Shown here one piece after another: positions 1 to 64,000 of a stretch of DNA of 64,000 nucleotides (position 1 is its first letter; each line of letters starts with the position of its first letter). The notes under the pieces were generated by a model. It did no database searches. It worked only from the letters and a program-made list of their open reading frames with translations, and was not told the DNA's origin. Made by a program: the position numbers and the translations under genes. Source of the DNA: Cyanidiococcus yangmingshanensis (taxonomy: Eukaryota > Rhodophyta > Bangiophyceae > Cyanidiales > Cyanidiaceae); assembly GCA_013995675.1 (NCBI GenBank), contig VWRR01000001.1:372001-436000 (forward strand). Direction: 5' to 3'.

Positions 1-379
1 TGTGCGCTGGTGCAAAGATATCTATTCGTTAGTGACCAACTTTATCCGGTGCATTTCGTGCTTCAAGGTGCACGATCTTTTCTCGCCCACTCGAGAGCCA
101 CTCTCGGTAACTCTAACGTGCTGATTTTCCATAGCAATTGATCTTCCTCTATTTCAGAAATCATCGTCCTTGAATGGAACTTTCGCTGCAAGAAAAATTG
201 CACGGAGCATAATGTCCGAAGATTAGCTCCGAATCGTTCAAACTCGCTTGTTCTTACGAAACGATGAATGAGCATTTCATGTTGCAATTACGGAATTCCC
301 TGTTGGATGGAATCGCGCGCTTCGATCCACGAGAGCTGTTTTGTTTCGATTTTATTTCCAGGAGCTGCTCCGTCCTGGT
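1..379. other. Left edge, region upstream of TOP6B
   Basis: No gene could be supported here. A pyrimidine-rich stretch ending in an AG near 360, just before the TOP6B start, resembles a 3' splice site, and another such stretch ends near 165. An intron in the 5' untranslated region, or an upstream exon lying partly outside the window, is therefore possible. No upstream coding exon in frame with TOP6B was found. Confidence 0.4.
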
Positions 380-2572
380 ATGAGCGCCCTGAAGCGAAAA
401 CCGAAAAATCTCAAATATTTCTCTGGCCAGGGTCAGCAGGAACTACTCCCCAGCGAGTTTCGCACACGCACGCCCGCAGAATTCTTCGCTGAGAACAAGA
501 ATATTGCCGGTTTCGATAATGACGGAAGGTCGCTGTACACGACGCTTCGCGAGCTCATCGAGAACGGCCTTGATGCGGCGGAGGCCGCGGAAGTTCTGCC
601 AACCATTCAGATTCGGTTGGAAGAACTAAGTAGTAGAGAGTTCCACACCCGTCTTGGGCTAGGCGGTATCGTGCGACGTGATATGAGCATGTACAGGGAC
701 TATTATGAACGGAGAAAGTTGGCCCAGGACAAGGCGGCTGCGGAGAGACGCAAAAAAAGAAAGAACTTGAGTTCTGCGAAACGAGACACATGCGAAGATG
801 TGGCTAATGTGACGAATACAGCACTCGAGGCAAGAGATGCCGTCTTAACTTCAAAGTCTGGCGAAAGCGATGTTGAGTGCACGGATGCAGCTTCAATGTC
901 GGAAACTGTCATGGATTCCGAACATCAGTTCTTTGTTGTGTCCGTACAAGATAATGGCACTGGAATACGGCACGATGAAATTCCCCAAATGTTTGGTATC
1001 GTTCTCGCTGGAACAAAATATGTCGTTCAACAGTCTCGTGGAAAATTCGGACTTGGTTCCAAAATGGCGCTGCTCTGGAGCAAGATGTCCACTGGTCTGG
1101 CGATACGCATTTGCTCTGCTACGGGTTCAGATCATCCGATCTCCATCTGCATGTTAGATATTGATATTTCTGAAAATGCACCAAGAGTACTAGCTCATGA
1201 GCGACTCGAGAACACGGTGGGTTTCCGAGGAACTGAGGTATCTGTAACTATTCGGGGCAACTGGAAAACATATCGCACGTATATTTTGCAGTATCTGCGG
1301 CATATGGCAATAGTTACCCCGTATGCTGAATTTTTTTTCTATTATCGAGGAGCAGTGGCTTCAAAAAGCTTTGAAATGCATTTTTCGAGGCGCTCGGAGA
1401 CCATACCTCCCAGCCCAAAACAAGTGAAGCATCACCCGAGCTCTGTCAATCAGCTCGTTTTGCAGCAGCTTATGACAGCGGTTCCTTGTGAGACGAAACT
1501 CGTTGATTTTCTCTCGAATCAGCTGTCCTCAATTTCGAAGGATTACGCGCAGCGGCTGGTGGAAGAGCTCGGCCCTTCATTTTCATTTGAGACTACAGTG
1601 GCGGAAATCAAAGGCAATAAGCTTCGACATTTATTTGAGCTTCTTCGACAAGCGCATTTTCCACCACCAAGTGGAGACTGCCTGAGCCCTGCTGGAGAGT
1701 ACAATCTCAGATTGGGTATCGTTAAGGAGCTTAAGCCCGACATGGTTGCGACGCATACCGAACCAGTCGGCGTTCTGGATGGACACCCATTTATTGTTGA
1801 AGTTGGAGTCAGTATTGGGAGCGCTAAGGTGAAACCAGGAATCAATGTATTTCGATTCGCCAACCGTATTCCCTTGCTCTTTGAGGGAGGCAACGATGTT
1901 GTGACCAAAACTGCGAACAAATTGATACCATGGAGCAATTACAAAATGAACCCGATCACGGACCGCATCGGCGTATTTTGTTCAATTGTTTCAACGCGCT
2001 GTCCATTCAAAGGCACTGGCAAAGAGTACATCGGCGCAGACGCGGAACCGATACAAAAGTCAGTCCGACATGCAATAATGCAGTGCTGTCAACAGCTGAG
2101 AACGAAGCTTTTGAGAAGGAGCATCCAACAGGAACGCCAAGAACGAAAGAAAAGACTCGCGAAATATGTGCCGCATGTTGCAAAAGCAATTTTTCAGGTT
2201 TTGCAGGCAATTGCAAATCGAGATCAGCCCCGGCAGCTGAGTTCAGAAGGGAAATTTTTCGCGCAGGATTTGATTTCGAGGATTCAAAGCGGAAAGGTTT
2301 CAGAAGCCATCATACAAGAAAATCTCCTGCGCCATATTGCAGAGACTGAAAGTCAGGATGTCTCGTATCCAACACACAGAAAGATCCGAAACCATAGGGA
2401 GCAAGTATATCCAGGCGTGCATCACTCAATAACTTGGTCCCAAATATGTTCTAGTTTCGCGTCTATCCCAAAGACAGATGAAACGGACACGCTCATTTCG
2501 CTCCATTTCATTGAGTTTCAGGGTACAGAAAGACCGACAGGTTGCATAGAACGCGATTCGGTTGAAGAATGA
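380..2572 (+). CDS. TOP6B: DNA topoisomerase VI subunit B (TOP6B)
   Basis: ATPase subunit of the type IIB topoisomerase, which with SPO11-like subunit A passes one DNA duplex through another. In plants the complex is needed for endoreduplication. The 730-residue protein shows the GHKL ATPase signatures in order: N box ENGLDA (residues 61-66), DNGTG (about 191-195) and a glycine-rich KFGLGSK (about 221). The block before the N box, with NKNIAGFDN and SLYTT, is typical of TOP6B. A highly charged insert rich in R, K, E and D lies between the N box and the DNGTG box and makes the protein longer than usual plant forms (about 670). The ATG at 380 is the first in frame. The last 55 bases overlap the convergent hydrolase gene. 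The family call is firm; the N-terminal boundary is less certain. Confidence 0.92.
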   Translation: MSALKRKPKNLKYFSGQGQQELLPSEFRTRTPAEFFAENKNIAGFDNDGRSLYTTLRELIENGLDAAEAAEVLPTIQIRLEELSSREFHTRLGLGGIVRRDMSMYRDYYERRKLAQDKAAAERRKKRKNLSSAKRDTCEDVANVTNTALEARDAVLTSKSGESDVECTDAASMSETVMDSEHQFFVVSVQDNGTGIRHDEIPQMFGIVLAGTKYVVQQSRGKFGLGSKMALLWSKMSTGLAIRICSATGSDHPISICMLDIDISENAPRVLAHERLENTVGFRGTEVSVTIRGNWKTYRTYILQYLRHMAIVTPYAEFFFYYRGAVASKSFEMHFSRRSETIPPSPKQVKHHPSSVNQLVLQQLMTAVPCETKLVDFLSNQLSSISKDYAQRLVEELGPSFSFETTVAEIKGNKLRHLFELLRQAHFPPPSGDCLSPAGEYNLRLGIVKELKPDMVATHTEPVGVLDGHPFIVEVGVSIGSAKVKPGINVFRFANRIPLLFEGGNDVVTKTANKLIPWSNYKMNPITDRIGVFCSIVSTRCPFKGTGKEYIGADAEPIQKSVRHAIMQCCQQLRTKLLRRSIQQERQERKKRLAKYVPHVAKAIFQVLQAIANRDQPRQLSSEGKFFAQDLISRIQSGKVSEAIIQENLLRHIAETESQDVSYPTHRKIRNHREQVYPGVHHSITWSQICSSFASIPKTDETDTLISLHFIEFQGTERPTGCIERDSVEE

Positions 2573-3849
2573 GTCAAAAACCTCGCAATGCACTCAACAA
2601 ACTGGTCCGGTTTCTCTTCTTGAGGAATATGGCCACATTCCTCGATGATGACTAGCTCGCACCCAAGGTATTCAGCAAGCTGTTTGGAGTTGCCTACTGG
2701 CACAATACGATCATCTGCACCATGAATAATTAGGACAGGAAGAGACGACCTCTTGAGATCCTCAAGCATTCTTGAGTAATCCTCGACAGCCTTCCCATGC
2801 ACTAGTCCATGGATTTCGCTGAAGAATTCTCCAACGCTGAGAAAACCTTGAAATCGATTGATCAAGAATGTCAGCAGGGCTCGATCCCACCCAATCACAC
2901 GGTCCGGCAAGCGATATCCTCGTAGCGTACTTTCACGGACTTTGTCTGGATCCTTCACTGCCAAGGTAAGGCCGTACTGCCAGAGACGTTTCTGGCCGAC
3001 GACAAGGCGTAAAAGGCCTCGGAAAACCGGAGAAAATACTCTTACAGACTGAGCTGCTACAAGTCGAAAAGTTGTCTGAGCGGTCGCCAGCACGTACCTA
3101 AGCGGCAGTAAAATCGCTCTGATGCGATGAGCAATGCTGTTTTTCTTTGGAGCTTTCCTTTCGCGAAACGATATTGCAGGCGATACGAGAATTAAAGCGC
3201 CGACCTCATGTTGGAAGCGCGTCGTCATCATTAACGCAACCAACGCACCCATGGAGTGCCCAAGGATATACGTTTCTTGTCCCGACTGCTGTGACATAGC
3301 TGCAAACTGAGCTGAAACTCGTGCCATCGATTCAAGCGAGTAAAGATGTCTGTCGATGGAGCGCTGCGTGAGACCAAACGCTGGCAAATCAAAAGCCCTA
3401 ACATTGCTGTATGTCCTTGTTGCAATTTGATCCATCACATAACGAAATGTGAACAAAGAGGCCCCAAACCCATGTAAAAGGATAAGGCAGCTGCGGGCAG
3501 CTCCCTCAACGGAGCTTGGAGACTCTGTTCGGTTTTCCTTCCAACGCACGTTTGTGCCATCTATACGCACAAACCTCGAGCCCTCATCGGCAAGGGTTTC
3601 TGGCTTCCTCAGTCTTTTCGTATACTCGATGTTAAAAAATATCCAAGAAGATAAGAGGTAAGTGCCAACCCCTGCTGAGCCTGCTGCTAAACTACACGAG
3701 GGCCTAACCTTTGCTGGAGAGCTATCACACGGAATTCGGGAACGCTGCACGATAAACCAGGAAGCGACTCCCGCAATTAAACTGATGGTTTTCTCGGAAA
3801 ACGTTAGCTTTGGCCAACGGTCTGCATCGAAGGGATCTGACTCGTTCAT
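2518..3849 (-). CDS. Alpha/beta hydrolase, membrane-anchored
   Basis: A 443-residue hydrolase of the alpha/beta fold. Residues about 120-430 hold the fold: HGFG oxyanion-hole motif, nucleophile elbow GHSMGA (Ser near residue 197), an Asp in GADDRIVP near 380, and a His in CGHIPQEE near 408. The order Ser-Asp-His matches the catalytic triad of the family. Two hydrophobic stretches in the first about 75 residues suggest a membrane anchor or an organelle-targeting region. The closest types I can name are plant and cyanobacterial hydrolases that act on lipids or small esters; the substrate cannot be read from sequence. The gene converges on TOP6B with a 55-base coding overlap. It is divergent from the ValRS gene and may share a 388-base promoter region with it. 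Confidence 0.85.
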   Translation of the reverse strand: MNESDPFDADRWPKLTFSEKTISLIAGVASWFIVQRSRIPCDSSPAKVRPSCSLAAGSAGVGTYLLSSWIFFNIEYTKRLRKPETLADEGSRFVRIDGTNVRWKENRTESPSSVEGAARSCLILLHGFGASLFTFRYVMDQIATRTYSNVRAFDLPAFGLTQRSIDRHLYSLESMARVSAQFAAMSQQSGQETYILGHSMGALVALMMTTRFQHEVGALILVSPAISFRERKAPKKNSIAHRIRAILLPLRYVLATAQTTFRLVAAQSVRVFSPVFRGLLRLVVGQKRLWQYGLTLAVKDPDKVRESTLRGYRLPDRVIGWDRALLTFLINRFQGFLSVGEFFSEIHGLVHGKAVEDYSRMLEDLKRSSLPVLIIHGADDRIVPVGNSKQLAEYLGCELVIIEECGHIPQEEKPDQFVECIARFLTHSSTESRSMQPVGLSVP

Positions 3850-4237
3850 ATAGTATCGCTTGTTGAGAAGCTTTAAACGGAGAACTTGAATCCGCTACAA
3901 GCTGGTGCCGATACGCTACAGTGTCAATATGAAGGCTACCGCTTTCCTGGCCGCTATACCGCGCGAAGCGCTTCAGCAATCTGAAATTTTCGATCCAACT
4001 TCGCATGCGAAGCGCCGGGCGTGGACGGAGGGATTGTCAGGTGGTTGGAGCTCGCTCATCTGGTTCTGCAGGAGGACTCTCTAGCCCGAACTTGGAGACA
4101 GCACAAAATAGAAGCCTCTCTGCAGCTGGTTTATTAAGCTTGCACTAGACTACGGAACGCCGCGTTCCGCGCCTCGGAGATTCGGCGATTCGCATTTCTA
4201 GCCGCGTCTAGGAGCCGGTATCAGTAGACAGGAACCA
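3850..4237. promoter_or_regulatory. Divergent promoter region, hydrolase / ValRS
   Basis: This 388-base gap separates two divergently transcribed genes and so should hold both promoters. Near the ValRS side there is a short perfect hairpin: arms CGGAACG (4153-4159) and CGTTCCG (4163-4169) with a 3-base loop. No clear TATA box was recognised. The promoter role is inferred from gene orientation alone. Confidence 0.4.
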
Positions 4238-7200
4238 ATGAAGGTGCTAATGTTTGTGCCTAGCGCTGCCTATTTGCAGAAGCCATGGTTGCAGAGTCAG
4301 CTTTGTCGGCAACTTCTTAACAAGTCGACACAGCAAAAAAGCTCCTTACAGAGCTGCAAATACTTAAGCTGCACGTTCGTGGGTTATGCATCTTTGAGGA
4401 TGTGCGGCAACGCAGACTTCGGGACTCTGCGCACTAAAGCCCCGCTTAAGCTTGAGCAGAGGCCCTCATTTGTTCGAGACGAACACGGATCGATGCCCAA
4501 GAACTTTGACCCAGCTACGGCGGAGGAGAGTATATACGCTTGGTGGGAAGCATCAGGATTTTTCTCTCCGAAAGAACGAAAAATAGATAAGGCTGTGAGG
4601 CCGTTCGTAATCGTAATGCCTCCGCCAAACGTGACAGGGGGGCTCCACATGGGCCATGCTATTGGCACGACTATCGAAGACATTCTGATACGTTTTCATC
4701 GCATGAAAGGTCGACCAGCGCTCTGGTTACCTGGAACAGACCACGCCGGAATTGCGACACAGCTTCTTGTAGAGCGTGCGCTAAACGCAGAAGGAAAAAG
4801 CCGCACAGAAATCGGAAGAGACGCCTTTTTGGAACACGTGTGGCAATGGAAAAACGAGAAAGGGGGATATATCACGAAGCAACTACGAAAGCTTGGCGCG
4901 AGCGCCGATTGGAAGCGAGAAAAATTTACCCTGAGTCCTGAGCACAGCCAGGCAGTCACGGAGGCGTTTGTGCGGCTCCACGATGCTGGTCTTATCTACC
5001 GAGGGTCATATATGGTCAATTGGAGTCCAGCGCTCCAGACGGCAGTCTCTGATCTTGAAGTTGAGTTTTCGGAGGAGCCAGGCAAGCTTTTCTTTTTCAA
5101 ATATCCCCTTGCTGAGCAATCTGGTGAGACTGCAGCATTTTTGCCCGTTGCAACGACACGACCTGAGACCATACTTGGTGACACGGCGCTTTGCGTCCAC
5201 CCTAACGATACACGCTATCAGAAGTATATTGGTATGCACGCTTTGGTACCATTTGTGGGCCGCCGAATTCCTATCATAGCAGATGATCATGTTGACCCCG
5301 AGTTTGGCACTGGTGTGCTGAAGATCACGCCCGGTCATGATCGCAATGATCACGAAATTGGCAGAATGCATGAATTACCCATTGTTACCGTCATTGGGAA
5401 GGATGGTAGAATTATTCCTTATAGTGGAGAAGATGCTCGATACGTGGGCCTTGACCGCTTTGAATGCAGAGAAAGATTATGGGCAGATCTACAGCGAGAT
5501 GGTTTGGCTATTCGGACAGAATCTCGAACCATGCGTGTGCCGCGTTCGCAACGCGGCGGGGAGATCATTGAGCCCTTGGTCTCAACACAGTGGTTTGTTC
5601 GTGTCAAGCCGCTTGCTGAGAAAGCGCTGGAGGCTGTGCGACAGCGCCGGATTCGTATCCTTCCGGAAAGATTCGAGAAAATCTACTTTCACTGGCTTGA
5701 AAATATTGAAGACTGGTGCATATCTCGCCAGCTATGGTGGGGACATCGCATACCTGTTTATTACCTCAACGGTGATGAAGGCTGCTATTTCGTTGCCAGA
5801 GACATTGAGGAAGCTCGGGGCAAGGCCTTCGCGGCGGGAAAGAATGACTTTATCCTCGAGCAAGACCCTGATGTGCTTGATACATGGTAAGTTGGTTCTC
5901 GTGTTATTGTATTTCTCCTTATGATGAAATTGGCTTGAAGACACAGACCTGTAATGAATTATTTTGTGTGATTAGACCACGAGCCTGGATTTCTGAACAG
6001 TCTGATAACTCGCATTGAAGAACAAGGAAACTAACCGTTCAGACGAGATGGCTTAAGGTTTTCTTCCGGATTGTGGCCTTTTTCAACAATGGGCTGGCCT
6101 GATGAGTCACGCGCCGACTTCCAGAATTATTTCCCCGGAACTGTTCTCGAGACTGGGTACGACATCCTATTTTTCTGGGTAGCTCGTATGATCATGCTTA
6201 GTCTAGAGCTAACAGGAGAAATTCCTTTCGAAACCATTTACCTTCATGGCCTCGTTCGTGACGCAAACGGAAGAAAAATGAGCAAAACCCTCGGGAATGT
6301 CATTGATCCGCTTGAAATTATAGGAAAATATGGCACCGACGCTCTTCGTTTCACGCTTGTGACGGGGAGTGCTGCTGGTCGAGATATTTCGCTGGCGGAA
6401 GAACGCATTGCTGCGAGTCGCAACTTTGCGAATAAGGTGTGGAACATAGCCCGATTTGTCATTAATGCTGTTGGAAACGGCCCGTCAGACGAGAAGCTTT
6501 GGCTTGAACCAACGAATTTGGGGTGGTCGGAGCATGATCTGGACCTTGCTGATCGATTTATCCTCAGTCAGCTATCTCGTCTAGTGCAAGATGTGACAGG
6601 ATTGCTCGAAGAATTCGAGATCGGCGATGCCGGTCAACGGATTTATGATTTCCTCTGGGAAGATTTTGCCGATTGGTATGTGGAGATTGCGAAAGTAGTT
6701 CTACGGGACACGAACGGTGATTTGCACGCAGCACGTCAATCGAAACGCATCTTGGCAGTTACTCTGGACATTTGCCTTCGGCTCCTGCATCCCTACATGC
6801 CTTTCATCACAGAGGCAGCGTACCAGAGGCTCCCTCACATAGTCAATAGGGAGCATATGCTTTCCCTGATGTGCCAACCATGGCCTGAAGTTGAATGGTG
6901 CAGAGACGAGGCGTCCGTGACAACTTTCCGTCGCTTTCAAGACGTGGTACGCAAAATTCGAAATGCTCGATCGAGCTACGGTGTTGAGCCATCACGCCGC
7001 ATAGCGGCCTGGGTTATGGTGCGCGCCGAACATGACCTTGAACGCTATATCGAGTCACGTCCAATGGTGTTCGCTGCGTTGGCCAAACTCGACGAAGACT
7101 TGATGAAAATAATACATACACCGCCCGCATTGGAGGTTGTGCAAAAGTGTGTCCACGTCATTGTTGATGACGATACAGAGGTTTTCTTACCCATGAAGGG

Positions 7201-7417
7201 GCTTTTTGACGTCCAAGTCGAGCGGGAACGCCTAGGTAAGCAACTGCGCAAACTGCAAGCAGATATTATGGGCCTTGAAAGAAGGTTGAGTGCGAAAGGA
7301 TTTCTCCAAAATGCTCCGCCCCATATCGTCGAGGAAACACAACAGAAAAGAAAAGAACTCCAAGACACTATTTCTTCCATTAGCGATCGTTTGAAAATGA
7401 TAGACGAGCTGGCCTAG
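4238..7417 (+). CDS. VARS: Valyl-tRNA synthetase, organelle-targeted, one intron
   Basis: Charges tRNA-Val and edits mischarged threonine. The coding sequence is joined from 4238-5886 and 6058-7417, giving 1002 residues. Class I signatures are HMGH (residue 137) within PPNVTGGLHMGHA and KMSKT (623-627). The splice joins DPDVLDTW to FSSGLWPFST, the exact context expected in ValRS, so the intron is certain. About 85 N-terminal residues precede the conserved start (FDPATAEESIY). They are rich in S, K, R and L and poor in acidic residues, consistent with a mitochondrial or plastid transit peptide. A C-terminal coiled coil typical of bacterial-type ValRS ends the protein. The length and motifs fit a bacterial/organellar enzyme, so a separate cytosolic ValRS or dual targeting is likely. 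ATG 4238 is the first in-frame start. Confidence 0.93.
5887..6057 (+). other. Spliceosomal intron in ValRS
   Basis: A 171-base intron with donor GTAAGT (5887), acceptor TTAAG ending at 6057, and a perfect CTAAC branch-site motif at 6031-6035, about 23 bases before the acceptor. It splits the Trp codon of DTW after two bases. Without splicing, the reading frame ends at TAA immediately after the donor. Removal restores the conserved ValRS sequence, which makes this the best supported intron of the window. Confidence 0.93.
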
Positions 7418-7460
7418 CATAGATCTAAAGTAAAGAGGAAATCTTGCAAACCAACAACCT

Positions 7461-7703
7461 TCAGATCGGATAACCGAAATTTGGTGCAACCCCCGAACCG
7501 CTCTTCCTGTAAGTCAGGGATCCAGCGCGGCCGCTGGTTGTTGGTACCAAAAACGAACGATAATATTCAGAAGAGGTATCGTAGATCATGATCTCGGCTG
7601 AGTTTGTTCTGAACTTGGCAATACTTCCCCGACTTGGCACGCTTTTCGACTTGTTGACTCCAGTTGTCCCCGAGGTGAGGGCCCATTGCAGCTCGTTACT
7701 CAT
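7461..7703 (-). CDS. Small hypothetical protein, 80 residues
   Basis: An ATG-started frame of 80 codons, convergent with ValRS and 43 bases from its stop. The product is rich in Ser, Thr, Gly and Tyr, with SSEYYRSFLVP in the middle and an end in NFGYPI. It has no membrane segment or signal peptide that I can see, and I do not recognise the family. It is listed because it is the only compact ATG frame at this spot; it could be chance. Confidence 0.3.
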   Translation of the reverse strand: MSNELQWALTSGTTGVNKSKSVPSRGSIAKFRTNSAEIMIYDTSSEYYRSFLVPTTSGRAGSLTYRKSGSGVAPNFGYPI

Positions 7704-9214
7704 GCAGCGACGTCGTTGCGTCCGAAACGACGCATCGGAGATCCAGCTGCATTCGGTGTCCCTTTCCACGGACGAAAAGATACTCTATTGAAACGCCCCT
7801 TTCCTTGGTGCAACATACTCGAAGATTGATCTTAGGGCACGGTCACTGGTAAAAAAATGCGCTACGACGAAGAAGTTTACTCGAATGCGGCTTTTCGATG
7901 CCCCACAAAACAAGAAAAGCCCGGAAACTCTACATCTATTAGCGAGTATATTCATCAGAATATAGCGTATTCTGGGCGAAGATTTCTAAAAATTATCTTT
8001 CGTATGGTGCGGGCACGATAGATGTGAACATGATCAATCTGAGTGAAGACCTTCTAATTTGCCTCCAGCTGATGCATCTGTATTTCATATCATGCGGAGG
8101 CACATCCGGACATTCAAGTTTCAGCCGCCGTGGCCCGCTCAACCCCAGCTATCGCAATACACATCGATCTGGCGAGCGCACGAGTCTGTGTAGTCTTAGG
8201 TCGACCTCCGGCTTTTCTGAGCTTTTAACATGGAAATTTCATTTGCCCTGAAGCACCTGCCTCTCGAGTGTCTGGAAAGATCCGCGCATTTAAAGTATTG
8301 AGAAAATTCCTGTGTCCTTGCAAATCTCTTCGTGGGTCATGAACTCTTTGCACTGTTTCTCATGCTGTTAGAATCGTATCTCTACGGCCAAAGTTTGTCG
8401 TGGACAAGAGAAATCCATTACTGGAAATGGAACAATGAGCCAAGCGGATATCGTAGAGAATCAACAACGCGGCAGGTTAAATTCGATATTCGCGTGCTCG
8501 AGCCACAGACGAGCTTTTCATCGCGAAGCCATGGTCAAATATAAATACGCAAATGCCGAATCGCAAGAAATTCTCCCCAGACTCCCCATGAAATGAAGAG
8601 TTTATCGGATATACCTCATGCATTTTCATTCTCTCCCCACGTCATGTGACCGGCGCTCTTCGCATGGGAGAGCATGCTGTCTCGGGACAACAGATTTTCA
8701 TACCCATCTCTACTTATCGAGTGTTCTCCGAATATCGTCAGCAGCAGTCTCTGTAAATATTACTCATGGTCCTGCCAAACTGACAAAAAGCTCACTGAAT
8801 TTCGCTCTGAACTCGACTTCGAAACATTTGATTCTCTCGCTGCTGGTTCGAAACGACTTACCAGAGGCCTGCTAGAATTCTCGGAACACTTATTCGAGTC
8901 AGAGATATCATTGCCAACTCTGGGGGCCCCAGAGGTCCAGAGTTTTAGCAGCGTCTGGTGAGATTGCTGGAGTCTCAAAACGGTGAAAGAATAGTGACAC
9001 TGATGGGTTCAAACTTGAGAGAATTTCTTACATTAAGTATTTACAGAACGTCTCCGTGAGAAAGTCCTAAGGGCTTGGGTCTACTTGGTCCGCGAAAAGC
9101 TGCATTTAGCGTTTCTAAGTAATCAGTCTTGACATGAATGGAAACCCTATCAACTATATCTCAGGAAAGTCCCGCTTTCGACGTGGGCCTCATCACAGTC
9201 CTCTCTTCTTTGAG
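7704..9214. other. Intergenic region, nothing recognised
   Basis: About 1.5 kb without a supportable gene. Short frames on both strands near 8.6-8.98 kb overlap one another and match no family. The stretch is AT-rich compared with the genes. A T-loop-like GGTTCGA near 8845 is not part of a foldable tRNA. It presumably holds the 3' flank of the RXT3-like gene. Confidence 0.5.
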
Positions 9215-11143
9215 CTAATTTTTGTCGCCACGAGCGCCTTCGCCTTTTTTTCGAGTTAAAGAAATATCTGACGTTCCTTCACTGCGTTCTGCAGAAGGTT
9301 CCTCGTCTTCATTGCTGCTTGGCTCATTTTCTGACTCACCATACAGCGGTATTTCTTCATCAACTTCCGCAGCATTCATTGAATCGTCTGTCTGCGCATT
9401 GGCGCTCTCACTTGCTGCATTACCGGAGCGGGGGATGAAGAAAATGCTGGTAACTTTTGGAATAATATAGCCTTTGATGCTCAAATGATCAACTCCAAAG
9501 GCAATATCCGACCATGGAACGATAACTGATTCGCTGCTCAAGCTGCTAAGTTCATGCGGTACTCGGAAGAACCCTGATGGAAGTGGAATGCCTGCAGATA
9601 GCATCTGCTTTCGATCCAACATTTTCGGGTCCAATACCTCTATAAAACGGTACAAGTTCAGACCTGAAGGATCGACGCCAGACTGAGAAAGTTCAAATCT
9701 TCGGCCTTCGATGTTCTCAAAGTACACGGCCTCCGCGGCTAGTCTCGCAGACATTCTCCATTCGCGACGAACACCGCGATCAGAAACGAGATGCAATCCA
9801 TATGACAAGCACGGATCCATGCTGAGGTTGAAACGAAAAGTGTGCTCGTGAAGATATGCAATTTTGCGTCTTTTTGCGACGTCTACGCCTCCCACAGCGG
9901 ATGTCTGCAAGGAGAATGGCGCTCCTAGAACCGGGCTGGTGAATGCAGATGCCGTAGCTGCATGCATAATGGGTGAATGCAACGACAAGGCATCGCAAAA
10001 AAGCTTCAAATACCCATAAATTCTTCGCTCCTTACTGCATTTTCTAGTAAGCACCTCACGTTTTGACGACCGAATATGGCAACCGATGAATTCCATTGGA
10101 TGCTGTACACTCTGAATTTCTTTCGTTGACGGATACAATAGTTCGGCGCGCACAATCTCAAACTCGTAAAACGGTTCGGATTTATCAGCATCCCAATGGA
10201 TCCACTTCCTTGAATGGACCTCATTCTGGTAAACGGATGGATACACCACCGTCCTCTGCTGTTTCAAACGGCGAATTTGGATTCCAACAAGAATCTCCCT
10301 TGCATCAGGTGCCTTCCCATCAACTGACTCTCCTGAAGTATCCTTCTCTAATCGAGAACGATCTTCATTCGGAGAGTTTACGCGCGAGTGACTTTCACCT
10401 CGGGTGGAAATGCCGAGCCCCTCCACCATGTTCATGCCTGTCATCCATGTTTCGGAGTCATGCTCATTCGCTCGGCCAAAAAGGACACGCTCAGTGTACG
10501 GGAACGCCCCTGGCGGCACTACGTAATGCAAAAGAGGCTCCATGAGTCCTTGGTGGACTAGCGCAGCGACAATATCAGAGTCTATTGTATATGGTCCTTT
10601 CCCCCAAAGCTGTCTCCTAGGAAAGGCAGGATTGAACACAGTAAAAAATTCCAAAGGAATAACAACCTGGATGAAACGTTTTTGACCTGGATCGAGATCC
10701 TTCCGTGCAGTATCAGGCAAGGTTGCCCCGGGGCGGTAGATAAAAGTTCTAGAAGCCAGGTCTTGCGCGCTGTGGCATAAGACTTCAGCGAAAACGTTTT
10801 TCTTCTCCTCTTCAGTAGCTTGGTTCCCTGGGTGATCCTGCAAATGCGCTGTATTCTTGTCACTGGCTACCCATTCTTGCGCCTTTTGAAACTCACTTTG
10901 GTCCTCATCTTGCGCTCTATTCGTTATTTTCGAGGTAATTTCTCCTGTTTTTACATCAATCTGTTGCCCAGCCGCGGCATTGCCTTCGGCACCACCAGGT
11001 ACGACTTCAGCACCCGCTTGCGTGCAAGTTTCGGGCTCAACAGTGACTTTCTTCTCTGCCTCACTGATCTGCTCTGCAGATCGGCGAAGCTTGTCAGCTC
11101 CAAACTCTTCTCCAGCGCTCCCGTCTGCGTTGGCCTTATCCAT
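9215..11143 (-). CDS. RXT3-domain protein, putative histone deacetylase complex subunit
   Basis: A 642-residue protein. The first about 170 residues are acidic, low complexity and probably disordered. A conserved block follows with LWGKGPYTIDSD and VAALVHQG (about residues 178-200). This resembles the RXT3 signature (LWG-Y-DDSD-VA-L-H-G) known from the yeast Rpd3L histone deacetylase complex. A second part of the domain lies near residues 285-335, with VGIQIRRLK, SRKW and FEIVRAELL, separated from the first by a Ser/Glu-rich insert. The C terminus is again acidic with short charged repeats. If correct, the protein acts in the nucleus in transcriptional repression. The family assignment rests on motif memory. 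There are no introns. The gene stands alone, with large gaps on both sides. Confidence 0.62.
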   Translation of the reverse strand: MDKANADGSAGEEFGADKLRRSAEQISEAEKKVTVEPETCTQAGAEVVPGGAEGNAAAGQQIDVKTGEITSKITNRAQDEDQSEFQKAQEWVASDKNTAHLQDHPGNQATEEEKKNVFAEVLCHSAQDLASRTFIYRPGATLPDTARKDLDPGQKRFIQVVIPLEFFTVFNPAFPRRQLWGKGPYTIDSDIVAALVHQGLMEPLLHYVVPPGAFPYTERVLFGRANEHDSETWMTGMNMVEGLGISTRGESHSRVNSPNEDRSRLEKDTSGESVDGKAPDAREILVGIQIRRLKQQRTVVYPSVYQNEVHSRKWIHWDADKSEPFYEFEIVRAELLYPSTKEIQSVQHPMEFIGCHIRSSKREVLTRKCSKERRIYGYLKLFCDALSLHSPIMHAATASAFTSPVLGAPFSLQTSAVGGVDVAKRRKIAYLHEHTFRFNLSMDPCLSYGLHLVSDRGVRREWRMSARLAAEAVYFENIEGRRFELSQSGVDPSGLNLYRFIEVLDPKMLDRKQMLSAGIPLPSGFFRVPHELSSLSSESVIVPWSDIAFGVDHLSIKGYIIPKVTSIFFIPRSGNAASESANAQTDDSMNAAEVDEEIPLYGESENEPSSNEDEEPSAERSEGTSDISLTRKKGEGARGDKN

Positions 11144-12080
11144 TCTCGGAAAAGCCTTTCGCCTCGACAGTGACGTTCAGATTGCAAAACAAACGCGGTT
11201 GTACGAGGTAAATATGCGCGTTTGCGCTCCAAATATAATTGCAAGTACGGCACGTACATCAAGTGCGCCCGTGTCAAACATCCACGATGCGATGAATTCG
11301 CTATGTGGGTACACCGACACGGAATCCATGGGATTTTGGATTCTCTGATGTAAGCGGACCCTTCGGATACAATGCCCTAATTATTCGGTTTCTGCGCAGA
11401 TTTCAGACGTTTGCATCTGAACGAGTCACTTGTCGCTGATGGTCGAGTCAGCTGCTTCCACTCGCCTTCCTAATATTCGCAAGCTCGCCATTACATTGGT
11501 CAGCTTCCCAAAAGGGTCCATGTAGGCAGAATGAGGACTAAACGACAGCGTCCTCTTTCGAAAAATGCGACAGCGATGAGTCAATCATTTGCCATGCGAG
11601 ATGATCGTGGAAGAAGCGTGGCGGTTGAAATTCTACTGGTCCGGCTCAATCCTTGAAATTTCGGAGAAGCCATTGGCGTCGTCAACTCTCCCATCGAATG
11701 ATTTTCCCACCAATGTGTTGGCATCTAATCAAGTGAATTCTCGAAATGAGCCGCTCCGTCGAGCGCTTTGGAACCGCGTATTGTGTCTAATTTCTTTTGC
11801 ATGCTTCTGAGACTGCATCTGAAGAAACGAATACTTCAAATGTGACTTGGATTGCTGGCAGCGAGATATCCGGTATGGCGTGCTGCACCAGAGACGAGAC
11901 GGACTCTTCTGCAGGCGTTCGTCCAGTCAGCAACGTAGTGTTGGCGCGTTAAGCGTGCAGGTTTGCTCTTTCTTACAAGGTTATTCAGTCTAAACTTCAG
12001 GCTGCTATTTTACAACGAACCTTGTCGCATTGACCATTCGACCGCCTAGTTTGCTTGAAGCAGACGGCTCAGGGTTTGTG
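11144..12080. promoter_or_regulatory. Divergent intergenic region, RXT3-like / SufE-MnmA
   Basis: About 0.9 kb between divergently transcribed genes, presumably containing both promoters. The MnmA frame is open from 11994 but has no ATG before 12081. A pyrimidine-rich stretch ending in CTTCAG at 12000 could be a 3' splice site, so an upstream leader exon is possible. No gene or known motif was found. Confidence 0.4.
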
Positions 12081-13997
12081 ATGTTTTCTGGGCCCCTGCT
12101 GGAACGAGGACACCGAAAGGGTCTGGCAAAGTGCTCAAAGTTTGAGCAGCGACGTCCCAAGGAGCCACTCAGGCGCTCTCGGTTCACAAGACGGGCGCAG
12201 CTGCTCACTAGGCTGCTTTCGAGCTCGGGGAACCACAACACAGAGAACGTGGAGCATTTTCAACATGGTTGGAAATCGGATGTACTTTTCTCCAGCGAAG
12301 TGGAATCTTTACGTGCTCGTCTTTGCTCAGCGCCGAGTGCAAAGTCAAGAGTCCTGGCGTTGATGGACCACGCTAGCGTCTGTTTGGAGCCCTTAGCGCC
12401 TCATGAACGAACGGAACTTACTCGCGTTCACGGCTGCGCTTCTGCGACGTTCGCGAAAGCTCTGTTTGAGGAGGGAAATAATGGAAATATATCAGTTCGT
12501 TGCATACAAGGTTTTTCCGATTCACGCCTCTCAAAGGGAATTTTAGCGCTATTATCGACTGTGCTGCATGGCATGACGTTGTCAGAAATACAGTCATTGC
12601 ATCTGGGCTCTCTTTTTGATGCGCTCTGCTTGAGACATATTGCTCTATCTCCTCGCATGGGCGGGGCGAGTGGTATTTTACGTCACGTTGAGTCACAAAT
12701 GCGCGTGTTCCTCGAACAGAGCAGGCGTCTAGAGGATACGCAAAATTCGTGCGGCTTTCACAGGCAGAGCGAACTGCTTGAAGCGCGTATATCAAACTTG
12801 TCCACGGACGCCCAGGCGGAAATTGCGGTACTTCTATCAGGCGGGGTTGATTCCGCGGTCGCAATGGCTCGACTTTTGGAGAAAGGCTTGAAGGTCCAGC
12901 CTTTTTACTTGAAAATATGGTTGGAAGACGAGTTGGTGGACCTCAACAGCTGCCCGTGGGAGGACGACATTCGTCACGCCGAGCAGGTTTGCTCAACGCT
13001 CTCTCGCCGATACGATGTGAAGCTGCAGCTGGAAATGCTATCACTTCAGGATGAGTACTGGAATCGTATCGTGCGTTACACTGTAGATGAGGCCCAAGCG
13101 GGGCGCACGCCGAATCCTGATGTAATGTGCAATAGTCGAATCAAGTTCGGCGCATTTCTTGACAGTGTCGGTAAGAGCTTTCGGTATGTGGCCAGCGGCC
13201 ACTACGCTCAAGTGCAGACTGGAATGATGACGGCAGCCAGTGGTGAGAGGCTTTCTGTAGCACATCTTTTGCGTTCTCGAGATCCTGTTAAGGATCAAAC
13301 GTATTTTCTGTCCCAGCTTAGCCAGGAGCAGTTACTGAGGGCAGTTTTCCCGATAGGTGATTTGATGAAAACAGAGGTCCGCATGCTCGCTCGAGAACAT
13401 TTTGAATTGCCGAATAATGACCGCCCAGATTCTCAGGGTATTTGTTTCTTGGGAAAATTGAAATTTGACCAATTTCTGGAGCACTATTTGGGAACGCGAA
13501 CAGGGTCTATAGTAGAGGCGGAGTCGGGGAGGATTCTAGGCGCGCATCGAGGCTACTGGTTCTACACCGTAGGGCAACGGAGAGGCCTCGCGCTCCCTGG
13601 AGGGCCCTGGTATGTAGCTGGAAAGGACATAGAAAACAATCTTGTGTTTGTGAGTCGAAATCGCTCTGCATATGAATCAGACACTAGCGTATTTTACGTG
13701 GAAAATGTGAATTGGATTGGAATCAAACCGAAAATTTCTGGAACGGAGAAGATCCTTTGTGAAGTGAAAATTCGCCACGGTCCCAGGGCTGTCAAGGGGG
13801 AGCTGTCTCGTGCAGATTTGGGAGGTGATTCTTGGTTAGTTCGTCTTCGCGAGAGAGAATCCGGAATCGCGCCTGGCCAGTTTGCGGTTTTCTATGTAGG
13901 AAATGAGTGTATTGGAGGAGGAGTTATTGTCCTAGCCTCTAGGGAGTTAGCGTTTCGTAGTGCAGACCAGCTTGCCACTGGCAAGAGCTTATATTAG
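12081..13997 (+). CDS. MNMA: SufE-MnmA fusion: tRNA 2-thiouridylase with sulfur-acceptor domain
   Basis: A 638-residue protein that should make 2-thiouridine at wobble position 34 of tRNAs for Lys, Glu and Gln in an organelle. The C-terminal two thirds are MnmA/TrmU: PP-loop SGGVDS (253-258), NPDVMCN with the first catalytic Cys (350), ASGHYAQ, KDQTYFL, and GICFLG with the second Cys (455). The region of about residues 75-215 matches SufE/CsdE: HGC with the sulfur-accepting Cys at 119, then SKGILALL, LHGMTLSEI, and LSPRMGG followed by GILRHVESQ. A SufE domain takes persulfide from a SufS-type cysteine desulfurase, so the fusion would pass sulfur directly to the thiolase. The N-terminal about 60 residues are basic and may be a transit peptide. 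Both active-site sets look intact. ATG 12081 is the first in the open frame. Confidence 0.88.
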   Translation: MFSGPLLERGHRKGLAKCSKFEQRRPKEPLRRSRFTRRAQLLTRLLSSSGNHNTENVEHFQHGWKSDVLFSSEVESLRARLCSAPSAKSRVLALMDHASVCLEPLAPHERTELTRVHGCASATFAKALFEEGNNGNISVRCIQGFSDSRLSKGILALLSTVLHGMTLSEIQSLHLGSLFDALCLRHIALSPRMGGASGILRHVESQMRVFLEQSRRLEDTQNSCGFHRQSELLEARISNLSTDAQAEIAVLLSGGVDSAVAMARLLEKGLKVQPFYLKIWLEDELVDLNSCPWEDDIRHAEQVCSTLSRRYDVKLQLEMLSLQDEYWNRIVRYTVDEAQAGRTPNPDVMCNSRIKFGAFLDSVGKSFRYVASGHYAQVQTGMMTAASGERLSVAHLLRSRDPVKDQTYFLSQLSQEQLLRAVFPIGDLMKTEVRMLAREHFELPNNDRPDSQGICFLGKLKFDQFLEHYLGTRTGSIVEAESGRILGAHRGYWFYTVGQRRGLALPGGPWYVAGKDIENNLVFVSRNRSAYESDTSVFYVENVNWIGIKPKISGTEKILCEVKIRHGPRAVKGELSRADLGGDSWLVRLRERESGIAPGQFAVFYVGNECIGGGVIVLASRELAFRSADQLATGKSLY

Positions 13998-14822
13998 ACC
14001 AAGGCATACCATGTCGAAACGCGCGGAGTAGAGTTGAGTATTGAGACTCCAACAGAATGTATTTCGCCCATGACAGCTGCGATTGTCCGATTGCTATCTG
14101 CTAAATGTATTAGTCTGTACACCCTTCCGTTATCTGAACGTAATGAAGTTTCTCGCAAACATTAAGAAAGCTGGATTACTCAAGGTGCGATTCGTTGCAC
14201 TTCCCAAACCAATGCCTGATGTCAGGATGGGGATTTGAGACGAAAATCCGAAATCAATTGATCATCCAAAGACATCGATGCACGAAACTGAATTCATTGC
14301 AACGTCGTTAATTTCGTAGGGTTGCCAGAGTTCTATCTATGCGCTCTCCGCATGCAGTATTCAACCATGGGATTTACGAAAATCGCCTCGGCATTTCAAA
14401 TGCTCGTACAACCCAGTGAAAACTCTCCGGTTCGACACCACTGAGGATTGTGTTCATATCGATATTCGAATCAAGAGAATCCGCCCGCTTGCTGTCGGTC
14501 GGAGAGCGCCTGCAGTTTGTTTCCTGCGACGAAATAGCCCTTGAAGCGGAGAATATCTCGTTCATCGCAATTTACGCAAATACGATAAGTGGATTTTAGA
14601 GTAACATATGTACACACGATCGTTCAGTATGATGCAACTTTCCCACCCTTTTGTCATCGAAAAAATTGCTACGTATGACTGTGAAAAGGTTCGCTACTGA
14701 GGTGATTCAACATCTACACAGAGTATCGAGACCGCCTCAATGAAGTTTACACACGCCCGTGAAGTTACGCGCCTTGTCTCTCCTAAAGGAGTCTTTAAAT
14801 TGTTGTGACTGTTTTTGTGCCG
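13998..14822. other. Intergenic region, nothing recognised
   Basis: About 0.8 kb between the convergent MnmA and acid phosphatase genes. It has only short overlapping frames without family resemblance. It presumably holds both 3' ends. No hairpin, repeat or RNA gene was recognised. Confidence 0.5.
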
Positions 14823-16517
14823 CTATATCGGAACATACTCTAGAGGAGCTGATCGCTTCCACAGACGAAAAACTGTTGGCAATGCTAAGACCGTTATAAA
14901 AATGGCCGCAAAAATTACAGGACCGTGGTTGAGGAGCCACTGGAGCATTCCCCCTCGTCTGATCTGATCACGCCCTGCTGAGTTCTCTGCAGCTGTGCCG
15001 CCTGACTCGACGGATCCGTTGCCTAAAGCTCGTCGTAATATTTCCGATGCGAGGTCCGTACGTTCGCACGCCTCTGTAATGTTTCTCGGTAAAGCGTTCC
15101 GCACCCAAGCGAAAAATGACGAGGCAGAGCATGAAAAATTACCAACACAGAATGGTCCATGCAACGGGGCCGGTTCAGAATCGTAATGGCCAGCGTACAC
15201 AAAAACACGAAAATCACCTTTTCGGCCCATTCTGCGAAGCTCAAAAATTACATGGGAGAGGTAAGGGGCTACTCCCTCGACAACGGCAGACACCCCAAGT
15301 GCAGAACGAACATCGAAAATCGTTGTATCATGGGCAGAGTAATATACCAGCTTACGATAACAGTTCCCGATCTCATCACCATCATGACCTTTCCTATTGC
15401 ACTCATCCTTCGCTCTTGCAAGTACATGCATGTTACCATTGTCGGCCTCGATGGCAGTCTCGAGACGGGTAGCGATCGATTGGAGAAGTCGCCCTCCAAC
15501 GAGCGACCCCAGACCTGAGCCATCCCACTTTGCACTGTTCAGTCGAGCCGTTACCTCTTCTAAATCATCATCAAACTGAGACACCCAAGGGTTAACAGGA
15601 ATCATATGCGACCTCTGACAGACGCGAACATCACGCACAGTCGCTGCTAAGGCAAGCTGCTGCTTTTTCTTCATATTCTGGAAGGAGACTGGGCTCATAT
15701 TCGTTAAAGATGGAAGAGCTTCGTAGAGCCTCACATGTCTTTGCAGCTCACCATAGACGATATCGGACTTGAGAATCCTCTTTGTAACGATGTCCCAAAG
15801 TTTGCATCTTCCCTTGCCACTACCGTCCAAAAGTCGATCATCGAGGTACAAGCGTGTATGCACGGGCACGTATTGAAAACCCCCAGGAATTTGATAACGG
15901 CGGTCTTGAGAGTAAGGTCGGTGGTCTCGCGAAGGAGCAGACTCAGCGGGATAGAGGCCATGCATGACTGCAGCAGCTGACACGAGGGTACGATCTACGT
16001 CAGTGGCACGCACGTGCGTTTCTTCGTGGTTGTATCGATTACGAAGCAACTTGTTCTCAGGATGCCCTTCAATATATTTCTTCCGAAGGAAACGCCCAAA
16101 TTTGTAGCATTGGTACATTCCAAGAGCAGTCAGTTCGCCGTAGTCCACATCCCATGTCGTCTTGTCAAAAGGGAAACGTTTGTACTTGTTACGACGTGTT
16201 CCTGTCGCGTACGCAGGTGCATAGTTTTGCGGGGCTCGGTCTCCGTGTCTAGCCACTATAACGACAGCTTTCACTTGACCTTCCACCAAACGAGATGAAT
16301 GCGAAGAGCGATCCTGGGGCTTCTGAGCAGGCGGGGCATCAAACAGGGGAACGCCACCCAGCCAAGCCTCCCTCGACGTTCTACCGAGCCTTGTGTCATT
16401 GGGTTCAGAGAATTGTTCGTGCCCCGAGGAACCGCCAATGGCCCAAAAGTTTTGCGCCAAAAGTAAAAAGACTGCAAAATACGTGATTCTCTTCGACCAT
16501 ATTCGCAGGCGTGCCAT
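14823..16517 (-). CDS. Histidine acid phosphatase, type I membrane protein
   Basis: A 564-residue phosphomonoesterase of the histidine acid phosphatase clan. The catalytic motif RHGDRAP is at about residues 90-96 and the partner HD (SAHDTT) near 394. Between them are family features such as GELTALGMYQ and RATDVDRT. A hydrophobic signal peptide follows the first Lys/Arg residues (about 12-26). Near the end a single membrane span (about 529-551) precedes a short basic tail ending in YVPI. The topology, a lumenal catalytic domain with one C-terminal anchor, is that of lysosomal acid phosphatase. The tail carries a tyrosine sorting motif of the Y-x-x-hydrophobic type. Location in the vacuole or at the cell surface, with a role in phosphate recovery, is inferred. 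It is divergent from IleRS across a gap of less than 200 bases. Confidence 0.88.
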   Translation of the reverse strand: MARLRIWSKRITYFAVFLLLAQNFWAIGGSSGHEQFSEPNDTRLGRTSREAWLGGVPLFDAPPAQKPQDRSSHSSRLVEGQVKAVVIVARHGDRAPQNYAPAYATGTRRNKYKRFPFDKTTWDVDYGELTALGMYQCYKFGRFLRKKYIEGHPENKLLRNRYNHEETHVRATDVDRTLVSAAAVMHGLYPAESAPSRDHRPYSQDRRYQIPGGFQYVPVHTRLYLDDRLLDGSGKGRCKLWDIVTKRILKSDIVYGELQRHVRLYEALPSLTNMSPVSFQNMKKKQQLALAATVRDVRVCQRSHMIPVNPWVSQFDDDLEEVTARLNSAKWDGSGLGSLVGGRLLQSIATRLETAIEADNGNMHVLARAKDECNRKGHDGDEIGNCYRKLVYYSAHDTTIFDVRSALGVSAVVEGVAPYLSHVIFELRRMGRKGDFRVFVYAGHYDSEPAPLHGPFCVGNFSCSASSFFAWVRNALPRNITEACERTDLASEILRRALGNGSVESGGTAAENSAGRDQIRRGGMLQWLLNHGPVIFAAIFITVLALPTVFRLWKRSAPLEYVPI

Positions 16518-16714
16518 TACACCAGAGGTTTGAGCGCCACGCTTCGCTCTCGCGGTACTGCAAACACTGCCTCTCAGTAGGCGCGATTGCGACGAGTCCG
16601 GGCGTGCGTCGATCCGCGACGCACTCTTCGAAAAACATTGTTGCCGTTGAACACTAGGTAACTTTCATATCCTTGAAGCTGTTTTGCTGCAATTTGTCTT
16701 CGAAAGAGGAGAAT
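16518..16714. promoter_or_regulatory. Divergent promoter, acid phosphatase / IleRS
   Basis: A compact gap of 197 bases between the start codons of two divergent genes. It must contain both transcription starts unless these lie inside the neighbouring coding regions. No TATA box or known element was recognised. Confidence 0.35.
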
Positions 16715-19700
16715 ATGGAACACTTAAACTGCGATGAGAGACTTTCTTCGGCTCGGATCAAACTGATCGCTCCCGAAAACGTCAATTTTGCCTTGAGAGA
16801 AGAGCAGGTTCTGTCGTTCTGGACTCAACTGCGAGCTTTTGAGCGCTCGAATGCAATTGCTGCTGATCGACCATTGTTCACTTTCTATGATGGACCTCCG
16901 TTCGCGACAGGACTGCCCCACTACGGGCACCTCCTTGCCGGAACTATCAAGGACACTGTTACACGGTACGCGTACCAAACTGGACATCAAGTCCCTCGAC
17001 GCTTCGGCTGGGACTGCCACGGGCTCCCAGTTGAGTACGAGATCGATCAGAAGCTGGGCATTCGTTCCCGTGAAGATGTGCTAAAGATCGGTGTCGCTGC
17101 TTACAATGAGGAGTGCCGCAAGATTGTGCTCAGATACTCTTCAGAATGGGAGGAAATTGTGAAGCGCATGGGCCGATGGATCGATTTCCAGAATGGTTAC
17201 CGCACTATGGACAAGGCTTACATGGAGTCGGTCTGGTGGGTCTTCAGCCAGCTCTACGAGAAAGGACTAGTATATCGCGGCTTCCGGGTGATGCCTTTCT
17301 CAACTGCATGTCGCACGCCCCTTAGCAACTTTGAAACAAATCTTAATTATCGCGACGTGCAGGATCCAGCGATTACTGTCTCATTCGCGCTCAAAGATGA
17401 TCCTGATAATGCGTCTTTTTTGGCATGGACAACGACTCCCTGGACGATACCGAGCAACGTGGCGTTGTGTGTGAATCCGAAGCTTGATTATGTTCGCGTG
17501 CGTGATGCAAGTCGAGAAAACCGGGTTTGGATTCTAGCAGAGGCAAGGCTTGGGGCCCTGTTTAAGGCCTGCAGCACACACAAATCTCATGGACAGAACG
17601 AATACACCATCTTAAGGAGATATCAGGGATCCGAACTTGTTGGCACCCGATACGAACCTATCTTTGGGTACTTCAGCGACGAATCATACGCTGATCATTT
17701 GAAGGATCCATTTCGCGTTCTCGGGGACGAGTTCGTGACCGCGGATAGCGGTACTGGTATCGTTCATTTGGCGCCAGCCTTTGGTGAAGACGACTACCGT
17801 GTTTGCTCGCGAGCTGGGATAATCGGGGGAGCTGGCACGGGCCACGATCGGCCGATATGGCTACCATGTCCTGTTGATGAGAGCGGACTTTTCACTGAGC
17901 CCGTCAGTGATTTCATTGGCGTGTATATCAAGGATGCAGACCGTGGACTGATCCGCAAGATGAAAGCTCTTGGGCGGCTCGTGACGCAAGAAACTTACAT
18001 GCATTCGTATCCATTTTGTTGGAGGAGTGACACTCCTCTTATATACCGCGCTGTGCCCTCTTGGTTCGTCGCTGTCGAACAAATACGAGATCTTTTAATC
18101 GACTGCAATCGAAAAACGTACTGGGTGCCGTCTGCAATTAAAGAGCATCGTTTTGCGAACTGGCTCGAAAACACACGCGATTGGAATGTAAGCCGCAATC
18201 GCTACTGGGGCACTCCGTTGCCAGTATGGACAGACGAGGTAGGCGAAGAGGTTGTCGTGGTTGGATCTGTTGCGCAGCTCGAAGAACTCGCATGTCTGCC
18301 GGCTGGATCGATCCAAGACCTACACCGCCATCATGTAGATTCGATCGTGATTCCAAGCAGGATACACCCGCAAAGAACCTTGCGGCGAGTGGAGGAAGTA
18401 TTCGACTGTTGGTTCGAGTCAGGTGCAATGCCCTATGCGAGCGTCCATTATCCTTTTGAACATACGGAAGAATTATTTCGTGTTGGTATGTTCCCCGCCC
18501 AGTTTATTGCTGAAGGTCTAGATCAGACTCGAGGGTGGTTCTATACATTGATGGTGCTCGGGGCTGCGCTTTTTGGTGAGCCACCTTTCAAGAACGTGGT
18601 TGTGAACGGCCTCGTTTTGGCAGCGGATGGGAAAAAAATGAGTAAGCGATTGAAAAACTACCCTGACCCAATGAATATTGTGAGAAGCTATGGGGCTGAT
18701 GCGCTGCGCTTGTATCTGATCAACTCTCCGGTTGTTCGTGGAGAGCCTCTTCGCTTCCGGGAGAGCGGAGTGAAAGACATTGTTCGCGACGTGCTGCTTC
18801 CCTGGTACAATACTTTTCGTTTCTTCATTCAGAATCTTGGGGCTTTTATGGAATCAAACGTAGGTGCCGAAATGCTCTTGCAAAAGGCGCGGCACACATC
18901 CGGAAGAACGAATCCAATGGATCGATGGATAGTATCGCTCTTGGCTTCGTTGATTAGCTTTTTCCATCAAGAGATGAAGGCATATCGATTGTACACAGTT
19001 GTGCCGCGTTTGCTCTCGTTTATTGAATCACTCACCAATTGGTATGTGCGCTTGAACCGACCGCGTTTGAAGGGCAGTGAGCGGGACACAGAGCTTGATC
19101 AGGCCATTGCGCTATATACGTTGGGTGACGTGCTCTGTAAGCTGTCGAACTTGATGGCACCATTCGCTCCTTTTATGGCGGAATGGACATATCAAACATT
19201 CCGAACGCTTCCGTTTTTTAGAAATTGGGGCCTTGCTGCAGAATCAGTGCACTTCCTCATGATGCCAGCCGCTAACGAATCCGCCACCGACCTTCGATTC
19301 GAGGACGCAGTCCGAAATATGCAATTAGCCATTCTGTTGGGGCGAACTATCCGCGAACGCCGCAATGTAGCACTCAAGCAGCCACTTCGACGAGTTTTAG
19401 TGATTCACCGAGATGAGAGGGTGCTCCGGGATGTTTCGAACCTCGAAAAATATGTTCGGAGTGAACTCAATGTAAGGACGGTAGAATGCAGCACTGATGA
19501 GGATCGCTATATTTCGCGGCGAGCTGTTCCGGATGGGAAAACCCTCGGGCGAAGGCTCGGTTCTGCATTTAAGGAGGCATCTGCTGAGATCCGCGGCTGG
19601 ACTCCCATGCAAGTTGCTGAATTTGAACGAAAAGGCTCCGCAAAAGTCTGTCAGGGCAATTTCGAGGTTAGCACGCAGGAAATTTTCATTAATCGTGACG

Positions 19701-20323
19701 TAAATCGCGACATGCTTCGCGATGGAGAGGATGTAGAATGCGACGCTATCAGCGGCATGCTGGTTGTGTTGGATATGCGAATGGATAATGAGTTATATTT
19801 GGACGGAATGGCTCGAGAAGTCGTGAACCGAGTTCAGAGGCTGCGGAAGAAAGTCGGCCTCGTCCCAAGTGATCGAGTTGATGTTTTTGTTCACGGAGGC
19901 CGTGTTATCGAGCAAGTTCTCAGAAGTCGATCGGAGCAAGTGGGCATGCTCCTGGGCTGCAAGCGTTTGCTCCCCGTTGCAGAGTTGACCACGCTTCGTG
20001 CGCACATAATACCGCAAATTCCTGTGATCGTCGATGATCAAGTTGAACCAATCAATGGAGAATTTGTTCGTGTTGTGCTTGTTCGAGCCGGAGCATGGCT
20101 GCTGCCTAGTAGATTCAGCGCACAAGCTACGCCATTTCTTCATGCACTGCAGTCATACTTGCTGGGAAGCTCTAATCTACTCGCAGTGTCGAACAGTTCT
20201 TCCGAGGCCGTGAATATTGTGGTAGATAGTCAGTCGGTAAGGCTGTGCAAAGACGTCCATTTCAGCCCCTATGCGGCCGATTGCCTCGCAGATATGCGAG
20301 ACTGTGGATTCGCCTCACCCTAA
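16715..20323 (+). CDS. IARS: Isoleucyl-tRNA synthetase, eukaryotic cytosolic type
   Basis: Charges tRNA-Ile with isoleucine and edits valine. The 1202-residue protein carries HYGH (from residue 69) as the HIGH motif in PPFATGLPHYGH and KMSKR near residue 641. The editing domain (CP1) has WTTTPWTIPSN and the threonine-rich pocket, and the insertion ends at NRYWGTPLP. The anticodon-binding domain (NWYVRLNR) and a long C-terminal part follow. Length and motif spelling match cytosolic eukaryotic IleRS (about 1070-1260 residues), not the roughly 940-residue bacterial type. No transit peptide is visible when the ATG at 16715 is used. It is one continuous frame with no intron. Confidence 0.94.
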   Translation: MEHLNCDERLSSARIKLIAPENVNFALREEQVLSFWTQLRAFERSNAIAADRPLFTFYDGPPFATGLPHYGHLLAGTIKDTVTRYAYQTGHQVPRRFGWDCHGLPVEYEIDQKLGIRSREDVLKIGVAAYNEECRKIVLRYSSEWEEIVKRMGRWIDFQNGYRTMDKAYMESVWWVFSQLYEKGLVYRGFRVMPFSTACRTPLSNFETNLNYRDVQDPAITVSFALKDDPDNASFLAWTTTPWTIPSNVALCVNPKLDYVRVRDASRENRVWILAEARLGALFKACSTHKSHGQNEYTILRRYQGSELVGTRYEPIFGYFSDESYADHLKDPFRVLGDEFVTADSGTGIVHLAPAFGEDDYRVCSRAGIIGGAGTGHDRPIWLPCPVDESGLFTEPVSDFIGVYIKDADRGLIRKMKALGRLVTQETYMHSYPFCWRSDTPLIYRAVPSWFVAVEQIRDLLIDCNRKTYWVPSAIKEHRFANWLENTRDWNVSRNRYWGTPLPVWTDEVGEEVVVVGSVAQLEELACLPAGSIQDLHRHHVDSIVIPSRIHPQRTLRRVEEVFDCWFESGAMPYASVHYPFEHTEELFRVGMFPAQFIAEGLDQTRGWFYTLMVLGAALFGEPPFKNVVVNGLVLAADGKKMSKRLKNYPDPMNIVRSYGADALRLYLINSPVVRGEPLRFRESGVKDIVRDVLLPWYNTFRFFIQNLGAFMESNVGAEMLLQKARHTSGRTNPMDRWIVSLLASLISFFHQEMKAYRLYTVVPRLLSFIESLTNWYVRLNRPRLKGSERDTELDQAIALYTLGDVLCKLSNLMAPFAPFMAEWTYQTFRTLPFFRNWGLAAESVHFLMMPAANESATDLRFEDAVRNMQLAILLGRTIRERRNVALKQPLRRVLVIHRDERVLRDVSNLEKYVRSELNVRTVECSTDEDRYISRRAVPDGKTLGRRLGSAFKEASAEIRGWTPMQVAEFERKGSAKVCQGNFEVSTQEIFINRDVNRDMLRDGEDVECDAISGMLVVLDMRMDNELYLDGMAREVVNRVQRLRKKVGLVPSDRVDVFVHGGRVIEQVLRSRSEQVGMLLGCKRLLPVAELTTLRAHIIPQIPVIVDDQVEPINGEFVRVVLVRAGAWLLPSRFSAQATPFLHALQSYLLGSSNLLAVSNSSSEAVNIVVDSQSVRLCKDVHFSPYAADCLADMRDCGFASP

Positions 20324-20752
20324 GTCGAGCTCTTCTCAACGGTAGCGGTTTAACTCGTGGGATGCGGTGTTTCGCAAAATGTCCTTCCGAGAGAGATAAG
20401 GCTTTTACGGAACCGGAATCACGCGCTGCTGCATACTCGAATATCACGCACGGATCACGAGTGCGACCCTTGTGAATCTCCACAAAATTTCCGACATAAT
20501 GGATAGTAGCCACGGGGAAATGGTAGTCTGGGCAACCCGGAAAGACAGCGACAATTTCATGTCTTTCTGCTGAAGCTATACCAAATGAGGATCAAACATC
20601 AAAGATTCATAGGACTCTTTTCATCGACGTACCGAACACTACTTGGAGTTGTTTTACTCAAGTATATTTCAAAAAATCAAGCCGGTATATCTGCTTGGTA
20701 AGAATCCCATTCCTAGCGCGGAAAACGTCTCAATCCTAGTGTTTCCAGAGCT
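20324..20752. other. Intergenic region, nothing recognised
   Basis: About 430 bases between two convergent genes, IleRS and the HCF173-like gene. No gene, repeat or RNA was recognised. It probably contains both polyadenylation regions. Confidence 0.5.
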
Positions 20753-22684
20753 CTAGGTATTCGGTTTCAAGGTTTCAAACAGAGCACTGTAGTTTCTTGT
20801 GGGAGCTCTAGTGGTTGGAGCATACGGGCTGTCAAACAAATCAAACGTGACGTTGCATGCGCGAGCGTCCAGCAAACTTGCGACGCAAACATCGGCAACA
20901 TCAGCCCGAGATATCTTTTTGGCGAAGGGTGTTCGAACGACCTCGGCTGCAACAAGGCCGGTAGAGAGGTCCCTGTTTTCTATCTGAGTCTGGTCGAAAG
21001 CTATGCTATTCAGACCTCCAGGTTCATCGGTCAACACCCCGGTGCGCATGATACAGTATGATAGACCGCAGGTCTTGAGCGCCTCCTCAATGTCACGTTT
21101 GCGCGTAATTTCTACTAAATCCCTCTGAACTCCCATGCAAGAGACCAAAATAAACTCTGGCTCGTCCTGTGTCCGAAAAGCTTTCAGATAATCCATGGTC
21201 AGATAAAAGGTGCCCTTCCTGGAAGGGAACCCATCGAATGAATAGGAAGTCAAGTTTTCGCGTGCCTCATACTGGATGCCGATTTGCGTAATCTCTGAGA
21301 AGTCAAATACGGTGGCATCGCGTATTTCTCCGCGTAGAAGGGCGCGATCAGATAAGCGTTGTGGAACAAAATCTGGAAAGGCTAGTCGAACAGTAATCCA
21401 TTTTCTTGCTGGCATCGTCGAAAACGTTGAAATGAACTGCATACCATTCGCATTGCCGGTCCTGGTTCGAATGACCAATGAATATCGCTGCCCATCACCG
21501 AGACATCGGAGAATCATTCCCGAGAATCCACTAAAGTTCAGGGGATTCTCAGAAAAGTTTGTTGTAAAGACTTCCGCCTGGCCTCGATACACATCCCGCA
21601 GCTTCCCGCGGAATACTGCATTACCGTAGTTATTCAGCTCAAAAACAGTCGATGAAAGACGATCGCGGAGCCGGCTGTTTTCGATAAGGCCTCCATTGGA
21701 TAGATTCGGACTGTTACGAGCTTTTGCGGCCGCCAATGTGTCCGAATCAGTTGTGTTTTCTTCACGCGATGTAGCCGTAACCATTGTCGTCTGCTGATTT
21801 TCCGGACAAGACCAGAGAGAAAAGTGACGCGGTCTGTTAAGCTTGAATATCGTGACTTTGGCCGAATCTCGGCGCCCAAACTCCAGGAAACGCGCGTCCT
21901 GAAATGCCTTCAGTAGGTTTGACACCGCCTCCTCTTCGCGTCCCGAGTCACCGGATATTGTGCAGATTACCTTATCGACACCGTACACTGCCTCCAACAG
22001 AGAGTCCTTGTCAAGCAGATCTGCTTTAGCGTACTCGCATCCGGTGCCAAGTTCATCTAAAGTTTCAGGCGATAGATTGCGCACAAGAGCGCGTACTCGG
22101 AAACCCTGGAGAAGCAGCTTGCGGACGATGAGACGTCCCGTTCTTCCGGCAGCCCCGGCCACAAGAACCAGAGGAATAAGGCCCTCTTCATCGTCATCAT
22201 AAAAGTCTGCAGGAAGGTCAGGAGCGTTTCTGGGCACAGCAGTGGCTTGCTTGCCGGAGCCCTCTGAAAGAGGGGTCGTTCTTCGCAACGCTTCAAGGAA
22301 ACTTTGAAATTGTCTGAAAACTCTATCGAAAAGCATAACGAGTCCGCTATGAGGCGCTGGATTAGCTGAAGTCCGTCGTCGAAACTGTGACCCATGAATG
22401 CCAAAGAAGCAGTTGAACAAGCAAATTCGTTCCAGAGTACCAAACTGGTCAACAACGAAAGCACCAACGTATGGCTGTGTGTATCGGCTTGCCCCAAAAG
22501 CGTGAACTGCGCCTTCCCTGTGATCGCGGTGAGCCAGTCGACGTCTCCACGTCCGGGCATTATTACTTTTGGCTTGGATTACCCATCTCGGCCCTCTTTC
22601 TAAATAACAACGCAACAACCTACTATCTAGCAGCGAAGCGTGGCAGAATCCGGCTTGCACTGGGTGCCCCTCTTTACAGAACAT
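20753..22684 (-). CDS. HCF173: HCF173-like atypical SDR with CIA30 domain, plastid
   Basis: A 643-residue protein with a split atypical short-chain dehydrogenase fold and an inserted CIA30 domain. The Rossmann motif GAAGRTGR is near residue 175, with LLLQGFRVRALVR after it. The middle (about 340-490) has the CIA30 pattern, with FSGFSGM, GDGQRYSLV and WITVRLAF. The fold resumes with FILVSCMG, LSYCIMRTG, EPGG, AFDQ and ISRADVADVC. This order (Rossmann, CIA30, Rossmann) is that of plant HCF173, which binds psbA mRNA and drives D1 translation for photosystem II. The long N-terminal extension before residue 165 would include a plastid transit peptide; an internal Met near residue 117 is an alternative start. 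It could instead be a related algal SDR-CIA30 protein, but the C-terminal match favours HCF173. Confidence 0.75.
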   Translation of the reverse strand: MFCKEGHPVQAGFCHASLLDSRLLRCYLERGPRWVIQAKSNNARTWRRRLAHRDHREGAVHAFGASRYTQPYVGAFVVDQFGTLERICLFNCFFGIHGSQFRRRTSANPAPHSGLVMLFDRVFRQFQSFLEALRRTTPLSEGSGKQATAVPRNAPDLPADFYDDDEEGLIPLVLVAGAAGRTGRLIVRKLLLQGFRVRALVRNLSPETLDELGTGCEYAKADLLDKDSLLEAVYGVDKVICTISGDSGREEEAVSNLLKAFQDARFLEFGRRDSAKVTIFKLNRPRHFSLWSCPENQQTTMVTATSREENTTDSDTLAAAKARNSPNLSNGGLIENSRLRDRLSSTVFELNNYGNAVFRGKLRDVYRGQAEVFTTNFSENPLNFSGFSGMILRCLGDGQRYSLVIRTRTGNANGMQFISTFSTMPARKWITVRLAFPDFVPQRLSDRALLRGEIRDATVFDFSEITQIGIQYEARENLTSYSFDGFPSRKGTFYLTMDYLKAFRTQDEPEFILVSCMGVQRDLVEITRKRDIEEALKTCGLSYCIMRTGVLTDEPGGLNSIAFDQTQIENRDLSTGLVAAEVVRTPFAKKISRADVADVCVASLLDARACNVTFDLFDSPYAPTTRAPTRNYSALFETLKPNT

Positions 22685-24094
22685 GAAAAAACCCACTCTA
22701 ACGACACGAGGTCACCCTTGTTCGCAAACAAATTCCAGTGCACTTGTAACAAGCGTAGAGACCGGATTTGGTGATTCATTACCGTGCGATTGGCTCCGCG
22801 GCAGATCACCCTGCAGGGATGCTGTTCGGAAAGCGTTCCGAATGCAGCATTCCTCGACTTGTGATGTAAAGAAATTCGAGCCAGCATGAAATGGCTCATG
22901 AGGATTGCCAGATGCCTGTCGCGAACGCTGGTCCAAAGCAGCAACTGCGCTCTGACGTGCCGCTTTTTGCAAGATGGAAAGCTCGACCGAGGCCTTTATC
23001 GCGGCAATGCAAAGCACCAGTTTCCAGGCATTTGGACAAGGAAAGTCTTGTGCTTGAAGCAGCTCAGCCAAATTATCAAAGCAGCTTAGAATCATTCGAT
23101 CAAAAGATCGAAAATTCTATCATAACCTTACTTGTGGAAGAACTCATGAACTCGTCGATAAAAATCGGACAGACTTTGGAACCAATTCATTATTTCTTGG
23201 CTGGAGTTCCTCATATCAGACACGACTCGCGGGCCTCATTGGAAAACGTAAGCTGTTTAGTGGCCTCTACTGTATTTGCTATTCAAATCGCCGGACGCCA
23301 ACGATAATCAGCTGAAACTACATAAAAAATGTAGTCGTGCCAAACGGATGTTTAACGATCGTGCATGAGCACCTGTTCAGCAACAGCGTCCTCACTGAGG
23401 AGGCAGCAATGGATGGTGAGGCGAACCGATGCTTTGGGCGTAGTGGACTGACAATTTCCTCGTATGCCGCCATTATGGAATATTTTACAGCCACCGTGGT
23501 TGAGCCTGGAACCTGCGCTGGGCTTTCAAACGCAGGCTTTATGACGACTGCTTTGAGAGGCCTTTTGCTGAGCATGCTTCAAAAAAGTCGAAGGTCCTGA
23601 TTGATGAAAGTTTATTCACGTCTATCGATAATGAGGTGGCTCCCAGTAGCACTCGAAAAGAGATTTTCTAACGGGACACGTCCATAAAAGCCTTAAATCC
23701 GTGACGGTGGACCCAAAGGACGACGAAAAACAACTTCAAAGAGAGGCTGAGAAAGAAATACCCAGCTCCAGAACGTTACTGAAATCTCTCGACCGAAGCA
23801 ACTACATCGCAAAGAATACGAGCGTGCAAGTCCATACGCAGTTTTACACTTTAGTCTCCATAGATTTCCTCGGAGCCCAAAGTTTGACGCTCTGCACATT
23901 GATACAACGAAAGTTTGAAAAAAACGAAAGACTGAGAACTATCAATATGCCCAGAGCTTGATTTAGAACGAGTACAAATCATCTGTCCGGTCAGCCAAAA
24001 TCAGCTTCAATTCGCTGATTCGGCCAAACTACTGCCACAACTCTCACTTCAGCTTGGTCACAGTCCTTTTTCAAGCGAGCTCGGTGGCTCAAAA
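22685..24094. promoter_or_regulatory. Divergent intergenic region, nothing recognised
   Basis: About 1.4 kb between the divergent HCF173-like and EGY-like genes. Several short frames near 22.9-23.6 kb overlap on both strands and resemble no family. The two promoters should lie here. No repeat or RNA gene was recognised. Confidence 0.4.
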
Positions 24095-25708
24095 ATGGTG
24101 CCTCTAAGCTCCGCCATAGGTTTCGCTTTTGGCTCGAGAGGAGTGAAGTCTCGTTCTCTCCATAGTAAGCAGACAGTTCCAAGTGTGAGTCGCACGCGAG
24201 GCAAACATACGGCAGTTTTTCCGCTAGCTCGCTCTCGACACAAAAGAGAAAGCTTTCGGCGGGATACGTGGCTTAGTTCCAAAGAGTCACGAGAAAGCTC
24301 CAGAAAAACTAACTGCTCTGAGGAGGGTGAAAAAAAGCGTCTCGTTAGCGACAGTGTTTCATCCACAGACAAAGCTCACCGTGAAGGAAAAGGCGCCGCG
24401 GATACTGCTGTTGGCTCTATTGAGAAAGCAGTTTTGAGTCAGGGGGAGAGAGAAGATAGAAGGCATACTGATGGTGAGCCTGAAGATATGCTTGCCAGGC
24501 TTCAAGCAGATCTGCCGGTGATTCGACAGATATTTGGTGCAGATACTTTTTTCCCAACGGAGGACGTGGTCGGGAAACGTGGGGTCATTTACCGCGGAAA
24601 CTTGCGGAACAACCCGGAAGAAGTTTACCAGCGCTTAACTAAGAGATTACAAGCCTTGCTGGGCGAGACATACGTGCTGTCGCTTTTAGAAGGTGACGAA
24701 ACCGGACGAGCATTTGTTTTGATTGAGCCGAACCGGAGTGGTTCTCGTGCAGTGAATGCGACCTTCAAGATCTCATGGCTCAAGCGCGAGGAAGCCCTAA
24801 CTTTCGTTGTCGCCCTGATGTTTTGCGCTTTGACGGCCATTACAGTGTTCATAAGGGTGGGTACTATTCTTGGTCCCGAGTATGGTGATCTACGAAGAGT
24901 CACTTTTGCAAATGGCTTGAAACCCTTCTATTTAGGCGTTTTTCTGAGCATGTCATTGGCGCAATCATTGCAGAGACTCATTGCGTGGAGGCACCGTTGC
25001 TCGATCAGCCCGCCCATTATGCTGCCGAGCCCACAATTGGGAACTTTCGGATCAGTATACCATCTTGATGAGTCACCTCCGGACCGCACAGCTTTGTTTG
25101 ACATCGCAATGGCTGGTGGTGGCTTGCCTTTCATTCTGAGCATCATTGTGTTTGTTATTGGGGCTATATTAACTTCACTTGCAGTCGGGCTTCCTCTATC
25201 CTCCGTGGCTCATTCGATGACAAATGTCCACAACTACGTGTATGTGCCTGTACATTGGATTTATCATGACTCGTTCCTGCTGGGAATGATTGCGAGGGCA
25301 TTTCTACATGTGCAACCCGTTCCTCAGGAAATCTCAGCAAGTGTTGGACAAAACTTTTCGCCCCTCGTGCTCGTCCATCCCTTATTGCTTGTCGGCGCGA
25401 ACTTAGTCCAGATATCTGCTCTTTCGCTATTGCCCCTGCGACAACTTGATGGCTGGCGCATTCTCGCAGCTATATTTGGCAGGCGAGCTGCTGGATTATT
25501 GTCACGTTTAACTGTGCTGTTTCTCCTACTAGGAGCCGCAAGATATCCGCACCTCCTATTGTATCTGGCTGTGATTTTATTTGGCCCATGGAAGGTTGAT
25601 CGCCAATGCCGTAATGAAGTTTCGGAACCAAACAATGTCCGCCTTGTATTCGGATATCTTGTAATCGTACTCATGATTTTTGCCATGTGTCCGTTCTCAC
25701 AACGGTAA
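24095..25708 (+). CDS. EGY-like site-2-protease homologue without the zinc site
   Basis: A 537-residue membrane protein of the plastid S2P family (EGY proteins of plants). About 140 basic, Ser-rich residues lead in and probably include a transit peptide. A conserved soluble domain follows, with DTFFPTEDV, VIYRGNLR, LLGETYVLSLLEGDE and FVLIEPNR, then six or more membrane spans. After the third conserved block the family has QLGTFGS and PDRTALFD, both present. The position of the metal-binding HExxH reads AQSLQ (about residues 288-292), so the two zinc His and the catalytic Glu are missing. The later LDG of the third metal ligand is kept as QLDGW (about 450). This matches the non-proteolytic EGY3 type. 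A role in plastid membranes as a scaffold or regulator is inferred. Single exon. Confidence 0.8.
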   Translation: MVPLSSAIGFAFGSRGVKSRSLHSKQTVPSVSRTRGKHTAVFPLARSRHKRESFRRDTWLSSKESRESSRKTNCSEEGEKKRLVSDSVSSTDKAHREGKGAADTAVGSIEKAVLSQGEREDRRHTDGEPEDMLARLQADLPVIRQIFGADTFFPTEDVVGKRGVIYRGNLRNNPEEVYQRLTKRLQALLGETYVLSLLEGDETGRAFVLIEPNRSGSRAVNATFKISWLKREEALTFVVALMFCALTAITVFIRVGTILGPEYGDLRRVTFANGLKPFYLGVFLSMSLAQSLQRLIAWRHRCSISPPIMLPSPQLGTFGSVYHLDESPPDRTALFDIAMAGGGLPFILSIIVFVIGAILTSLAVGLPLSSVAHSMTNVHNYVYVPVHWIYHDSFLLGMIARAFLHVQPVPQEISASVGQNFSPLVLVHPLLLVGANLVQISALSLLPLRQLDGWRILAAIFGRRAAGLLSRLTVLFLLLGAARYPHLLLYLAVILFGPWKVDRQCRNEVSEPNNVRLVFGYLVIVLMIFAMCPFSQR

Positions 25709-27345
25709 AGTGCTGAAGTGATGCAACACAAAACAGGCTTGACGCCAAAAAAACCAATCGCTTAACCAGACCTCGAAAGCGTTCTTTTCGTAGCTCTTTA
25801 CAAAGGGCAGCAAATTTCTGGTAGCGAAATATAATCGCAAGTTTCGATCGAGTCTAACGGAGCAGTGTGATATCTCGAATAACAAACCGACTAGCTCTCA
25901 TCCATGCCGTCGAGGTCATCTCGAATTGTTGGCAATTGTAAATGTAAGCAGCCTCTGTCGAACAAGTGGGTCGCAAACTGAACCAGCCATACTCTGCTGC
26001 GCTCCATAGACGACTTCTCTCAACCGGTAAGACCGGGGCAGGCTTTGTTCAAGGAAGGCTAACTTGAGCGCGCACCTCTTCTCCAGCGTCGCACACACGC
26101 TGCAATCAGCCGAACGCGGCTCTCGAAAGCGTCTGCTCCACTCATGATGAAAGCTAGATCGCTCAGTAGTGTGGCTCAGACGGCAATCGAGCAAGTCTGA
26201 CTCGAAACGACGCCCTAGCGCGAGGCCGCAAAAGCGCTCACACCCTTTGATCGAATCGATCCCAGTTTCTGTCCGGATACAATGAGTGATTCTTGGATGC
26301 CAGGATCTAGATTTCAGGCCCTGATGACGATGGTAAAGCGCTCGAAAGGCGCCCCCGTGTCCCATGAACAGGTATATTCGATGACTCGGTCGTATTCGCC
26401 TATAGAGATACGCCACCAACTGCGCAGCTTGCTGCGTGTTCTTCGGAGATACGCACTGCTTCGCGATGCCACCTGACCAGAAGACGTCGCAGTGTCGGCA
26501 CTCCTGGCGGAAAGTGGGACCGATTCTCAATCCTGAACTGCGTGCAGGACGGGCCTTCCGTTTCGATAGCGACAACTCGCCGATGCGGGTAAGGCTGCGC
26601 GCGTTCCACCATCTTACCTAGAGCGGTTCCGATACAGTTTGCTCAAGTCGGTCGTTGGCACTCCAGTCGTCTTCCAGACAGCGACCCGCTTGTCGCTCGG
26701 GGAGCAGCTTTTGGAAAACAAAGCATCGAGCAAGTCTGGGTGCGCACTGTGGGAATCGCCAAGGCCCGTGTGTAAAGGAAGTTCTTGATCGAACGCTGGA
26801 TCTATATTGACATACAGTGGAAGAAGAAAACTTTGGCGTTCAGGGGCGAAGCAACAAACTCGCCGAGCTCGTGACACGTATTCGAAACCCGCACCGTCCA
26901 AAGCTAGGCTTTCTCGCCGACGTGAGCGTTGTTCTCCCCATCGGCGGAAGTATAGACCGTATCCGGTTTAGCGCTTATCAAGGCAGGATAGTCCTTGCAT
27001 AACACTGTCCGAGTAAATACGTAAACTTTTTGGAGAGCATCATGGAAGCGCTGCGCCCGAGCGTACCGCTGGTCGCTCGCGAATGACTCCACCACGTCCG
27101 TCCCTTCATGTCGCAATTCGTCTGAGTATGACCCACGTTTCCAACATGGGTCCGTAACGCACCTGATCGAGGACCGGCGTTTCTGGAGACGGGTGGCGGT
27201 TTTCTGGCGACACCGCGCCCAGAGTGATGGTGTGTTCTCGACGACGAACGGAGATATACACGCGATATTCCGTTTCGAGGAACACGCTCTGTCTTGATCA
27301 TCCTAGGACGATACCTTGGCGTTTTTGGTCTCCGAGCTTGACGCC
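25709..27345. other. Gap with partial, unidentified coding fragments
   Basis: About 1.6 kb with no intact gene. The minus strand between about 25.9 and 27.3 kb holds several adjacent partial frames whose predicted residues look protein-like, for example near 26.62-26.90 and 26.91-27.12 kb. They could be pieces of one decayed or multi-exon gene. I could not name a family. The base composition rises toward the GC-rich gene that follows. Confidence 0.35.
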
Positions 27346-28524
27346 ATGGCGCTGAACGAGAGCACAAGCCTTGAGGGACCTTTCTTTATTGGCGCCGGAG
27401 AGGGCAGTGTTGGGCTGTCCCTAACTCGACGCTGGCCCCGACGACCTGCACGCCAGCGGCCTAGGCGCGGCTACGGTTTGCGGGCGACGGCCGCGCAGCC
27501 GCGCTGGTCTCTGGTGCAGTGGGCACGACGGGTGCTCTTTCCTCCTCAATGGGTGGCACTCGCTCGCGAGCACGTGTTTCAGAAACTTCGTTTCTCGCGC
27601 TCGCCGGCGGCTTTGCGAGGTCGAGACTGGGTCGCAGCAACCGCAGTTGGAACGGTCGAGGCGACAAGCACTGCGCGTACGAGGCGCTCGGACCGGACGG
27701 GGCTGCTCGGTACGCTGGTTTGCGAGTGGGTCGAACACGATCGTCGTCTGGCTCACTGTGAGTACGTAGCGCCGCAGGAGTCTGTTGAGGACCCTATGTG
27801 TGCTCTCGTGTGGACAACTGAGCGTCTTCGGAGCAAGTGGCGGCGCTTGAGGACGCCCGCGGCTGTGTCAGCACTGGTCGAGCCGGACGACACACGCGAC
27901 TCGCTGACTGTGCTGAACGACCAGTTGGCTGCGACCGCGGCTTCGAAAGAGGCGCCGCTTCAGTCTAGCGGACAGTCGCAGCGCCCGGAACGAGAGGGTA
28001 CTGCCGCGGCCGCCACCGAGTTCTGTGCTGGCCCAGCGCTCGCGCGATGTTGGAGTGCGCCAGAGCTCGGGATTGTCGATGATGAACCAGATCGCCTGGA
28101 TCCTGAGCGCACAGTCTTGGACTATTTGGGAAACATTCCGATCCTGTTGACGACGAACACACCTCAGGGGCGTCTGCTGCAGAGGAAACTGCGGGTAGCA
28201 CGGCTGCAGGCACGACGTTGGCTGCGCGAGAGCCTTCACGGCTTCATGCAGAGTGCGCCGGCCCGATTGGTACAAGAAACGCACCGGCATTTAGTGCTGC
28301 GCCTGTCCGACAGGAGAGGTGCACTATCTCCGGGCCGCTTTCAAAGCACGGACACGACTGAAGGGTCGCGCACGTTTTCTGCGGGACGCCGACATCCGAG
28401 ACTCGAAAACGGGAGCGCTATCCCCGACAAGAGTGACTCTAGTGCGAGCATGTGGCGGAGCGTGTCCCATGCGGCGCTCACGACACTGCAGACGCTCAGT
28501 CGCGAGTGGCCTTTTCATCTATGA
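27346..28524 (+). CDS. Hypothetical Arg-rich protein
   Basis: A 392-codon frame in a visibly GC-rich stretch. The product is rich in Arg, Ala, Leu and Ser with no membrane segment. Basic patches (RRPARQRPRR, KWRRLR) alternate with acidic ones (VDDEPDRLDPERTV). I recognise no domain. Because the region is GC-rich, long frames also occur on the opposite strand, so chance cannot be excluded. The length and the ATG near the frame's beginning favour a real gene. A nuclear or nucleic-acid-binding role would be a guess from charge only. Confidence 0.5.
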   Translation: MALNESTSLEGPFFIGAGEGSVGLSLTRRWPRRPARQRPRRGYGLRATAAQPRWSLVQWARRVLFPPQWVALAREHVFQKLRFSRSPAALRGRDWVAATAVGTVEATSTARTRRSDRTGLLGTLVCEWVEHDRRLAHCEYVAPQESVEDPMCALVWTTERLRSKWRRLRTPAAVSALVEPDDTRDSLTVLNDQLAATAASKEAPLQSSGQSQRPEREGTAAAATEFCAGPALARCWSAPELGIVDDEPDRLDPERTVLDYLGNIPILLTTNTPQGRLLQRKLRVARLQARRWLRESLHGFMQSAPARLVQETHRHLVLRLSDRRGALSPGRFQSTDTTEGSRTFSAGRRHPRLENGSAIPDKSDSSASMWRSVSHAALTTLQTLSREWPFHL

Positions 28525-29248
28525 CGTTTTTACCCCGCCCGTATGAGAATAAGAGGGCTCAACCGAAATCTAACACCATTTGACGACTAATGCCTAAATC
28601 GTTTTTACTAACTTGGAGCATTTTGAAGCTTAAGTACCTACAGAACGGTTCCGCGGAGGCATTGAGAAGAGCACTGGGTGAACGCTGTTTTCAGGCCTGA
28701 GTCTTCAATGTATAGAGGAATACCTTCTGACCAAAACGGATGACAAAATACATTTCCTTGAGCTCTAGGTGCATACTCGGACATTACGAGGACATCCAGA
28801 TGAGGCCAATCTTCCGAAGATATCTGGCGTCATCCGTCTGAGCGAGTGCTTCTGATACGTTCAGGGGACAGGCACAAGCTCAAAGAAAGTTCGCGCGATC
28901 CTGGCATAATCCTCTCCTGGGGAGACCTCTTCGTCCAAGTGACGAAGAGACGGAGGTATCGATTTTTGTTTGCTACATAAATCTAATAGTCTGATTCCGG
29001 ATTGTGTGGTCTTGCCTAACATGTGCATACGGATGCTGATCTCGATAACTTCGACACTGCTGCGACAGACGACGGTCGACGTGACCATCGATGCCCATCC
29101 GGTGGCGCGACTTGATGCAGCTGGTCGTCGGACGGCGTCGACCGCCGACAAGATCCAGAAACCGGCTGTCGCTGCCGAGGAAAGTATGCGATCCATTCGG
29201 TGACGTTGGCGGTGAGGTGGTCGCAATAGCGTAACTTCTTGAAATCCA
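28525..29248. other. Intergenic region upstream of phosphoglucomutase
   Basis: About 0.7 kb with no supportable gene. The right half contains a GC-rich patch (about 29.06-29.2 kb) unlike the AT-rich left half. Minus-strand frames in it run into the phosphoglucomutase gene and are shadows. The promoter of that gene should be here. Confidence 0.4.
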
Positions 29249-31015
29249 ATGAAGCTTGGCATTAAAACTTTTTCGATCGAGCCTTTCGATGGGCAGAAGA
29301 CTGGAACGAGTGGTTTGAGGAAAAAAGTCAAAGTGTTTCAACAGCCTGGGTATCTAGAGGCCTTTGTTCAGTCGATCTTCTTCGCTTTGCCAGAGATTCC
29401 AGGTTCGGGTTTCGATGATGGCGCCAATGACCAGCCAGTCCTGGTACTTGGAGGTGACGGAAGGTATTTTAACAAGGAGGCAATTCGCACGATCCTTCGC
29501 CTAGCTGCAGCCAACAAAGTAAAAAAGGTGCTTGTGGGGCAGCAAGGTTTGTTGTGTACACCGGCTGTTAGTGCAATCATTCGCGAAAGGAAGCTTACCG
29601 GTGGAATCATTTTGACTGCTTCTCATAACCCTGGTGGGCCAAACGCGGACTTTGGCATCAAGTACAACACGAGAGATGGCGGCCCTGCTCCCGAGTCATA
29701 CACGGATGTGTTCTACCAATGGACCCGTCGCATCAAGGAGTATCGGATTGCAGTGGATCTGGACTCGCAGGATCAGGATCCTTTCGCTTGTGTGTCCCTG
29801 GATCGCCCGCAAGTCTATGAATTCCCCATGCAAGAGAACGACAGCAACTTCACCATTGAGGTGATTGACTCTGCGAATGATTATGTAAGCCTGCTTCAGA
29901 GGATATTTGATTTTGGTTTACTAAGGCAGCTCTTCCAACGCAGCGATTTCTCGATGCTTTTTGACGCGCTGCATGGCGTAACTGGCCCGTATGGCAAACG
30001 TATTTTTGTGGATGAACTTGGCGCGCCCATGGATTGGCTTCGAAACTGTCACCCGCTGGAAGATTTCGGCGGCGGACACCCTGATCCCAACCTCGTCTAT
30101 GCTGCAGAACTGGTTTCATGCTGCGATCCAAAGGAGAATGCCAATGCACCGGAGTTTGGGGCCGCGTCAGACGGCGATGGCGACCGCAACATGATCCTAG
30201 GGCGGGGCTTCTTTGTGACCCCAAGTGATTCGCTAGCGGTGATCGTCGCAAACGCTAGTGATGCTATACCCTACTTTCGGAATGGACGCCTTGTTGGTGT
30301 TGCAAGGTCCATGCCGACCGCAAGCGCTGTTGATAAAGTAGCTGCGAAGGAAAATCTGAATTTTTTTGAGACCCCAACCGGATGGAAATATTTCTCGAAC
30401 CTTTTGTCTACAGGTAAGGCACAAATTTGTGGAGAAGAATCCTTTGGCACATCAAGCGATCATATAAGAGAAAAGGACGGTCTTTGGGCAATCCTCTGCT
30501 GGCTTTCGATTCTGGCGTATCGGAATGTTGGGAAAACTCCCGTCGGCTCGTTTATCGGGGTGCAACAACTAGTAGAGGAGCACTGGAAAATCTACGGCAG
30601 GAATTTCTTCACTCGCTATGACTACGAAGAATGTGATGCCACGGCTGCAGGCAATATGATGAGTGGATTACTGCAGTACCAAGAGCATGGCGACTACTCA
30701 TCACTGGAAAAAGTCGTCGGGCAGCCAGTTATTGTTGCCGATGATTTCACGTATAAGGATCCTGTTGACGGGAGCATTGCCAAGAACCAGGGCATACGCT
30801 TTGTCTTCGCGGATGGATCAAGAATTATTTTCCGCTTGAGTGGAACGGGCAGCACCGGCGCAACCATTCGAATGTATATCGAAAAATATGAGACGAATCC
30901 ATCCAAGATATTCGCTGACGCCGCGGAGACTCTGAGCGACCTCATTCACGTCGCACTTGATGTGAGCCGCCTAGAAGCTTTTACCGGTCGCACAGCGCCG
31001 ACCGTCATCACTTGA
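29249..31015 (+). CDS. PGM: Phosphoglucomutase (alpha-D-glucose)
   Basis: Interconverts glucose 1-phosphate and glucose 6-phosphate, linking storage glucan and glycolysis. The 588 residues carry all active-site loops: TASHNPGG with the phosphoserine (about 121-128), metal loop DGDGDR (about 308-313), sugar-binding GEESFG (about 395-400) and the phosphate-binding RLSGTGSTGA near the C terminus. The N terminus begins at the conserved GTSGLRKKV with only a short leader, so this looks like the cytosolic form. Length agrees with eukaryotic PGM (about 560-600). Single exon; ATG 29249 fits the family start. Confidence 0.95.
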   Translation: MKLGIKTFSIEPFDGQKTGTSGLRKKVKVFQQPGYLEAFVQSIFFALPEIPGSGFDDGANDQPVLVLGGDGRYFNKEAIRTILRLAAANKVKKVLVGQQGLLCTPAVSAIIRERKLTGGIILTASHNPGGPNADFGIKYNTRDGGPAPESYTDVFYQWTRRIKEYRIAVDLDSQDQDPFACVSLDRPQVYEFPMQENDSNFTIEVIDSANDYVSLLQRIFDFGLLRQLFQRSDFSMLFDALHGVTGPYGKRIFVDELGAPMDWLRNCHPLEDFGGGHPDPNLVYAAELVSCCDPKENANAPEFGAASDGDGDRNMILGRGFFVTPSDSLAVIVANASDAIPYFRNGRLVGVARSMPTASAVDKVAAKENLNFFETPTGWKYFSNLLSTGKAQICGEESFGTSSDHIREKDGLWAILCWLSILAYRNVGKTPVGSFIGVQQLVEEHWKIYGRNFFTRYDYEECDATAAGNMMSGLLQYQEHGDYSSLEKVVGQPVIVADDFTYKDPVDGSIAKNQGIRFVFADGSRIIFRLSGTGSTGATIRMYIEKYETNPSKIFADAAETLSDLIHVALDVSRLEAFTGRTAPTVIT

Positions 31016-31719
31016 AGAGCACGAGGAATGCTTCGATGAATGACGTGGTTGGCACTCTGGATTGCACACGAAAATCTTTCATACGTGGTGTCTTGGAGGC
31101 TCTGCAATATGTAGCCTGGTCTGCCATTTACACGAACGCATCCCAGACTAACGCAAATTCGGTCAAAACCACTTTCGGATAGAATACGTTGGCAAACTTT
31201 AAACAAGGGCCAGTCAGAATCTCTGCGTGAGTGCAAAACGGGTGATGTTCAATCAACAATTTGGCGCTTATCACCAAATCCTTTCAAGCAAGTGATAGCT
31301 GCTTTTGATGATGTGCATCTCCAGATTTGTCCCAGAAAATTTCAAAACTGGCTACTATCGGGTCGAACTTTGACTAATGCCGAAGTCGCATCCTCTGATT
31401 TTGCAGAAGAGTCAGCCGATTTGGAGTTCGAAGTCAAGACGATCTTCAGAACTGTGTTTCTCTGCTGAAATCTGGGAGCAGACGCCGAAAGAACACCTGG
31501 CAGACACCTAGTGTCCGACACTTGGAAAAAATCCTGTTTGCTTCGGATGGCGATGAGCAGCTGCGCGCCACACTTCAGGGTCTTCGTCGTCATCGAGATC
31601 CGACGATTAGGTTTAAGTGTATCTCGCTGCACTCGAAGGCGTCGTTTTCTTAGTGACTTTTGTTTCGGCTTTGCAAGGAACCGCTGCAGAAATAGTTACA
31701 CGAACCTTTTGGCGCAAAT
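31016..31719. other. Intergenic region, nothing recognised
   Basis: About 0.7 kb between two genes on the plus strand. Only short frames without family resemblance were seen, on both strands. It should contain the MED6 promoter. Confidence 0.45.
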
Positions 31720-32301
31720 ATGACGGAGCGAGTTGCCCCGCCTGGAGTTTCGGGGCCCCAGATCGAGAAACTTTCTCACGTTGTATGGAGCGATCCGCTG
31801 TGGCTCGCATACAATCAGATCACTCGAGAAAATGTTTTGTCCTACTTCTGTCGTTCGCCGTTTTATGATTCTTCTTGCAATAATGAGCTCGTCCGCATGC
31901 AGCTTGACCCTCAGAATCAGGGAGGAAACTTGTCTTTCACACCGCGAGAGGAGCGTCTGTTACGGGGCATGCAGGGTTTAGAGTTCGTCCCTGAGCGCCC
32001 GAGCAACGACAGTGATCTTTTTATTATTCGTCGGCAAGTCCGGTACTCTCCTGAGGAGGCTCACGTCACAAATGTATATTATGTGTTACATGGAAGTATA
32101 TACGAGACACCGTGTTTCGCTACCGTGATGCTCGTTCGTCTTTTACAGAGCACGAATTTTCTGCTCAGTTCGCTGACTGAACTATATGATCTAGAAAACT
32201 CATCAACGCCCTTTGGAGGCGGTTCCAAAGAGTCCGCTAGTGGAAGCGACTTGACTCTGAGATTGTTGATGCGCGCTCAGAGTCGCAGCTGGGATTTATA
32301 G
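31720..32301 (+). CDS. MED6: Mediator complex subunit 6
   Basis: Subunit of the Mediator head module, which links activators to RNA polymerase II. The 193-residue protein matches the MED6 pattern throughout: WLAYNQIT, ENVLSYF, SPFYDSSCNNE (the most diagnostic block, about residues 46-56), MQGLEFV, LFIIRRQVR and YYVLHGSIYETP. The C-terminal tail is short compared with animal MED6 (about 245). Single exon. Confidence 0.93.
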   Translation: MTERVAPPGVSGPQIEKLSHVVWSDPLWLAYNQITRENVLSYFCRSPFYDSSCNNELVRMQLDPQNQGGNLSFTPREERLLRGMQGLEFVPERPSNDSDLFIIRRQVRYSPEEAHVTNVYYVLHGSIYETPCFATVMLVRLLQSTNFLLSSLTELYDLENSSTPFGGGSKESASGSDLTLRLLMRAQSRSWDL

Positions 32302-33769
32302 AGTAGCGTATCTCGACTTGTATGACGCGGCGAGATAATACCGTGCTGTTCAAGCTCCCATTAACGCGGCATGCCCACAAGATAGAGCCGTCGATGACAG
32401 CGTCAATTGTGCCTAGTAAACAACCGTCAGATGTGTACAATTGGAAAGCTTCACAAACTCTTTTCTAGGAAGACACTCCCCCGTATAAACGCGAAGCGCA
32501 TTTCTTTCCGTTCCGACAATTTAACGGGAAAGTGTTATTATCCGTAGCCGGAGATCACACAGCATAAGAACGTTAACATCAACAGGTTCCATCCCATACG
32601 CAAGAACATAGCGTACAAACATCGGTTCGAACCTCTTGACAGCATGGTAGACTTTGCTGCTCGAGGCTTGCGGAAAGGTCTCACCACTCTGAAAATTTTC
32701 AACATATCTAAGCGAGGCTGCGTCGAAGTAAGACAAGCTTTTGTACTGTTTTTCGATAATCGTTCATGCAGCTGAATGCCATCGAGGTTTGACGCGGTGT
32801 TCCCCAAAGGAAACAACACACTTTCGGTTTGTCTTCACACTCGATAGTCAGAGCCGTTAGCGACGATGATTTCATTACTTGACGCTTCAATGCTTTTGGG
32901 TCATTCATAGAAATCTTGAAAAAGCCCACGGTTCCTTCGCGCAACCGTAAATCGTCGCAGGAAGAAACAAAGCGTTGACAATGCACATTACCCCTGTGTT
33001 ATTGTCCAGGTATGGGTTTCAACAAAAACGAGGAGGATTCAAGTGAAAGCCCACGAGGTCTCGAATACGATCCAGTCAGTATTTTATGTAAATTGATGAA
33101 GAACTTTCCAATCAACGCAACCAGATATCGAGTAGAGGACTCCGCTGGTTTCTTCGTGATTATTCTCAGTACCCATCCGACATAATTGTACGCGCTCGCA
33201 AATCAGAGGCGCGCATCCACTGTCAGCTGGACGACCAGCGCATCAGCACAGAGGCCTGCGGGCTGACAAACCACGCCGCCGGACAGCAGCCCAGATCGAA
33301 TCGGCACCGACGGTCGCGCGCGCCACTGGTGGCCGCGCACGAGAACGCAGGCGGCCGGTTTCTTCACCGCCATGTCCCCTCGGCGATAGCGCATTCGGGT
33401 TCCGGGCGGAGACGCGACATGCGATACGCATTCCACTGCTTGCCGGGCCAGATAGAACTCGTTTCGGGACGACCAGTCCACTGAACTTGTTTGTCTGGAG
33501 CTTATTTCTCTTTCAGCGTGCTGGAACCCTGGGCAACTTGGGTGCCCTGCCACCGATAAAGCGGCGCTGGAGCATACACGCGTTATCCAACGCAGTCTGT
33601 AGCTTGTTTTTATTTCGTCAACGTTTTCAAGTTAGGTGGCTCTAGGGCGCGCTAGTTTTGGTTTGCGAGCTCTGGTTCGCTTGATGGCAGGAGCCAGGGG
33701 TTGTTGGTCTCTGCTACCGCTGCCGCTGCCGCTGCCGCCGCTGCGATTAGCTGGGCAAGCACTCGGAAC
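32302..33769. other. Intergenic region upstream of the SPX-RING gene
   Basis: About 1.5 kb without a supportable gene. A GC-rich island at about 33.2-33.5 kb with open minus-strand frames resembles no family. Just before the SPX start, the frame of that gene is open upstream but has no ATG. A GC-trinucleotide run lies in this leader. Confidence 0.4.
33718..33746 (+). repeat. CCG/CTG trinucleotide run before SPX-RING start
   Basis: An imperfect run of GCC and GCT triplets about 25-50 bases upstream of the ATG at 33770. In the SPX frame it would read as poly-alanine, but no ATG precedes it, so it is best placed in the 5' leader. Confidence 0.6.
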
Positions 33770-36016
33770 ATGAAGTACGGCCACCGCCTTCGGGCCTTCT
33801 CGGAAGTGTTTGACGGGTCGGACCGTGCGCAGCGCAGAACTCTCCCGACCAGAGTCTTCGCTGACGCCAACGCTGGCCCCGCAGCCTCGACCCAGCCGCT
33901 GCACGACGGGGGTGTAACCAGGCGTGGTGCCAGCGTTGGCGTCAGCGAAGACTCTGGCCGGGAGAGTTCTGCAGGTTACGAGACCTCCGCCTCGTCGGGC
34001 GGTGGCAGTGTTTCTCAGCGCTCGCTTTCACCTATCCCGGTGGATGAGCACAGTTCCGAGGGAGCTCCTCAAATTCAGGATCTTGTGGTTGGCCCTCGAG
34101 CACCGCCGTCGCAACTCGCAGACTTGCGCACGGAACTTTGCGAGCGTTACCGAAGCCTCTATGCTATGTACAAATCGGGGAAGAGCGCCGTTCGGTGCAT
34201 TCGCGCAGCACTCGAAGCGCATCCGTGCAAGGCGCGAACTCGTTCAGCTGCGGCGCCTGGGGTCTCCGGAAGACGCGCAAGACACCTCCAAACACTGGCC
34301 CGCACCTTGAACACAAGTCAAGTACCGTTGGCTCTGGAACGAGTTTTCGATGGGGTCTGGAGCTTTTTCGATGCGATCCTGAGGGAAATAGCAGCACTAC
34401 TTGAGCTGTTCACGGAGCGCACGGCGGATCTGGAGGATCGACTGATGCGGTTGCGTGCGCTCGGGTCTTCTGGCGGCGTGCGGAGTGCCCTCGAACTTGG
34501 CGCCGAGGCGGAGCAGGTTCTGGTTTGTCTGCAGATTGGTCAAGTTGCGATTGGCAAAATTCTGAAGAAATTCATCAAAGTGCTTGCCTGGATTGATGTG
34601 AGCGACGCGGAAGGAGATAGTTCATCGGCGTCCGTTGATCGGAGCCACCAAGGCGCTGCTGATGGATTCGGCGCTAGCGAGAGCGGATACAGCTCTACGA
34701 CGACGACTGCCAGATCAAGTGGCACTTGTGCGGACGCGGAGAGCGCCATTCATGTGATTGGTGGATCTCGCAGCGCCGAACCAGCACGGTCGACGGGCCA
34801 CGTAGCTTTGCATCTCCGGCAGACTGTCCATCTGGCGATGCGCACGTCGTTGGCGGCTGCGATGGCTGTTGAGGTGCCGGAGGACGCTTCCCTTTTTGAG
34901 CTGGTTACGCAGCTGCGGCGGTACCTCGTTCATCAGCCGTTCGTCTGTGACCACAAGCGGCTTAGTTTTCTGGTGGAACTGCGGCACCGCAAGGACTGCG
35001 CAGTCCTGGCTCTGTATCGCGCGTCCAAGCGAGCGGGACTGCCTTCGAGCAGGGCAGGGTCGTCCGGTCCATGTGGCCAGGTCTCGAGCGGTGCTGCGAT
35101 GGATTCCGAGGCCTCCACAGAGAAGAGGAATGAGCGGGCGCTTGGGGCGCTGTCGCTGCTACGTCTCGTTCTCGATGGTGATGCACCTTCCTGTGCCCCT
35201 GAGTCCGCTGCGAGTGTGAATTCGGCTGCTGTGCGTCCCAGTGCCCGTGTACGACCGTTTGTAGAGGAGTGTCGCAGCATGGCCCGCGAGCTCGAAGCAG
35301 AGCTGGCATCCGGCGAGGCGACATGGGACCCGGCGTCGCCCTACGAGGTTGCGACCCGTTTTTATCTGGCAAACACGACCTCGAGCGAGCCAGCGACCAC
35401 AATCGAGGCAGTTTATCGAGCTGCACGCGCCGTGCCTCTTTATTTTGTTTGTCCAATATGTCTGGATATGCTGTTTGAAACAACAGAGTTGGCTTGTCGC
35501 CATCGGTTCTGCACGCCCTGCGTTATGGAGGCGCGTTTCTCTGCCGAGGTTCAAGGGGCTCGCTTTCGATGCCCTCTGTGCCAGGCGGATATGGCGCGTC
35601 GCCACTGCTGCGATCCGGTGGACATGGAAAACGCCACAGCAGCGAGCCGGGCCTCTGTTGTTGACGACTCTGGAACAAGCGTTGCCATGGAGTCAAAATC
35701 CGTTGTAGAAACGACCTCTTTGACCCGCTCGAGCGAACGTCGTGCCGTTTCGGTGGATGAACTGCTGCGCGCGGCGTTTCCCGATCAGTGGCGTCTGCGA
35801 GAGCGGCAGATGCGATCGATGCGCTCGCTCCTGGAGCAAAGACGACGTTTCCGTGAGCGGCTGAAGCAGCTGGATGCAGACAAGTCCCGCTCTGGGGGTC
35901 CTGAATCACGGAGCAAGCCATCTGTATCGATTTGCGGCTGTTTCGGGGAGCGTCCTCGGTCGAAGCCGCAATCGTTGCCTTCGCGTCAGCATGCCCATGG
36001 CTCCCGAGATAGATGA
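33770..36016 (+). CDS. SPX-RING ubiquitin ligase, NLA-like
   Basis: A 748-residue protein with an SPX domain in front and a RING finger near the end. This is the architecture of plant NLA/BAH1, which senses inositol pyrophosphate and phosphate status and ubiquitinates phosphate transporters. The ATG at 33770 is chosen because SPX domains start with M-K-F/Y-G (here MKYGHRL). Later SPX elements are helices around residues 115-230 and the lysine cluster KILKKFIK (about 262-270). The RING (about 561-610) has the C3HC4 pattern: CPICL, CRHRFC, CxxC and CPLC. Ser-rich, low-complexity linkers separate the parts, and an insert after residue 20 contains a long inverted repeat. The tail is basic. Substrate and regulation are inferred from the plant family. 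Confidence 0.82.
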   Translation: MKYGHRLRAFSEVFDGSDRAQRRTLPTRVFADANAGPAASTQPLHDGGVTRRGASVGVSEDSGRESSAGYETSASSGGGSVSQRSLSPIPVDEHSSEGAPQIQDLVVGPRAPPSQLADLRTELCERYRSLYAMYKSGKSAVRCIRAALEAHPCKARTRSAAAPGVSGRRARHLQTLARTLNTSQVPLALERVFDGVWSFFDAILREIAALLELFTERTADLEDRLMRLRALGSSGGVRSALELGAEAEQVLVCLQIGQVAIGKILKKFIKVLAWIDVSDAEGDSSSASVDRSHQGAADGFGASESGYSSTTTTARSSGTCADAESAIHVIGGSRSAEPARSTGHVALHLRQTVHLAMRTSLAAAMAVEVPEDASLFELVTQLRRYLVHQPFVCDHKRLSFLVELRHRKDCAVLALYRASKRAGLPSSRAGSSGPCGQVSSGAAMDSEASTEKRNERALGALSLLRLVLDGDAPSCAPESAASVNSAAVRPSARVRPFVEECRSMARELEAELASGEATWDPASPYEVATRFYLANTTSSEPATTIEAVYRAARAVPLYFVCPICLDMLFETTELACRHRFCTPCVMEARFSAEVQGARFRCPLCQADMARRHCCDPVDMENATAASRASVVDDSGTSVAMESKSVVETTSLTRSSERRAVSVDELLRAAFPDQWRLRERQMRSMRSLLEQRRRFRERLKQLDADKSRSGGPESRSKPSVSICGCFGERPRSKPQSLPSRQHAHGSRDR
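33834..33972. repeat. 44-base inverted repeat inside the SPX-RING coding region
   Basis: The arms 33834-33877 and 33929-33972 are reverse complements with one mismatch (A against G) and enclose a 51-base loop. Both arms are read in the coding frame, so the protein carries two unrelated peptides from the same DNA read in opposite directions. The site falls in the variable linker between the first SPX residues and the main SPX helices, where extra length may be tolerated. Confidence 0.9.
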
Positions 36017-37389
36017 TGCTGTTTCGGTGGCCGAAACGAAACCGAACTTGGCTAGCTCGGCTGGCGAAGAGGTCGCGCTGCATCCACTTAGGGATCGAGA
36101 GCGACCTCGTTCTGGCTGTAGCGTCGTGTGACAGGGTCTGCTAGCTCGGAGGGATTCAATTCAAGCGGGTACCCGAGCTGAGCTGAACGCTCTCATCGCG
36201 CAGAAAGTTCCAGCCCGTGCGCAGTGCGCCACAGTTCGGCGGTTTCGATGCAGCGCGATATGGTATCAGGAGGGGCGCAATTCTCCCGGAGGCGATTCGC
36301 CTCGGATGGCAGGTCGAATCAGTTGTCGATTTGCTGCGATGAGCTCCGGAGGTGGCCCAGAGGCGCTCGCAACGACGCGATATATTTTATTTTTCGCCCA
36401 AGACCTGGACACGAAGCGTCTCCATATGAAATCCGTTTTGTGACAGCGAGTCGGCGGCGACTGAATCTAGATCGAGTCTGGAGAGCTCGCGTCTCAAGGC
36501 CGATGCCATGCCTCTGGTCGAATGCATGTGACTAGCTCGCTGCAGCGCATGAGTCCTGCTCTGGAGACACCTAGGCGGTGCCATTTGATACTGGCGGACT
36601 CGGCGATGACGTTGGTATCAACGACGTGAGGATGCCTGTGTCGAGATGAGGTCGCACTCAGCCTAGGGGCAACGTCTGCACGACAGGCGGCGCCCTTGCT
36701 GAACACTAGATGAGGTTGCCGTTGCCTCTTCTCATTGCGCCTCGAGGTCAGACGTCTTAATGAGTAGGAACGGAGCAGGCGGGTCGTTTTTCAAGCTCGG
36801 ATGCGCTGATCGCCTCTTGTAACCCGGGTGGAGAGCGTCGCGGGACGAGCGCCCACGTGGAGGTTGCTGCCTATGAGCAATGCGTACTGTCGATTGAGGC
36901 ACTCGTGGGCTCTTCGTGAAAGTTTCGGTGAATCCAATCGTCTGATACGGTGTATTGGGCAGTATAAACGGCCCGAACCACTCCGAAATGCTGCGCCTGC
37001 GTTCCCACAGGGGCTATCGTTGGTTACTGTTTGTGACATGTTAGTTCATGGGCTATGTAGGGACTTTGTTTGTCACGCTTGGTTGTTCAGGACGTGAGAC
37101 GTCTCTCTATGCTGCGTACTCAGGAGTTTTGATTATCTTCTGTGAAATTATGGGTACCTTTTGTGATTCGGCGAACCTCGAATCTGCCGGTTTAACCGGG
37201 AGTGAAAACCGATTGATCGCTCGGCGCAAAACGTGTTTCCCGGAAGACACTGGACATAGTTGCACATGAATACCCATAAATGGTCACGACATGATTTTTC
37301 GCAAGAGACGCTGAAGCGGACTGAGTTGCGGTCTCACTCGTGAAATATCTTTCAAGGACGCCTCTGGTTCTCGTGAGCTCAGCGTTAAT
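36017..37389. other. Intergenic region, nothing recognised
   Basis: About 1.4 kb between SPX-RING and PGRL1. Short minus-strand frames near 36.4-36.7 and 36.8-37.04 kb have protein-like composition but match nothing I know, and they may be remnants. The PGRL1 promoter should lie at the right end. Confidence 0.4.
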
Positions 37390-38382
37390 ATGTTCGTAAA
37401 CCTCATCAGGTGTGGTGCGTCTACACGTCGCAAAATCTTTCAGCAGCGCTACTTCTGTGGAGGCAGGTTTAACGGTCTGTCTTCAGCGAAACGTTCAGTT
37501 CTGAGGGTCTCGAAGCTAAGCCGTCGCTCGTACCTGCTGGCTGGTATGGAAAAGCAAACAGAGACAGAGGATTCAGCAGCCAATAGTGAGGGCTCACACG
37601 ACGACGGCGGTCTTCCAGGTTACAGTAGCTTGGATCCTCGAACGGGAAAAAAGAAAGAACTTAGTCTTGGAGAGAAGGAACGACTCTACCTTGAGGCAGT
37701 TTACGCGTACTACAACGGGAAACCGATCCTGAGCAACGACGAGTTCAGCCTACTCAAAGAAGACTTACAGTGGAACGGGTCACAGGTAGTCATGATGAAC
37801 CGCGAAGAACAAAAGTTTCTGAACGCTGCTCAGGCGTATTATAACGGTAAGCCGATTATGAGTGACGAGGAGTTCGACAAGTTGAAGGAGCGCTTACGCG
37901 CACAGGGCTCGCAAATTGCGCTGCAGCAGGGTCCGCGCTGCAATGTTGAAACGGGCGTGTGTTATAGCGATTGTCAAGTGGATAGTCTACGCCAGGCAAT
38001 CCTTTATGCACCAGCTGCCGGTATCGGCGCACTCCTCTGGGCAGGCCTGAGTTTCGAACTGACACCTCTTCGACATGTGAATCCAGTTTGGAATCTTCTC
38101 ATTGGTTCACCAGTCATATTCGGATGTGCGCAGATCCTTACCGGAGTTGTCCTTCAAAAAGAGCCGCAAATATTGGTCGGTGAGTGCCCAGCGTGTGGGT
38201 CAGAGCAGCGCGTGTTCTTCGGAGATATCCTTGGCGTTGAGGGATATCAGGACTTTGCGGAGCTGAAATGCGAACGTTGCAAAGCACAACTTCGTATGGA
38301 CCGGAAACGCATGAGACTGGAACAAATTCCGCGCATTCAAGGGCCCTCTATCAATCCAAAAGGTGAGAAAGCGCTAGCATAA
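37390..38382 (+). CDS. PGRL1: PGR5-like protein 1 (PGRL1), cyclic electron flow
   Basis: Thylakoid protein that, with PGR5, returns electrons from ferredoxin to plastoquinone around photosystem I. The 330 residues start with a basic, Ser-rich transit peptide (about 50). A tandem repeat of about 40 residues follows, with two copies of YYNGKPI-S-(D/N)EEF or close variants, a hallmark of PGRL1. A Cys motif CYSDC leads into two membrane spans (about 200-220 and 236-256). The C-terminal stromal part has CPACG (from about 266) and CERC (294-297), the conserved Cys pairs of the family. Single exon. PGR5 lies next on the same strand, 501 bases on. Confidence 0.92.
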   Translation: MFVNLIRCGASTRRKIFQQRYFCGGRFNGLSSAKRSVLRVSKLSRRSYLLAGMEKQTETEDSAANSEGSHDDGGLPGYSSLDPRTGKKKELSLGEKERLYLEAVYAYYNGKPILSNDEFSLLKEDLQWNGSQVVMMNREEQKFLNAAQAYYNGKPIMSDEEFDKLKERLRAQGSQIALQQGPRCNVETGVCYSDCQVDSLRQAILYAPAAGIGALLWAGLSFELTPLRHVNPVWNLLIGSPVIFGCAQILTGVVLQKEPQILVGECPACGSEQRVFFGDILGVEGYQDFAELKCERCKAQLRMDRKRMRLEQIPRIQGPSINPKGEKALA

Positions 38383-38883
38383 TTCTGCGAACCAGCATGA
38401 TTTCATCGAGCGATTCATTTAGTAGCAATAGGGACGATCACGTGGTTTCGCTCGGCTTTGCAACTATCGTCCGGGTCAGTGGTTTGAGCATGTGGGTGTA
38501 CCTCACGGAATTCTCCTGAAAGATGGTTTCCGACTCATAGCGGAAAATCGCAAAAAGAAGATAGCATTTCTCTAAAATGAGTATTACCTTATTTTTGTGG
38601 TCTCTAGATGCAATCTGGGACTATGATCAGCGGCCACTTTCGCAGGAATATCGGCCGATAGGGCATCCGTCGAGACAAGTGTCTGGCGCTGGCCGCTCGC
38701 GAATCCTAGGTAGCGCACGATCGCTCGCGGTCTCTTCGCGAAAGCTCGCAGGTCTTGCCGTCGTGCGGCCCATTGGACGGCGCGCATGCCAGAAAACCCT
38801 TCGTCAGCCTGGCAATCGTGTAGAGTACTTTGTCGAACTGGAGGCATCTCGTTGAACCGCCTCTATCACTGGGTGTTCACGGT
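38383..38883. other. Spacer between PGRL1 and PGR5
   Basis: A 501-base spacer. The left part is AT-rich and probably holds the PGRL1 3' end. The right part (about 38.62-38.83 kb) is GC-richer and carries an open minus-strand frame without family resemblance. The PGR5 promoter must be here if the two genes are transcribed separately. Confidence 0.4.
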
Positions 38884-39303
38884 ATGTCCCCAATTGCGTT
38901 TGTTCCCAACAACATTCTCGGAGTGAACGTCAGGAGTAAAGAACATTCTAGAAGTGTCTGTTGCAAAGACTTCGGGAACGACACTCACTTCTCGTTCGGA
39001 GGGGAGACCCGGACTCGAAGAGCTGGCCTATCACGCAAGGGCTTCGTGCTTTCACAACGGCGGCTCCCGAAAACAAGGCTGGTTATGGCATCGGGACAGG
39101 TGGGGATTTTCACGCCTGCTGTCATAGTGGTGCGTGCGATCATAGGGAAACAACGTTTTGAGAAGCTGCGTGGCAGAGGAATCGCGCTCCACTCTCAAGC
39201 GATCACCAACTTTTGCAAGTTTGCCGGGGTTGACTCCAGGGTTCGACAAGGTCTCATTCGTTTGGCAAAGGTTAATGGCGGGAGACTAGGTTTCCTCTCG
39301 TGA
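38884..39303 (+). CDS. PGR5: Proton gradient regulation 5 (PGR5)
   Basis: Small stromal/thylakoid protein needed for antimycin-sensitive cyclic electron flow and for building the proton gradient in excess light. The 139-residue precursor has a transit region of about 65 residues rich in Ser, Arg and hydroxylated residues. The highly conserved mature part then includes FTPAVIVVR, GKQRFEKLRG, IALHSQ-IT-FCK and RQGLIRLAK followed by GGRLGFLS. The length is close to plant PGR5 (about 130). The ATG at 38884 gives a plausible transit peptide, and no earlier ATG is in frame. The partner gene PGRL1 lies immediately upstream on the same strand. Confidence 0.94.
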   Translation: MSPIAFVPNNILGVNVRSKEHSRSVCCKDFGNDTHFSFGGETRTRRAGLSRKGFVLSQRRLPKTRLVMASGQVGIFTPAVIVVRAIIGKQRFEKLRGRGIALHSQAITNFCKFAGVDSRVRQGLIRLAKVNGGRLGFLS

Positions 39304-39388
39304 CCGGTTTTTGGGACACAGAACGGTCACATTTGGTGGTAACGACGTGGTTTCATTTGCAACCTAGGTGTCTATGAGCTTAGTCGCT

Positions 39389-40180
39389 TTAGTTTTGGTC
39401 GGATTCCTCGGCCCACAATGCAAGACCCCCTCCGCGACCGCGACCTGCTAGAATGAATGAATCCGTATAGAAAAATGTGAAAAACGGGAGGCGACGTCTA
39501 TGTTGCAGAGAAAGCTCCTCCAATCTGGGTTCATGTTTCTTGTAACGCACGCCCGGGCTAAGTAAACCGAAACTCTGGAGACGAAGTTCGCAAAAATCGA
39601 AGAGCAGACGATTGTACTTCTTCATAAACACACAGGGACCGGCAAACTGAATACCCAGGAGGTGTAACGGTAAGTATGCCTCATTCATGACAAAGCGCAC
39701 ATGATAGGGGCTTTCTGGCTCAGTTCTAAAATGTATTCTCGCTTCCAGAGGGAAATACATGCCTGCCCGGATATTAACGTCTGATGACTCTTCGCTCAAA
39801 CGTTCGGATAACGCCCTCTGCGCTCTTTTGCTTATGCTGTAGATAAGTCGCCACGATCCTTCAATCGAGGCGTCATCCATTTTCGCGCTCGTTCCTGCCT
39901 CAAGCCGTGAAGTTTTTTCTTTGGAACATTTTTCAAGATGTAAAAGTGCGGCTCCGATAGCAGCCGTTCCTGGCCTTTGCGCTTCGAAGGCGTTGGCAGG
40001 GTTTGAAACCCGGCCCGTTTCAACTTTCGATCCTCGCAAAAGAACAGAGTCCGCCGCACGATGTAAAACTTTTGCCGCCTCCGCTGGTGACTGAAAATTT
40101 TTTCCCGTTAGACATAAGCTCGCAGCTTTCTCCGCTCTTCCGGAGCTTTGGCTTGCCCGCAACAGTGGTACTCCAAACAT
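39389..40180 (-). CDS. Plastid lipid-associated protein / fibrillin-like
   Basis: A 263-residue protein. After an N-terminal region of about 90 residues, likely a transit peptide, it has features of the PAP/fibrillin family. These are GSWRLIYS (about residue 107), a beta-rich middle with ARIHFR and YLPLHLLGIQF, and a C-terminal block FYTDSFILAGRGRGG resembling the family's Y-D-R-x-x-RG ending. Fibrillins bind lipids in plastoglobules and thylakoids. The frame is open further upstream but has no ATG before 40180. It converges on PGR5 with an 85-base gap and is divergent from the TFIIH gene. The assignment is moderate because the central part diverges. Confidence 0.6.
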   Translation of the reverse strand: MFGVPLLRASQSSGRAEKAASLCLTGKNFQSPAEAAKVLHRAADSVLLRGSKVETGRVSNPANAFEAQRPGTAAIGAALLHLEKCSKEKTSRLEAGTSAKMDDASIEGSWRLIYSISKRAQRALSERLSEESSDVNIRAGMYFPLEARIHFRTEPESPYHVRFVMNEAYLPLHLLGIQFAGPCVFMKKYNRLLFDFCELRLQSFGLLSPGVRYKKHEPRLEELSLQHRRRLPFFTFFYTDSFILAGRGRGGGLALWAEESDQN

Positions 40181-40370
40181 AAGGTGCACTGCGCTTACGA
40201 TCAGAGCCGAAATCTGCGTTTCCCGCAATCTGCATTCGCCAAAACACAAATTTCTGTTTTTCCTCGCTAGCTTGTACCGAAGGAGGCCTAGTTATTGATG
40301 TCACGAAGGCTAAGTCTTGGCTGACGTCGTAATTTTCTTTCTGAAAGTGCTGCTCCACGAGGGGTCCAGC
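40181..40370. promoter_or_regulatory. Divergent promoter, fibrillin-like / TFIIH p44
   Basis: A 190-base region between two divergent start codons, presumed to serve both genes. No known element was recognised. Confidence 0.35.
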
Positions 40371-41945
40371 ATGAGCTCTGATCTAACGCAAACCCGGAAA
40401 GAAAAAGTTGCTGACCGCACTGGTGGCGCTCAAGGCGACATAGAAGACAGATCTCTAGCTGCCCAGCGGCGAGACCATGGAGAGAACTATGCATGGGAAC
40501 GCCGATACGAGCGTAGCTGGGATGTCATTGAAGTGAGCGAAGCAAGTGGAAAGATTTTTCGACGAGATAGCCTCGATCAACAGCGAAACCGCCATAGAGA
40601 GTTAAAGCGGCTTTTAGCGGATCCCACCTCGGCTCGCTCAGTTTGCGGAATCGGTCGCTCGCTTGGCCTCATACGCTTTCTAGTTTTTGCACTCGACCTT
40701 TCTGCAGCAGTGCGCTCCAGGTCAAGGTCCAGTCTGAGCAGCGCGTATCTAGATTTGAAGCCCTCTCGTTGGGTGGCGTTGTTGTCAGGAGCACAATATT
40801 TCGTGCGAGAGTTCTTCAACGAAAATGCTGTTTCCCAGTTGGCGCTGGTGATACTTCAGGAAGGAATTGCAACCCAAGTCACGGAAATGTCGGGCTCTGC
40901 TCGTCTGCATCTCGATGCCCTGAATGCACTTCGAAAAGGTACTAGCAAATTTCTTCGCAAAGGCGACGGTGGCCAAGCTTCTCTTCAAAACTGTCTAGAA
41001 CTAGGGCATCGAATTCATGCGACTTTGCCAAGATTCGGAACGCGCGAAATGCTTATTATATACGGGGCTCTATCCACGTGCGATCCGAATGACATACACC
41101 AAACGATACAAGGTTGCGTCCTAACCAACATCCAAGTGAGTATCATTGGATTGGGCGCGGAGGTTTTCATTCTGCGCGCAACAGCGGAACGAACGGGTGG
41201 AACTTATCGAGTACCCGTACAGAATGATCATTTTAGACAGCTGCTTCGGCAGCAGGTTCGCCCGCCGCAAGGTCCTGGTCGCTCGACACGCACAAGCCAA
41301 CCGGATTCCCAAGGAGTTGTGATGCGGATGGTCATGGGCTTTCCACCGAGGCTCGCTCGTGAACGTCTGGCGATCACGATAGACACTCGGCGTGCGCACC
41401 GCCTAGGATTCGAGTGCCCGCAATGCAGGCAGTGGCTCTCCGAGGTGCCCGGAAACTGCATCTTGTGCGGGCTAACCTTAACGAGCGCGCTGCATTTGGC
41501 GCGCTCCTACCATCATATCTTTCCGGCGTCTCTTTTCGAGGAGTATCATGAATTCTCTTCACCATCATCAAGCTCACCCATAAGTAGCGATGATACGTCT
41601 GAAGACCTCGCGCGAGTGAGACATAGGGCTGATCAGTTCCCAAGAGACGATACTCTCAGTTGGCAATGCAGCGGTTGCCTCAGAGACTTGCCCATATCTA
41701 ATAATCTTCGATTACAGTGTTCGGGTGTGTGCAAAAAACTCTTTTGTATCGAATGTGATCAGCTCGTGCATGAGCGCACGCACATTTGCCCGGGATGTCT
41801 TGCCGTGCTTGTGGGTAGACGAAAGGAACTCTTTTCTCAAAAGTTCGTTCAGAATGGCGAATCGGGCGACAGGTTTGAAAGATCCGAAGTTCAGGTTGCC
41901 TCTGGGATGTTTCCATCAGCCAAGGCAGAGTTTCTTTCAAGCTGA
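40371..41945 (+). CDS. SSL1: TFIIH subunit p44 / SSL1
   Basis: Core subunit of transcription and repair factor TFIIH that activates the XPD helicase. The 524-residue protein shows the von Willebrand A-like domain (about 30-260), with WDVIEVSE, a degenerate metal site in FALDLSAAV, SQLALVILQ and IIYGALSTCDPNDI. Zinc modules follow: CPQC and CILCG (about 350-370), and the C-terminal RING-like C4C4 domain with CSGC, CSGVC, CIEC and CPGC. A Ser-rich linker between the zinc modules lengthens it beyond human p44 (395). The ATG at 40371 is the first in frame. The last 55 bases overlap the convergent zinc finger gene. Confidence 0.92.
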   Translation: MSSDLTQTRKEKVADRTGGAQGDIEDRSLAAQRRDHGENYAWERRYERSWDVIEVSEASGKIFRRDSLDQQRNRHRELKRLLADPTSARSVCGIGRSLGLIRFLVFALDLSAAVRSRSRSSLSSAYLDLKPSRWVALLSGAQYFVREFFNENAVSQLALVILQEGIATQVTEMSGSARLHLDALNALRKGTSKFLRKGDGGQASLQNCLELGHRIHATLPRFGTREMLIIYGALSTCDPNDIHQTIQGCVLTNIQVSIIGLGAEVFILRATAERTGGTYRVPVQNDHFRQLLRQQVRPPQGPGRSTRTSQPDSQGVVMRMVMGFPPRLARERLAITIDTRRAHRLGFECPQCRQWLSEVPGNCILCGLTLTSALHLARSYHHIFPASLFEEYHEFSSPSSSSPISSDDTSEDLARVRHRADQFPRDDTLSWQCSGCLRDLPISNNLRLQCSGVCKKLFCIECDQLVHERTHICPGCLAVLVGRRKELFSQKFVQNGESGDRFERSEVQVASGMFPSAKAEFLSS

Positions 41946-42851
41946 CGAAACCTTTCCGCCGATGAGTCGCGCGCCTCGCTTTCTGCGGAGCCCTCCATCT
42001 CATCTGAATCATCATGATGCTCTCTCTCGAATTCTTTCAACTCCTCAAGCGCCTTCGCGGCGTCCTTAAGATCGCCGCATCCAAAACAACGACTGCATCG
42101 CTCTCTACGGAAACCGCCGCAGAGGGGGCATTTCATCAAATTTCCATGCGGCAAGAGCACTGGCAAGTGAACCACAATGCGGCGATTCTTCATGTTAGAC
42201 TGGAATTCACGCGTACGAATAATGCCACGTCCATTACAGTATTCACAGTTCTCCCAGCCGGTGCCGTTACATGCTGAACAGCGGGTTTTCGCTCGGCGCG
42301 CTGCAAATGGTCGCAGGGTTTCCAGACGACGCAGGTATCCCACGCTTTCTAATATCCTCTGCCTTGCTAGTTCTAGTTTGGCTCTCCAGTGGCTGTCCTT
42401 CGAGTTGGGTGGTCGCTGGTATGTCAAAAGACTCTGCGGTACACGCGCAGGCGCGTATTTCTCGATGTTTTTGAGCATATCTATTTTGCAAGCCTCTCCA
42501 GAACAGTGGCACTCTTTCCAGTTTGGTTCGGATATAAGGAACTCTTCCTATTTGCTGATGGTGCCCCTCGGCATCAATCAGTGGCTGGACCTTAAGGTTC
42601 GAAAGCGTTTCGGTTGACACTCGATTCTGAGCGAGAAACGCCGAGGCTTCATTGACGTTCTCTGTTTGTTGAGGCTCTCGTTCGGCGTTATCCTTTTGCC
42701 CCAGGTGTTTCCTCCCCAAGGCTACCTCCTCAGCGACCGCTTCCGTCTTCTTTACGGGTTTTGCAGCCTGATGCTGCTTCCGCAAGGGTTTTCGCGGGGA
42801 AGACTCTACACAGCTTAAAACCGCGGAACAGGAAAAAGAAAAGATAAACAT
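41891..42851 (-). CDS. DnaJ-type Cys-rich zinc finger protein, probably two exons
   Basis: The C-terminal frame (41891-42478 from its own ATG, 195 residues) has a DnaJ-like Cys-rich zinc domain: CSACNGTG, CEYCNGRG, CPLCGG and CSRCFGCG. This layout occurs in plastid proteins such as BSD2 that help assemble complexes. Upstream, a second frame begins with ATG at 42851 and a hydrophobic, signal-like N terminus. A candidate 43-base intron (42548-42590, GT-AG on the minus strand) joins the two in frame as 41891-42547 plus 42591-42851, giving 305 residues. The intron has a weak donor (GTCCAG), so the single-exon model remains possible. The acidic C terminus overlaps the end of TFIIH p44 by 55 bases. 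Plastid function is inferred. Confidence 0.6.
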
Positions 42852-43131
42852 AAGCCAAGAAGTCCTCAGTCACAAACGAAGTTCACGTATTTCTCCGCGG
42901 TTTGCAACAAAGTTCTCCGGCAAAGCGTTCCTGTGCTCAGCGCGAGTCAATCCATCATCGGCGTGAGCAGCAGAAGCAAGCTCGCTCGTCCTTTGATCGT
43001 GGGAAGCAGTACCGATCGGACAGAAACTGGATCTCGATGCCAGTCACCTCTTCTGCAGCTAGCTCCTTTCCGAAATGGCAGCTCTTTGAAAGGCTCCATT
43101 ACTTAGATGACTGCAAATTGACAATTCATTT

Positions 43132-44418
43132 TTACAGCAGCACGCTTCGCGAAACTGATGAATCTCTATGGATGGACCAAATTTGCTCGCCGAGTAGAGC
43201 ATCGATAGTCACGACACGTAACTGGGGAAAATGCTTTTCTCGCGGCACTGGTATAGTATCTGTCACGATTACTTCCTCGAAGACACCTGGTTCACTGAGG
43301 CGGTCGACTGCAAGCCCGCTGAACACGGCGTGTGTTGCCATCGCAAAAACACGTTCCGCCCCCTTCTCCCGTAGTAGCCGAGCTGCGGCACATATGGTGC
43401 CAGCAGTGTCAATCATATCGTCCACCAAGACCACTGTTCTACCATCAACCTCCCCGATAAGATTCATGACCTCAGCGACATTATGCCCCGAACGCCGCTT
43501 GTCGATAATCGCAAGCGGTGCGTCATAGAGGGCCTTTGCAAACGCCCGCGCTCGGGCGACGCCGCCAACGTCGGGTGCAACAACAACCAAGTCCGTCACT
43601 TTTTTCCCCAATCCATTAGAGTTCGGTTCGCTAGCGTCCCGACCAATCCGTTCCAACAGGTAGCTAACTAGGACTGGAGAGGCGTATAGGTGATCTACTG
43701 GGATATCAAAATAACCACATGATTGCGGTGAATGAATATCGACTAGGATCATGCGGTCCGCGCCGGCGCGGGTGATTAAGTTTGCCATAAGCTTAGATGA
43801 AAGTGCTTCGCGTTTTTCTACTAAACGATCTGCTCGCGCATAACCATAATAAGGAATCACAACGGTGACTTGAGCTGCGTGTGCCCTTTTCACCGCATCA
43901 ATCGTGATGAGCAGCTCCATGATTGAGTCGGATACGCAGGGTCCGCATGTGCTGCATATCAGGAAAACGTCACAACCGCGCACGGACTCTGGAAGCTTCA
44001 CGTACAGCTCTCCATCAGAGAAACGCTTTCTTATGATCGGATCAGCGCCATCTTTGCCCAGATAGCGGGCTACTCGGTCTGGAAGTTCTCCTGTGCTACT
44101 CCCGCCAAATATGCGTAAGCGAGACGTGCCGAAATTCAACCCAGAGCGGACGATGGCCTCTGATCGAGGCACAATCGGCACGAAATCAGCAATGAAAGCG
44201 CTTTGTTTTCGGCGATCCTGCTCTTTCTCAGGGGGTTCAACGATCGCTTTGACCTTGAAACCTCCTGGTCGTCTGTACTCTTTTCTCCCTGCTTCTCGAG
44301 GTTTCATTCGGCCAAACTGGCCCAAGTGAAGAGAGCGCGAGGGCTCGAGTGATGCGCTCGTCTTTTGAGTTTGCGATCTGAAAGCTGGCAACGGTACAAA
44401 CAGAGCTCGTGCACTCAT
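43132..44418 (-). CDS. PRPS: Ribose-phosphate pyrophosphokinase, organelle-targeted
   Basis: Makes PRPP from ribose 5-phosphate and ATP for nucleotide, His and Trp synthesis. The 428 residues include a basic N-terminal extension of about 100 (transit peptide probable). The catalytic core follows: KRFSDGELYVKLPESVRG, IPYYGYARADR, the metal site DIHSPQ, the flexible part APDVGG and DKRR, and the PRPP-binding loop VLVDDMIDTAGT. Motifs match class I (phosphate-dependent) synthetases, although the basic extension is unusual for cytosolic ones. The frame is open further upstream without another ATG. Single exon. Confidence 0.93.
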   Translation of the reverse strand: MSARALFVPLPAFRSQTQKTSASLEPSRSLHLGQFGRMKPREAGRKEYRRPGGFKVKAIVEPPEKEQDRRKQSAFIADFVPIVPRSEAIVRSGLNFGTSRLRIFGGSSTGELPDRVARYLGKDGADPIIRKRFSDGELYVKLPESVRGCDVFLICSTCGPCVSDSIMELLITIDAVKRAHAAQVTVVIPYYGYARADRLVEKREALSSKLMANLITRAGADRMILVDIHSPQSCGYFDIPVDHLYASPVLVSYLLERIGRDASEPNSNGLGKKVTDLVVVAPDVGGVARARAFAKALYDAPLAIIDKRRSGHNVAEVMNLIGEVDGRTVVLVDDMIDTAGTICAAARLLREKGAERVFAMATHAVFSGLAVDRLSEPGVFEEVIVTDTIPVPREKHFPQLRVVTIDALLGEQIWSIHRDSSVSRSVLL

Positions 44419-44589
44419 CCCGTCAACAAAATCTCGTGACTGCTTGAAGAATCGGTGCAAAACTCGTGAGAAGTTTCGTGAGCGAGCCGACGAAAAACAA
44501 CTGAGGGTTACACTCGAACGTTAGAACCCAAGCTTGGTAGCACGAGAAATCGCTCCAAGACACGTAACCTGGAGTTACAAAAGCGGTAA

Positions 44590-45048
44590 TTACACTTCTT
44601 CTGTGCCAACTCCCTCTTCCAGTGGTGGTTCGCAGTACTGCTCGAGACCTGTCGAAGCGCGAGGGTGTTTGTGAATACTCGGGCTAACGTTGTTCGCCGT
44701 TGTTGAACACAGCTCGTCGATGCAAAAAACGCGATGTCCGAGTGCTTCCTGTGCGGGCGCGTCACGCAACAGCCGCCCGCCGGTGCGAGGCAAATGCTGG
44801 AGGCGGTTCGCGCCACTGTCTTGTCGCGACGACGAGGGCGCAAACGGCGCCAAGCGCGAACTCATCGGATAGCTTTGAGGTGCTCTGGCCAATTTTGGAT
44901 AGCATCCTGCTTTGATAGAATACCCTTCGCCTCGCGAAAGAGTGATCCCCATAGAAGAGGGAGCGGTCTGCTGCTGCGAAAGCAATAATGTTCGTTTATG
45001 GATGGTCTCTGAAGAGGCCTCGATCTGAATTTCGTGACTATTGTCCAT
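44590..45048 (-). CDS. Hypothetical protein, 152 residues
   Basis: An ATG-started frame beginning MDMDNSHE, rich in Ser, Gln and Pro, with no membrane span or motif that I recognise. Overlapping frames are open on the other strand because the area 44.7-44.88 kb is GC-rich, so this may be chance. It is kept as a low-confidence candidate. Confidence 0.22.
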   Translation of the reverse strand: MDNSHEIQIEASSETIHKRTLLLSQQQTAPSSMGITLSRGEGYSIKAGCYPKLARAPQSYPMSSRLAPFAPSSSRQDSGANRLQHLPRTGGRLLRDAPAQEALGHRVFCIDELCSTTANNVSPSIHKHPRASTGLEQYCEPPLEEGVGTEEV

Positions 45049-46075
45049 GTCCACCCTGCAAAGTCAACAAAATCTCTCTGCGGTTTTCTAGAAACAACGG
45101 GTCGGTACTTTCCGCGTTTCTGCCCTTAGAAACGCTCGGTGCATGATGACTGAAATCAATGATGTTGATCTTCGAAGTCTGCTGTAATGAGGAATAGATG
45201 TATCAATTTCATTTCTGTTCAATCCGAGATTATGTGAGCAGCTCTAGAGCTCTTCGCTATTTCTTCGTGGCACCTATTCTTATTCTTTCAAGATGCAAGC
45301 CATTACAATGAGATTCAGTGTGGTTTTGGCGAGAACGATGAACTTTACTGCGTCTTCGCAACCTCAATTTGGACGTGATTCACGGCTGAGTGCTCAAATC
45401 TTTTCGCACGTAACCAGAGAGTACACAAAATTGGGACAAGATCCATTTCAGACAGTATATGTTGTTCATCAGGAACGTTTAGGGTCTTGGCAAGGTTCAT
45501 GAAAGCGAGTTCAACCGATCCAACTTGCATCGTCCGCTCAACGTTTTTCACTTTCCAGTGGTTGTCGGAATCCTACGGAGGAATCCGACACAAGTGGGTA
45601 CACCTACGTAAACGAATCTTCGCCGCTTTAACCTAACCAAACAATGTCGACGCTTCTGCTTTACATACTGACATCAACGATTGATTCGCGAAGATTACCG
45701 AGCGCATGGTACTTCCGTCCGGCCACGAAGCAGATAACGCCACAGAAGAGGACGAGTTAGTGTTCGTTGAAAGTTTGTTCGGATGACGGTGCTAGTTGCT
45801 CTCCTTTGACCAACACAAACAGATGCCGATACCCGCGCGTGCCCAAAACTCCCCAAGAGTTCACCAAAGTAGCTATACACTGTGCGTATCTGTTGATCGT
45901 TCGCGGTTGCAGTATGGCCACTTTTTTCGGAACTATGCTAGGACTAGTACGTGATCTACCAACTTCTATGACCGGACGATTTCCGGCGACAGCAACGACC
46001 AACTTACTTGATATGCTGCTGTTTCTCAATTTAAAAAAGCGCAGAACATCTTGGTTCATGTAAGAAGGGAGCTAA
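45049..46075. other. Intergenic region, nothing recognised
   Basis: About 1 kb with only short frames on both strands, none with family resemblance. No repeat or RNA gene was recognised. Confidence 0.45.
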
Positions 46076-47035
46076 ATGAACGTAACAAACACATTGTTTG
46101 TTACAGAGCAAAACGACAGCGAGATTTTCCCTCGATGCATTGATCGAGGAAATCCTGCCGGTACGATTTGTACGATCGATTTTGCCTGCCGCATGTCGCC
46201 GCCGACAATGGACGCGACGACATCTCTTCAGCGAGATCGCAAGTGGAGCTGGTACGGGCCAAAATTGCTGCGCCGCAAAATCGAGCCGGGCAGTGTTTTC
46301 TCTGCAGTATGTCCAACGGGCCTGGAGAAAACGTGGTTCGACCTTGGGTCGAGCTTGCGTTCGAAAACCTTTAGCAAAGCAAGCTTGTTCTCTTTCGTGC
46401 GAGTCGACATGGAAGAAGCGCTTCAACTTGAAGCGTGGTCTACCTGTCGTTCATCCTTCTTTGTCGGAGTCTTTGTCGGTGTGCTTCTTGCGAGCTTGTG
46501 CACTCCCTTCGTGGGGTTAACGAACACATTACGAATGGTTCTGCAGGCACAAATGGGAAGTTTGGCAATTGCCGCCTCAGGTCAGTTGTTTAGTGTCCTG
46601 GCCGCATACTGGAACGGCGCCTTTCAGCTAAGTATGGAGAGTGGTCTGTGGGCGCTCGAGTCTGCGATGGGTGCGTGTTCGTTCAGCGTTGGTAACCTTT
46701 GTGGAGCCTCTTGTGGCGGTATCCTTGGAACATTTCTATCAATCAGGCTGGGATCCGTTCTAGCAAGTGATATTGAAGAGGAATGGGTGCTTCTGTCTCA
46801 GTGCGCGATCAAGGGTGTGCAACGATTGGCAGTCATTGGTGATCTTAATTTGTTGAAACGAATTGTTGCATTGCGAGCTGCGGCCTCGACAGGAGAGTTT
46901 GAACCGACAGTTCCTCGAGCGAATAGCGAAAACACAAGGACTGTTATCGCCTCTGACAATATCGAGTTGATATCTTCCAGGAGAGAGTGTCCTACCTTCG
47001 CGTACACATCATGCTCTTTATGGACGATGGCGTGA
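46076..47035 (+). CDS. Hypothetical membrane protein
   Basis: A 319-codon frame from an ATG at 46076. The first about 110 residues are mixed and may be a presequence. Residues about 125-230 hold three or four hydrophobic stretches rich in Gly, Ala, Leu and Ser (for example SSFFVGVFVGVLLASL and CGGILGTFLSI), suggesting a polytopic membrane protein. The C-terminal about 80 residues are polar. An internal ATG at 46409 (MEEALQLEAW) would start just before the hydrophobic part. I do not recognise the family. Confidence 0.45.
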   Translation: MNVTNTLFVTEQNDSEIFPRCIDRGNPAGTICTIDFACRMSPPTMDATTSLQRDRKWSWYGPKLLRRKIEPGSVFSAVCPTGLEKTWFDLGSSLRSKTFSKASLFSFVRVDMEEALQLEAWSTCRSSFFVGVFVGVLLASLCTPFVGLTNTLRMVLQAQMGSLAIAASGQLFSVLAAYWNGAFQLSMESGLWALESAMGACSFSVGNLCGASCGGILGTFLSIRLGSVLASDIEEEWVLLSQCAIKGVQRLAVIGDLNLLKRIVALRAAASTGEFEPTVPRANSENTRTVIASDNIELISSRRECPTFAYTSCSLWTMA

Positions 47036-47763
47036 ATCTGCACGAATTCATTTGCATGAGCGACCATATCCTGTACAAACGGGTATCATGACCTGAAAAA
47101 CAACAAATATGCCGTATAGAGGATAGAACAAAGATCACCCGCTAAGAACTTTCGTGGAACGGTGATTCTCGCATGAACTGCGAGAAGTTCCGTCTCAGAG
47201 TTCGCTTGAGCTAGCGAGATACTGCTTCGTTTTCGTTCTCAACGACTACAGATGCGCAGCGAAACCATACCAAGCGCATTTCATCCATCAAGGGAAAATC
47301 GTTCGTAATGTCAATCTCGTGACTGTCGCCCTCCCCAGTGAAAGCGCTCATGCTCATGCGCAACGTAAGTGAGGTCGACAGCAAATCTGTCGCTTAGCAC
47401 AGCGACTGGCGCCTTTGGTCCGAAGTCTCAGTCAAATGCTTGGTTTCTTCCATCTGGGTTCATTCAGGTGAAAGAAATCGAGGAAAAATGAAGACGCTCA
47501 AGGATTCCAAAAAATTTTCGACGGACTGTCATGGCTGCATAAGGGATCATCGGCAAGGGAGCGCTCTTTGTTGCACCAGAAGGAAAGACATTCCGTAGAT
47601 GTATCACCAATTCCAATCTTCCCGTTCTGAACAAGCTTAAAATCGCTTCTGTGCTGCATTTTCCAACAATAGAAGTATCTGCTATCAGAAACTCCATGAA
47701 AGATGAGGAAGTCGCATCAAACTCTATGCAGAGCGCTTCTAATTTGTACCATGAACAGAGAGA
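47036..47763. other. Intergenic region, nothing recognised
   Basis: About 0.7 kb between the membrane-protein frame and the convergent kinase gene. One short minus-strand frame (47.46-47.70 kb) resembles nothing known to me. Confidence 0.45.
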
Positions 47764-49604
47764 TCAGTCTCCGGACCGTCCGCAATCTGCCCCATCTATG
47801 CTAAATATCTCGACACCCTCCGAGACAGCGATGCGCATCTCTTCAAGGACATCAACAACATCGCGTCCAGTGTGTTCGCTATCTGAATCTCTGTTTCTAG
47901 TGTATGCTCGTAGGCTGCTCTGTTCTGATACGGAAGATGCTGAGGAGCTGAGTGCATTCTGACCTTCAAAGTGGCGAGGTCCTGTGCGAAGACCGCTGTT
48001 TCGTGCATCTAGATAGTCACCAAACGCGTGCAAGGCATGCGGAGCCACATACGTGAATGCAACGAGATAGGTTTCAGGTCGGGGGCTGGTTTGAATGCCT
48101 GGTGACGTGTGTGGAGAAATATTCAAACTTGCGTCGCGGACCGATGTCGAGCAGCTCGTGGTGCTCTCGACAGGAATTTCCTCCGTTGCAGGTATTATCG
48201 GCGGTCGCTCCAGACGCTCACGCACGCGCCTCCAAGAAACACCGCGGAACCAACGGTGGTGCCGTAAGCGTAGGGCGTTGCCCAGTCTTTCGTCTGGGAG
48301 AGCGACACAGCAGCTGCCGCACAAGCGATTGAGCCTCGGTCGATAGATAGTGTGGGAATTTGACCTTTGCCCTCATGATCCGCTTGTAGAGTGCCTCACG
48401 CGAGAAAACATTTTCTGGTGCTCCCTTCTCTTTCGGGTTGCCTGAGGCCACCTCCGGGTGCATTACTGCTGGAATGGCGTCCACTATCCGGGGTCGACGG
48501 ACGGCGGCGTTTGCCACACAGACCTTGTGCTTTCACTGAGAAAGGCGGCTCCCCAGTAAGCATCTCGTAAATGAGGCACCCATATGACCAGTAGTCTGCA
48601 GCAAACGAGTGACCCTCGCGAGCGAGCAACTCAGGCGCCATGTAGTGCTCTGTGCCGCACCATGAATGCGTCAAACATTGCACCGCATCGATTTCAGATG
48701 AATGGTTCTCCGACAGCTGCGTCTGCTCAACGGATGCCGCACTATTCACGTTAGAGTCTTCACCAAAGCCTTTGGAGGCAAGAGATTCACGCTGACAATT
48801 CGGCCGCGTCTCGACCATCGGGCAAGCGAATGATGAGGGCGTATCAGTCTCAAGTCGACCCATGCCTGCCTTGCTTAACCCGAAGTCAGTCAACGCTACA
48901 TGTCCTTCATGATCGAGCAGCACGTTTTCGGGTTTTAAATCCCGGTGTACAATTCCCATAGAATGGAGATGCTGCAACGCAATGAGCATTTCTGCCGCGT
49001 AGAAGCGCGCAACTTCTTCACTAAAGAGGGCTTCCTTACGCAGATGCTCCATAAGAGGCCCACCACGTAAGTAGTCCATCACTAGAAACACTCTCGAAGA
49101 TGTCTGGAACGCGCAATGCAGACGAACAATAAATGGGTGCGCTGAGGCTCGCTCAACCGCACATGCTGCACCGCTGCCTTGAGATTCCACCGTCTCTGCA
49201 CCTTTTTCATACCCGCGATCCATTAGTAGTGCTAGGATGTCTCGTTCAACACGAGCCTGTGCATGGCCGCCGCTGCGGATGAGCGCCTCTTTCTTCATAG
49301 ACTTTATCGCAAAAAAAATCCCAGTAGGTCGATGTCGAGCCAGGTACACCTTACCAAATGCACCCGACCCAAGCAGGTGGAGAATCTGAAACTGCTCCAG
49401 CCGACTGTGGCGGCTTGAGGTCCCAACTCCGGGCGGTTTCCTAGCGGAGCCATCCGCGGGGTCCCCGGCGGAGAATAACAAGTCATTCGGGCGAACTCTC
49501 ACACTGCTTTCCGGTCCACTTGCCGTTCGGATAAATATCGGAAAACTAGCATCAAGTTGCTTCTCCATGAGATTCGATACGCTTGAAGTTGATGCGGACG
49601 CCAT
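47764..49604 (-). CDS. AGC-family Ser/Thr protein kinase, S6K/AKT-like
   Basis: The kinase motifs are LGSGAFGKVYLA, AIKSMKKE, HRDLKPENVLL, DFG, activation segment SWCGTEHYMAPE and the C-tail hydrophobic motif VAFTYVAP. The last resembles p70 S6 kinase, where a TOR complex phosphorylates the Thr. Exon 1 is 49604-48524. A 109-base intron (48523-48415) is followed by exon 2 to 47764. Removing it joins PPFSVKAQ to ENVFSREALYKRI, as in AGC kinases. Within exon 2 the frame changes by +1 near 48295-48297, a GGG run on the plus strand. The conserved LLCRSP precedes the break and DERLGN follows it. With one base fewer, the product is 576 residues. Inserts of about 30 residues after helix C and about 65 in the activation loop are unusual. 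A sequence error is the simplest reading of the frame change. Confidence 0.82.
48415..48523 (-). other. Intron in the AGC kinase gene
   Basis: A 109-base intron with donor AAG/GTCTGT (minus strand, 48523) and acceptor CACCAG (48415). It has no strong branch-site consensus. It contains no stop in the exon 1 frame, but reading through leaves the kinase C-lobe out of frame. Splicing restores the expected AGC sequence across the join. Confidence 0.75.
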
Positions 49605-50374
49605 CGTGACAATATATTGGCTCTAACTAGGACGATCGTGCTCCTTTCAACCCCGACTGACAGGAGGCTAAACGCTGGAAAGGCACAACTATGCACCTCA
49701 GTCAGAGCTCGCAAGCACGCAAATTAAGATACTCCAAACAGTTCAGCTTTGATGAAAACCGCTACTTTTGGTGGCAATGGTGAGTGGCGCTTCCGTAGAC
49801 TATACCAGTTTGCTTGCGCGGCCTGTCCAGCTCCGTTCAGCTTTAGCCACGCAATGAGAGCGTTGAACCGGGCTCTTGGCTATCAATAACTGTTCAATTG
49901 GCAAAGAACCTTATTCAGTTATCTTTCTTGATGGCGGAAGCACTCGTTCTAAGTTGTTCGTGAACACATTTCGTTCTGTTGTGGCGCTCCAGCATACCAA
50001 AGCGCAATGGAATCGCAAGAAAGGTTGCGGTTTCGTGCGACGGCGGCGCCGACCAATCGGCAACGGAACCACAACATGGCCAATTCTGTGCTCCTCCTCT
50101 AGGACGGTGTTATCTATTGGTTGGTCGCGGCCTAGTCATGACATTTCACCTCGCATTCAAACATAAAAAGCGCAGGTGAAAGTGGAAAACATTCTCAAGG
50201 AATCTTCGATTGATAAACTGAACGCTGAGGGAGCTTTCAGTTGGAACTGGAAAGGGATCGAAACGAACTTAGAATTCTCCTGTGCTCTGCCATACAGACC
50301 GTCTGCGGCAAAGGTTAAAGAGACGGCCACCTGACGTCGATCGTCAATAAGAGTGAAACCAAAAATTGATAGAA
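49605..50374. promoter_or_regulatory. Divergent intergenic region, kinase / DUG locus
   Basis: About 0.8 kb between divergent genes, expected to carry both promoters. No gene, repeat or known element was recognised. Confidence 0.4.
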
Positions 50375-53300
50375 ATGTGCCGGATGGTTGCATATTTTGG
50401 CCCCCCCATTCGTGCTGCTGATGTGGTGACGAGGCCGTCCCGTTCGATTATTCGACAGTCTTATGACGCCCGTGAGCGCTTGTGCGCGGCTGGGGAGTAT
50501 GTACCAGCCTCTCTGAACGGAGATGGCTATGGGATCGGCTGGTACAGTGCTGACGGTGTCCCCTGCGTTTACAAGTCCATACGCCCAGCGTGGAACGACG
50601 CCAACCTGCATCATTTGGCAGAGAAAGGTATTCGTTCACATCTATTGTTCGCACATGTGCGAGCCGCAACGGCCGGTACATCGGTGACCGAGGAGTCATG
50701 TCATCCTTTTGCATATGGACGCTACCTGTTTCAACATAATGGTGCCATAGCTGGGTGGCGCAATGGACGAATCCGACGAGCCCTTTTGGATCAATTAAGT
50801 GATGAGCTTTACGAGTACGCTGTTCGTAACGGCGCCAGTGACAGCATCGTTGCATTTGCTCTGTTTCTGAATCAAATGAAACGTGGTACTGATGTGCAGT
50901 ATAGTGCAGCAGCTTTGCAGTGTATGCTTCTACGCACGATTGCTCTGATTTTGGAAACCACCAAAGCGTGTCTCGCGATGGTCGAATCCGAAGCTTCTAG
51001 TGCTGCGGCGTCAGGTTCGAGCAGCACGCCTCAAGACGACGTCTTCTTGCTGAATTTCGTCGTAACCGATGGCGAAACGCTGTTAGCCACCAAGTACGCG
51101 CATGGATTGCGGAATCCAGAGGCTCCAGCAGCGAGCCTCTATTTTGGTGCCGCCTCTGCATATGAACCCGTGGCAAGCGACTCGTCCACAACTGCCGGAG
51201 ATTATGCGTTTGCGTACACAGCGGCGACCCGCAGTGGAGTGGTTATTGTGGCGAGCGAACCTCTCACCTCGAACCCATGTGACTGGGTCTCGCTGCCGCG
51301 CAATTCGATCCTCGTGGTAACTGCAAATCAACATCTATTGATGGAACGGCTTCCAGAGAATTTCTCGCGATTGTCAAGAGCGGTGGCAGATTGGAATGAC
51401 AATCATGATTGGACTGATGAAAACAGCAGCATCATGATGGCACTAAGAACACTTTCTTCACAAGACCAGAGCGATTTCTTGATGGAGGCTAAACAGAAAA
51501 GCGGCAGTGCTCTTTTCGAGTCTAGTGAAACCATTATTCGTTCAAGGAGGCTAGAAAACTCATCTCGAATGGTTGGGCATGGGCTAGGAAACTCGCTCAC
51601 GGAATCAAACCAATGCAATGAACTGATTCGACTGGGAGAGCCGGATGAGATCATTCATACTGGCCAGTCGCAAGTGATCTGCATGACTGATCTGCAAACA
51701 GGGACGGAGACTGGACTGAGCATGCCGGAACGCGGGGACGCTTCCGAGAGGAACCAGCATCGCAGTATGAGTGCCGCTTCAGGGGCAGCCGCCCGAGGAA
51801 AAACACTACTCATTTGCGGGAATGGAGACGGGTCTATGTCTGCTTGGGATAGGATTTCCGGTTCCCTGTGGATTTCGTGCCCTATTTCTGTCGAAGGCCG
51901 TGGTATCCTTGGTCTAATTCAGTGGAAACCGAACGACAGATCAAGTTTGAGGAATTCGGATGGTGAATGCGATCTCGGTATCCTCACAGTAAGTTCTGCC
52001 GCCGACAACTCACTCCGTTTGCATCAGTGGACCGAAATTGGCCCCAAGCTGATCGCAGAGTTTTTCTGCGGAACTGAAACTGGGCACCCTCTGTGCCTCG
52101 CTGCTGACCAAGGTTTTATTTATATTGGATTTCAGGACTGCTCAGTCCGGCGCCTCGATATCAGCAAGCTCGCCTCTGAGCGGATCATGTTGACTAGTGC
52201 AGCAGCAATTCAGGACTTTCAGAAGTATGAATTGCTCCGCTCGGAGCTTCTGATTCGTATGGGTAACCAGTCAAGAGATGAAGATCAGCGATCAGACGGA
52301 GAACTCGACAGGGAAATTAAGATAGCCCGGCAGCACTCTGGGCCTATCCATTGCTTAGCAGTTCACTCGCGGACGCACTCACTTTTCTCGGGTTCTGGAG
52401 ACGGGACGATTGGTGTCTGGAATACTCGCGATAATACCAGAGAGACAGTGCTGCGCGGTCACCGTGGTGCTGTGCTCGCTCTCCAGATTGATGAAAAGGC
52501 CGATCTGCTTTTCTCTGGCTCCAGAGATCGTCACATTCGCGTTTGGGACATCAGTCTCAACACAAACTATGTCTGTCGTAGAGCGCTCATGAGTTGGGAG
52601 TACCATCGGAATGATATATGTGCGCTGGAGCTGTCTGAGCTCTTTTTTTTCTCTGGATCAATCGACGGAGTCATCATTGTTTGGAATCGGACGGATTTAG
52701 TGCCGCTGGCGGAGCTACGTTTTGCAGACGAAGCACCGCTCTCTCTATTAAGAGTGGGCCGCATTTCTTCAGCAAGCAGTCGAACGGATTCCCGTCGCAC
52801 TCGATAGTATGCTCTACGCGGCCAGCACTAGTGGTCGCGTCTACGGTTGGCATGTAGGCTCTTCGAGCAGCCTTTTTCAGAACGTCTACGGAAATGGACC
52901 GGATGTTTTAGAGGAAATGATGAACAATTCATCCAATGAGGAGCCGGTGTCCATCGAAATGAATCGTGCGGGTTCATCGAAAGAGATCATGCAAAACCCC
53001 TACTTGCTCCCGCTTCGCTCGCCACGACTGAAGCTTGGTGACTTTGAGCCATCAAGTGTTGCTGCTTTTGAAAGAGCACTACGCACTGCGATTCGTTTCC
53101 GTTCTATCTCAGCTGACGCGAATCATTCTAACTATAGAGATGAGTCGTTCCGATGCGCTAGATGGTTTTCTCATTTGCTGGAATCGCTCGGAGCGGATGT
53201 GCGAATGGTTCAGTCAATTGATGGTAAGAACCCTCTCGTTCTAGCGCGCTTCGCGGATGTTCTTGTTCGGACCAGAACTCAGAGCTCTTCGGCGCACACT

Positions 53301-54846
53301 CCTCAGGGGATCACGTTTCCTTTGAATGGGCACAACGAGACATGCCATCGCCAGAACATTGTTTTCTACGGTCATTACGATGTCGTTCCCGCTTTCCGAG
53401 ACGAAGGTTGGCTTTACGAGCCCTTCGACTTGCACGTCGTTGATGGCTACTTTTACGGGAGAGGAGCAACGGACAACAAAGGGCCTATTCTCTCCATGAT
53501 ATTTGCTGTTGCAGACTTGCTACAACAGCGACTACAATCCACTACTAGCGGCGTTCAGCATTCGACGTCAGAAATCATCTCCAAATCGGATACCGATCAG
53601 TACGCCATGACGAATGATCTGGAAGGAACCGGTCGCCCAAAGTTCGAGCCTGATTCCGGCAGCCCCGTATTCGATCCACTAGTCCTATCTACTGATGTCG
53701 TTCTTGTGCTCGATGGTGAAGGAGAGGCGGCAAGTGCGGGCTTTCACGAGGCAATCACAACCGTCAAAGAATGGATTGCAGGGAACGACACTGCACGGCA
53801 ATCGCAGGATGCGTCGAAATCGGAGCGAGAAAGAACCTCATCGAGTCGCACGAACCCGGCAGAGACAGTCTGCATTCTTCATGCTAACAGTCTGTGGGTC
53901 GATGATATGCGCCCTTGCATCACTTATGGCATGCGTGGGCAAGTTGTGCTCTCTGTCCAAGTCACTGGCCCAGCTCGTAATTTGCACTCGGGCTTTGACG
54001 GCGGGGCTATCGTCGAACCAGCTGTAGACTTGTTGGCAATTCTGGCGACACTCACGGATTCCAAAGGTACACCTGTCGTGCCAGGATTTTTCGATGAGGT
54101 ACGAGAGCTCATTCCTCGGGAACGTGATTGGTATGCGGCGATTGGTTTTGACAAATCGATTTACATGAAGCAACTGGGCGTACCGCGCTTGGCCACGGAC
54201 TCTGAGACTGACTTGCTACATAAGCGGTGGAGTCAACCGTGTCTTTCTGTCACGGATCTGAGCACCAGTGTCGACTGCAATGCAGAGTCGGAAATCATCG
54301 GAGAAGAACGGCTTTGGGCGTATCAGTGCTGTTTCCTCACTGATTCCGCGATACGCGCAAGCAACGATCGCAATTCGGACGGTTCCAAACCAACATCCTG
54401 ACAATCTACGGGCAGCAATCGAGCACCATTTGCATTATGAGTTTCAAAAACGGCGCTCGCCGAATCAGTTGCGGATTACCTGTACCAAACAAGGGGACTG
54501 GTGGCTCGGCGATATTGACGGCGAGCGCTTTCCTGTACGGCCCGATCAAGCTCAATTCGAAAATGTCAGAGTACGACAGAAGGTTTTCGCTGTCGCTGAG
54601 CAAGCGATCGAACGGGTGTGGGGAGTGCGTCCGCTATACGTTCGCGAAGGCGGCAGCATGCCTCTGACTGCATGGCTGGAGGAAGTCCTCGAAGCGCCCG
54701 CAATTCATTTACCTTTGGGCCAGGCGAGCGACGCGCCGCATTTGCCGAATGAGAGGATTCGAGCTCTGAATCTGTTGAATGGGAGACGAGTACTTGCAGA
54801 GATAATCAGAATGCTCGCGGAGCGCGACCAACGATTTTTAACATGA
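50375..54846 (+). CDS. DUG2/DUG3: DUG3-DUG2 fusion: glutamine amidotransferase, WD40 and M20 peptidase, in three frames
   Basis: In yeast, Dug3 and Dug2 form the complex that cleaves glutathione outside the gamma-glutamyl cycle. Here both occur in one locus. Segment 1 (50375-52807) starts Met-Cys, leaving the catalytic Cys of class II amidotransferases at the N terminus, with DGYGIGWY, HVRAAT and FQHNGA. WD40 repeats follow (SGSGDGTIGVW, SGSRDRHIRVWD, SGSIDGVIIVW). Segment 2 (open to 54401) continues the WD40 domain with LYAASTSGRVYGW and then the M20 peptidase: GHYDVV near 53370, GRGATDNKGP near 53460, and HSGFDGG. Segment 3 (to 54846) completes M20 with TIAIRTVPNQHP. The frame moves by +1 between 52750 and 52808 and again near 54315. 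Conserved sequence runs right across both, giving about 1490 residues if joined. Sequence error, recent decay or splicing are all possible. Confidence 0.8.
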
Positions 54847-56301
54847 AAGAAGAGAACCAAGATACGGCAAGCAGTTCACTTGTTTGATAGAGCTATTTTC
54901 CAGAGGCATGTACGGCTGGATCCTCGAAAAATGCCCATTCTAATAGCGGACGTTCTGAACTAGGGTATCTAGTCCCCTGAATAAAGCTGCTTTGACAGGA
55001 TTCAGGAACAGTCCCTAGTTTAGCGCTTCATCGATGAAGCCTTCCTCTCGCTCTTTTATTTGCCAATCTACCTGAGGCAATGCATGACTTTATTTGATTT
55101 GACGGCAAACGGCCTCGGCCCAGCGTTACTTAATGTACGTATGGCGGCCATAATCAGCAAAATGGCTTATCAAGAGAACCAGCTGGGGCCAGGGACTATC
55201 CGCTCCCATGGGTAAAGTGACAGCGGCGACGATCGCTCATTCCGCTCCGTTAAAATTTGCTCCCACGTTTCGTCGGTTCCGAAGAGGGTAGAGCAGATTT
55301 TCATGCGGCTTGAGCCTGGCTACATCATATGGTCTGGTATGATAGGTCCAGTGAGGACCGCCATTGTAGAACTGATTCGAGTTGACCGCTCAAAAAGATT
55401 GCCTCTATAGACTAAAACCGCTCGCTATTCCAGTCCGCATGTACAGCGCTCGCGATAGAAGCACAGACTGCTCACTCGCGACACCCTTTAGAGTTTCTCA
55501 AGATGAATCTCGCTTGTTTCATGACAAAAATTAGGGTCCCTTGGGGTTCAGAACATGAGAAAGTCAGTTTTCCTTCAAATCAGAGCTATCTCTGCTCCAA
55601 TTCCGTGCGAAAACTCAGCATGCTTTGAGAATCCGATATGGAGATACAGCTAAGGGTGTCTCCATGCAGACGATGAGTTTCGCAAATCAGCTTGAAATCC
55701 ATTACCTGTTTCAACAGTGGTACGAACGACCGCTAACATAACGGAACGGGATCAAGCTCAGCTAGAAGCGATCAGTCAGAAGTCTGCACGCGCTCCACGA
55801 ACTGTTGCGGATAACTTTTCCTGAAGTGAAACTACCGAAAAGAGAAACGTGGGAGCAAGATCACAATCATTTGTACTCAACACAGCGTGGAAACTTTTAG
55901 CGACCCAACCGGTGTATCCCACAAGAGGCAGCGAGAACCTAGAAGCAGCGCACCAGCCGTTTTCTATCTATCCATCTCTCTGTGAACAGAGCCCGATTCT
56001 TATCGCCGTCTAAGCTGAGCGATGCAGGCGAAAAAGTTGCTTCCGAACTGTGCCTCATTTGGCTGGCTCGAAACCTGAAAAGCAGAGGTTTCGACCCAAT
56101 AAATGGGCATGCAAATCGTGACCATTACCGTGGAAGCTTTCCAAAATCTGATACCCGTCTAGCTGGCGGGAACGAAATAATCGAATCGTTGCGGTCTCCG
56201 TTCGAGTGCTAACAGTTGCAGAGAGGCGGTTCGCATATTTTGTAGGAAATAGGCTCGATTGACTTGATTAGGTCACAAAAATCCTTCCGAACACTGAAAG
56301 G
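54847..56301. other. Intergenic region with a distant inverted repeat
   Basis: About 1.5 kb with no supportable gene. A perfect 15-base inverted repeat (TTGCTCCCACGTTTC at 55257-55271 and its complement at 55844-55858) brackets about 570 bases. No target-site duplication was seen, so a small transposon is not supported. The ORC4 promoter should be at the right end. Confidence 0.45.
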
Positions 56302-57921
56302 ATGTCGAGAAAACGTCGAAGATCGGTTGTCGTTCGGAAAAAAACAGATGAAGGAACACCAACGGGAGTCTCAGCTGGCGACGCGTCGCCTGAATGTTTC
56401 GAGGCACCCACTTTGCGGCAGCTTACAGGCTCAGTTTTGGAGACGAACTTGTGTTTCACTCCTGGGTTAGAGATGGTCTGTCAAGAGCTAGTGAACTTTT
56501 TGGTTGCAGCCCTCGGGGAAGATGTCACACAGCGGCGTCGCGCACCCAAGTCAGTCCTAGTCTCTGGGCCAGCAGGCTGCGGAAAGTCGAGCGTCGTCTG
56601 GACTGCCCTCGCGCGTTATCGAAGACTACAGCTTGGAGTCCGTCCTGTAGTTTTGTACCTCGCTGGTGACCTTTTTGCCGATGATGACCTGAACGCATAC
56701 CGGAGCTTAGCGGCTCAGCTTCACAGGGAGTCGGTCCGATCGATTGAAATGCCTTGGTCAGACTCTACATTGATGAGCCAGTTGGCAGGATCTGGTGGTT
56801 TTAAGGAAGCTGAAGTGGCTAGAAATGCGCTGCCGTATGATACAGCTTCATGTATTGAGCAGATTGTTGATAATCTGCAAGCGTTGCTCCGAATCGCCTG
56901 CGATAGAGCAACCACGCCGATCGAGCCGGCGGCTGGTGCTGGAATCTCCGGTATAGTTCTGGTCATTGATGATTTTGATCGTTTTGCCCGACGAACGCAA
57001 CATATTCGACAACAGCTACTTTATAGTTTATTCAACATGTTAGTTTGTGATGATGCTGCACCGTTCGTAATCGTAGGCATCACTCGACGGTTTGATGCAG
57101 TAGATTTGTTGGAAAAACGAGTTCGTTCCCGTTTTTCTCAAGTCGTGCTCTATGCTCCACCGCCGGAAAGTGCAAAAGAGTTGCAAACGCATCTAATCGC
57201 TCGTCTCGATGCACACCAGACAAGCTCAGCACTGTCGCGAACGAAAAACTTGGTGCCGTATGTCGACATGCTCCAACATGCTCTTTCAGATGATGCCGCT
57301 GTGGCCCGGCAAATTTCCGAGCTTTTCCACCACTGTCGGATGATGCGACCTTACTTATGTGCGTTGACGCACACGCTGGCAATATTGAGCCGTGAGGAAA
57401 CTTGTGATCATGCAAAAGCTTCAGCAGTTTTACTCGGAACACTGCCACTTTACGTACTTCGCCGTGACATTCGGCAGCGCCTTTCCAGCCTGACCTCCAC
57501 AGAGCTCGCCCTCCTGGTCGCACACAGTCGAGTGGCTCATAGGAAGGAACAGCAGTCAGCATCGTTTCTTGAGGTTTACGATGAATACTCGCTTTTTGTT
57601 AAGAGCAGTGCCGGCATCGCCAGGCAGAGCCAGGCGGACTCGGGCTTCCTGGCTGCTCGCAGGCCTTTGACTGCTATCGATGACGGCAGTCTAAGTGCTC
57701 GAAGTTGTGCCCTTTCAACATCTGTTGCACTTCGAATATTTGAGCGCTTGATGGAAGCCGAATTGCTTGCTGTTGCGGAGAATCCGAGCAACGTGTCTTC
57801 TATGAAGGAGCGCATTCCTTTCGTCCAGCTCTTCCCCAATGATGTGCTTAGAGAGGTTGTCTTGAAGCATCCTGATGCCAGCACGAGCCTTCAAAGATGG
57901 TGCAAGTCTTGGCTAGAATGA
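56302..57921 (+). CDS. ORC4: Origin recognition complex subunit 4
   Basis: AAA+ subunit of the complex that marks replication origins and loads the MCM helicase. The 539 residues begin with a basic nuclear-type tail (RKRRRS). The Walker A motif GPAGCGKSS is at about residues 89-97 and the Walker B motif LVIDDFDRF near 219-227. ORC4-typical LLYSLFNML, GITRRFDAVDLLEKRVRSRFSQ follows, then the winged-helix region with a conserved end (ALLVAHSR, FPNDVLREVV). Length is close to yeast Orc4 (529). Single exon. Confidence 0.93.
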   Translation: MSRKRRRSVVVRKKTDEGTPTGVSAGDASPECFEAPTLRQLTGSVLETNLCFTPGLEMVCQELVNFLVAALGEDVTQRRRAPKSVLVSGPAGCGKSSVVWTALARYRRLQLGVRPVVLYLAGDLFADDDLNAYRSLAAQLHRESVRSIEMPWSDSTLMSQLAGSGGFKEAEVARNALPYDTASCIEQIVDNLQALLRIACDRATTPIEPAAGAGISGIVLVIDDFDRFARRTQHIRQQLLYSLFNMLVCDDAAPFVIVGITRRFDAVDLLEKRVRSRFSQVVLYAPPPESAKELQTHLIARLDAHQTSSALSRTKNLVPYVDMLQHALSDDAAVARQISELFHHCRMMRPYLCALTHTLAILSREETCDHAKASAVLLGTLPLYVLRRDIRQRLSSLTSTELALLVAHSRVAHRKEQQSASFLEVYDEYSLFVKSSAGIARQSQADSGFLAARRPLTAIDDGSLSARSCALSTSVALRIFERLMEAELLAVAENPSNVSSMKERIPFVQLFPNDVLREVVLKHPDASTSLQRWCKSWLE

Positions 57922-58160
57922 TGGGAGCGATTGTTGTGGGGCGTTTTCGCTGGAAATGTTGGTATATAGCGATACCCCCAATTGCGATGACTTTCGCGAA
58001 AGGGTTGTATCAGATGCCCAGTCGTACCACAGCAGAGGGGTCGCGTGTGCATTGCGGGTTTCCGATCTGTTCCGCCGTATTTTGACGAACAATTGTAGAT
58101 TAGGACCACGTTGCCAAACGATGACTCAAAGAATGAACCAGATTGTCTGTTTCCGAAGAC

Positions 58161-59243
58161 TTACTGCATGTTGCGTTGTTTTGCACGACCGCGTTTGCTT
58201 GGTATGGGAACTCGAGCCTGCTCACGCTTCAGTCCGTTTCCAGCTCTCGGAGCTCCAGCATTCCCTTCATGTTCAGCAACATGCAACTTGCTCATCATGT
58301 ACTCTTGTTGCGCGACAGCGGTGACGCGCCCGCCTCGGTCAGGCATCTCGCCAATGCGGAAATGCTTGATGGAGGATACCGAAGCGACAGACCGCGAGCG
58401 ATGGCCCCCCGAATATGCTGAATAATCGCGAGCAGCTGAAACATCGTACAGATCAAAATATGGCTGGACTTTGGAACGAAACCCCTGCATTGTGAGATCG
58501 CACCAGTTTGCAAATAAGCGCGTCAGCTTTGCTGTACGAAAAACGTCGAGCGTTAACTCGAATCGCTCTTGCAGCAGGGTTCGACGAACCGCAAATTCAG
58601 TGAATAGTTCATCAAATAGGGCTCGCAACTCCCTAGAGTGTTCTGAAAGTAATTTTTGTTCAGATGCACTTAATGAAAACACGAATGGAACTGTAAATAA
58701 TGAGGCGTTAATCTGTTTCAGTTTTCGGACACGTTGCACGGCCTCACGAAGCAGGACACCTTGGTGCGTTTTGAACAGCGACTCGTCAGAAGCGTGCGCA
58801 TGTTCCTGCAGAAATGGCGGCAAAGTATGTGGTGATGGCAGCCCTAAAGCATAGAAAAACCGTCTTGTTGATTGATGCTGCTCCATTATACTTTGAACCT
58901 CTTGAGACTGTGCACTATCAACCCCAGTTGCAGACCCTGATTTGTCTTCCTGTGCCTCTTTGCAACGGCGTCGATTAATCAGAAAGAGGCTTCTTGCAAG
59001 AGTGAGCAAAATGTCAAATAAAACATTGGCAGGCACGGTTTCCAAGTTTCTCTGAAGCGAAAGCTGCGCAAGGATGCGCGCTCGCTGCAGTGTTGTCACC
59101 CAAGATGACGTCGGGGTAACCGAGGGCCAGTGCTCTTCCGCACTTGCTGTCGCACTGAATAACGTGGGTAACCATTGTGAGCTCGTCAACGCCCACAGCA
59201 AAGACTCCAGTTCGGCTCTTTTCTCGAAGCTTCCGTCCATCAT
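58161..59243 (-). CDS. FAM98-family protein
   Basis: In animals, FAM98 proteins belong to the tRNA ligase (RTCB, DDX1) complex and RNA-binding assemblies. The 360-residue product has a helical N-terminal part and a middle region with FFYALGLPSP. A coiled region follows with AVRRTLLQERFELTLDVF, corresponding to the family's EVRRKLL-RLDVT-QSF. A C-terminal FRIGEMPDRGGRV matches the diagnostic MPDRGGR of FAM98, before a basic Gly/Arg tail. The Met pair at 59243/59240 is the likely start; the frame is open further upstream without ATG. It converges on ORC4 with a 239-base gap. The MPDRGGR motif makes the assignment fairly safe; the function in an alga is inferred. Confidence 0.72.
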   Translation of the reverse strand: MMDGSFEKRAELESLLWALTSSQWLPTLFSATASAEEHWPSVTPTSSWVTTLQRARILAQLSLQRNLETVPANVLFDILLTLARSLFLINRRRCKEAQEDKSGSATGVDSAQSQEVQSIMEQHQSTRRFFYALGLPSPHTLPPFLQEHAHASDESLFKTHQGVLLREAVQRVRKLKQINASLFTVPFVFSLSASEQKLLSEHSRELRALFDELFTEFAVRRTLLQERFELTLDVFRTAKLTRLFANWCDLTMQGFRSKVQPYFDLYDVSAARDYSAYSGGHRSRSVASVSSIKHFRIGEMPDRGGRVTAVAQQEYMMSKLHVAEHEGNAGAPRAGNGLKREQARVPIPSKRGRAKQRNMQ

Positions 59244-60095
59244 ATAGTGCTGGGAAACCGAGGCGGAATCAAACTGGATTTCAGTAAGAGTCGTAAACCG
59301 GTGTCGTAGAAACAAACTGTACTCGTATCCACGGGCATTCGCGGTGCCAGCGAGGGCGCTGGTTTGATCCGTCAACCTCAGGGAAACACTGATGTGCGCA
59401 GCTTTCAGTCTAATCTCTCGCTTATGACCGATGTCTTGGGACAGTTCTGTGCCGCGTCATTTCTTGAAGCATGCTTCTTGCGTGATATGCGAGTACTGGA
59501 GTTTACAATCTTGGACTATACATTATGTTTGTGGATCAAACGCGAGATGTTTACGAGAACTTTGAAATTTTCTTCCGTCTAGATATGCAGGTAGCGGTTC
59601 ATGATTACGACAGCTCGTTTGGGACTCGAGGAGCCGTAAGAGCCTCTGGACTGCGGCCCCAAATATCCCGCAATAGTAGTGAGAAAAAGTGGCGCTCCAA
59701 GATGGCGCTCCCCTTGGAATCAAATGTGAGGCACATACTGAGGATCATATTGGTTCTACCTACCGAGAAGAGCACTCATCGGTAGGGCGATAGGAGACGC
59801 GACCCGATGATGGGAGCGCTTACCTCGCACTTACATCGAGCTGTTTGTCACAAAGTGATCGGCATCGAGTGAAAAACAAGAAATCATCGAGCCATCTGTG
59901 AAGTCTCGAGAAGGCGTCAGTGTTTTTTGGAGAAGCATATCGGCTTGTGAAGACACAATCAAACACAGAGCTGGACGATGAATCCAGAGGAGAAACTTGA
60001 TGGTAAATCTTTCCGAAAATCAAACTCCCGTCGCTACACGTAGAACCTTGCTTCCATGCCCGGTCCGATTTTTCAGAAAATATGAGTTGCCTTAT
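59244..60095. other. Intergenic region, nothing recognised
   Basis: About 0.85 kb lying 5' of the FAM98 gene and 3' of the aldo/keto reductase gene. It has only short overlapping frames. The FAM98 promoter should be here. No repeat or RNA gene was recognised. Confidence 0.45.
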
Positions 60096-61418
60096 CTAGA
60101 CACCTAGCGAGACGTCGCGATAGCCATTCAAATAAACTTGATTGATTTCATCTTCGATTGAGCTTTCCCAACGGCCACTGTCTTGACTCGGGTCGAAGGC
60201 TGCGATATTTTCCCGCAGCTGTTCCATACTTGTGGCTCCAATAATCGTACTCGCGACAAACCAGCGAGAGCGTGCGAATGATATAGCCAGCTGCGATGGA
60301 GTCTTATTGTACTCGCGGGCGATTTTGGAGTACTTTTCCACTGCTTGCATGCATATCGGAGTTTGGAATCGACTCATGTACTGCTTGAAAAGGGTGAAGC
60401 GCGCTTTTTGACGACCGGTTGGGTCACTTGAAGGAAGATATTTGCCACTCAGTGCACCTCCTGCCAAAGGCGAGTACGCTAAAAGCGACACGTCGCAAAA
60501 CGCGCTTGCCTCAGCGTGGGCACCCTCGAACTGTCGATGCAGGAGTGAATATGAGTTTTGGATGGAAACCACGCGGGGCAGACCCAACTGCGCTGCTATG
60601 CGCGTAAACTCCATAATACCGACGGGTGTCTCGTTGCTTAAGCCAATACATCGCACCTTTCCCTGACGTACCAGCGCGTCCATAGCCCTTAACTGTTCTT
60701 CGATCGCATGTATAGCTCGCTCACGTTCCGCGGCACTCATGGGGCCCGGATAAGCATGACCTCCGAAAAGGGGTACCGGGCGAGCCGGCCAGTGGATCTG
60801 GTACAGATCAATGTATTCCGTCTGAAGCCGTGCAAGTGAACCATGACATGCCTCGATGATCGAGTTGTAATCGAGTTTCGGTCCACCACGGATCCAGCTA
60901 ATGTCGCGTCCAGGTCCACATATCTTCGTCGCAACATATATACGCTCTCGTATTCCTGGATTCTTCCTGAACCAGTTTCCGATATACGTCTCGGTGCGGC
61001 CCTGCGTTTCTGCGCGCAAAGGAACCGGGTAATTTTCTGCGCAGTCGATGATATTGATACCGGCCTCACGAAAAGCATAGTCCAACTGAGCATGTGCTTC
61101 TTGCTCTGAGTTCTGCTCACCCCACGTCATCGTGCCTAGAGTGCACGTTGTGACGCGCAGATCGCTGTTGCCAAGCTGTCGATAACCACCAACGAATGGA
61201 ACTAGGCCGTGTGTCGATACATTCTGGCCAGCGACAGCAACTTCCGGAGCAGACAGCTTTTGCGATGACATAGAAAAAAGCGTTTCGGATCGTCGCTCTC
61301 GCCTGCAACTGACTCCTATATCCGGTCGTGGTTCTCGAGCGTTAGATCGGCTCCAGTATCCCGTGCGCTTTCGAAGAGATATTGCTTGAGTGCTTCGTTG
61401 CAAAGTCAGAGCAAACAT
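60096..61418 (-). CDS. Aldo/keto reductase, Tas-type, organelle-targeted
   Basis: NADPH-dependent reductase of the AKR superfamily. The 440-residue precursor starts with a basic, Ser/Arg-rich presequence of about 70. The barrel closely follows E. coli Tas: LGTMTWGEQNSE, the tetrad Asp and Tyr in NIIDCAENYPVP, Lys in VATKICG and His in YQIHWP. It continues with SNETPVGIMEF, SIQNSYSLL and FVASTIIGATSMEQL. All four catalytic residues are present. Targeting to plastid or mitochondrion is inferred. The natural substrate is not known for this subfamily. The ATG at 61418 is the first in frame. Confidence 0.9.
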   Translation of the reverse strand: MFALTLQRSTQAISLRKRTGYWSRSNAREPRPDIGVSCRRERRSETLFSMSSQKLSAPEVAVAGQNVSTHGLVPFVGGYRQLGNSDLRVTTCTLGTMTWGEQNSEQEAHAQLDYAFREAGINIIDCAENYPVPLRAETQGRTETYIGNWFRKNPGIRERIYVATKICGPGRDISWIRGGPKLDYNSIIEACHGSLARLQTEYIDLYQIHWPARPVPLFGGHAYPGPMSAAERERAIHAIEEQLRAMDALVRQGKVRCIGLSNETPVGIMEFTRIAAQLGLPRVVSIQNSYSLLHRQFEGAHAEASAFCDVSLLAYSPLAGGALSGKYLPSSDPTGRQKARFTLFKQYMSRFQTPICMQAVEKYSKIAREYNKTPSQLAISFARSRWFVASTIIGATSMEQLRENIAAFDPSQDSGRWESSIEDEINQVYLNGYRDVSLGV

Positions 61419-63081
61419 TGCCTTAATAGCAGAGACACGAAAGCGTCGCACTCTAGAGAGCCTCTAACGCCAGCGTTTAACGTTGTCTCTCTCTAGGCTC
61501 AAGTGCAAAAGAATCAAACAGTTTCGTGAAAACGGTAGCAATTTCGGTGAATATCTTGAAGAACTCACGTCCTCTGCTATGCACGTTCCACACCGGTGCG
61601 ACTTAGTGTTTCACGAAGTACAAGTGCGCCTGCAAGCACGATTCGCCCAAAGTTTCGACTCGCACGTTGAACTGACTCGTTTCTAGTATCTTCCCAGTTT
61701 TCGTTCAGAAATTCTCGCTCTCAGCGCTCCGCTTTACGTTGCGAACAAGAGCAGATGAAGAAGGCGATATGCTGAAATCTACAACCACAAGGCAGAAGTG
61801 AACATTGCTCGCGACGCTACGGCTGATCCGCCCGGTTCGCTGTGCCCATTGCGCACTCCTGCAAAACGGTTAGATTCGCATTCTCTTCGATCAAATTCGA
61901 ATTTATACCAGCTCTCCGGAAAGGGCTGGCAAGATCGTGATTCCATAGGTGAAACACACGGCCTGTGATTTGGAAATTACCTCACGAAGACCCTCACGCC
62001 AGTTCTTGTATTTGAGTTTCTAAGCATCCCGGGAATTTAGGAGAGATTTTGGTTTGATAGGTTTCAGTTTCTCGGGTTTTGCAGTCATCGTAACAGCGAT
62101 TTGCCCTATTTCGTATTGTTCCTATTACCTGCGCATGACTTCTGATTTGATTCACATCCTATATCTCTTACAGCTTGGTGTCGCGCCGAGATAACGTCCA
62201 ATCCTGGAGAAATTATTAGGCTTTTCTGAGGCCTGAGGTGCTGGGAGACACCGCTAGTTTCCGTCTGCTTTTGCATTTCGTTGCATATCGATGAATGCTC
62301 ATCAAATTCTCCCTCGGTCAGGCGGAGAGCCAGAACCTTTCAAGTTCCGATCACCTGGCCGCGCCTGCGGATACGGTCATGAGGGCAACAGGCTCCACTT
62401 AGAGGGAGCAGCCTCAATCGAGTTCGAGAATAGATTCATGCAGGTTGCGGCGAATCAAGAATCCACCGAAAAGTGGTAAAGATCAGGTGGGTGCCAGAGA
62501 TTCGCGCCCAAGTAATGCGAAATCAACATGAGATTGATGTTGGAAGCATGCAGAAACTGCTCCAGACGAGCAAACATATGAAACTACTGAAATGCATGAG
62601 CATTATGAGAACATCTCTACATATGGCAGGATTGAAAGCCTCATTAGCAGTAGGCTGGATGGCTCGGCCCTAGGGACAGACCCTGAGATCACAAGCTATG
62701 CATTGGGCCATGAGGGACAATGTGCTCGTAAACTGCGACCCGATGGACTGATCTCGCTGGACCAACACAACTCGTTATCGACGACGTTTACAAAACTAGC
62801 TCCGAACACATCAGATCAAGGAGAGGCGCTGCCTCAACAAAAAATGTCGCCACGGCTCTCCGAGAGCGCACTCGACGCTGAATCGAACCAGAAGCGCTGA
62901 GGGTCTCAACCGCCGCCGCCGGCCGCTGCCATCGCCGCCGCCACCGATGCCAGCGGTGCCAGCAGTTGACCAGTGCATCCGTTCGGTCGTTGACTGTCTC
63001 TGCATTGGTTCAACTGCGCGGATACAAGGCGCAGAAGGTGTAACCACGCACAGGCCCGTGCATAAAATTACTTGAAGAGCA
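61419..63081. other. Divergent intergenic region with GCC-rich patch
   Basis: About 1.7 kb between the divergent reductase and argininosuccinate synthase genes. Short plus-strand frames at about 62.29-62.90 kb have no recognisable product. A CCG/GCC-rich imperfect repeat lies at about 62.91-62.96 kb, about 120 bases before the synthase ATG. Promoters of both genes are expected here. Confidence 0.45.
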
Positions 63082-64000
63082 ATGACGAAAGGTAAGGTGG
63101 TGCTCGCCTACTCTGGTGGTCTGGACACCTCTGTGATCCTGAAATACCTACAGAATGAGGGTTATGAAGTGATCTGTTTCTGTGCGAACGTTGGTCAGGA
63201 TGAAGATTTTGAAGCTGCGAAACAAAAAGCGCTTGCTCTTGGAGCTTGCAAAGTATATGTGGAAGATCTAAGGGAGGATTTTCTGATCAACTACATTTTT
63301 CCAGCGGTGAAAGCGAACGCCATCTACGAGTCTCGCTACCTTCTTGGCACATCGTTGGCGCGTCCCTGCATTGCCAAGAGACAAATAGAGATTGCTCATT
63401 TGGAGAATGCAGAGTACGTGGCCCATGGAGCGACCGCAAAAGGTAATGATCAGGTCAGATTCGGTTTGTGCTACTTTGCTTTGGATCCTAACATCAAGGA
63501 GTTCGCGCCTTGGCGTGAGCCAGCGTTCCTCTCCCGGTTCAAGGGCCGTCAAGACCTGCTTAAATATGCTCGAGAGAACGGAATTCCGGTTCCGAGCGGG
63601 CCCAAGCCGCCATATTCGATGGATGATAATATGATGCATATATCCTATGAGTCTGGTGAGTTAGAGGACCCATCAGTGCCTGCCGAGGAGAACATCTATT
63701 TGAAGACTGGTCCTGTGGAAAAATGGCCTGATCAACCTCAGGTCGTGCGGATCCACTTCAAGGACGGCGTCCCTGTCAAGGTTGAGGATTGTGAATCAGG
63801 TACCAGTTACGATACGCCCATGTCGTTATTCGACTTCCTGACTCAGGTTGCTAGGAAGCATGGGGTTGGCCGCATCGATATTGTCGAGGATCGCTTTATT
63901 GGTCTCAAATCACGTGGAGTCTATGAGACGCCAGCGGTAACGATTCTCCGATGCGCGCATATTGACATTGAGGGTATCGCTATGGATCGCGAAGTGATGC
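63082..64000 (+). CDS. ASS1: Argininosuccinate synthase, 5' part (runs off the edge)
   Basis: Joins citrulline and aspartate in arginine synthesis. The visible 306 codons contain the PP-loop SGGLDTS (residues 10-16), [46 protein letters not shown] and SRGVYETP. The protein begins directly with the conserved core ([13 protein letters not shown]), so there is no transit peptide, and it resembles the animal and fungal cytosolic enzyme more than a plastid one. Roughly the last quarter lies beyond the window. No intron appears in the visible part. The frame is intact to the last base. Confidence 0.95.

Follow-up and report, generated by a model that had tools for sequence, protein, structure and literature searches.

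The locus at 50375-54846 raises the question of whether the two proteins of a Dug-type glutathione-degrading complex can be encoded as a single chain. The yeast Dug2-Dug3 complex is composed of two different proteins (PMC7617739, excerpt), and in the excerpt available of another source it is described as restricted to fungi (PMC7340319). No algal Dug2-Dug3 fusion is named in the titles and abstract openings of the literature searched. The window (the whole stretch of 64,000 nucleotides that was analysed) contains mostly single-frame genes, with one intron encountered in the 64 kb and a GC content of approximately 51%; its genes include one encoding a topoisomerase VI B subunit. Published Cyanidiales genomes contain 27-46 introns and have GC contents of 54.6-65.7% (PMC9812998, PMC13353863; excerpts), and the window lies slightly below all of these GC values. 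Taken together, the features of the window point to a probable source in an intron-poor red alga of the Cyanidiales type.

The locus consists of three overlapping reading frames on the forward strand. The first frame (50375-52804) is a single 810-codon open reading frame without internal stop that begins with Met-Cys at 50375. It encodes a class II glutamine amidotransferase of the Dug3/EgtC-like type (50375-51379, aa 1-335, with the Met-Cys at its N-terminus), a linker of 90 residues (51380-51649) and WD40 repeats (51650-52804). The second frame (52752-54398) encodes one extra WD-like motif (52809-52856) together with the initial portion of an M20 peptidase domain (52995-54398), and the third frame (54262-54846) encodes the last part of the M20 domain (54331-54846), comprising the end of the dimerisation domain and the C-terminal catalytic part, with a stop codon at 54844-54846. 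The domain order on this strand is amidotransferase, WD40 and M20, i.e., Dug3 and then Dug2. Reading through the locus involves two obligatory +1 frame moves, one within 52752-52804 (break 1), an interval bounded by stop codons, and one within 54262-54336 (break 2), for which the lower bound is a stop codon and the upper bound is given by the M20 alignment. Both breaks are located within the Dug2-like half and neither lies between Dug3 and Dug2.

The Dug3-Dug2 joint itself is solid because the amidotransferase and the WD40 repeats share one unbroken frame, so that neither break is needed to connect them. The linker is free of stop codons in the amidotransferase frame, whereas six and nine occur in the two remaining forward frames; the corresponding codon scores are 12.5 versus 4.6 and 8.0. 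Sixteen other frames from the window served to train a codon-usage model, which, applied to the whole window, gave one coding unit at 50360-54837 with +1 changes near 52751 and 54309. All three segments lack an in-frame stop, and in each of them the expected frame was the top scorer among the three forward frames, with small margins at 52809-53000 (5.1 versus 2.0) and 54331-54843 (16.8 versus 12.9). The Met-Cys start and the coordinates of an earlier note on this DNA hold, with the start at 50375 and the frame open to 52804. The fusion order proposed there is upheld on stronger grounds than were argued, as the joint falls within one continuous frame. The single chain proposed in the same note stands for the amidotransferase and WD40 parts in one frame, whereas for the M20 part it depends on two frame changes that may be sequence errors. 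The fixed stoichiometry, the cytosolic glutathione turnover and the algal origin suggested in that note are putative.

The amidotransferase part matches Pfam GATase_4 (8.4e-13, aa 49-188 of the 810-codon frame) and the NCBIfam model TIGR03442 for EgtC (9.3e-51, best stretch aa 1-213), with a TIGR03442 score of 172.6 bits that does not reach the equivalog cut-off of 218.65 bits. A sequence search of the PDB retrieved 3mdn (3.8e-32). The residues C2, H94, R96, H121-N122-G123 and D156, which we take to be the site residues of class II amidotransferases, are invariant in all 30 aligned rows (the window row included), and the amidotransferase site is intact as judged from this alignment. An AlphaFold2 model of the 810 residues was built from 30 rows, with 29 of 80 prokaryotic loci as input. 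Most of the amidotransferase was modelled well, with 10-residue blocks mostly at 80-97 and loop dips at 42-65, and the linker was modelled as helices within aa 330-398 with middling to low confidence. Foldseek placed the amidotransferase model closest to EgtC (4zfj, 6.8e-17), and the nearest solved folds are EgtC, including its substrate complex 4zfl, and 3mdn. The fold and the N-terminal Cys are shared with EgtC (PDB 4zfj-4zfl, TIGR03442), whereas the EgtC chains in the PDB are stand-alone proteins of 234-235 residues and the window protein is joined to a WD40 part, probably also to an M20 part, and scores below the EgtC cut-off. EgtC cleaves the bond between γ-Glu and Cys, a γ-glutamyl amide, and the same bond is present in glutathione.

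The WD40 part was detected by Pfam (1.4e-16) in two stretches of the 810-codon frame, the best of which covers aa 691-725. Six WD-like motifs (aa 476-493, 535-554, 579-596, 668-683, 710-725 and 756-771) were picked by eye, and all of them except 535-554 also fit a regular expression. The AlphaFold2 model of this part was of no use, with 10-residue blocks at 22-60. Break 1 separates the six-motif WD40 part from the M20 domain on the same strand. Past this break, a seventh WD-like motif, MLYAASTSGRVYGWHV, was recognised by eye in the second frame; it is unscored by Pfam and is not matched by the regular expression, and joining the frames across break 1 did not improve the Pfam WD40 match (1.6e-16 versus 1.4e-16). 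The proposal that the WD40 domain spans break 1 thus keeps one WD-like motif beyond the break in its favour, with neither a pattern match nor a raised Pfam score to go with it.

The M20 domain is split between the second and third frames, which match Pfam M20 at 7e-13 and 0.0039, respectively. The third frame alone matches M20_dimer (3.6e-4, 20.9 bits). In the PDB, the second frame retrieved carnosinase (1.8e-38) and DUG1 (1.1e-30), and the third frame retrieved DUG1 (7.7e-17). When the sequence was read across break 2, the Pfam M20 match became full-length (1.1e-17, positions 1-205 of 206), the M20_dimer match rose to 25.8 bits (1.1e-5) against a cut-off of 21, and the PDB matches rose to 7.7e-52 for carnosinase (3dlj) and 2e-48 for yeast Dug1. 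The M20_dimer match is in line with a predicted role of the M20 part in dimerisation. The window protein resembles the M20A dipeptidases (carnosinase, CNDP2 and yeast Dug1) over the whole M20 and dimerisation domains (7.7e-52 to 2e-48), and differs from them in two replaced site residues, extra insertions and the predicted fusion with WD40.

These replacements were identified by comparison with nine prokaryotic M20 relatives (eight bacterial and one archaeal); the M20 relatives were drawn mainly from plasmid sequences. Gly (53721-53723) occupies the position directly before E244, which is Glu in 9/9 of these proteins, and Asn (53886-53888, position 298) occupies a position that is Asp in 9/9; the Glu is presumably the general base and the Asp a metal ligand, as in M20 enzyme work. 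In the numbering used for the read-through protein, H127, D129, D160, E244, H331 and H582 are retained. A single-base change in the usual codon would account for either replacement, and the surrounding residues differ as well. In a stretch of doubtful quality the Gly and Asn could themselves be sequence errors; taken as they stand, they are in line with a predicted Dug2-type scaffold lacking peptidase activity.

The nature of the two breaks was considered against the other irregularities of the window. Six frame changes were found by the codon-usage model, near 35909, 42350, 48485, 48247, 52751 and 54309. All six are +1, an odd pattern for random one-base errors. No family match was found spanning the changes at 35909 and 42350 in the searches run, and the two changes near 48 kb are located in an adjoining kinase gene, which matches the Pfam kinase domain (1e-56) in its first frame and has no Pfam match at 1e-4 in its other two frames. 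At the second break of the kinase gene, the two frames, offset by a single base, each match one and the same LLxRxPxxRLG motif of known kinases (best E 1e-4 and 6.8e-4), so this break is a plain one-base shift that leaves no room for an intron, and one-base shifts therefore occur in the stretch around the locus. By analogy with this shift, breaks 1 and 2 are likeliest to be one-base sequence errors or recent indels. Break 2 lies within 15 alignment columns that are absent from the nine prokaryotic M20 proteins, and it could conceivably mark a short inserted segment.

Two other accounts of the breaks were weighed. The gene may be decaying, with two real frame-shifts of the strain having killed the Dug2 half; two frame changes fall in one gene, as they also do in the adjoining kinase gene, but the segments are stop-free with the expected frame scoring best in each (by small margins in two), and similar damage in the kinase gene is better explained by poor sequence quality in this region than by separate decay of two genes, which makes this account improbable. 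In the second account the breaks are functional, serving as very short introns or as points of recoding. This would accord with the uniform direction of the six changes, and a manual count found GT-AG candidates of suitable length class at both breaks; if a 40-base GT-AG stretch at break 2 were dropped, the spacing of M20 would differ by no more than 2 residues from that in the prokaryotic alignment. However, for any given length class, GT-AG pairs are expected often by chance, and the clear intron of the window is of another kind. This intron, in the valyl-tRNA synthetase gene (5888-6057), is approximately 170 bases long and carries GTAAGT and ACTAAC; the name of the gene and the intron bounds were assigned from the protein sequence, and it is the sole example on which an intron model could be based. 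Neither GTAAGT nor ACTAAC is present in the sequence read at the two breaks, and a scan for the intron pattern gave a single match, at chance level. Together with the lack of intron room at the second kinase break, this leaves short introns or recoding very improbable.

The distribution of the amidotransferase in prokaryotes was surveyed for comparison; the sequences covered by the searches were prokaryotic, viral, plasmid and PDB entries. Single-protein scans of genome contigs and viral contigs retrieved no relatives. An alignment-based scan retrieved relatives in 585 confirmed prokaryotic stretches, of which the best 80 were taken, and these together with 9 of 49 plasmid records gave 89 loci. 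The amidotransferase frame extends 253-316 codons from the match start in 89/89 loci, and the amidotransferase is stand-alone in all 89 prokaryotic loci examined. Within flanks of differing lengths, a WD40 match was found at 0/89 loci and an M20 match at one (L065), which is weak (E 7e-4). In two phylum samples, amidotransferase matches at E <= 1e-30 were present in 17/297 genomes (19 places) and 45/299 genomes (47 places), counts that include the centre genomes G002 and G001, and in 0/14 control genomes for both samples. The two longest open frames at these places (747 and 504 codons) were considered as fusions and ruled out, each being an amidotransferase with its own Met-Cys start; judged by eye, they adjoin egtB- and egtD-like genes. 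The remaining 64 of the 66 places have open frames of 248-386 codons, which are too short for an amidotransferase plus WD40 or M20. Searching viral sequences with the M20 alignment yielded three loci, two of them with short matches, and these were left out of the comparison.

Yeast Dug2 consists of WD40 plus M20, and in the work of Kaur et al. in 2012 it reportedly lacks peptidase activity, binds Dug3 through WD40 and dimerises through M20. Since Dug2 itself is a WD40-M20 protein, the WD40-M20 pair in the window is no extra feature of the fusion. The window protein resembles the yeast (Dug2p-Dug3p)2 complex in combining a class II amidotransferase with a putative WD40-M20 part, and its altered M20 site parallels the reported lack of peptidase activity of the yeast M20 part. 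The difference is that two proteins are present in yeast versus one predicted chain in this alga-like genome. Orthology with Dug3 and Dug2 is putative and is based on architecture.

The favoured reading is that the locus encodes a single chain of approximately 1,490 residues, composed of an N-terminal Dug3-type amidotransferase and a Dug2-type WD40-M20 part, which hydrolyses glutathione, and that the breaks are most likely assembly errors; this reading as a whole is considered probable. A one-chain Dug3-Dug2 product, which would come from one transcript, is very probable, and glutathione would, with good confidence, be its main substrate if that product is made. In the proposed mechanism, Met would be removed and Cys2 would become the nucleophile. 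Cys2 would attack the γ-glutamyl carbonyl of glutathione, Cys-Gly would leave and water would free glutamate. The WD40 part would hold the amidotransferase within the chain, and the degenerate M20 part would pair two chains, resulting in a covalently linked counterpart of the (Dug2-Dug3)2 complex of yeast. The released Cys-Gly would be processed by a distinct dipeptidase of the Dug1 type. Breaks 1 and 2 would most likely be one-base errors of the present assembly.

Two further alternatives concern the substrate and the number of genes. The fusion may be real and active but act mainly on another γ-glutamyl compound, such as γ-Glu dipeptides, phytochelatin-like peptides or an ergothioneine intermediate. 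The match to the EgtC model and the closeness of the EgtC fold point in this direction; yeast Dug2-Dug3 also degrades γ-Glu-Met and transfers the γ-glutamyl group to Val and Val-Gly (PMC7617739, PMC6508711; excerpts), and an excerpt of PMC6629376 reports a putative glutathione-specific cyclotransferase already present in Cyanidiales. However, the protein scores below the EgtC equivalog cut-off, EgtC-like enzymes occur alone in the 89 loci and WD40-M20 is the Dug2-type partner, so that a different main substrate is rather unlikely. The locus may also comprise two overlapping genes, i.e., a short amidotransferase transcript and a separate WD40-M20 protein starting from an internal Met, for which in-frame Met codons are available in or near the linker (aa 354, 355, 370, 399 and 437). 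The passage from amidotransferase to WD40 without stop or gap, through a linker that is coding-like in the same frame, makes this the least probable of the readings.

The existence of a single-chain enzyme bears on how widely the Dug system is distributed. For Euglena gracilis, one contig accession is given for "GSH degradosome proteins" in an excerpt of PMC6351624 that leaves the domain make-up unstated. This resembles the present case as a claimed Dug-type system in an alga, and the contig is a lead for a second alga that would count against the description "restricted to fungi". The wider claim that red algae have a single-chain glutathione γ-glutamyl hydrolase composed of an amidotransferase, WD40 and a catalytically dead M20 dimer is tentative, a little short of evenly balanced.

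If this wider claim is true, the DUG route would be no fungal speciality, being either more ancient or acquired by transfer, and the fused state may be ancestral and have been split later in fungi. A one-chain version occurring in nature would demonstrate that Dug2 and Dug3 act as one unit, would support the contact between WD40 and the amidotransferase as well as the scaffold role of M20, and would provide a simple construct for structural work. In addition to the cyclotransferase described for Cyanidiales, such algae would possess a cytosolic pathway of glutathione degradation, and if the genome is that of an acid-hot-spring type alga, this would be an added cytosolic route for recovery of sulfur and glutamate.

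The kinase gene adjoining the Dug3-Dug2 locus (window 47764-49604, minus strand) is read in three frames separated by two +1 changes, the second of which is a plain one-base shift. By our reading of its PDB matches, the encoded enzyme is probably a kinase of the AGC type. The two +1 changes in this gene suggest that the sequence is locally in error between 48 and 54 kb. Two further +1 changes are suggested by the codon-usage model, near 42350 (41891-42851, minus strand) and near 35909 (33656-36104, plus strand), and no family matches spanning either of these changes were found.

A single 655-codon frame at 12030-13997 (plus strand) encodes a SufE domain (PF02657, aa 101-221, 7.8e-14) followed C-terminally by an MnmA-type tRNA thiolase (PF03054, 5.9e-62). 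A literature search turned up a single Plasmodium paper, and a word search of its text found no mention of a SufE domain or of a red alga. In another single frame, at 20753-22696 (minus strand), residues 176-268 match an NAD-binding/NmrA domain and residues 348-477 match a CIA30 domain. The valyl-tRNA synthetase gene contains a clear intron of about 170 bases (5888-6057, plus strand) with a GTAAGT donor and an ACTAAC branch site.

Dug2 and Dug3 are the two yeast partners of a glutathione-degrading complex. In Euglena gracilis, an excerpt of PMC6351624 assigns the 'GSH degradosome proteins' one contig accession.
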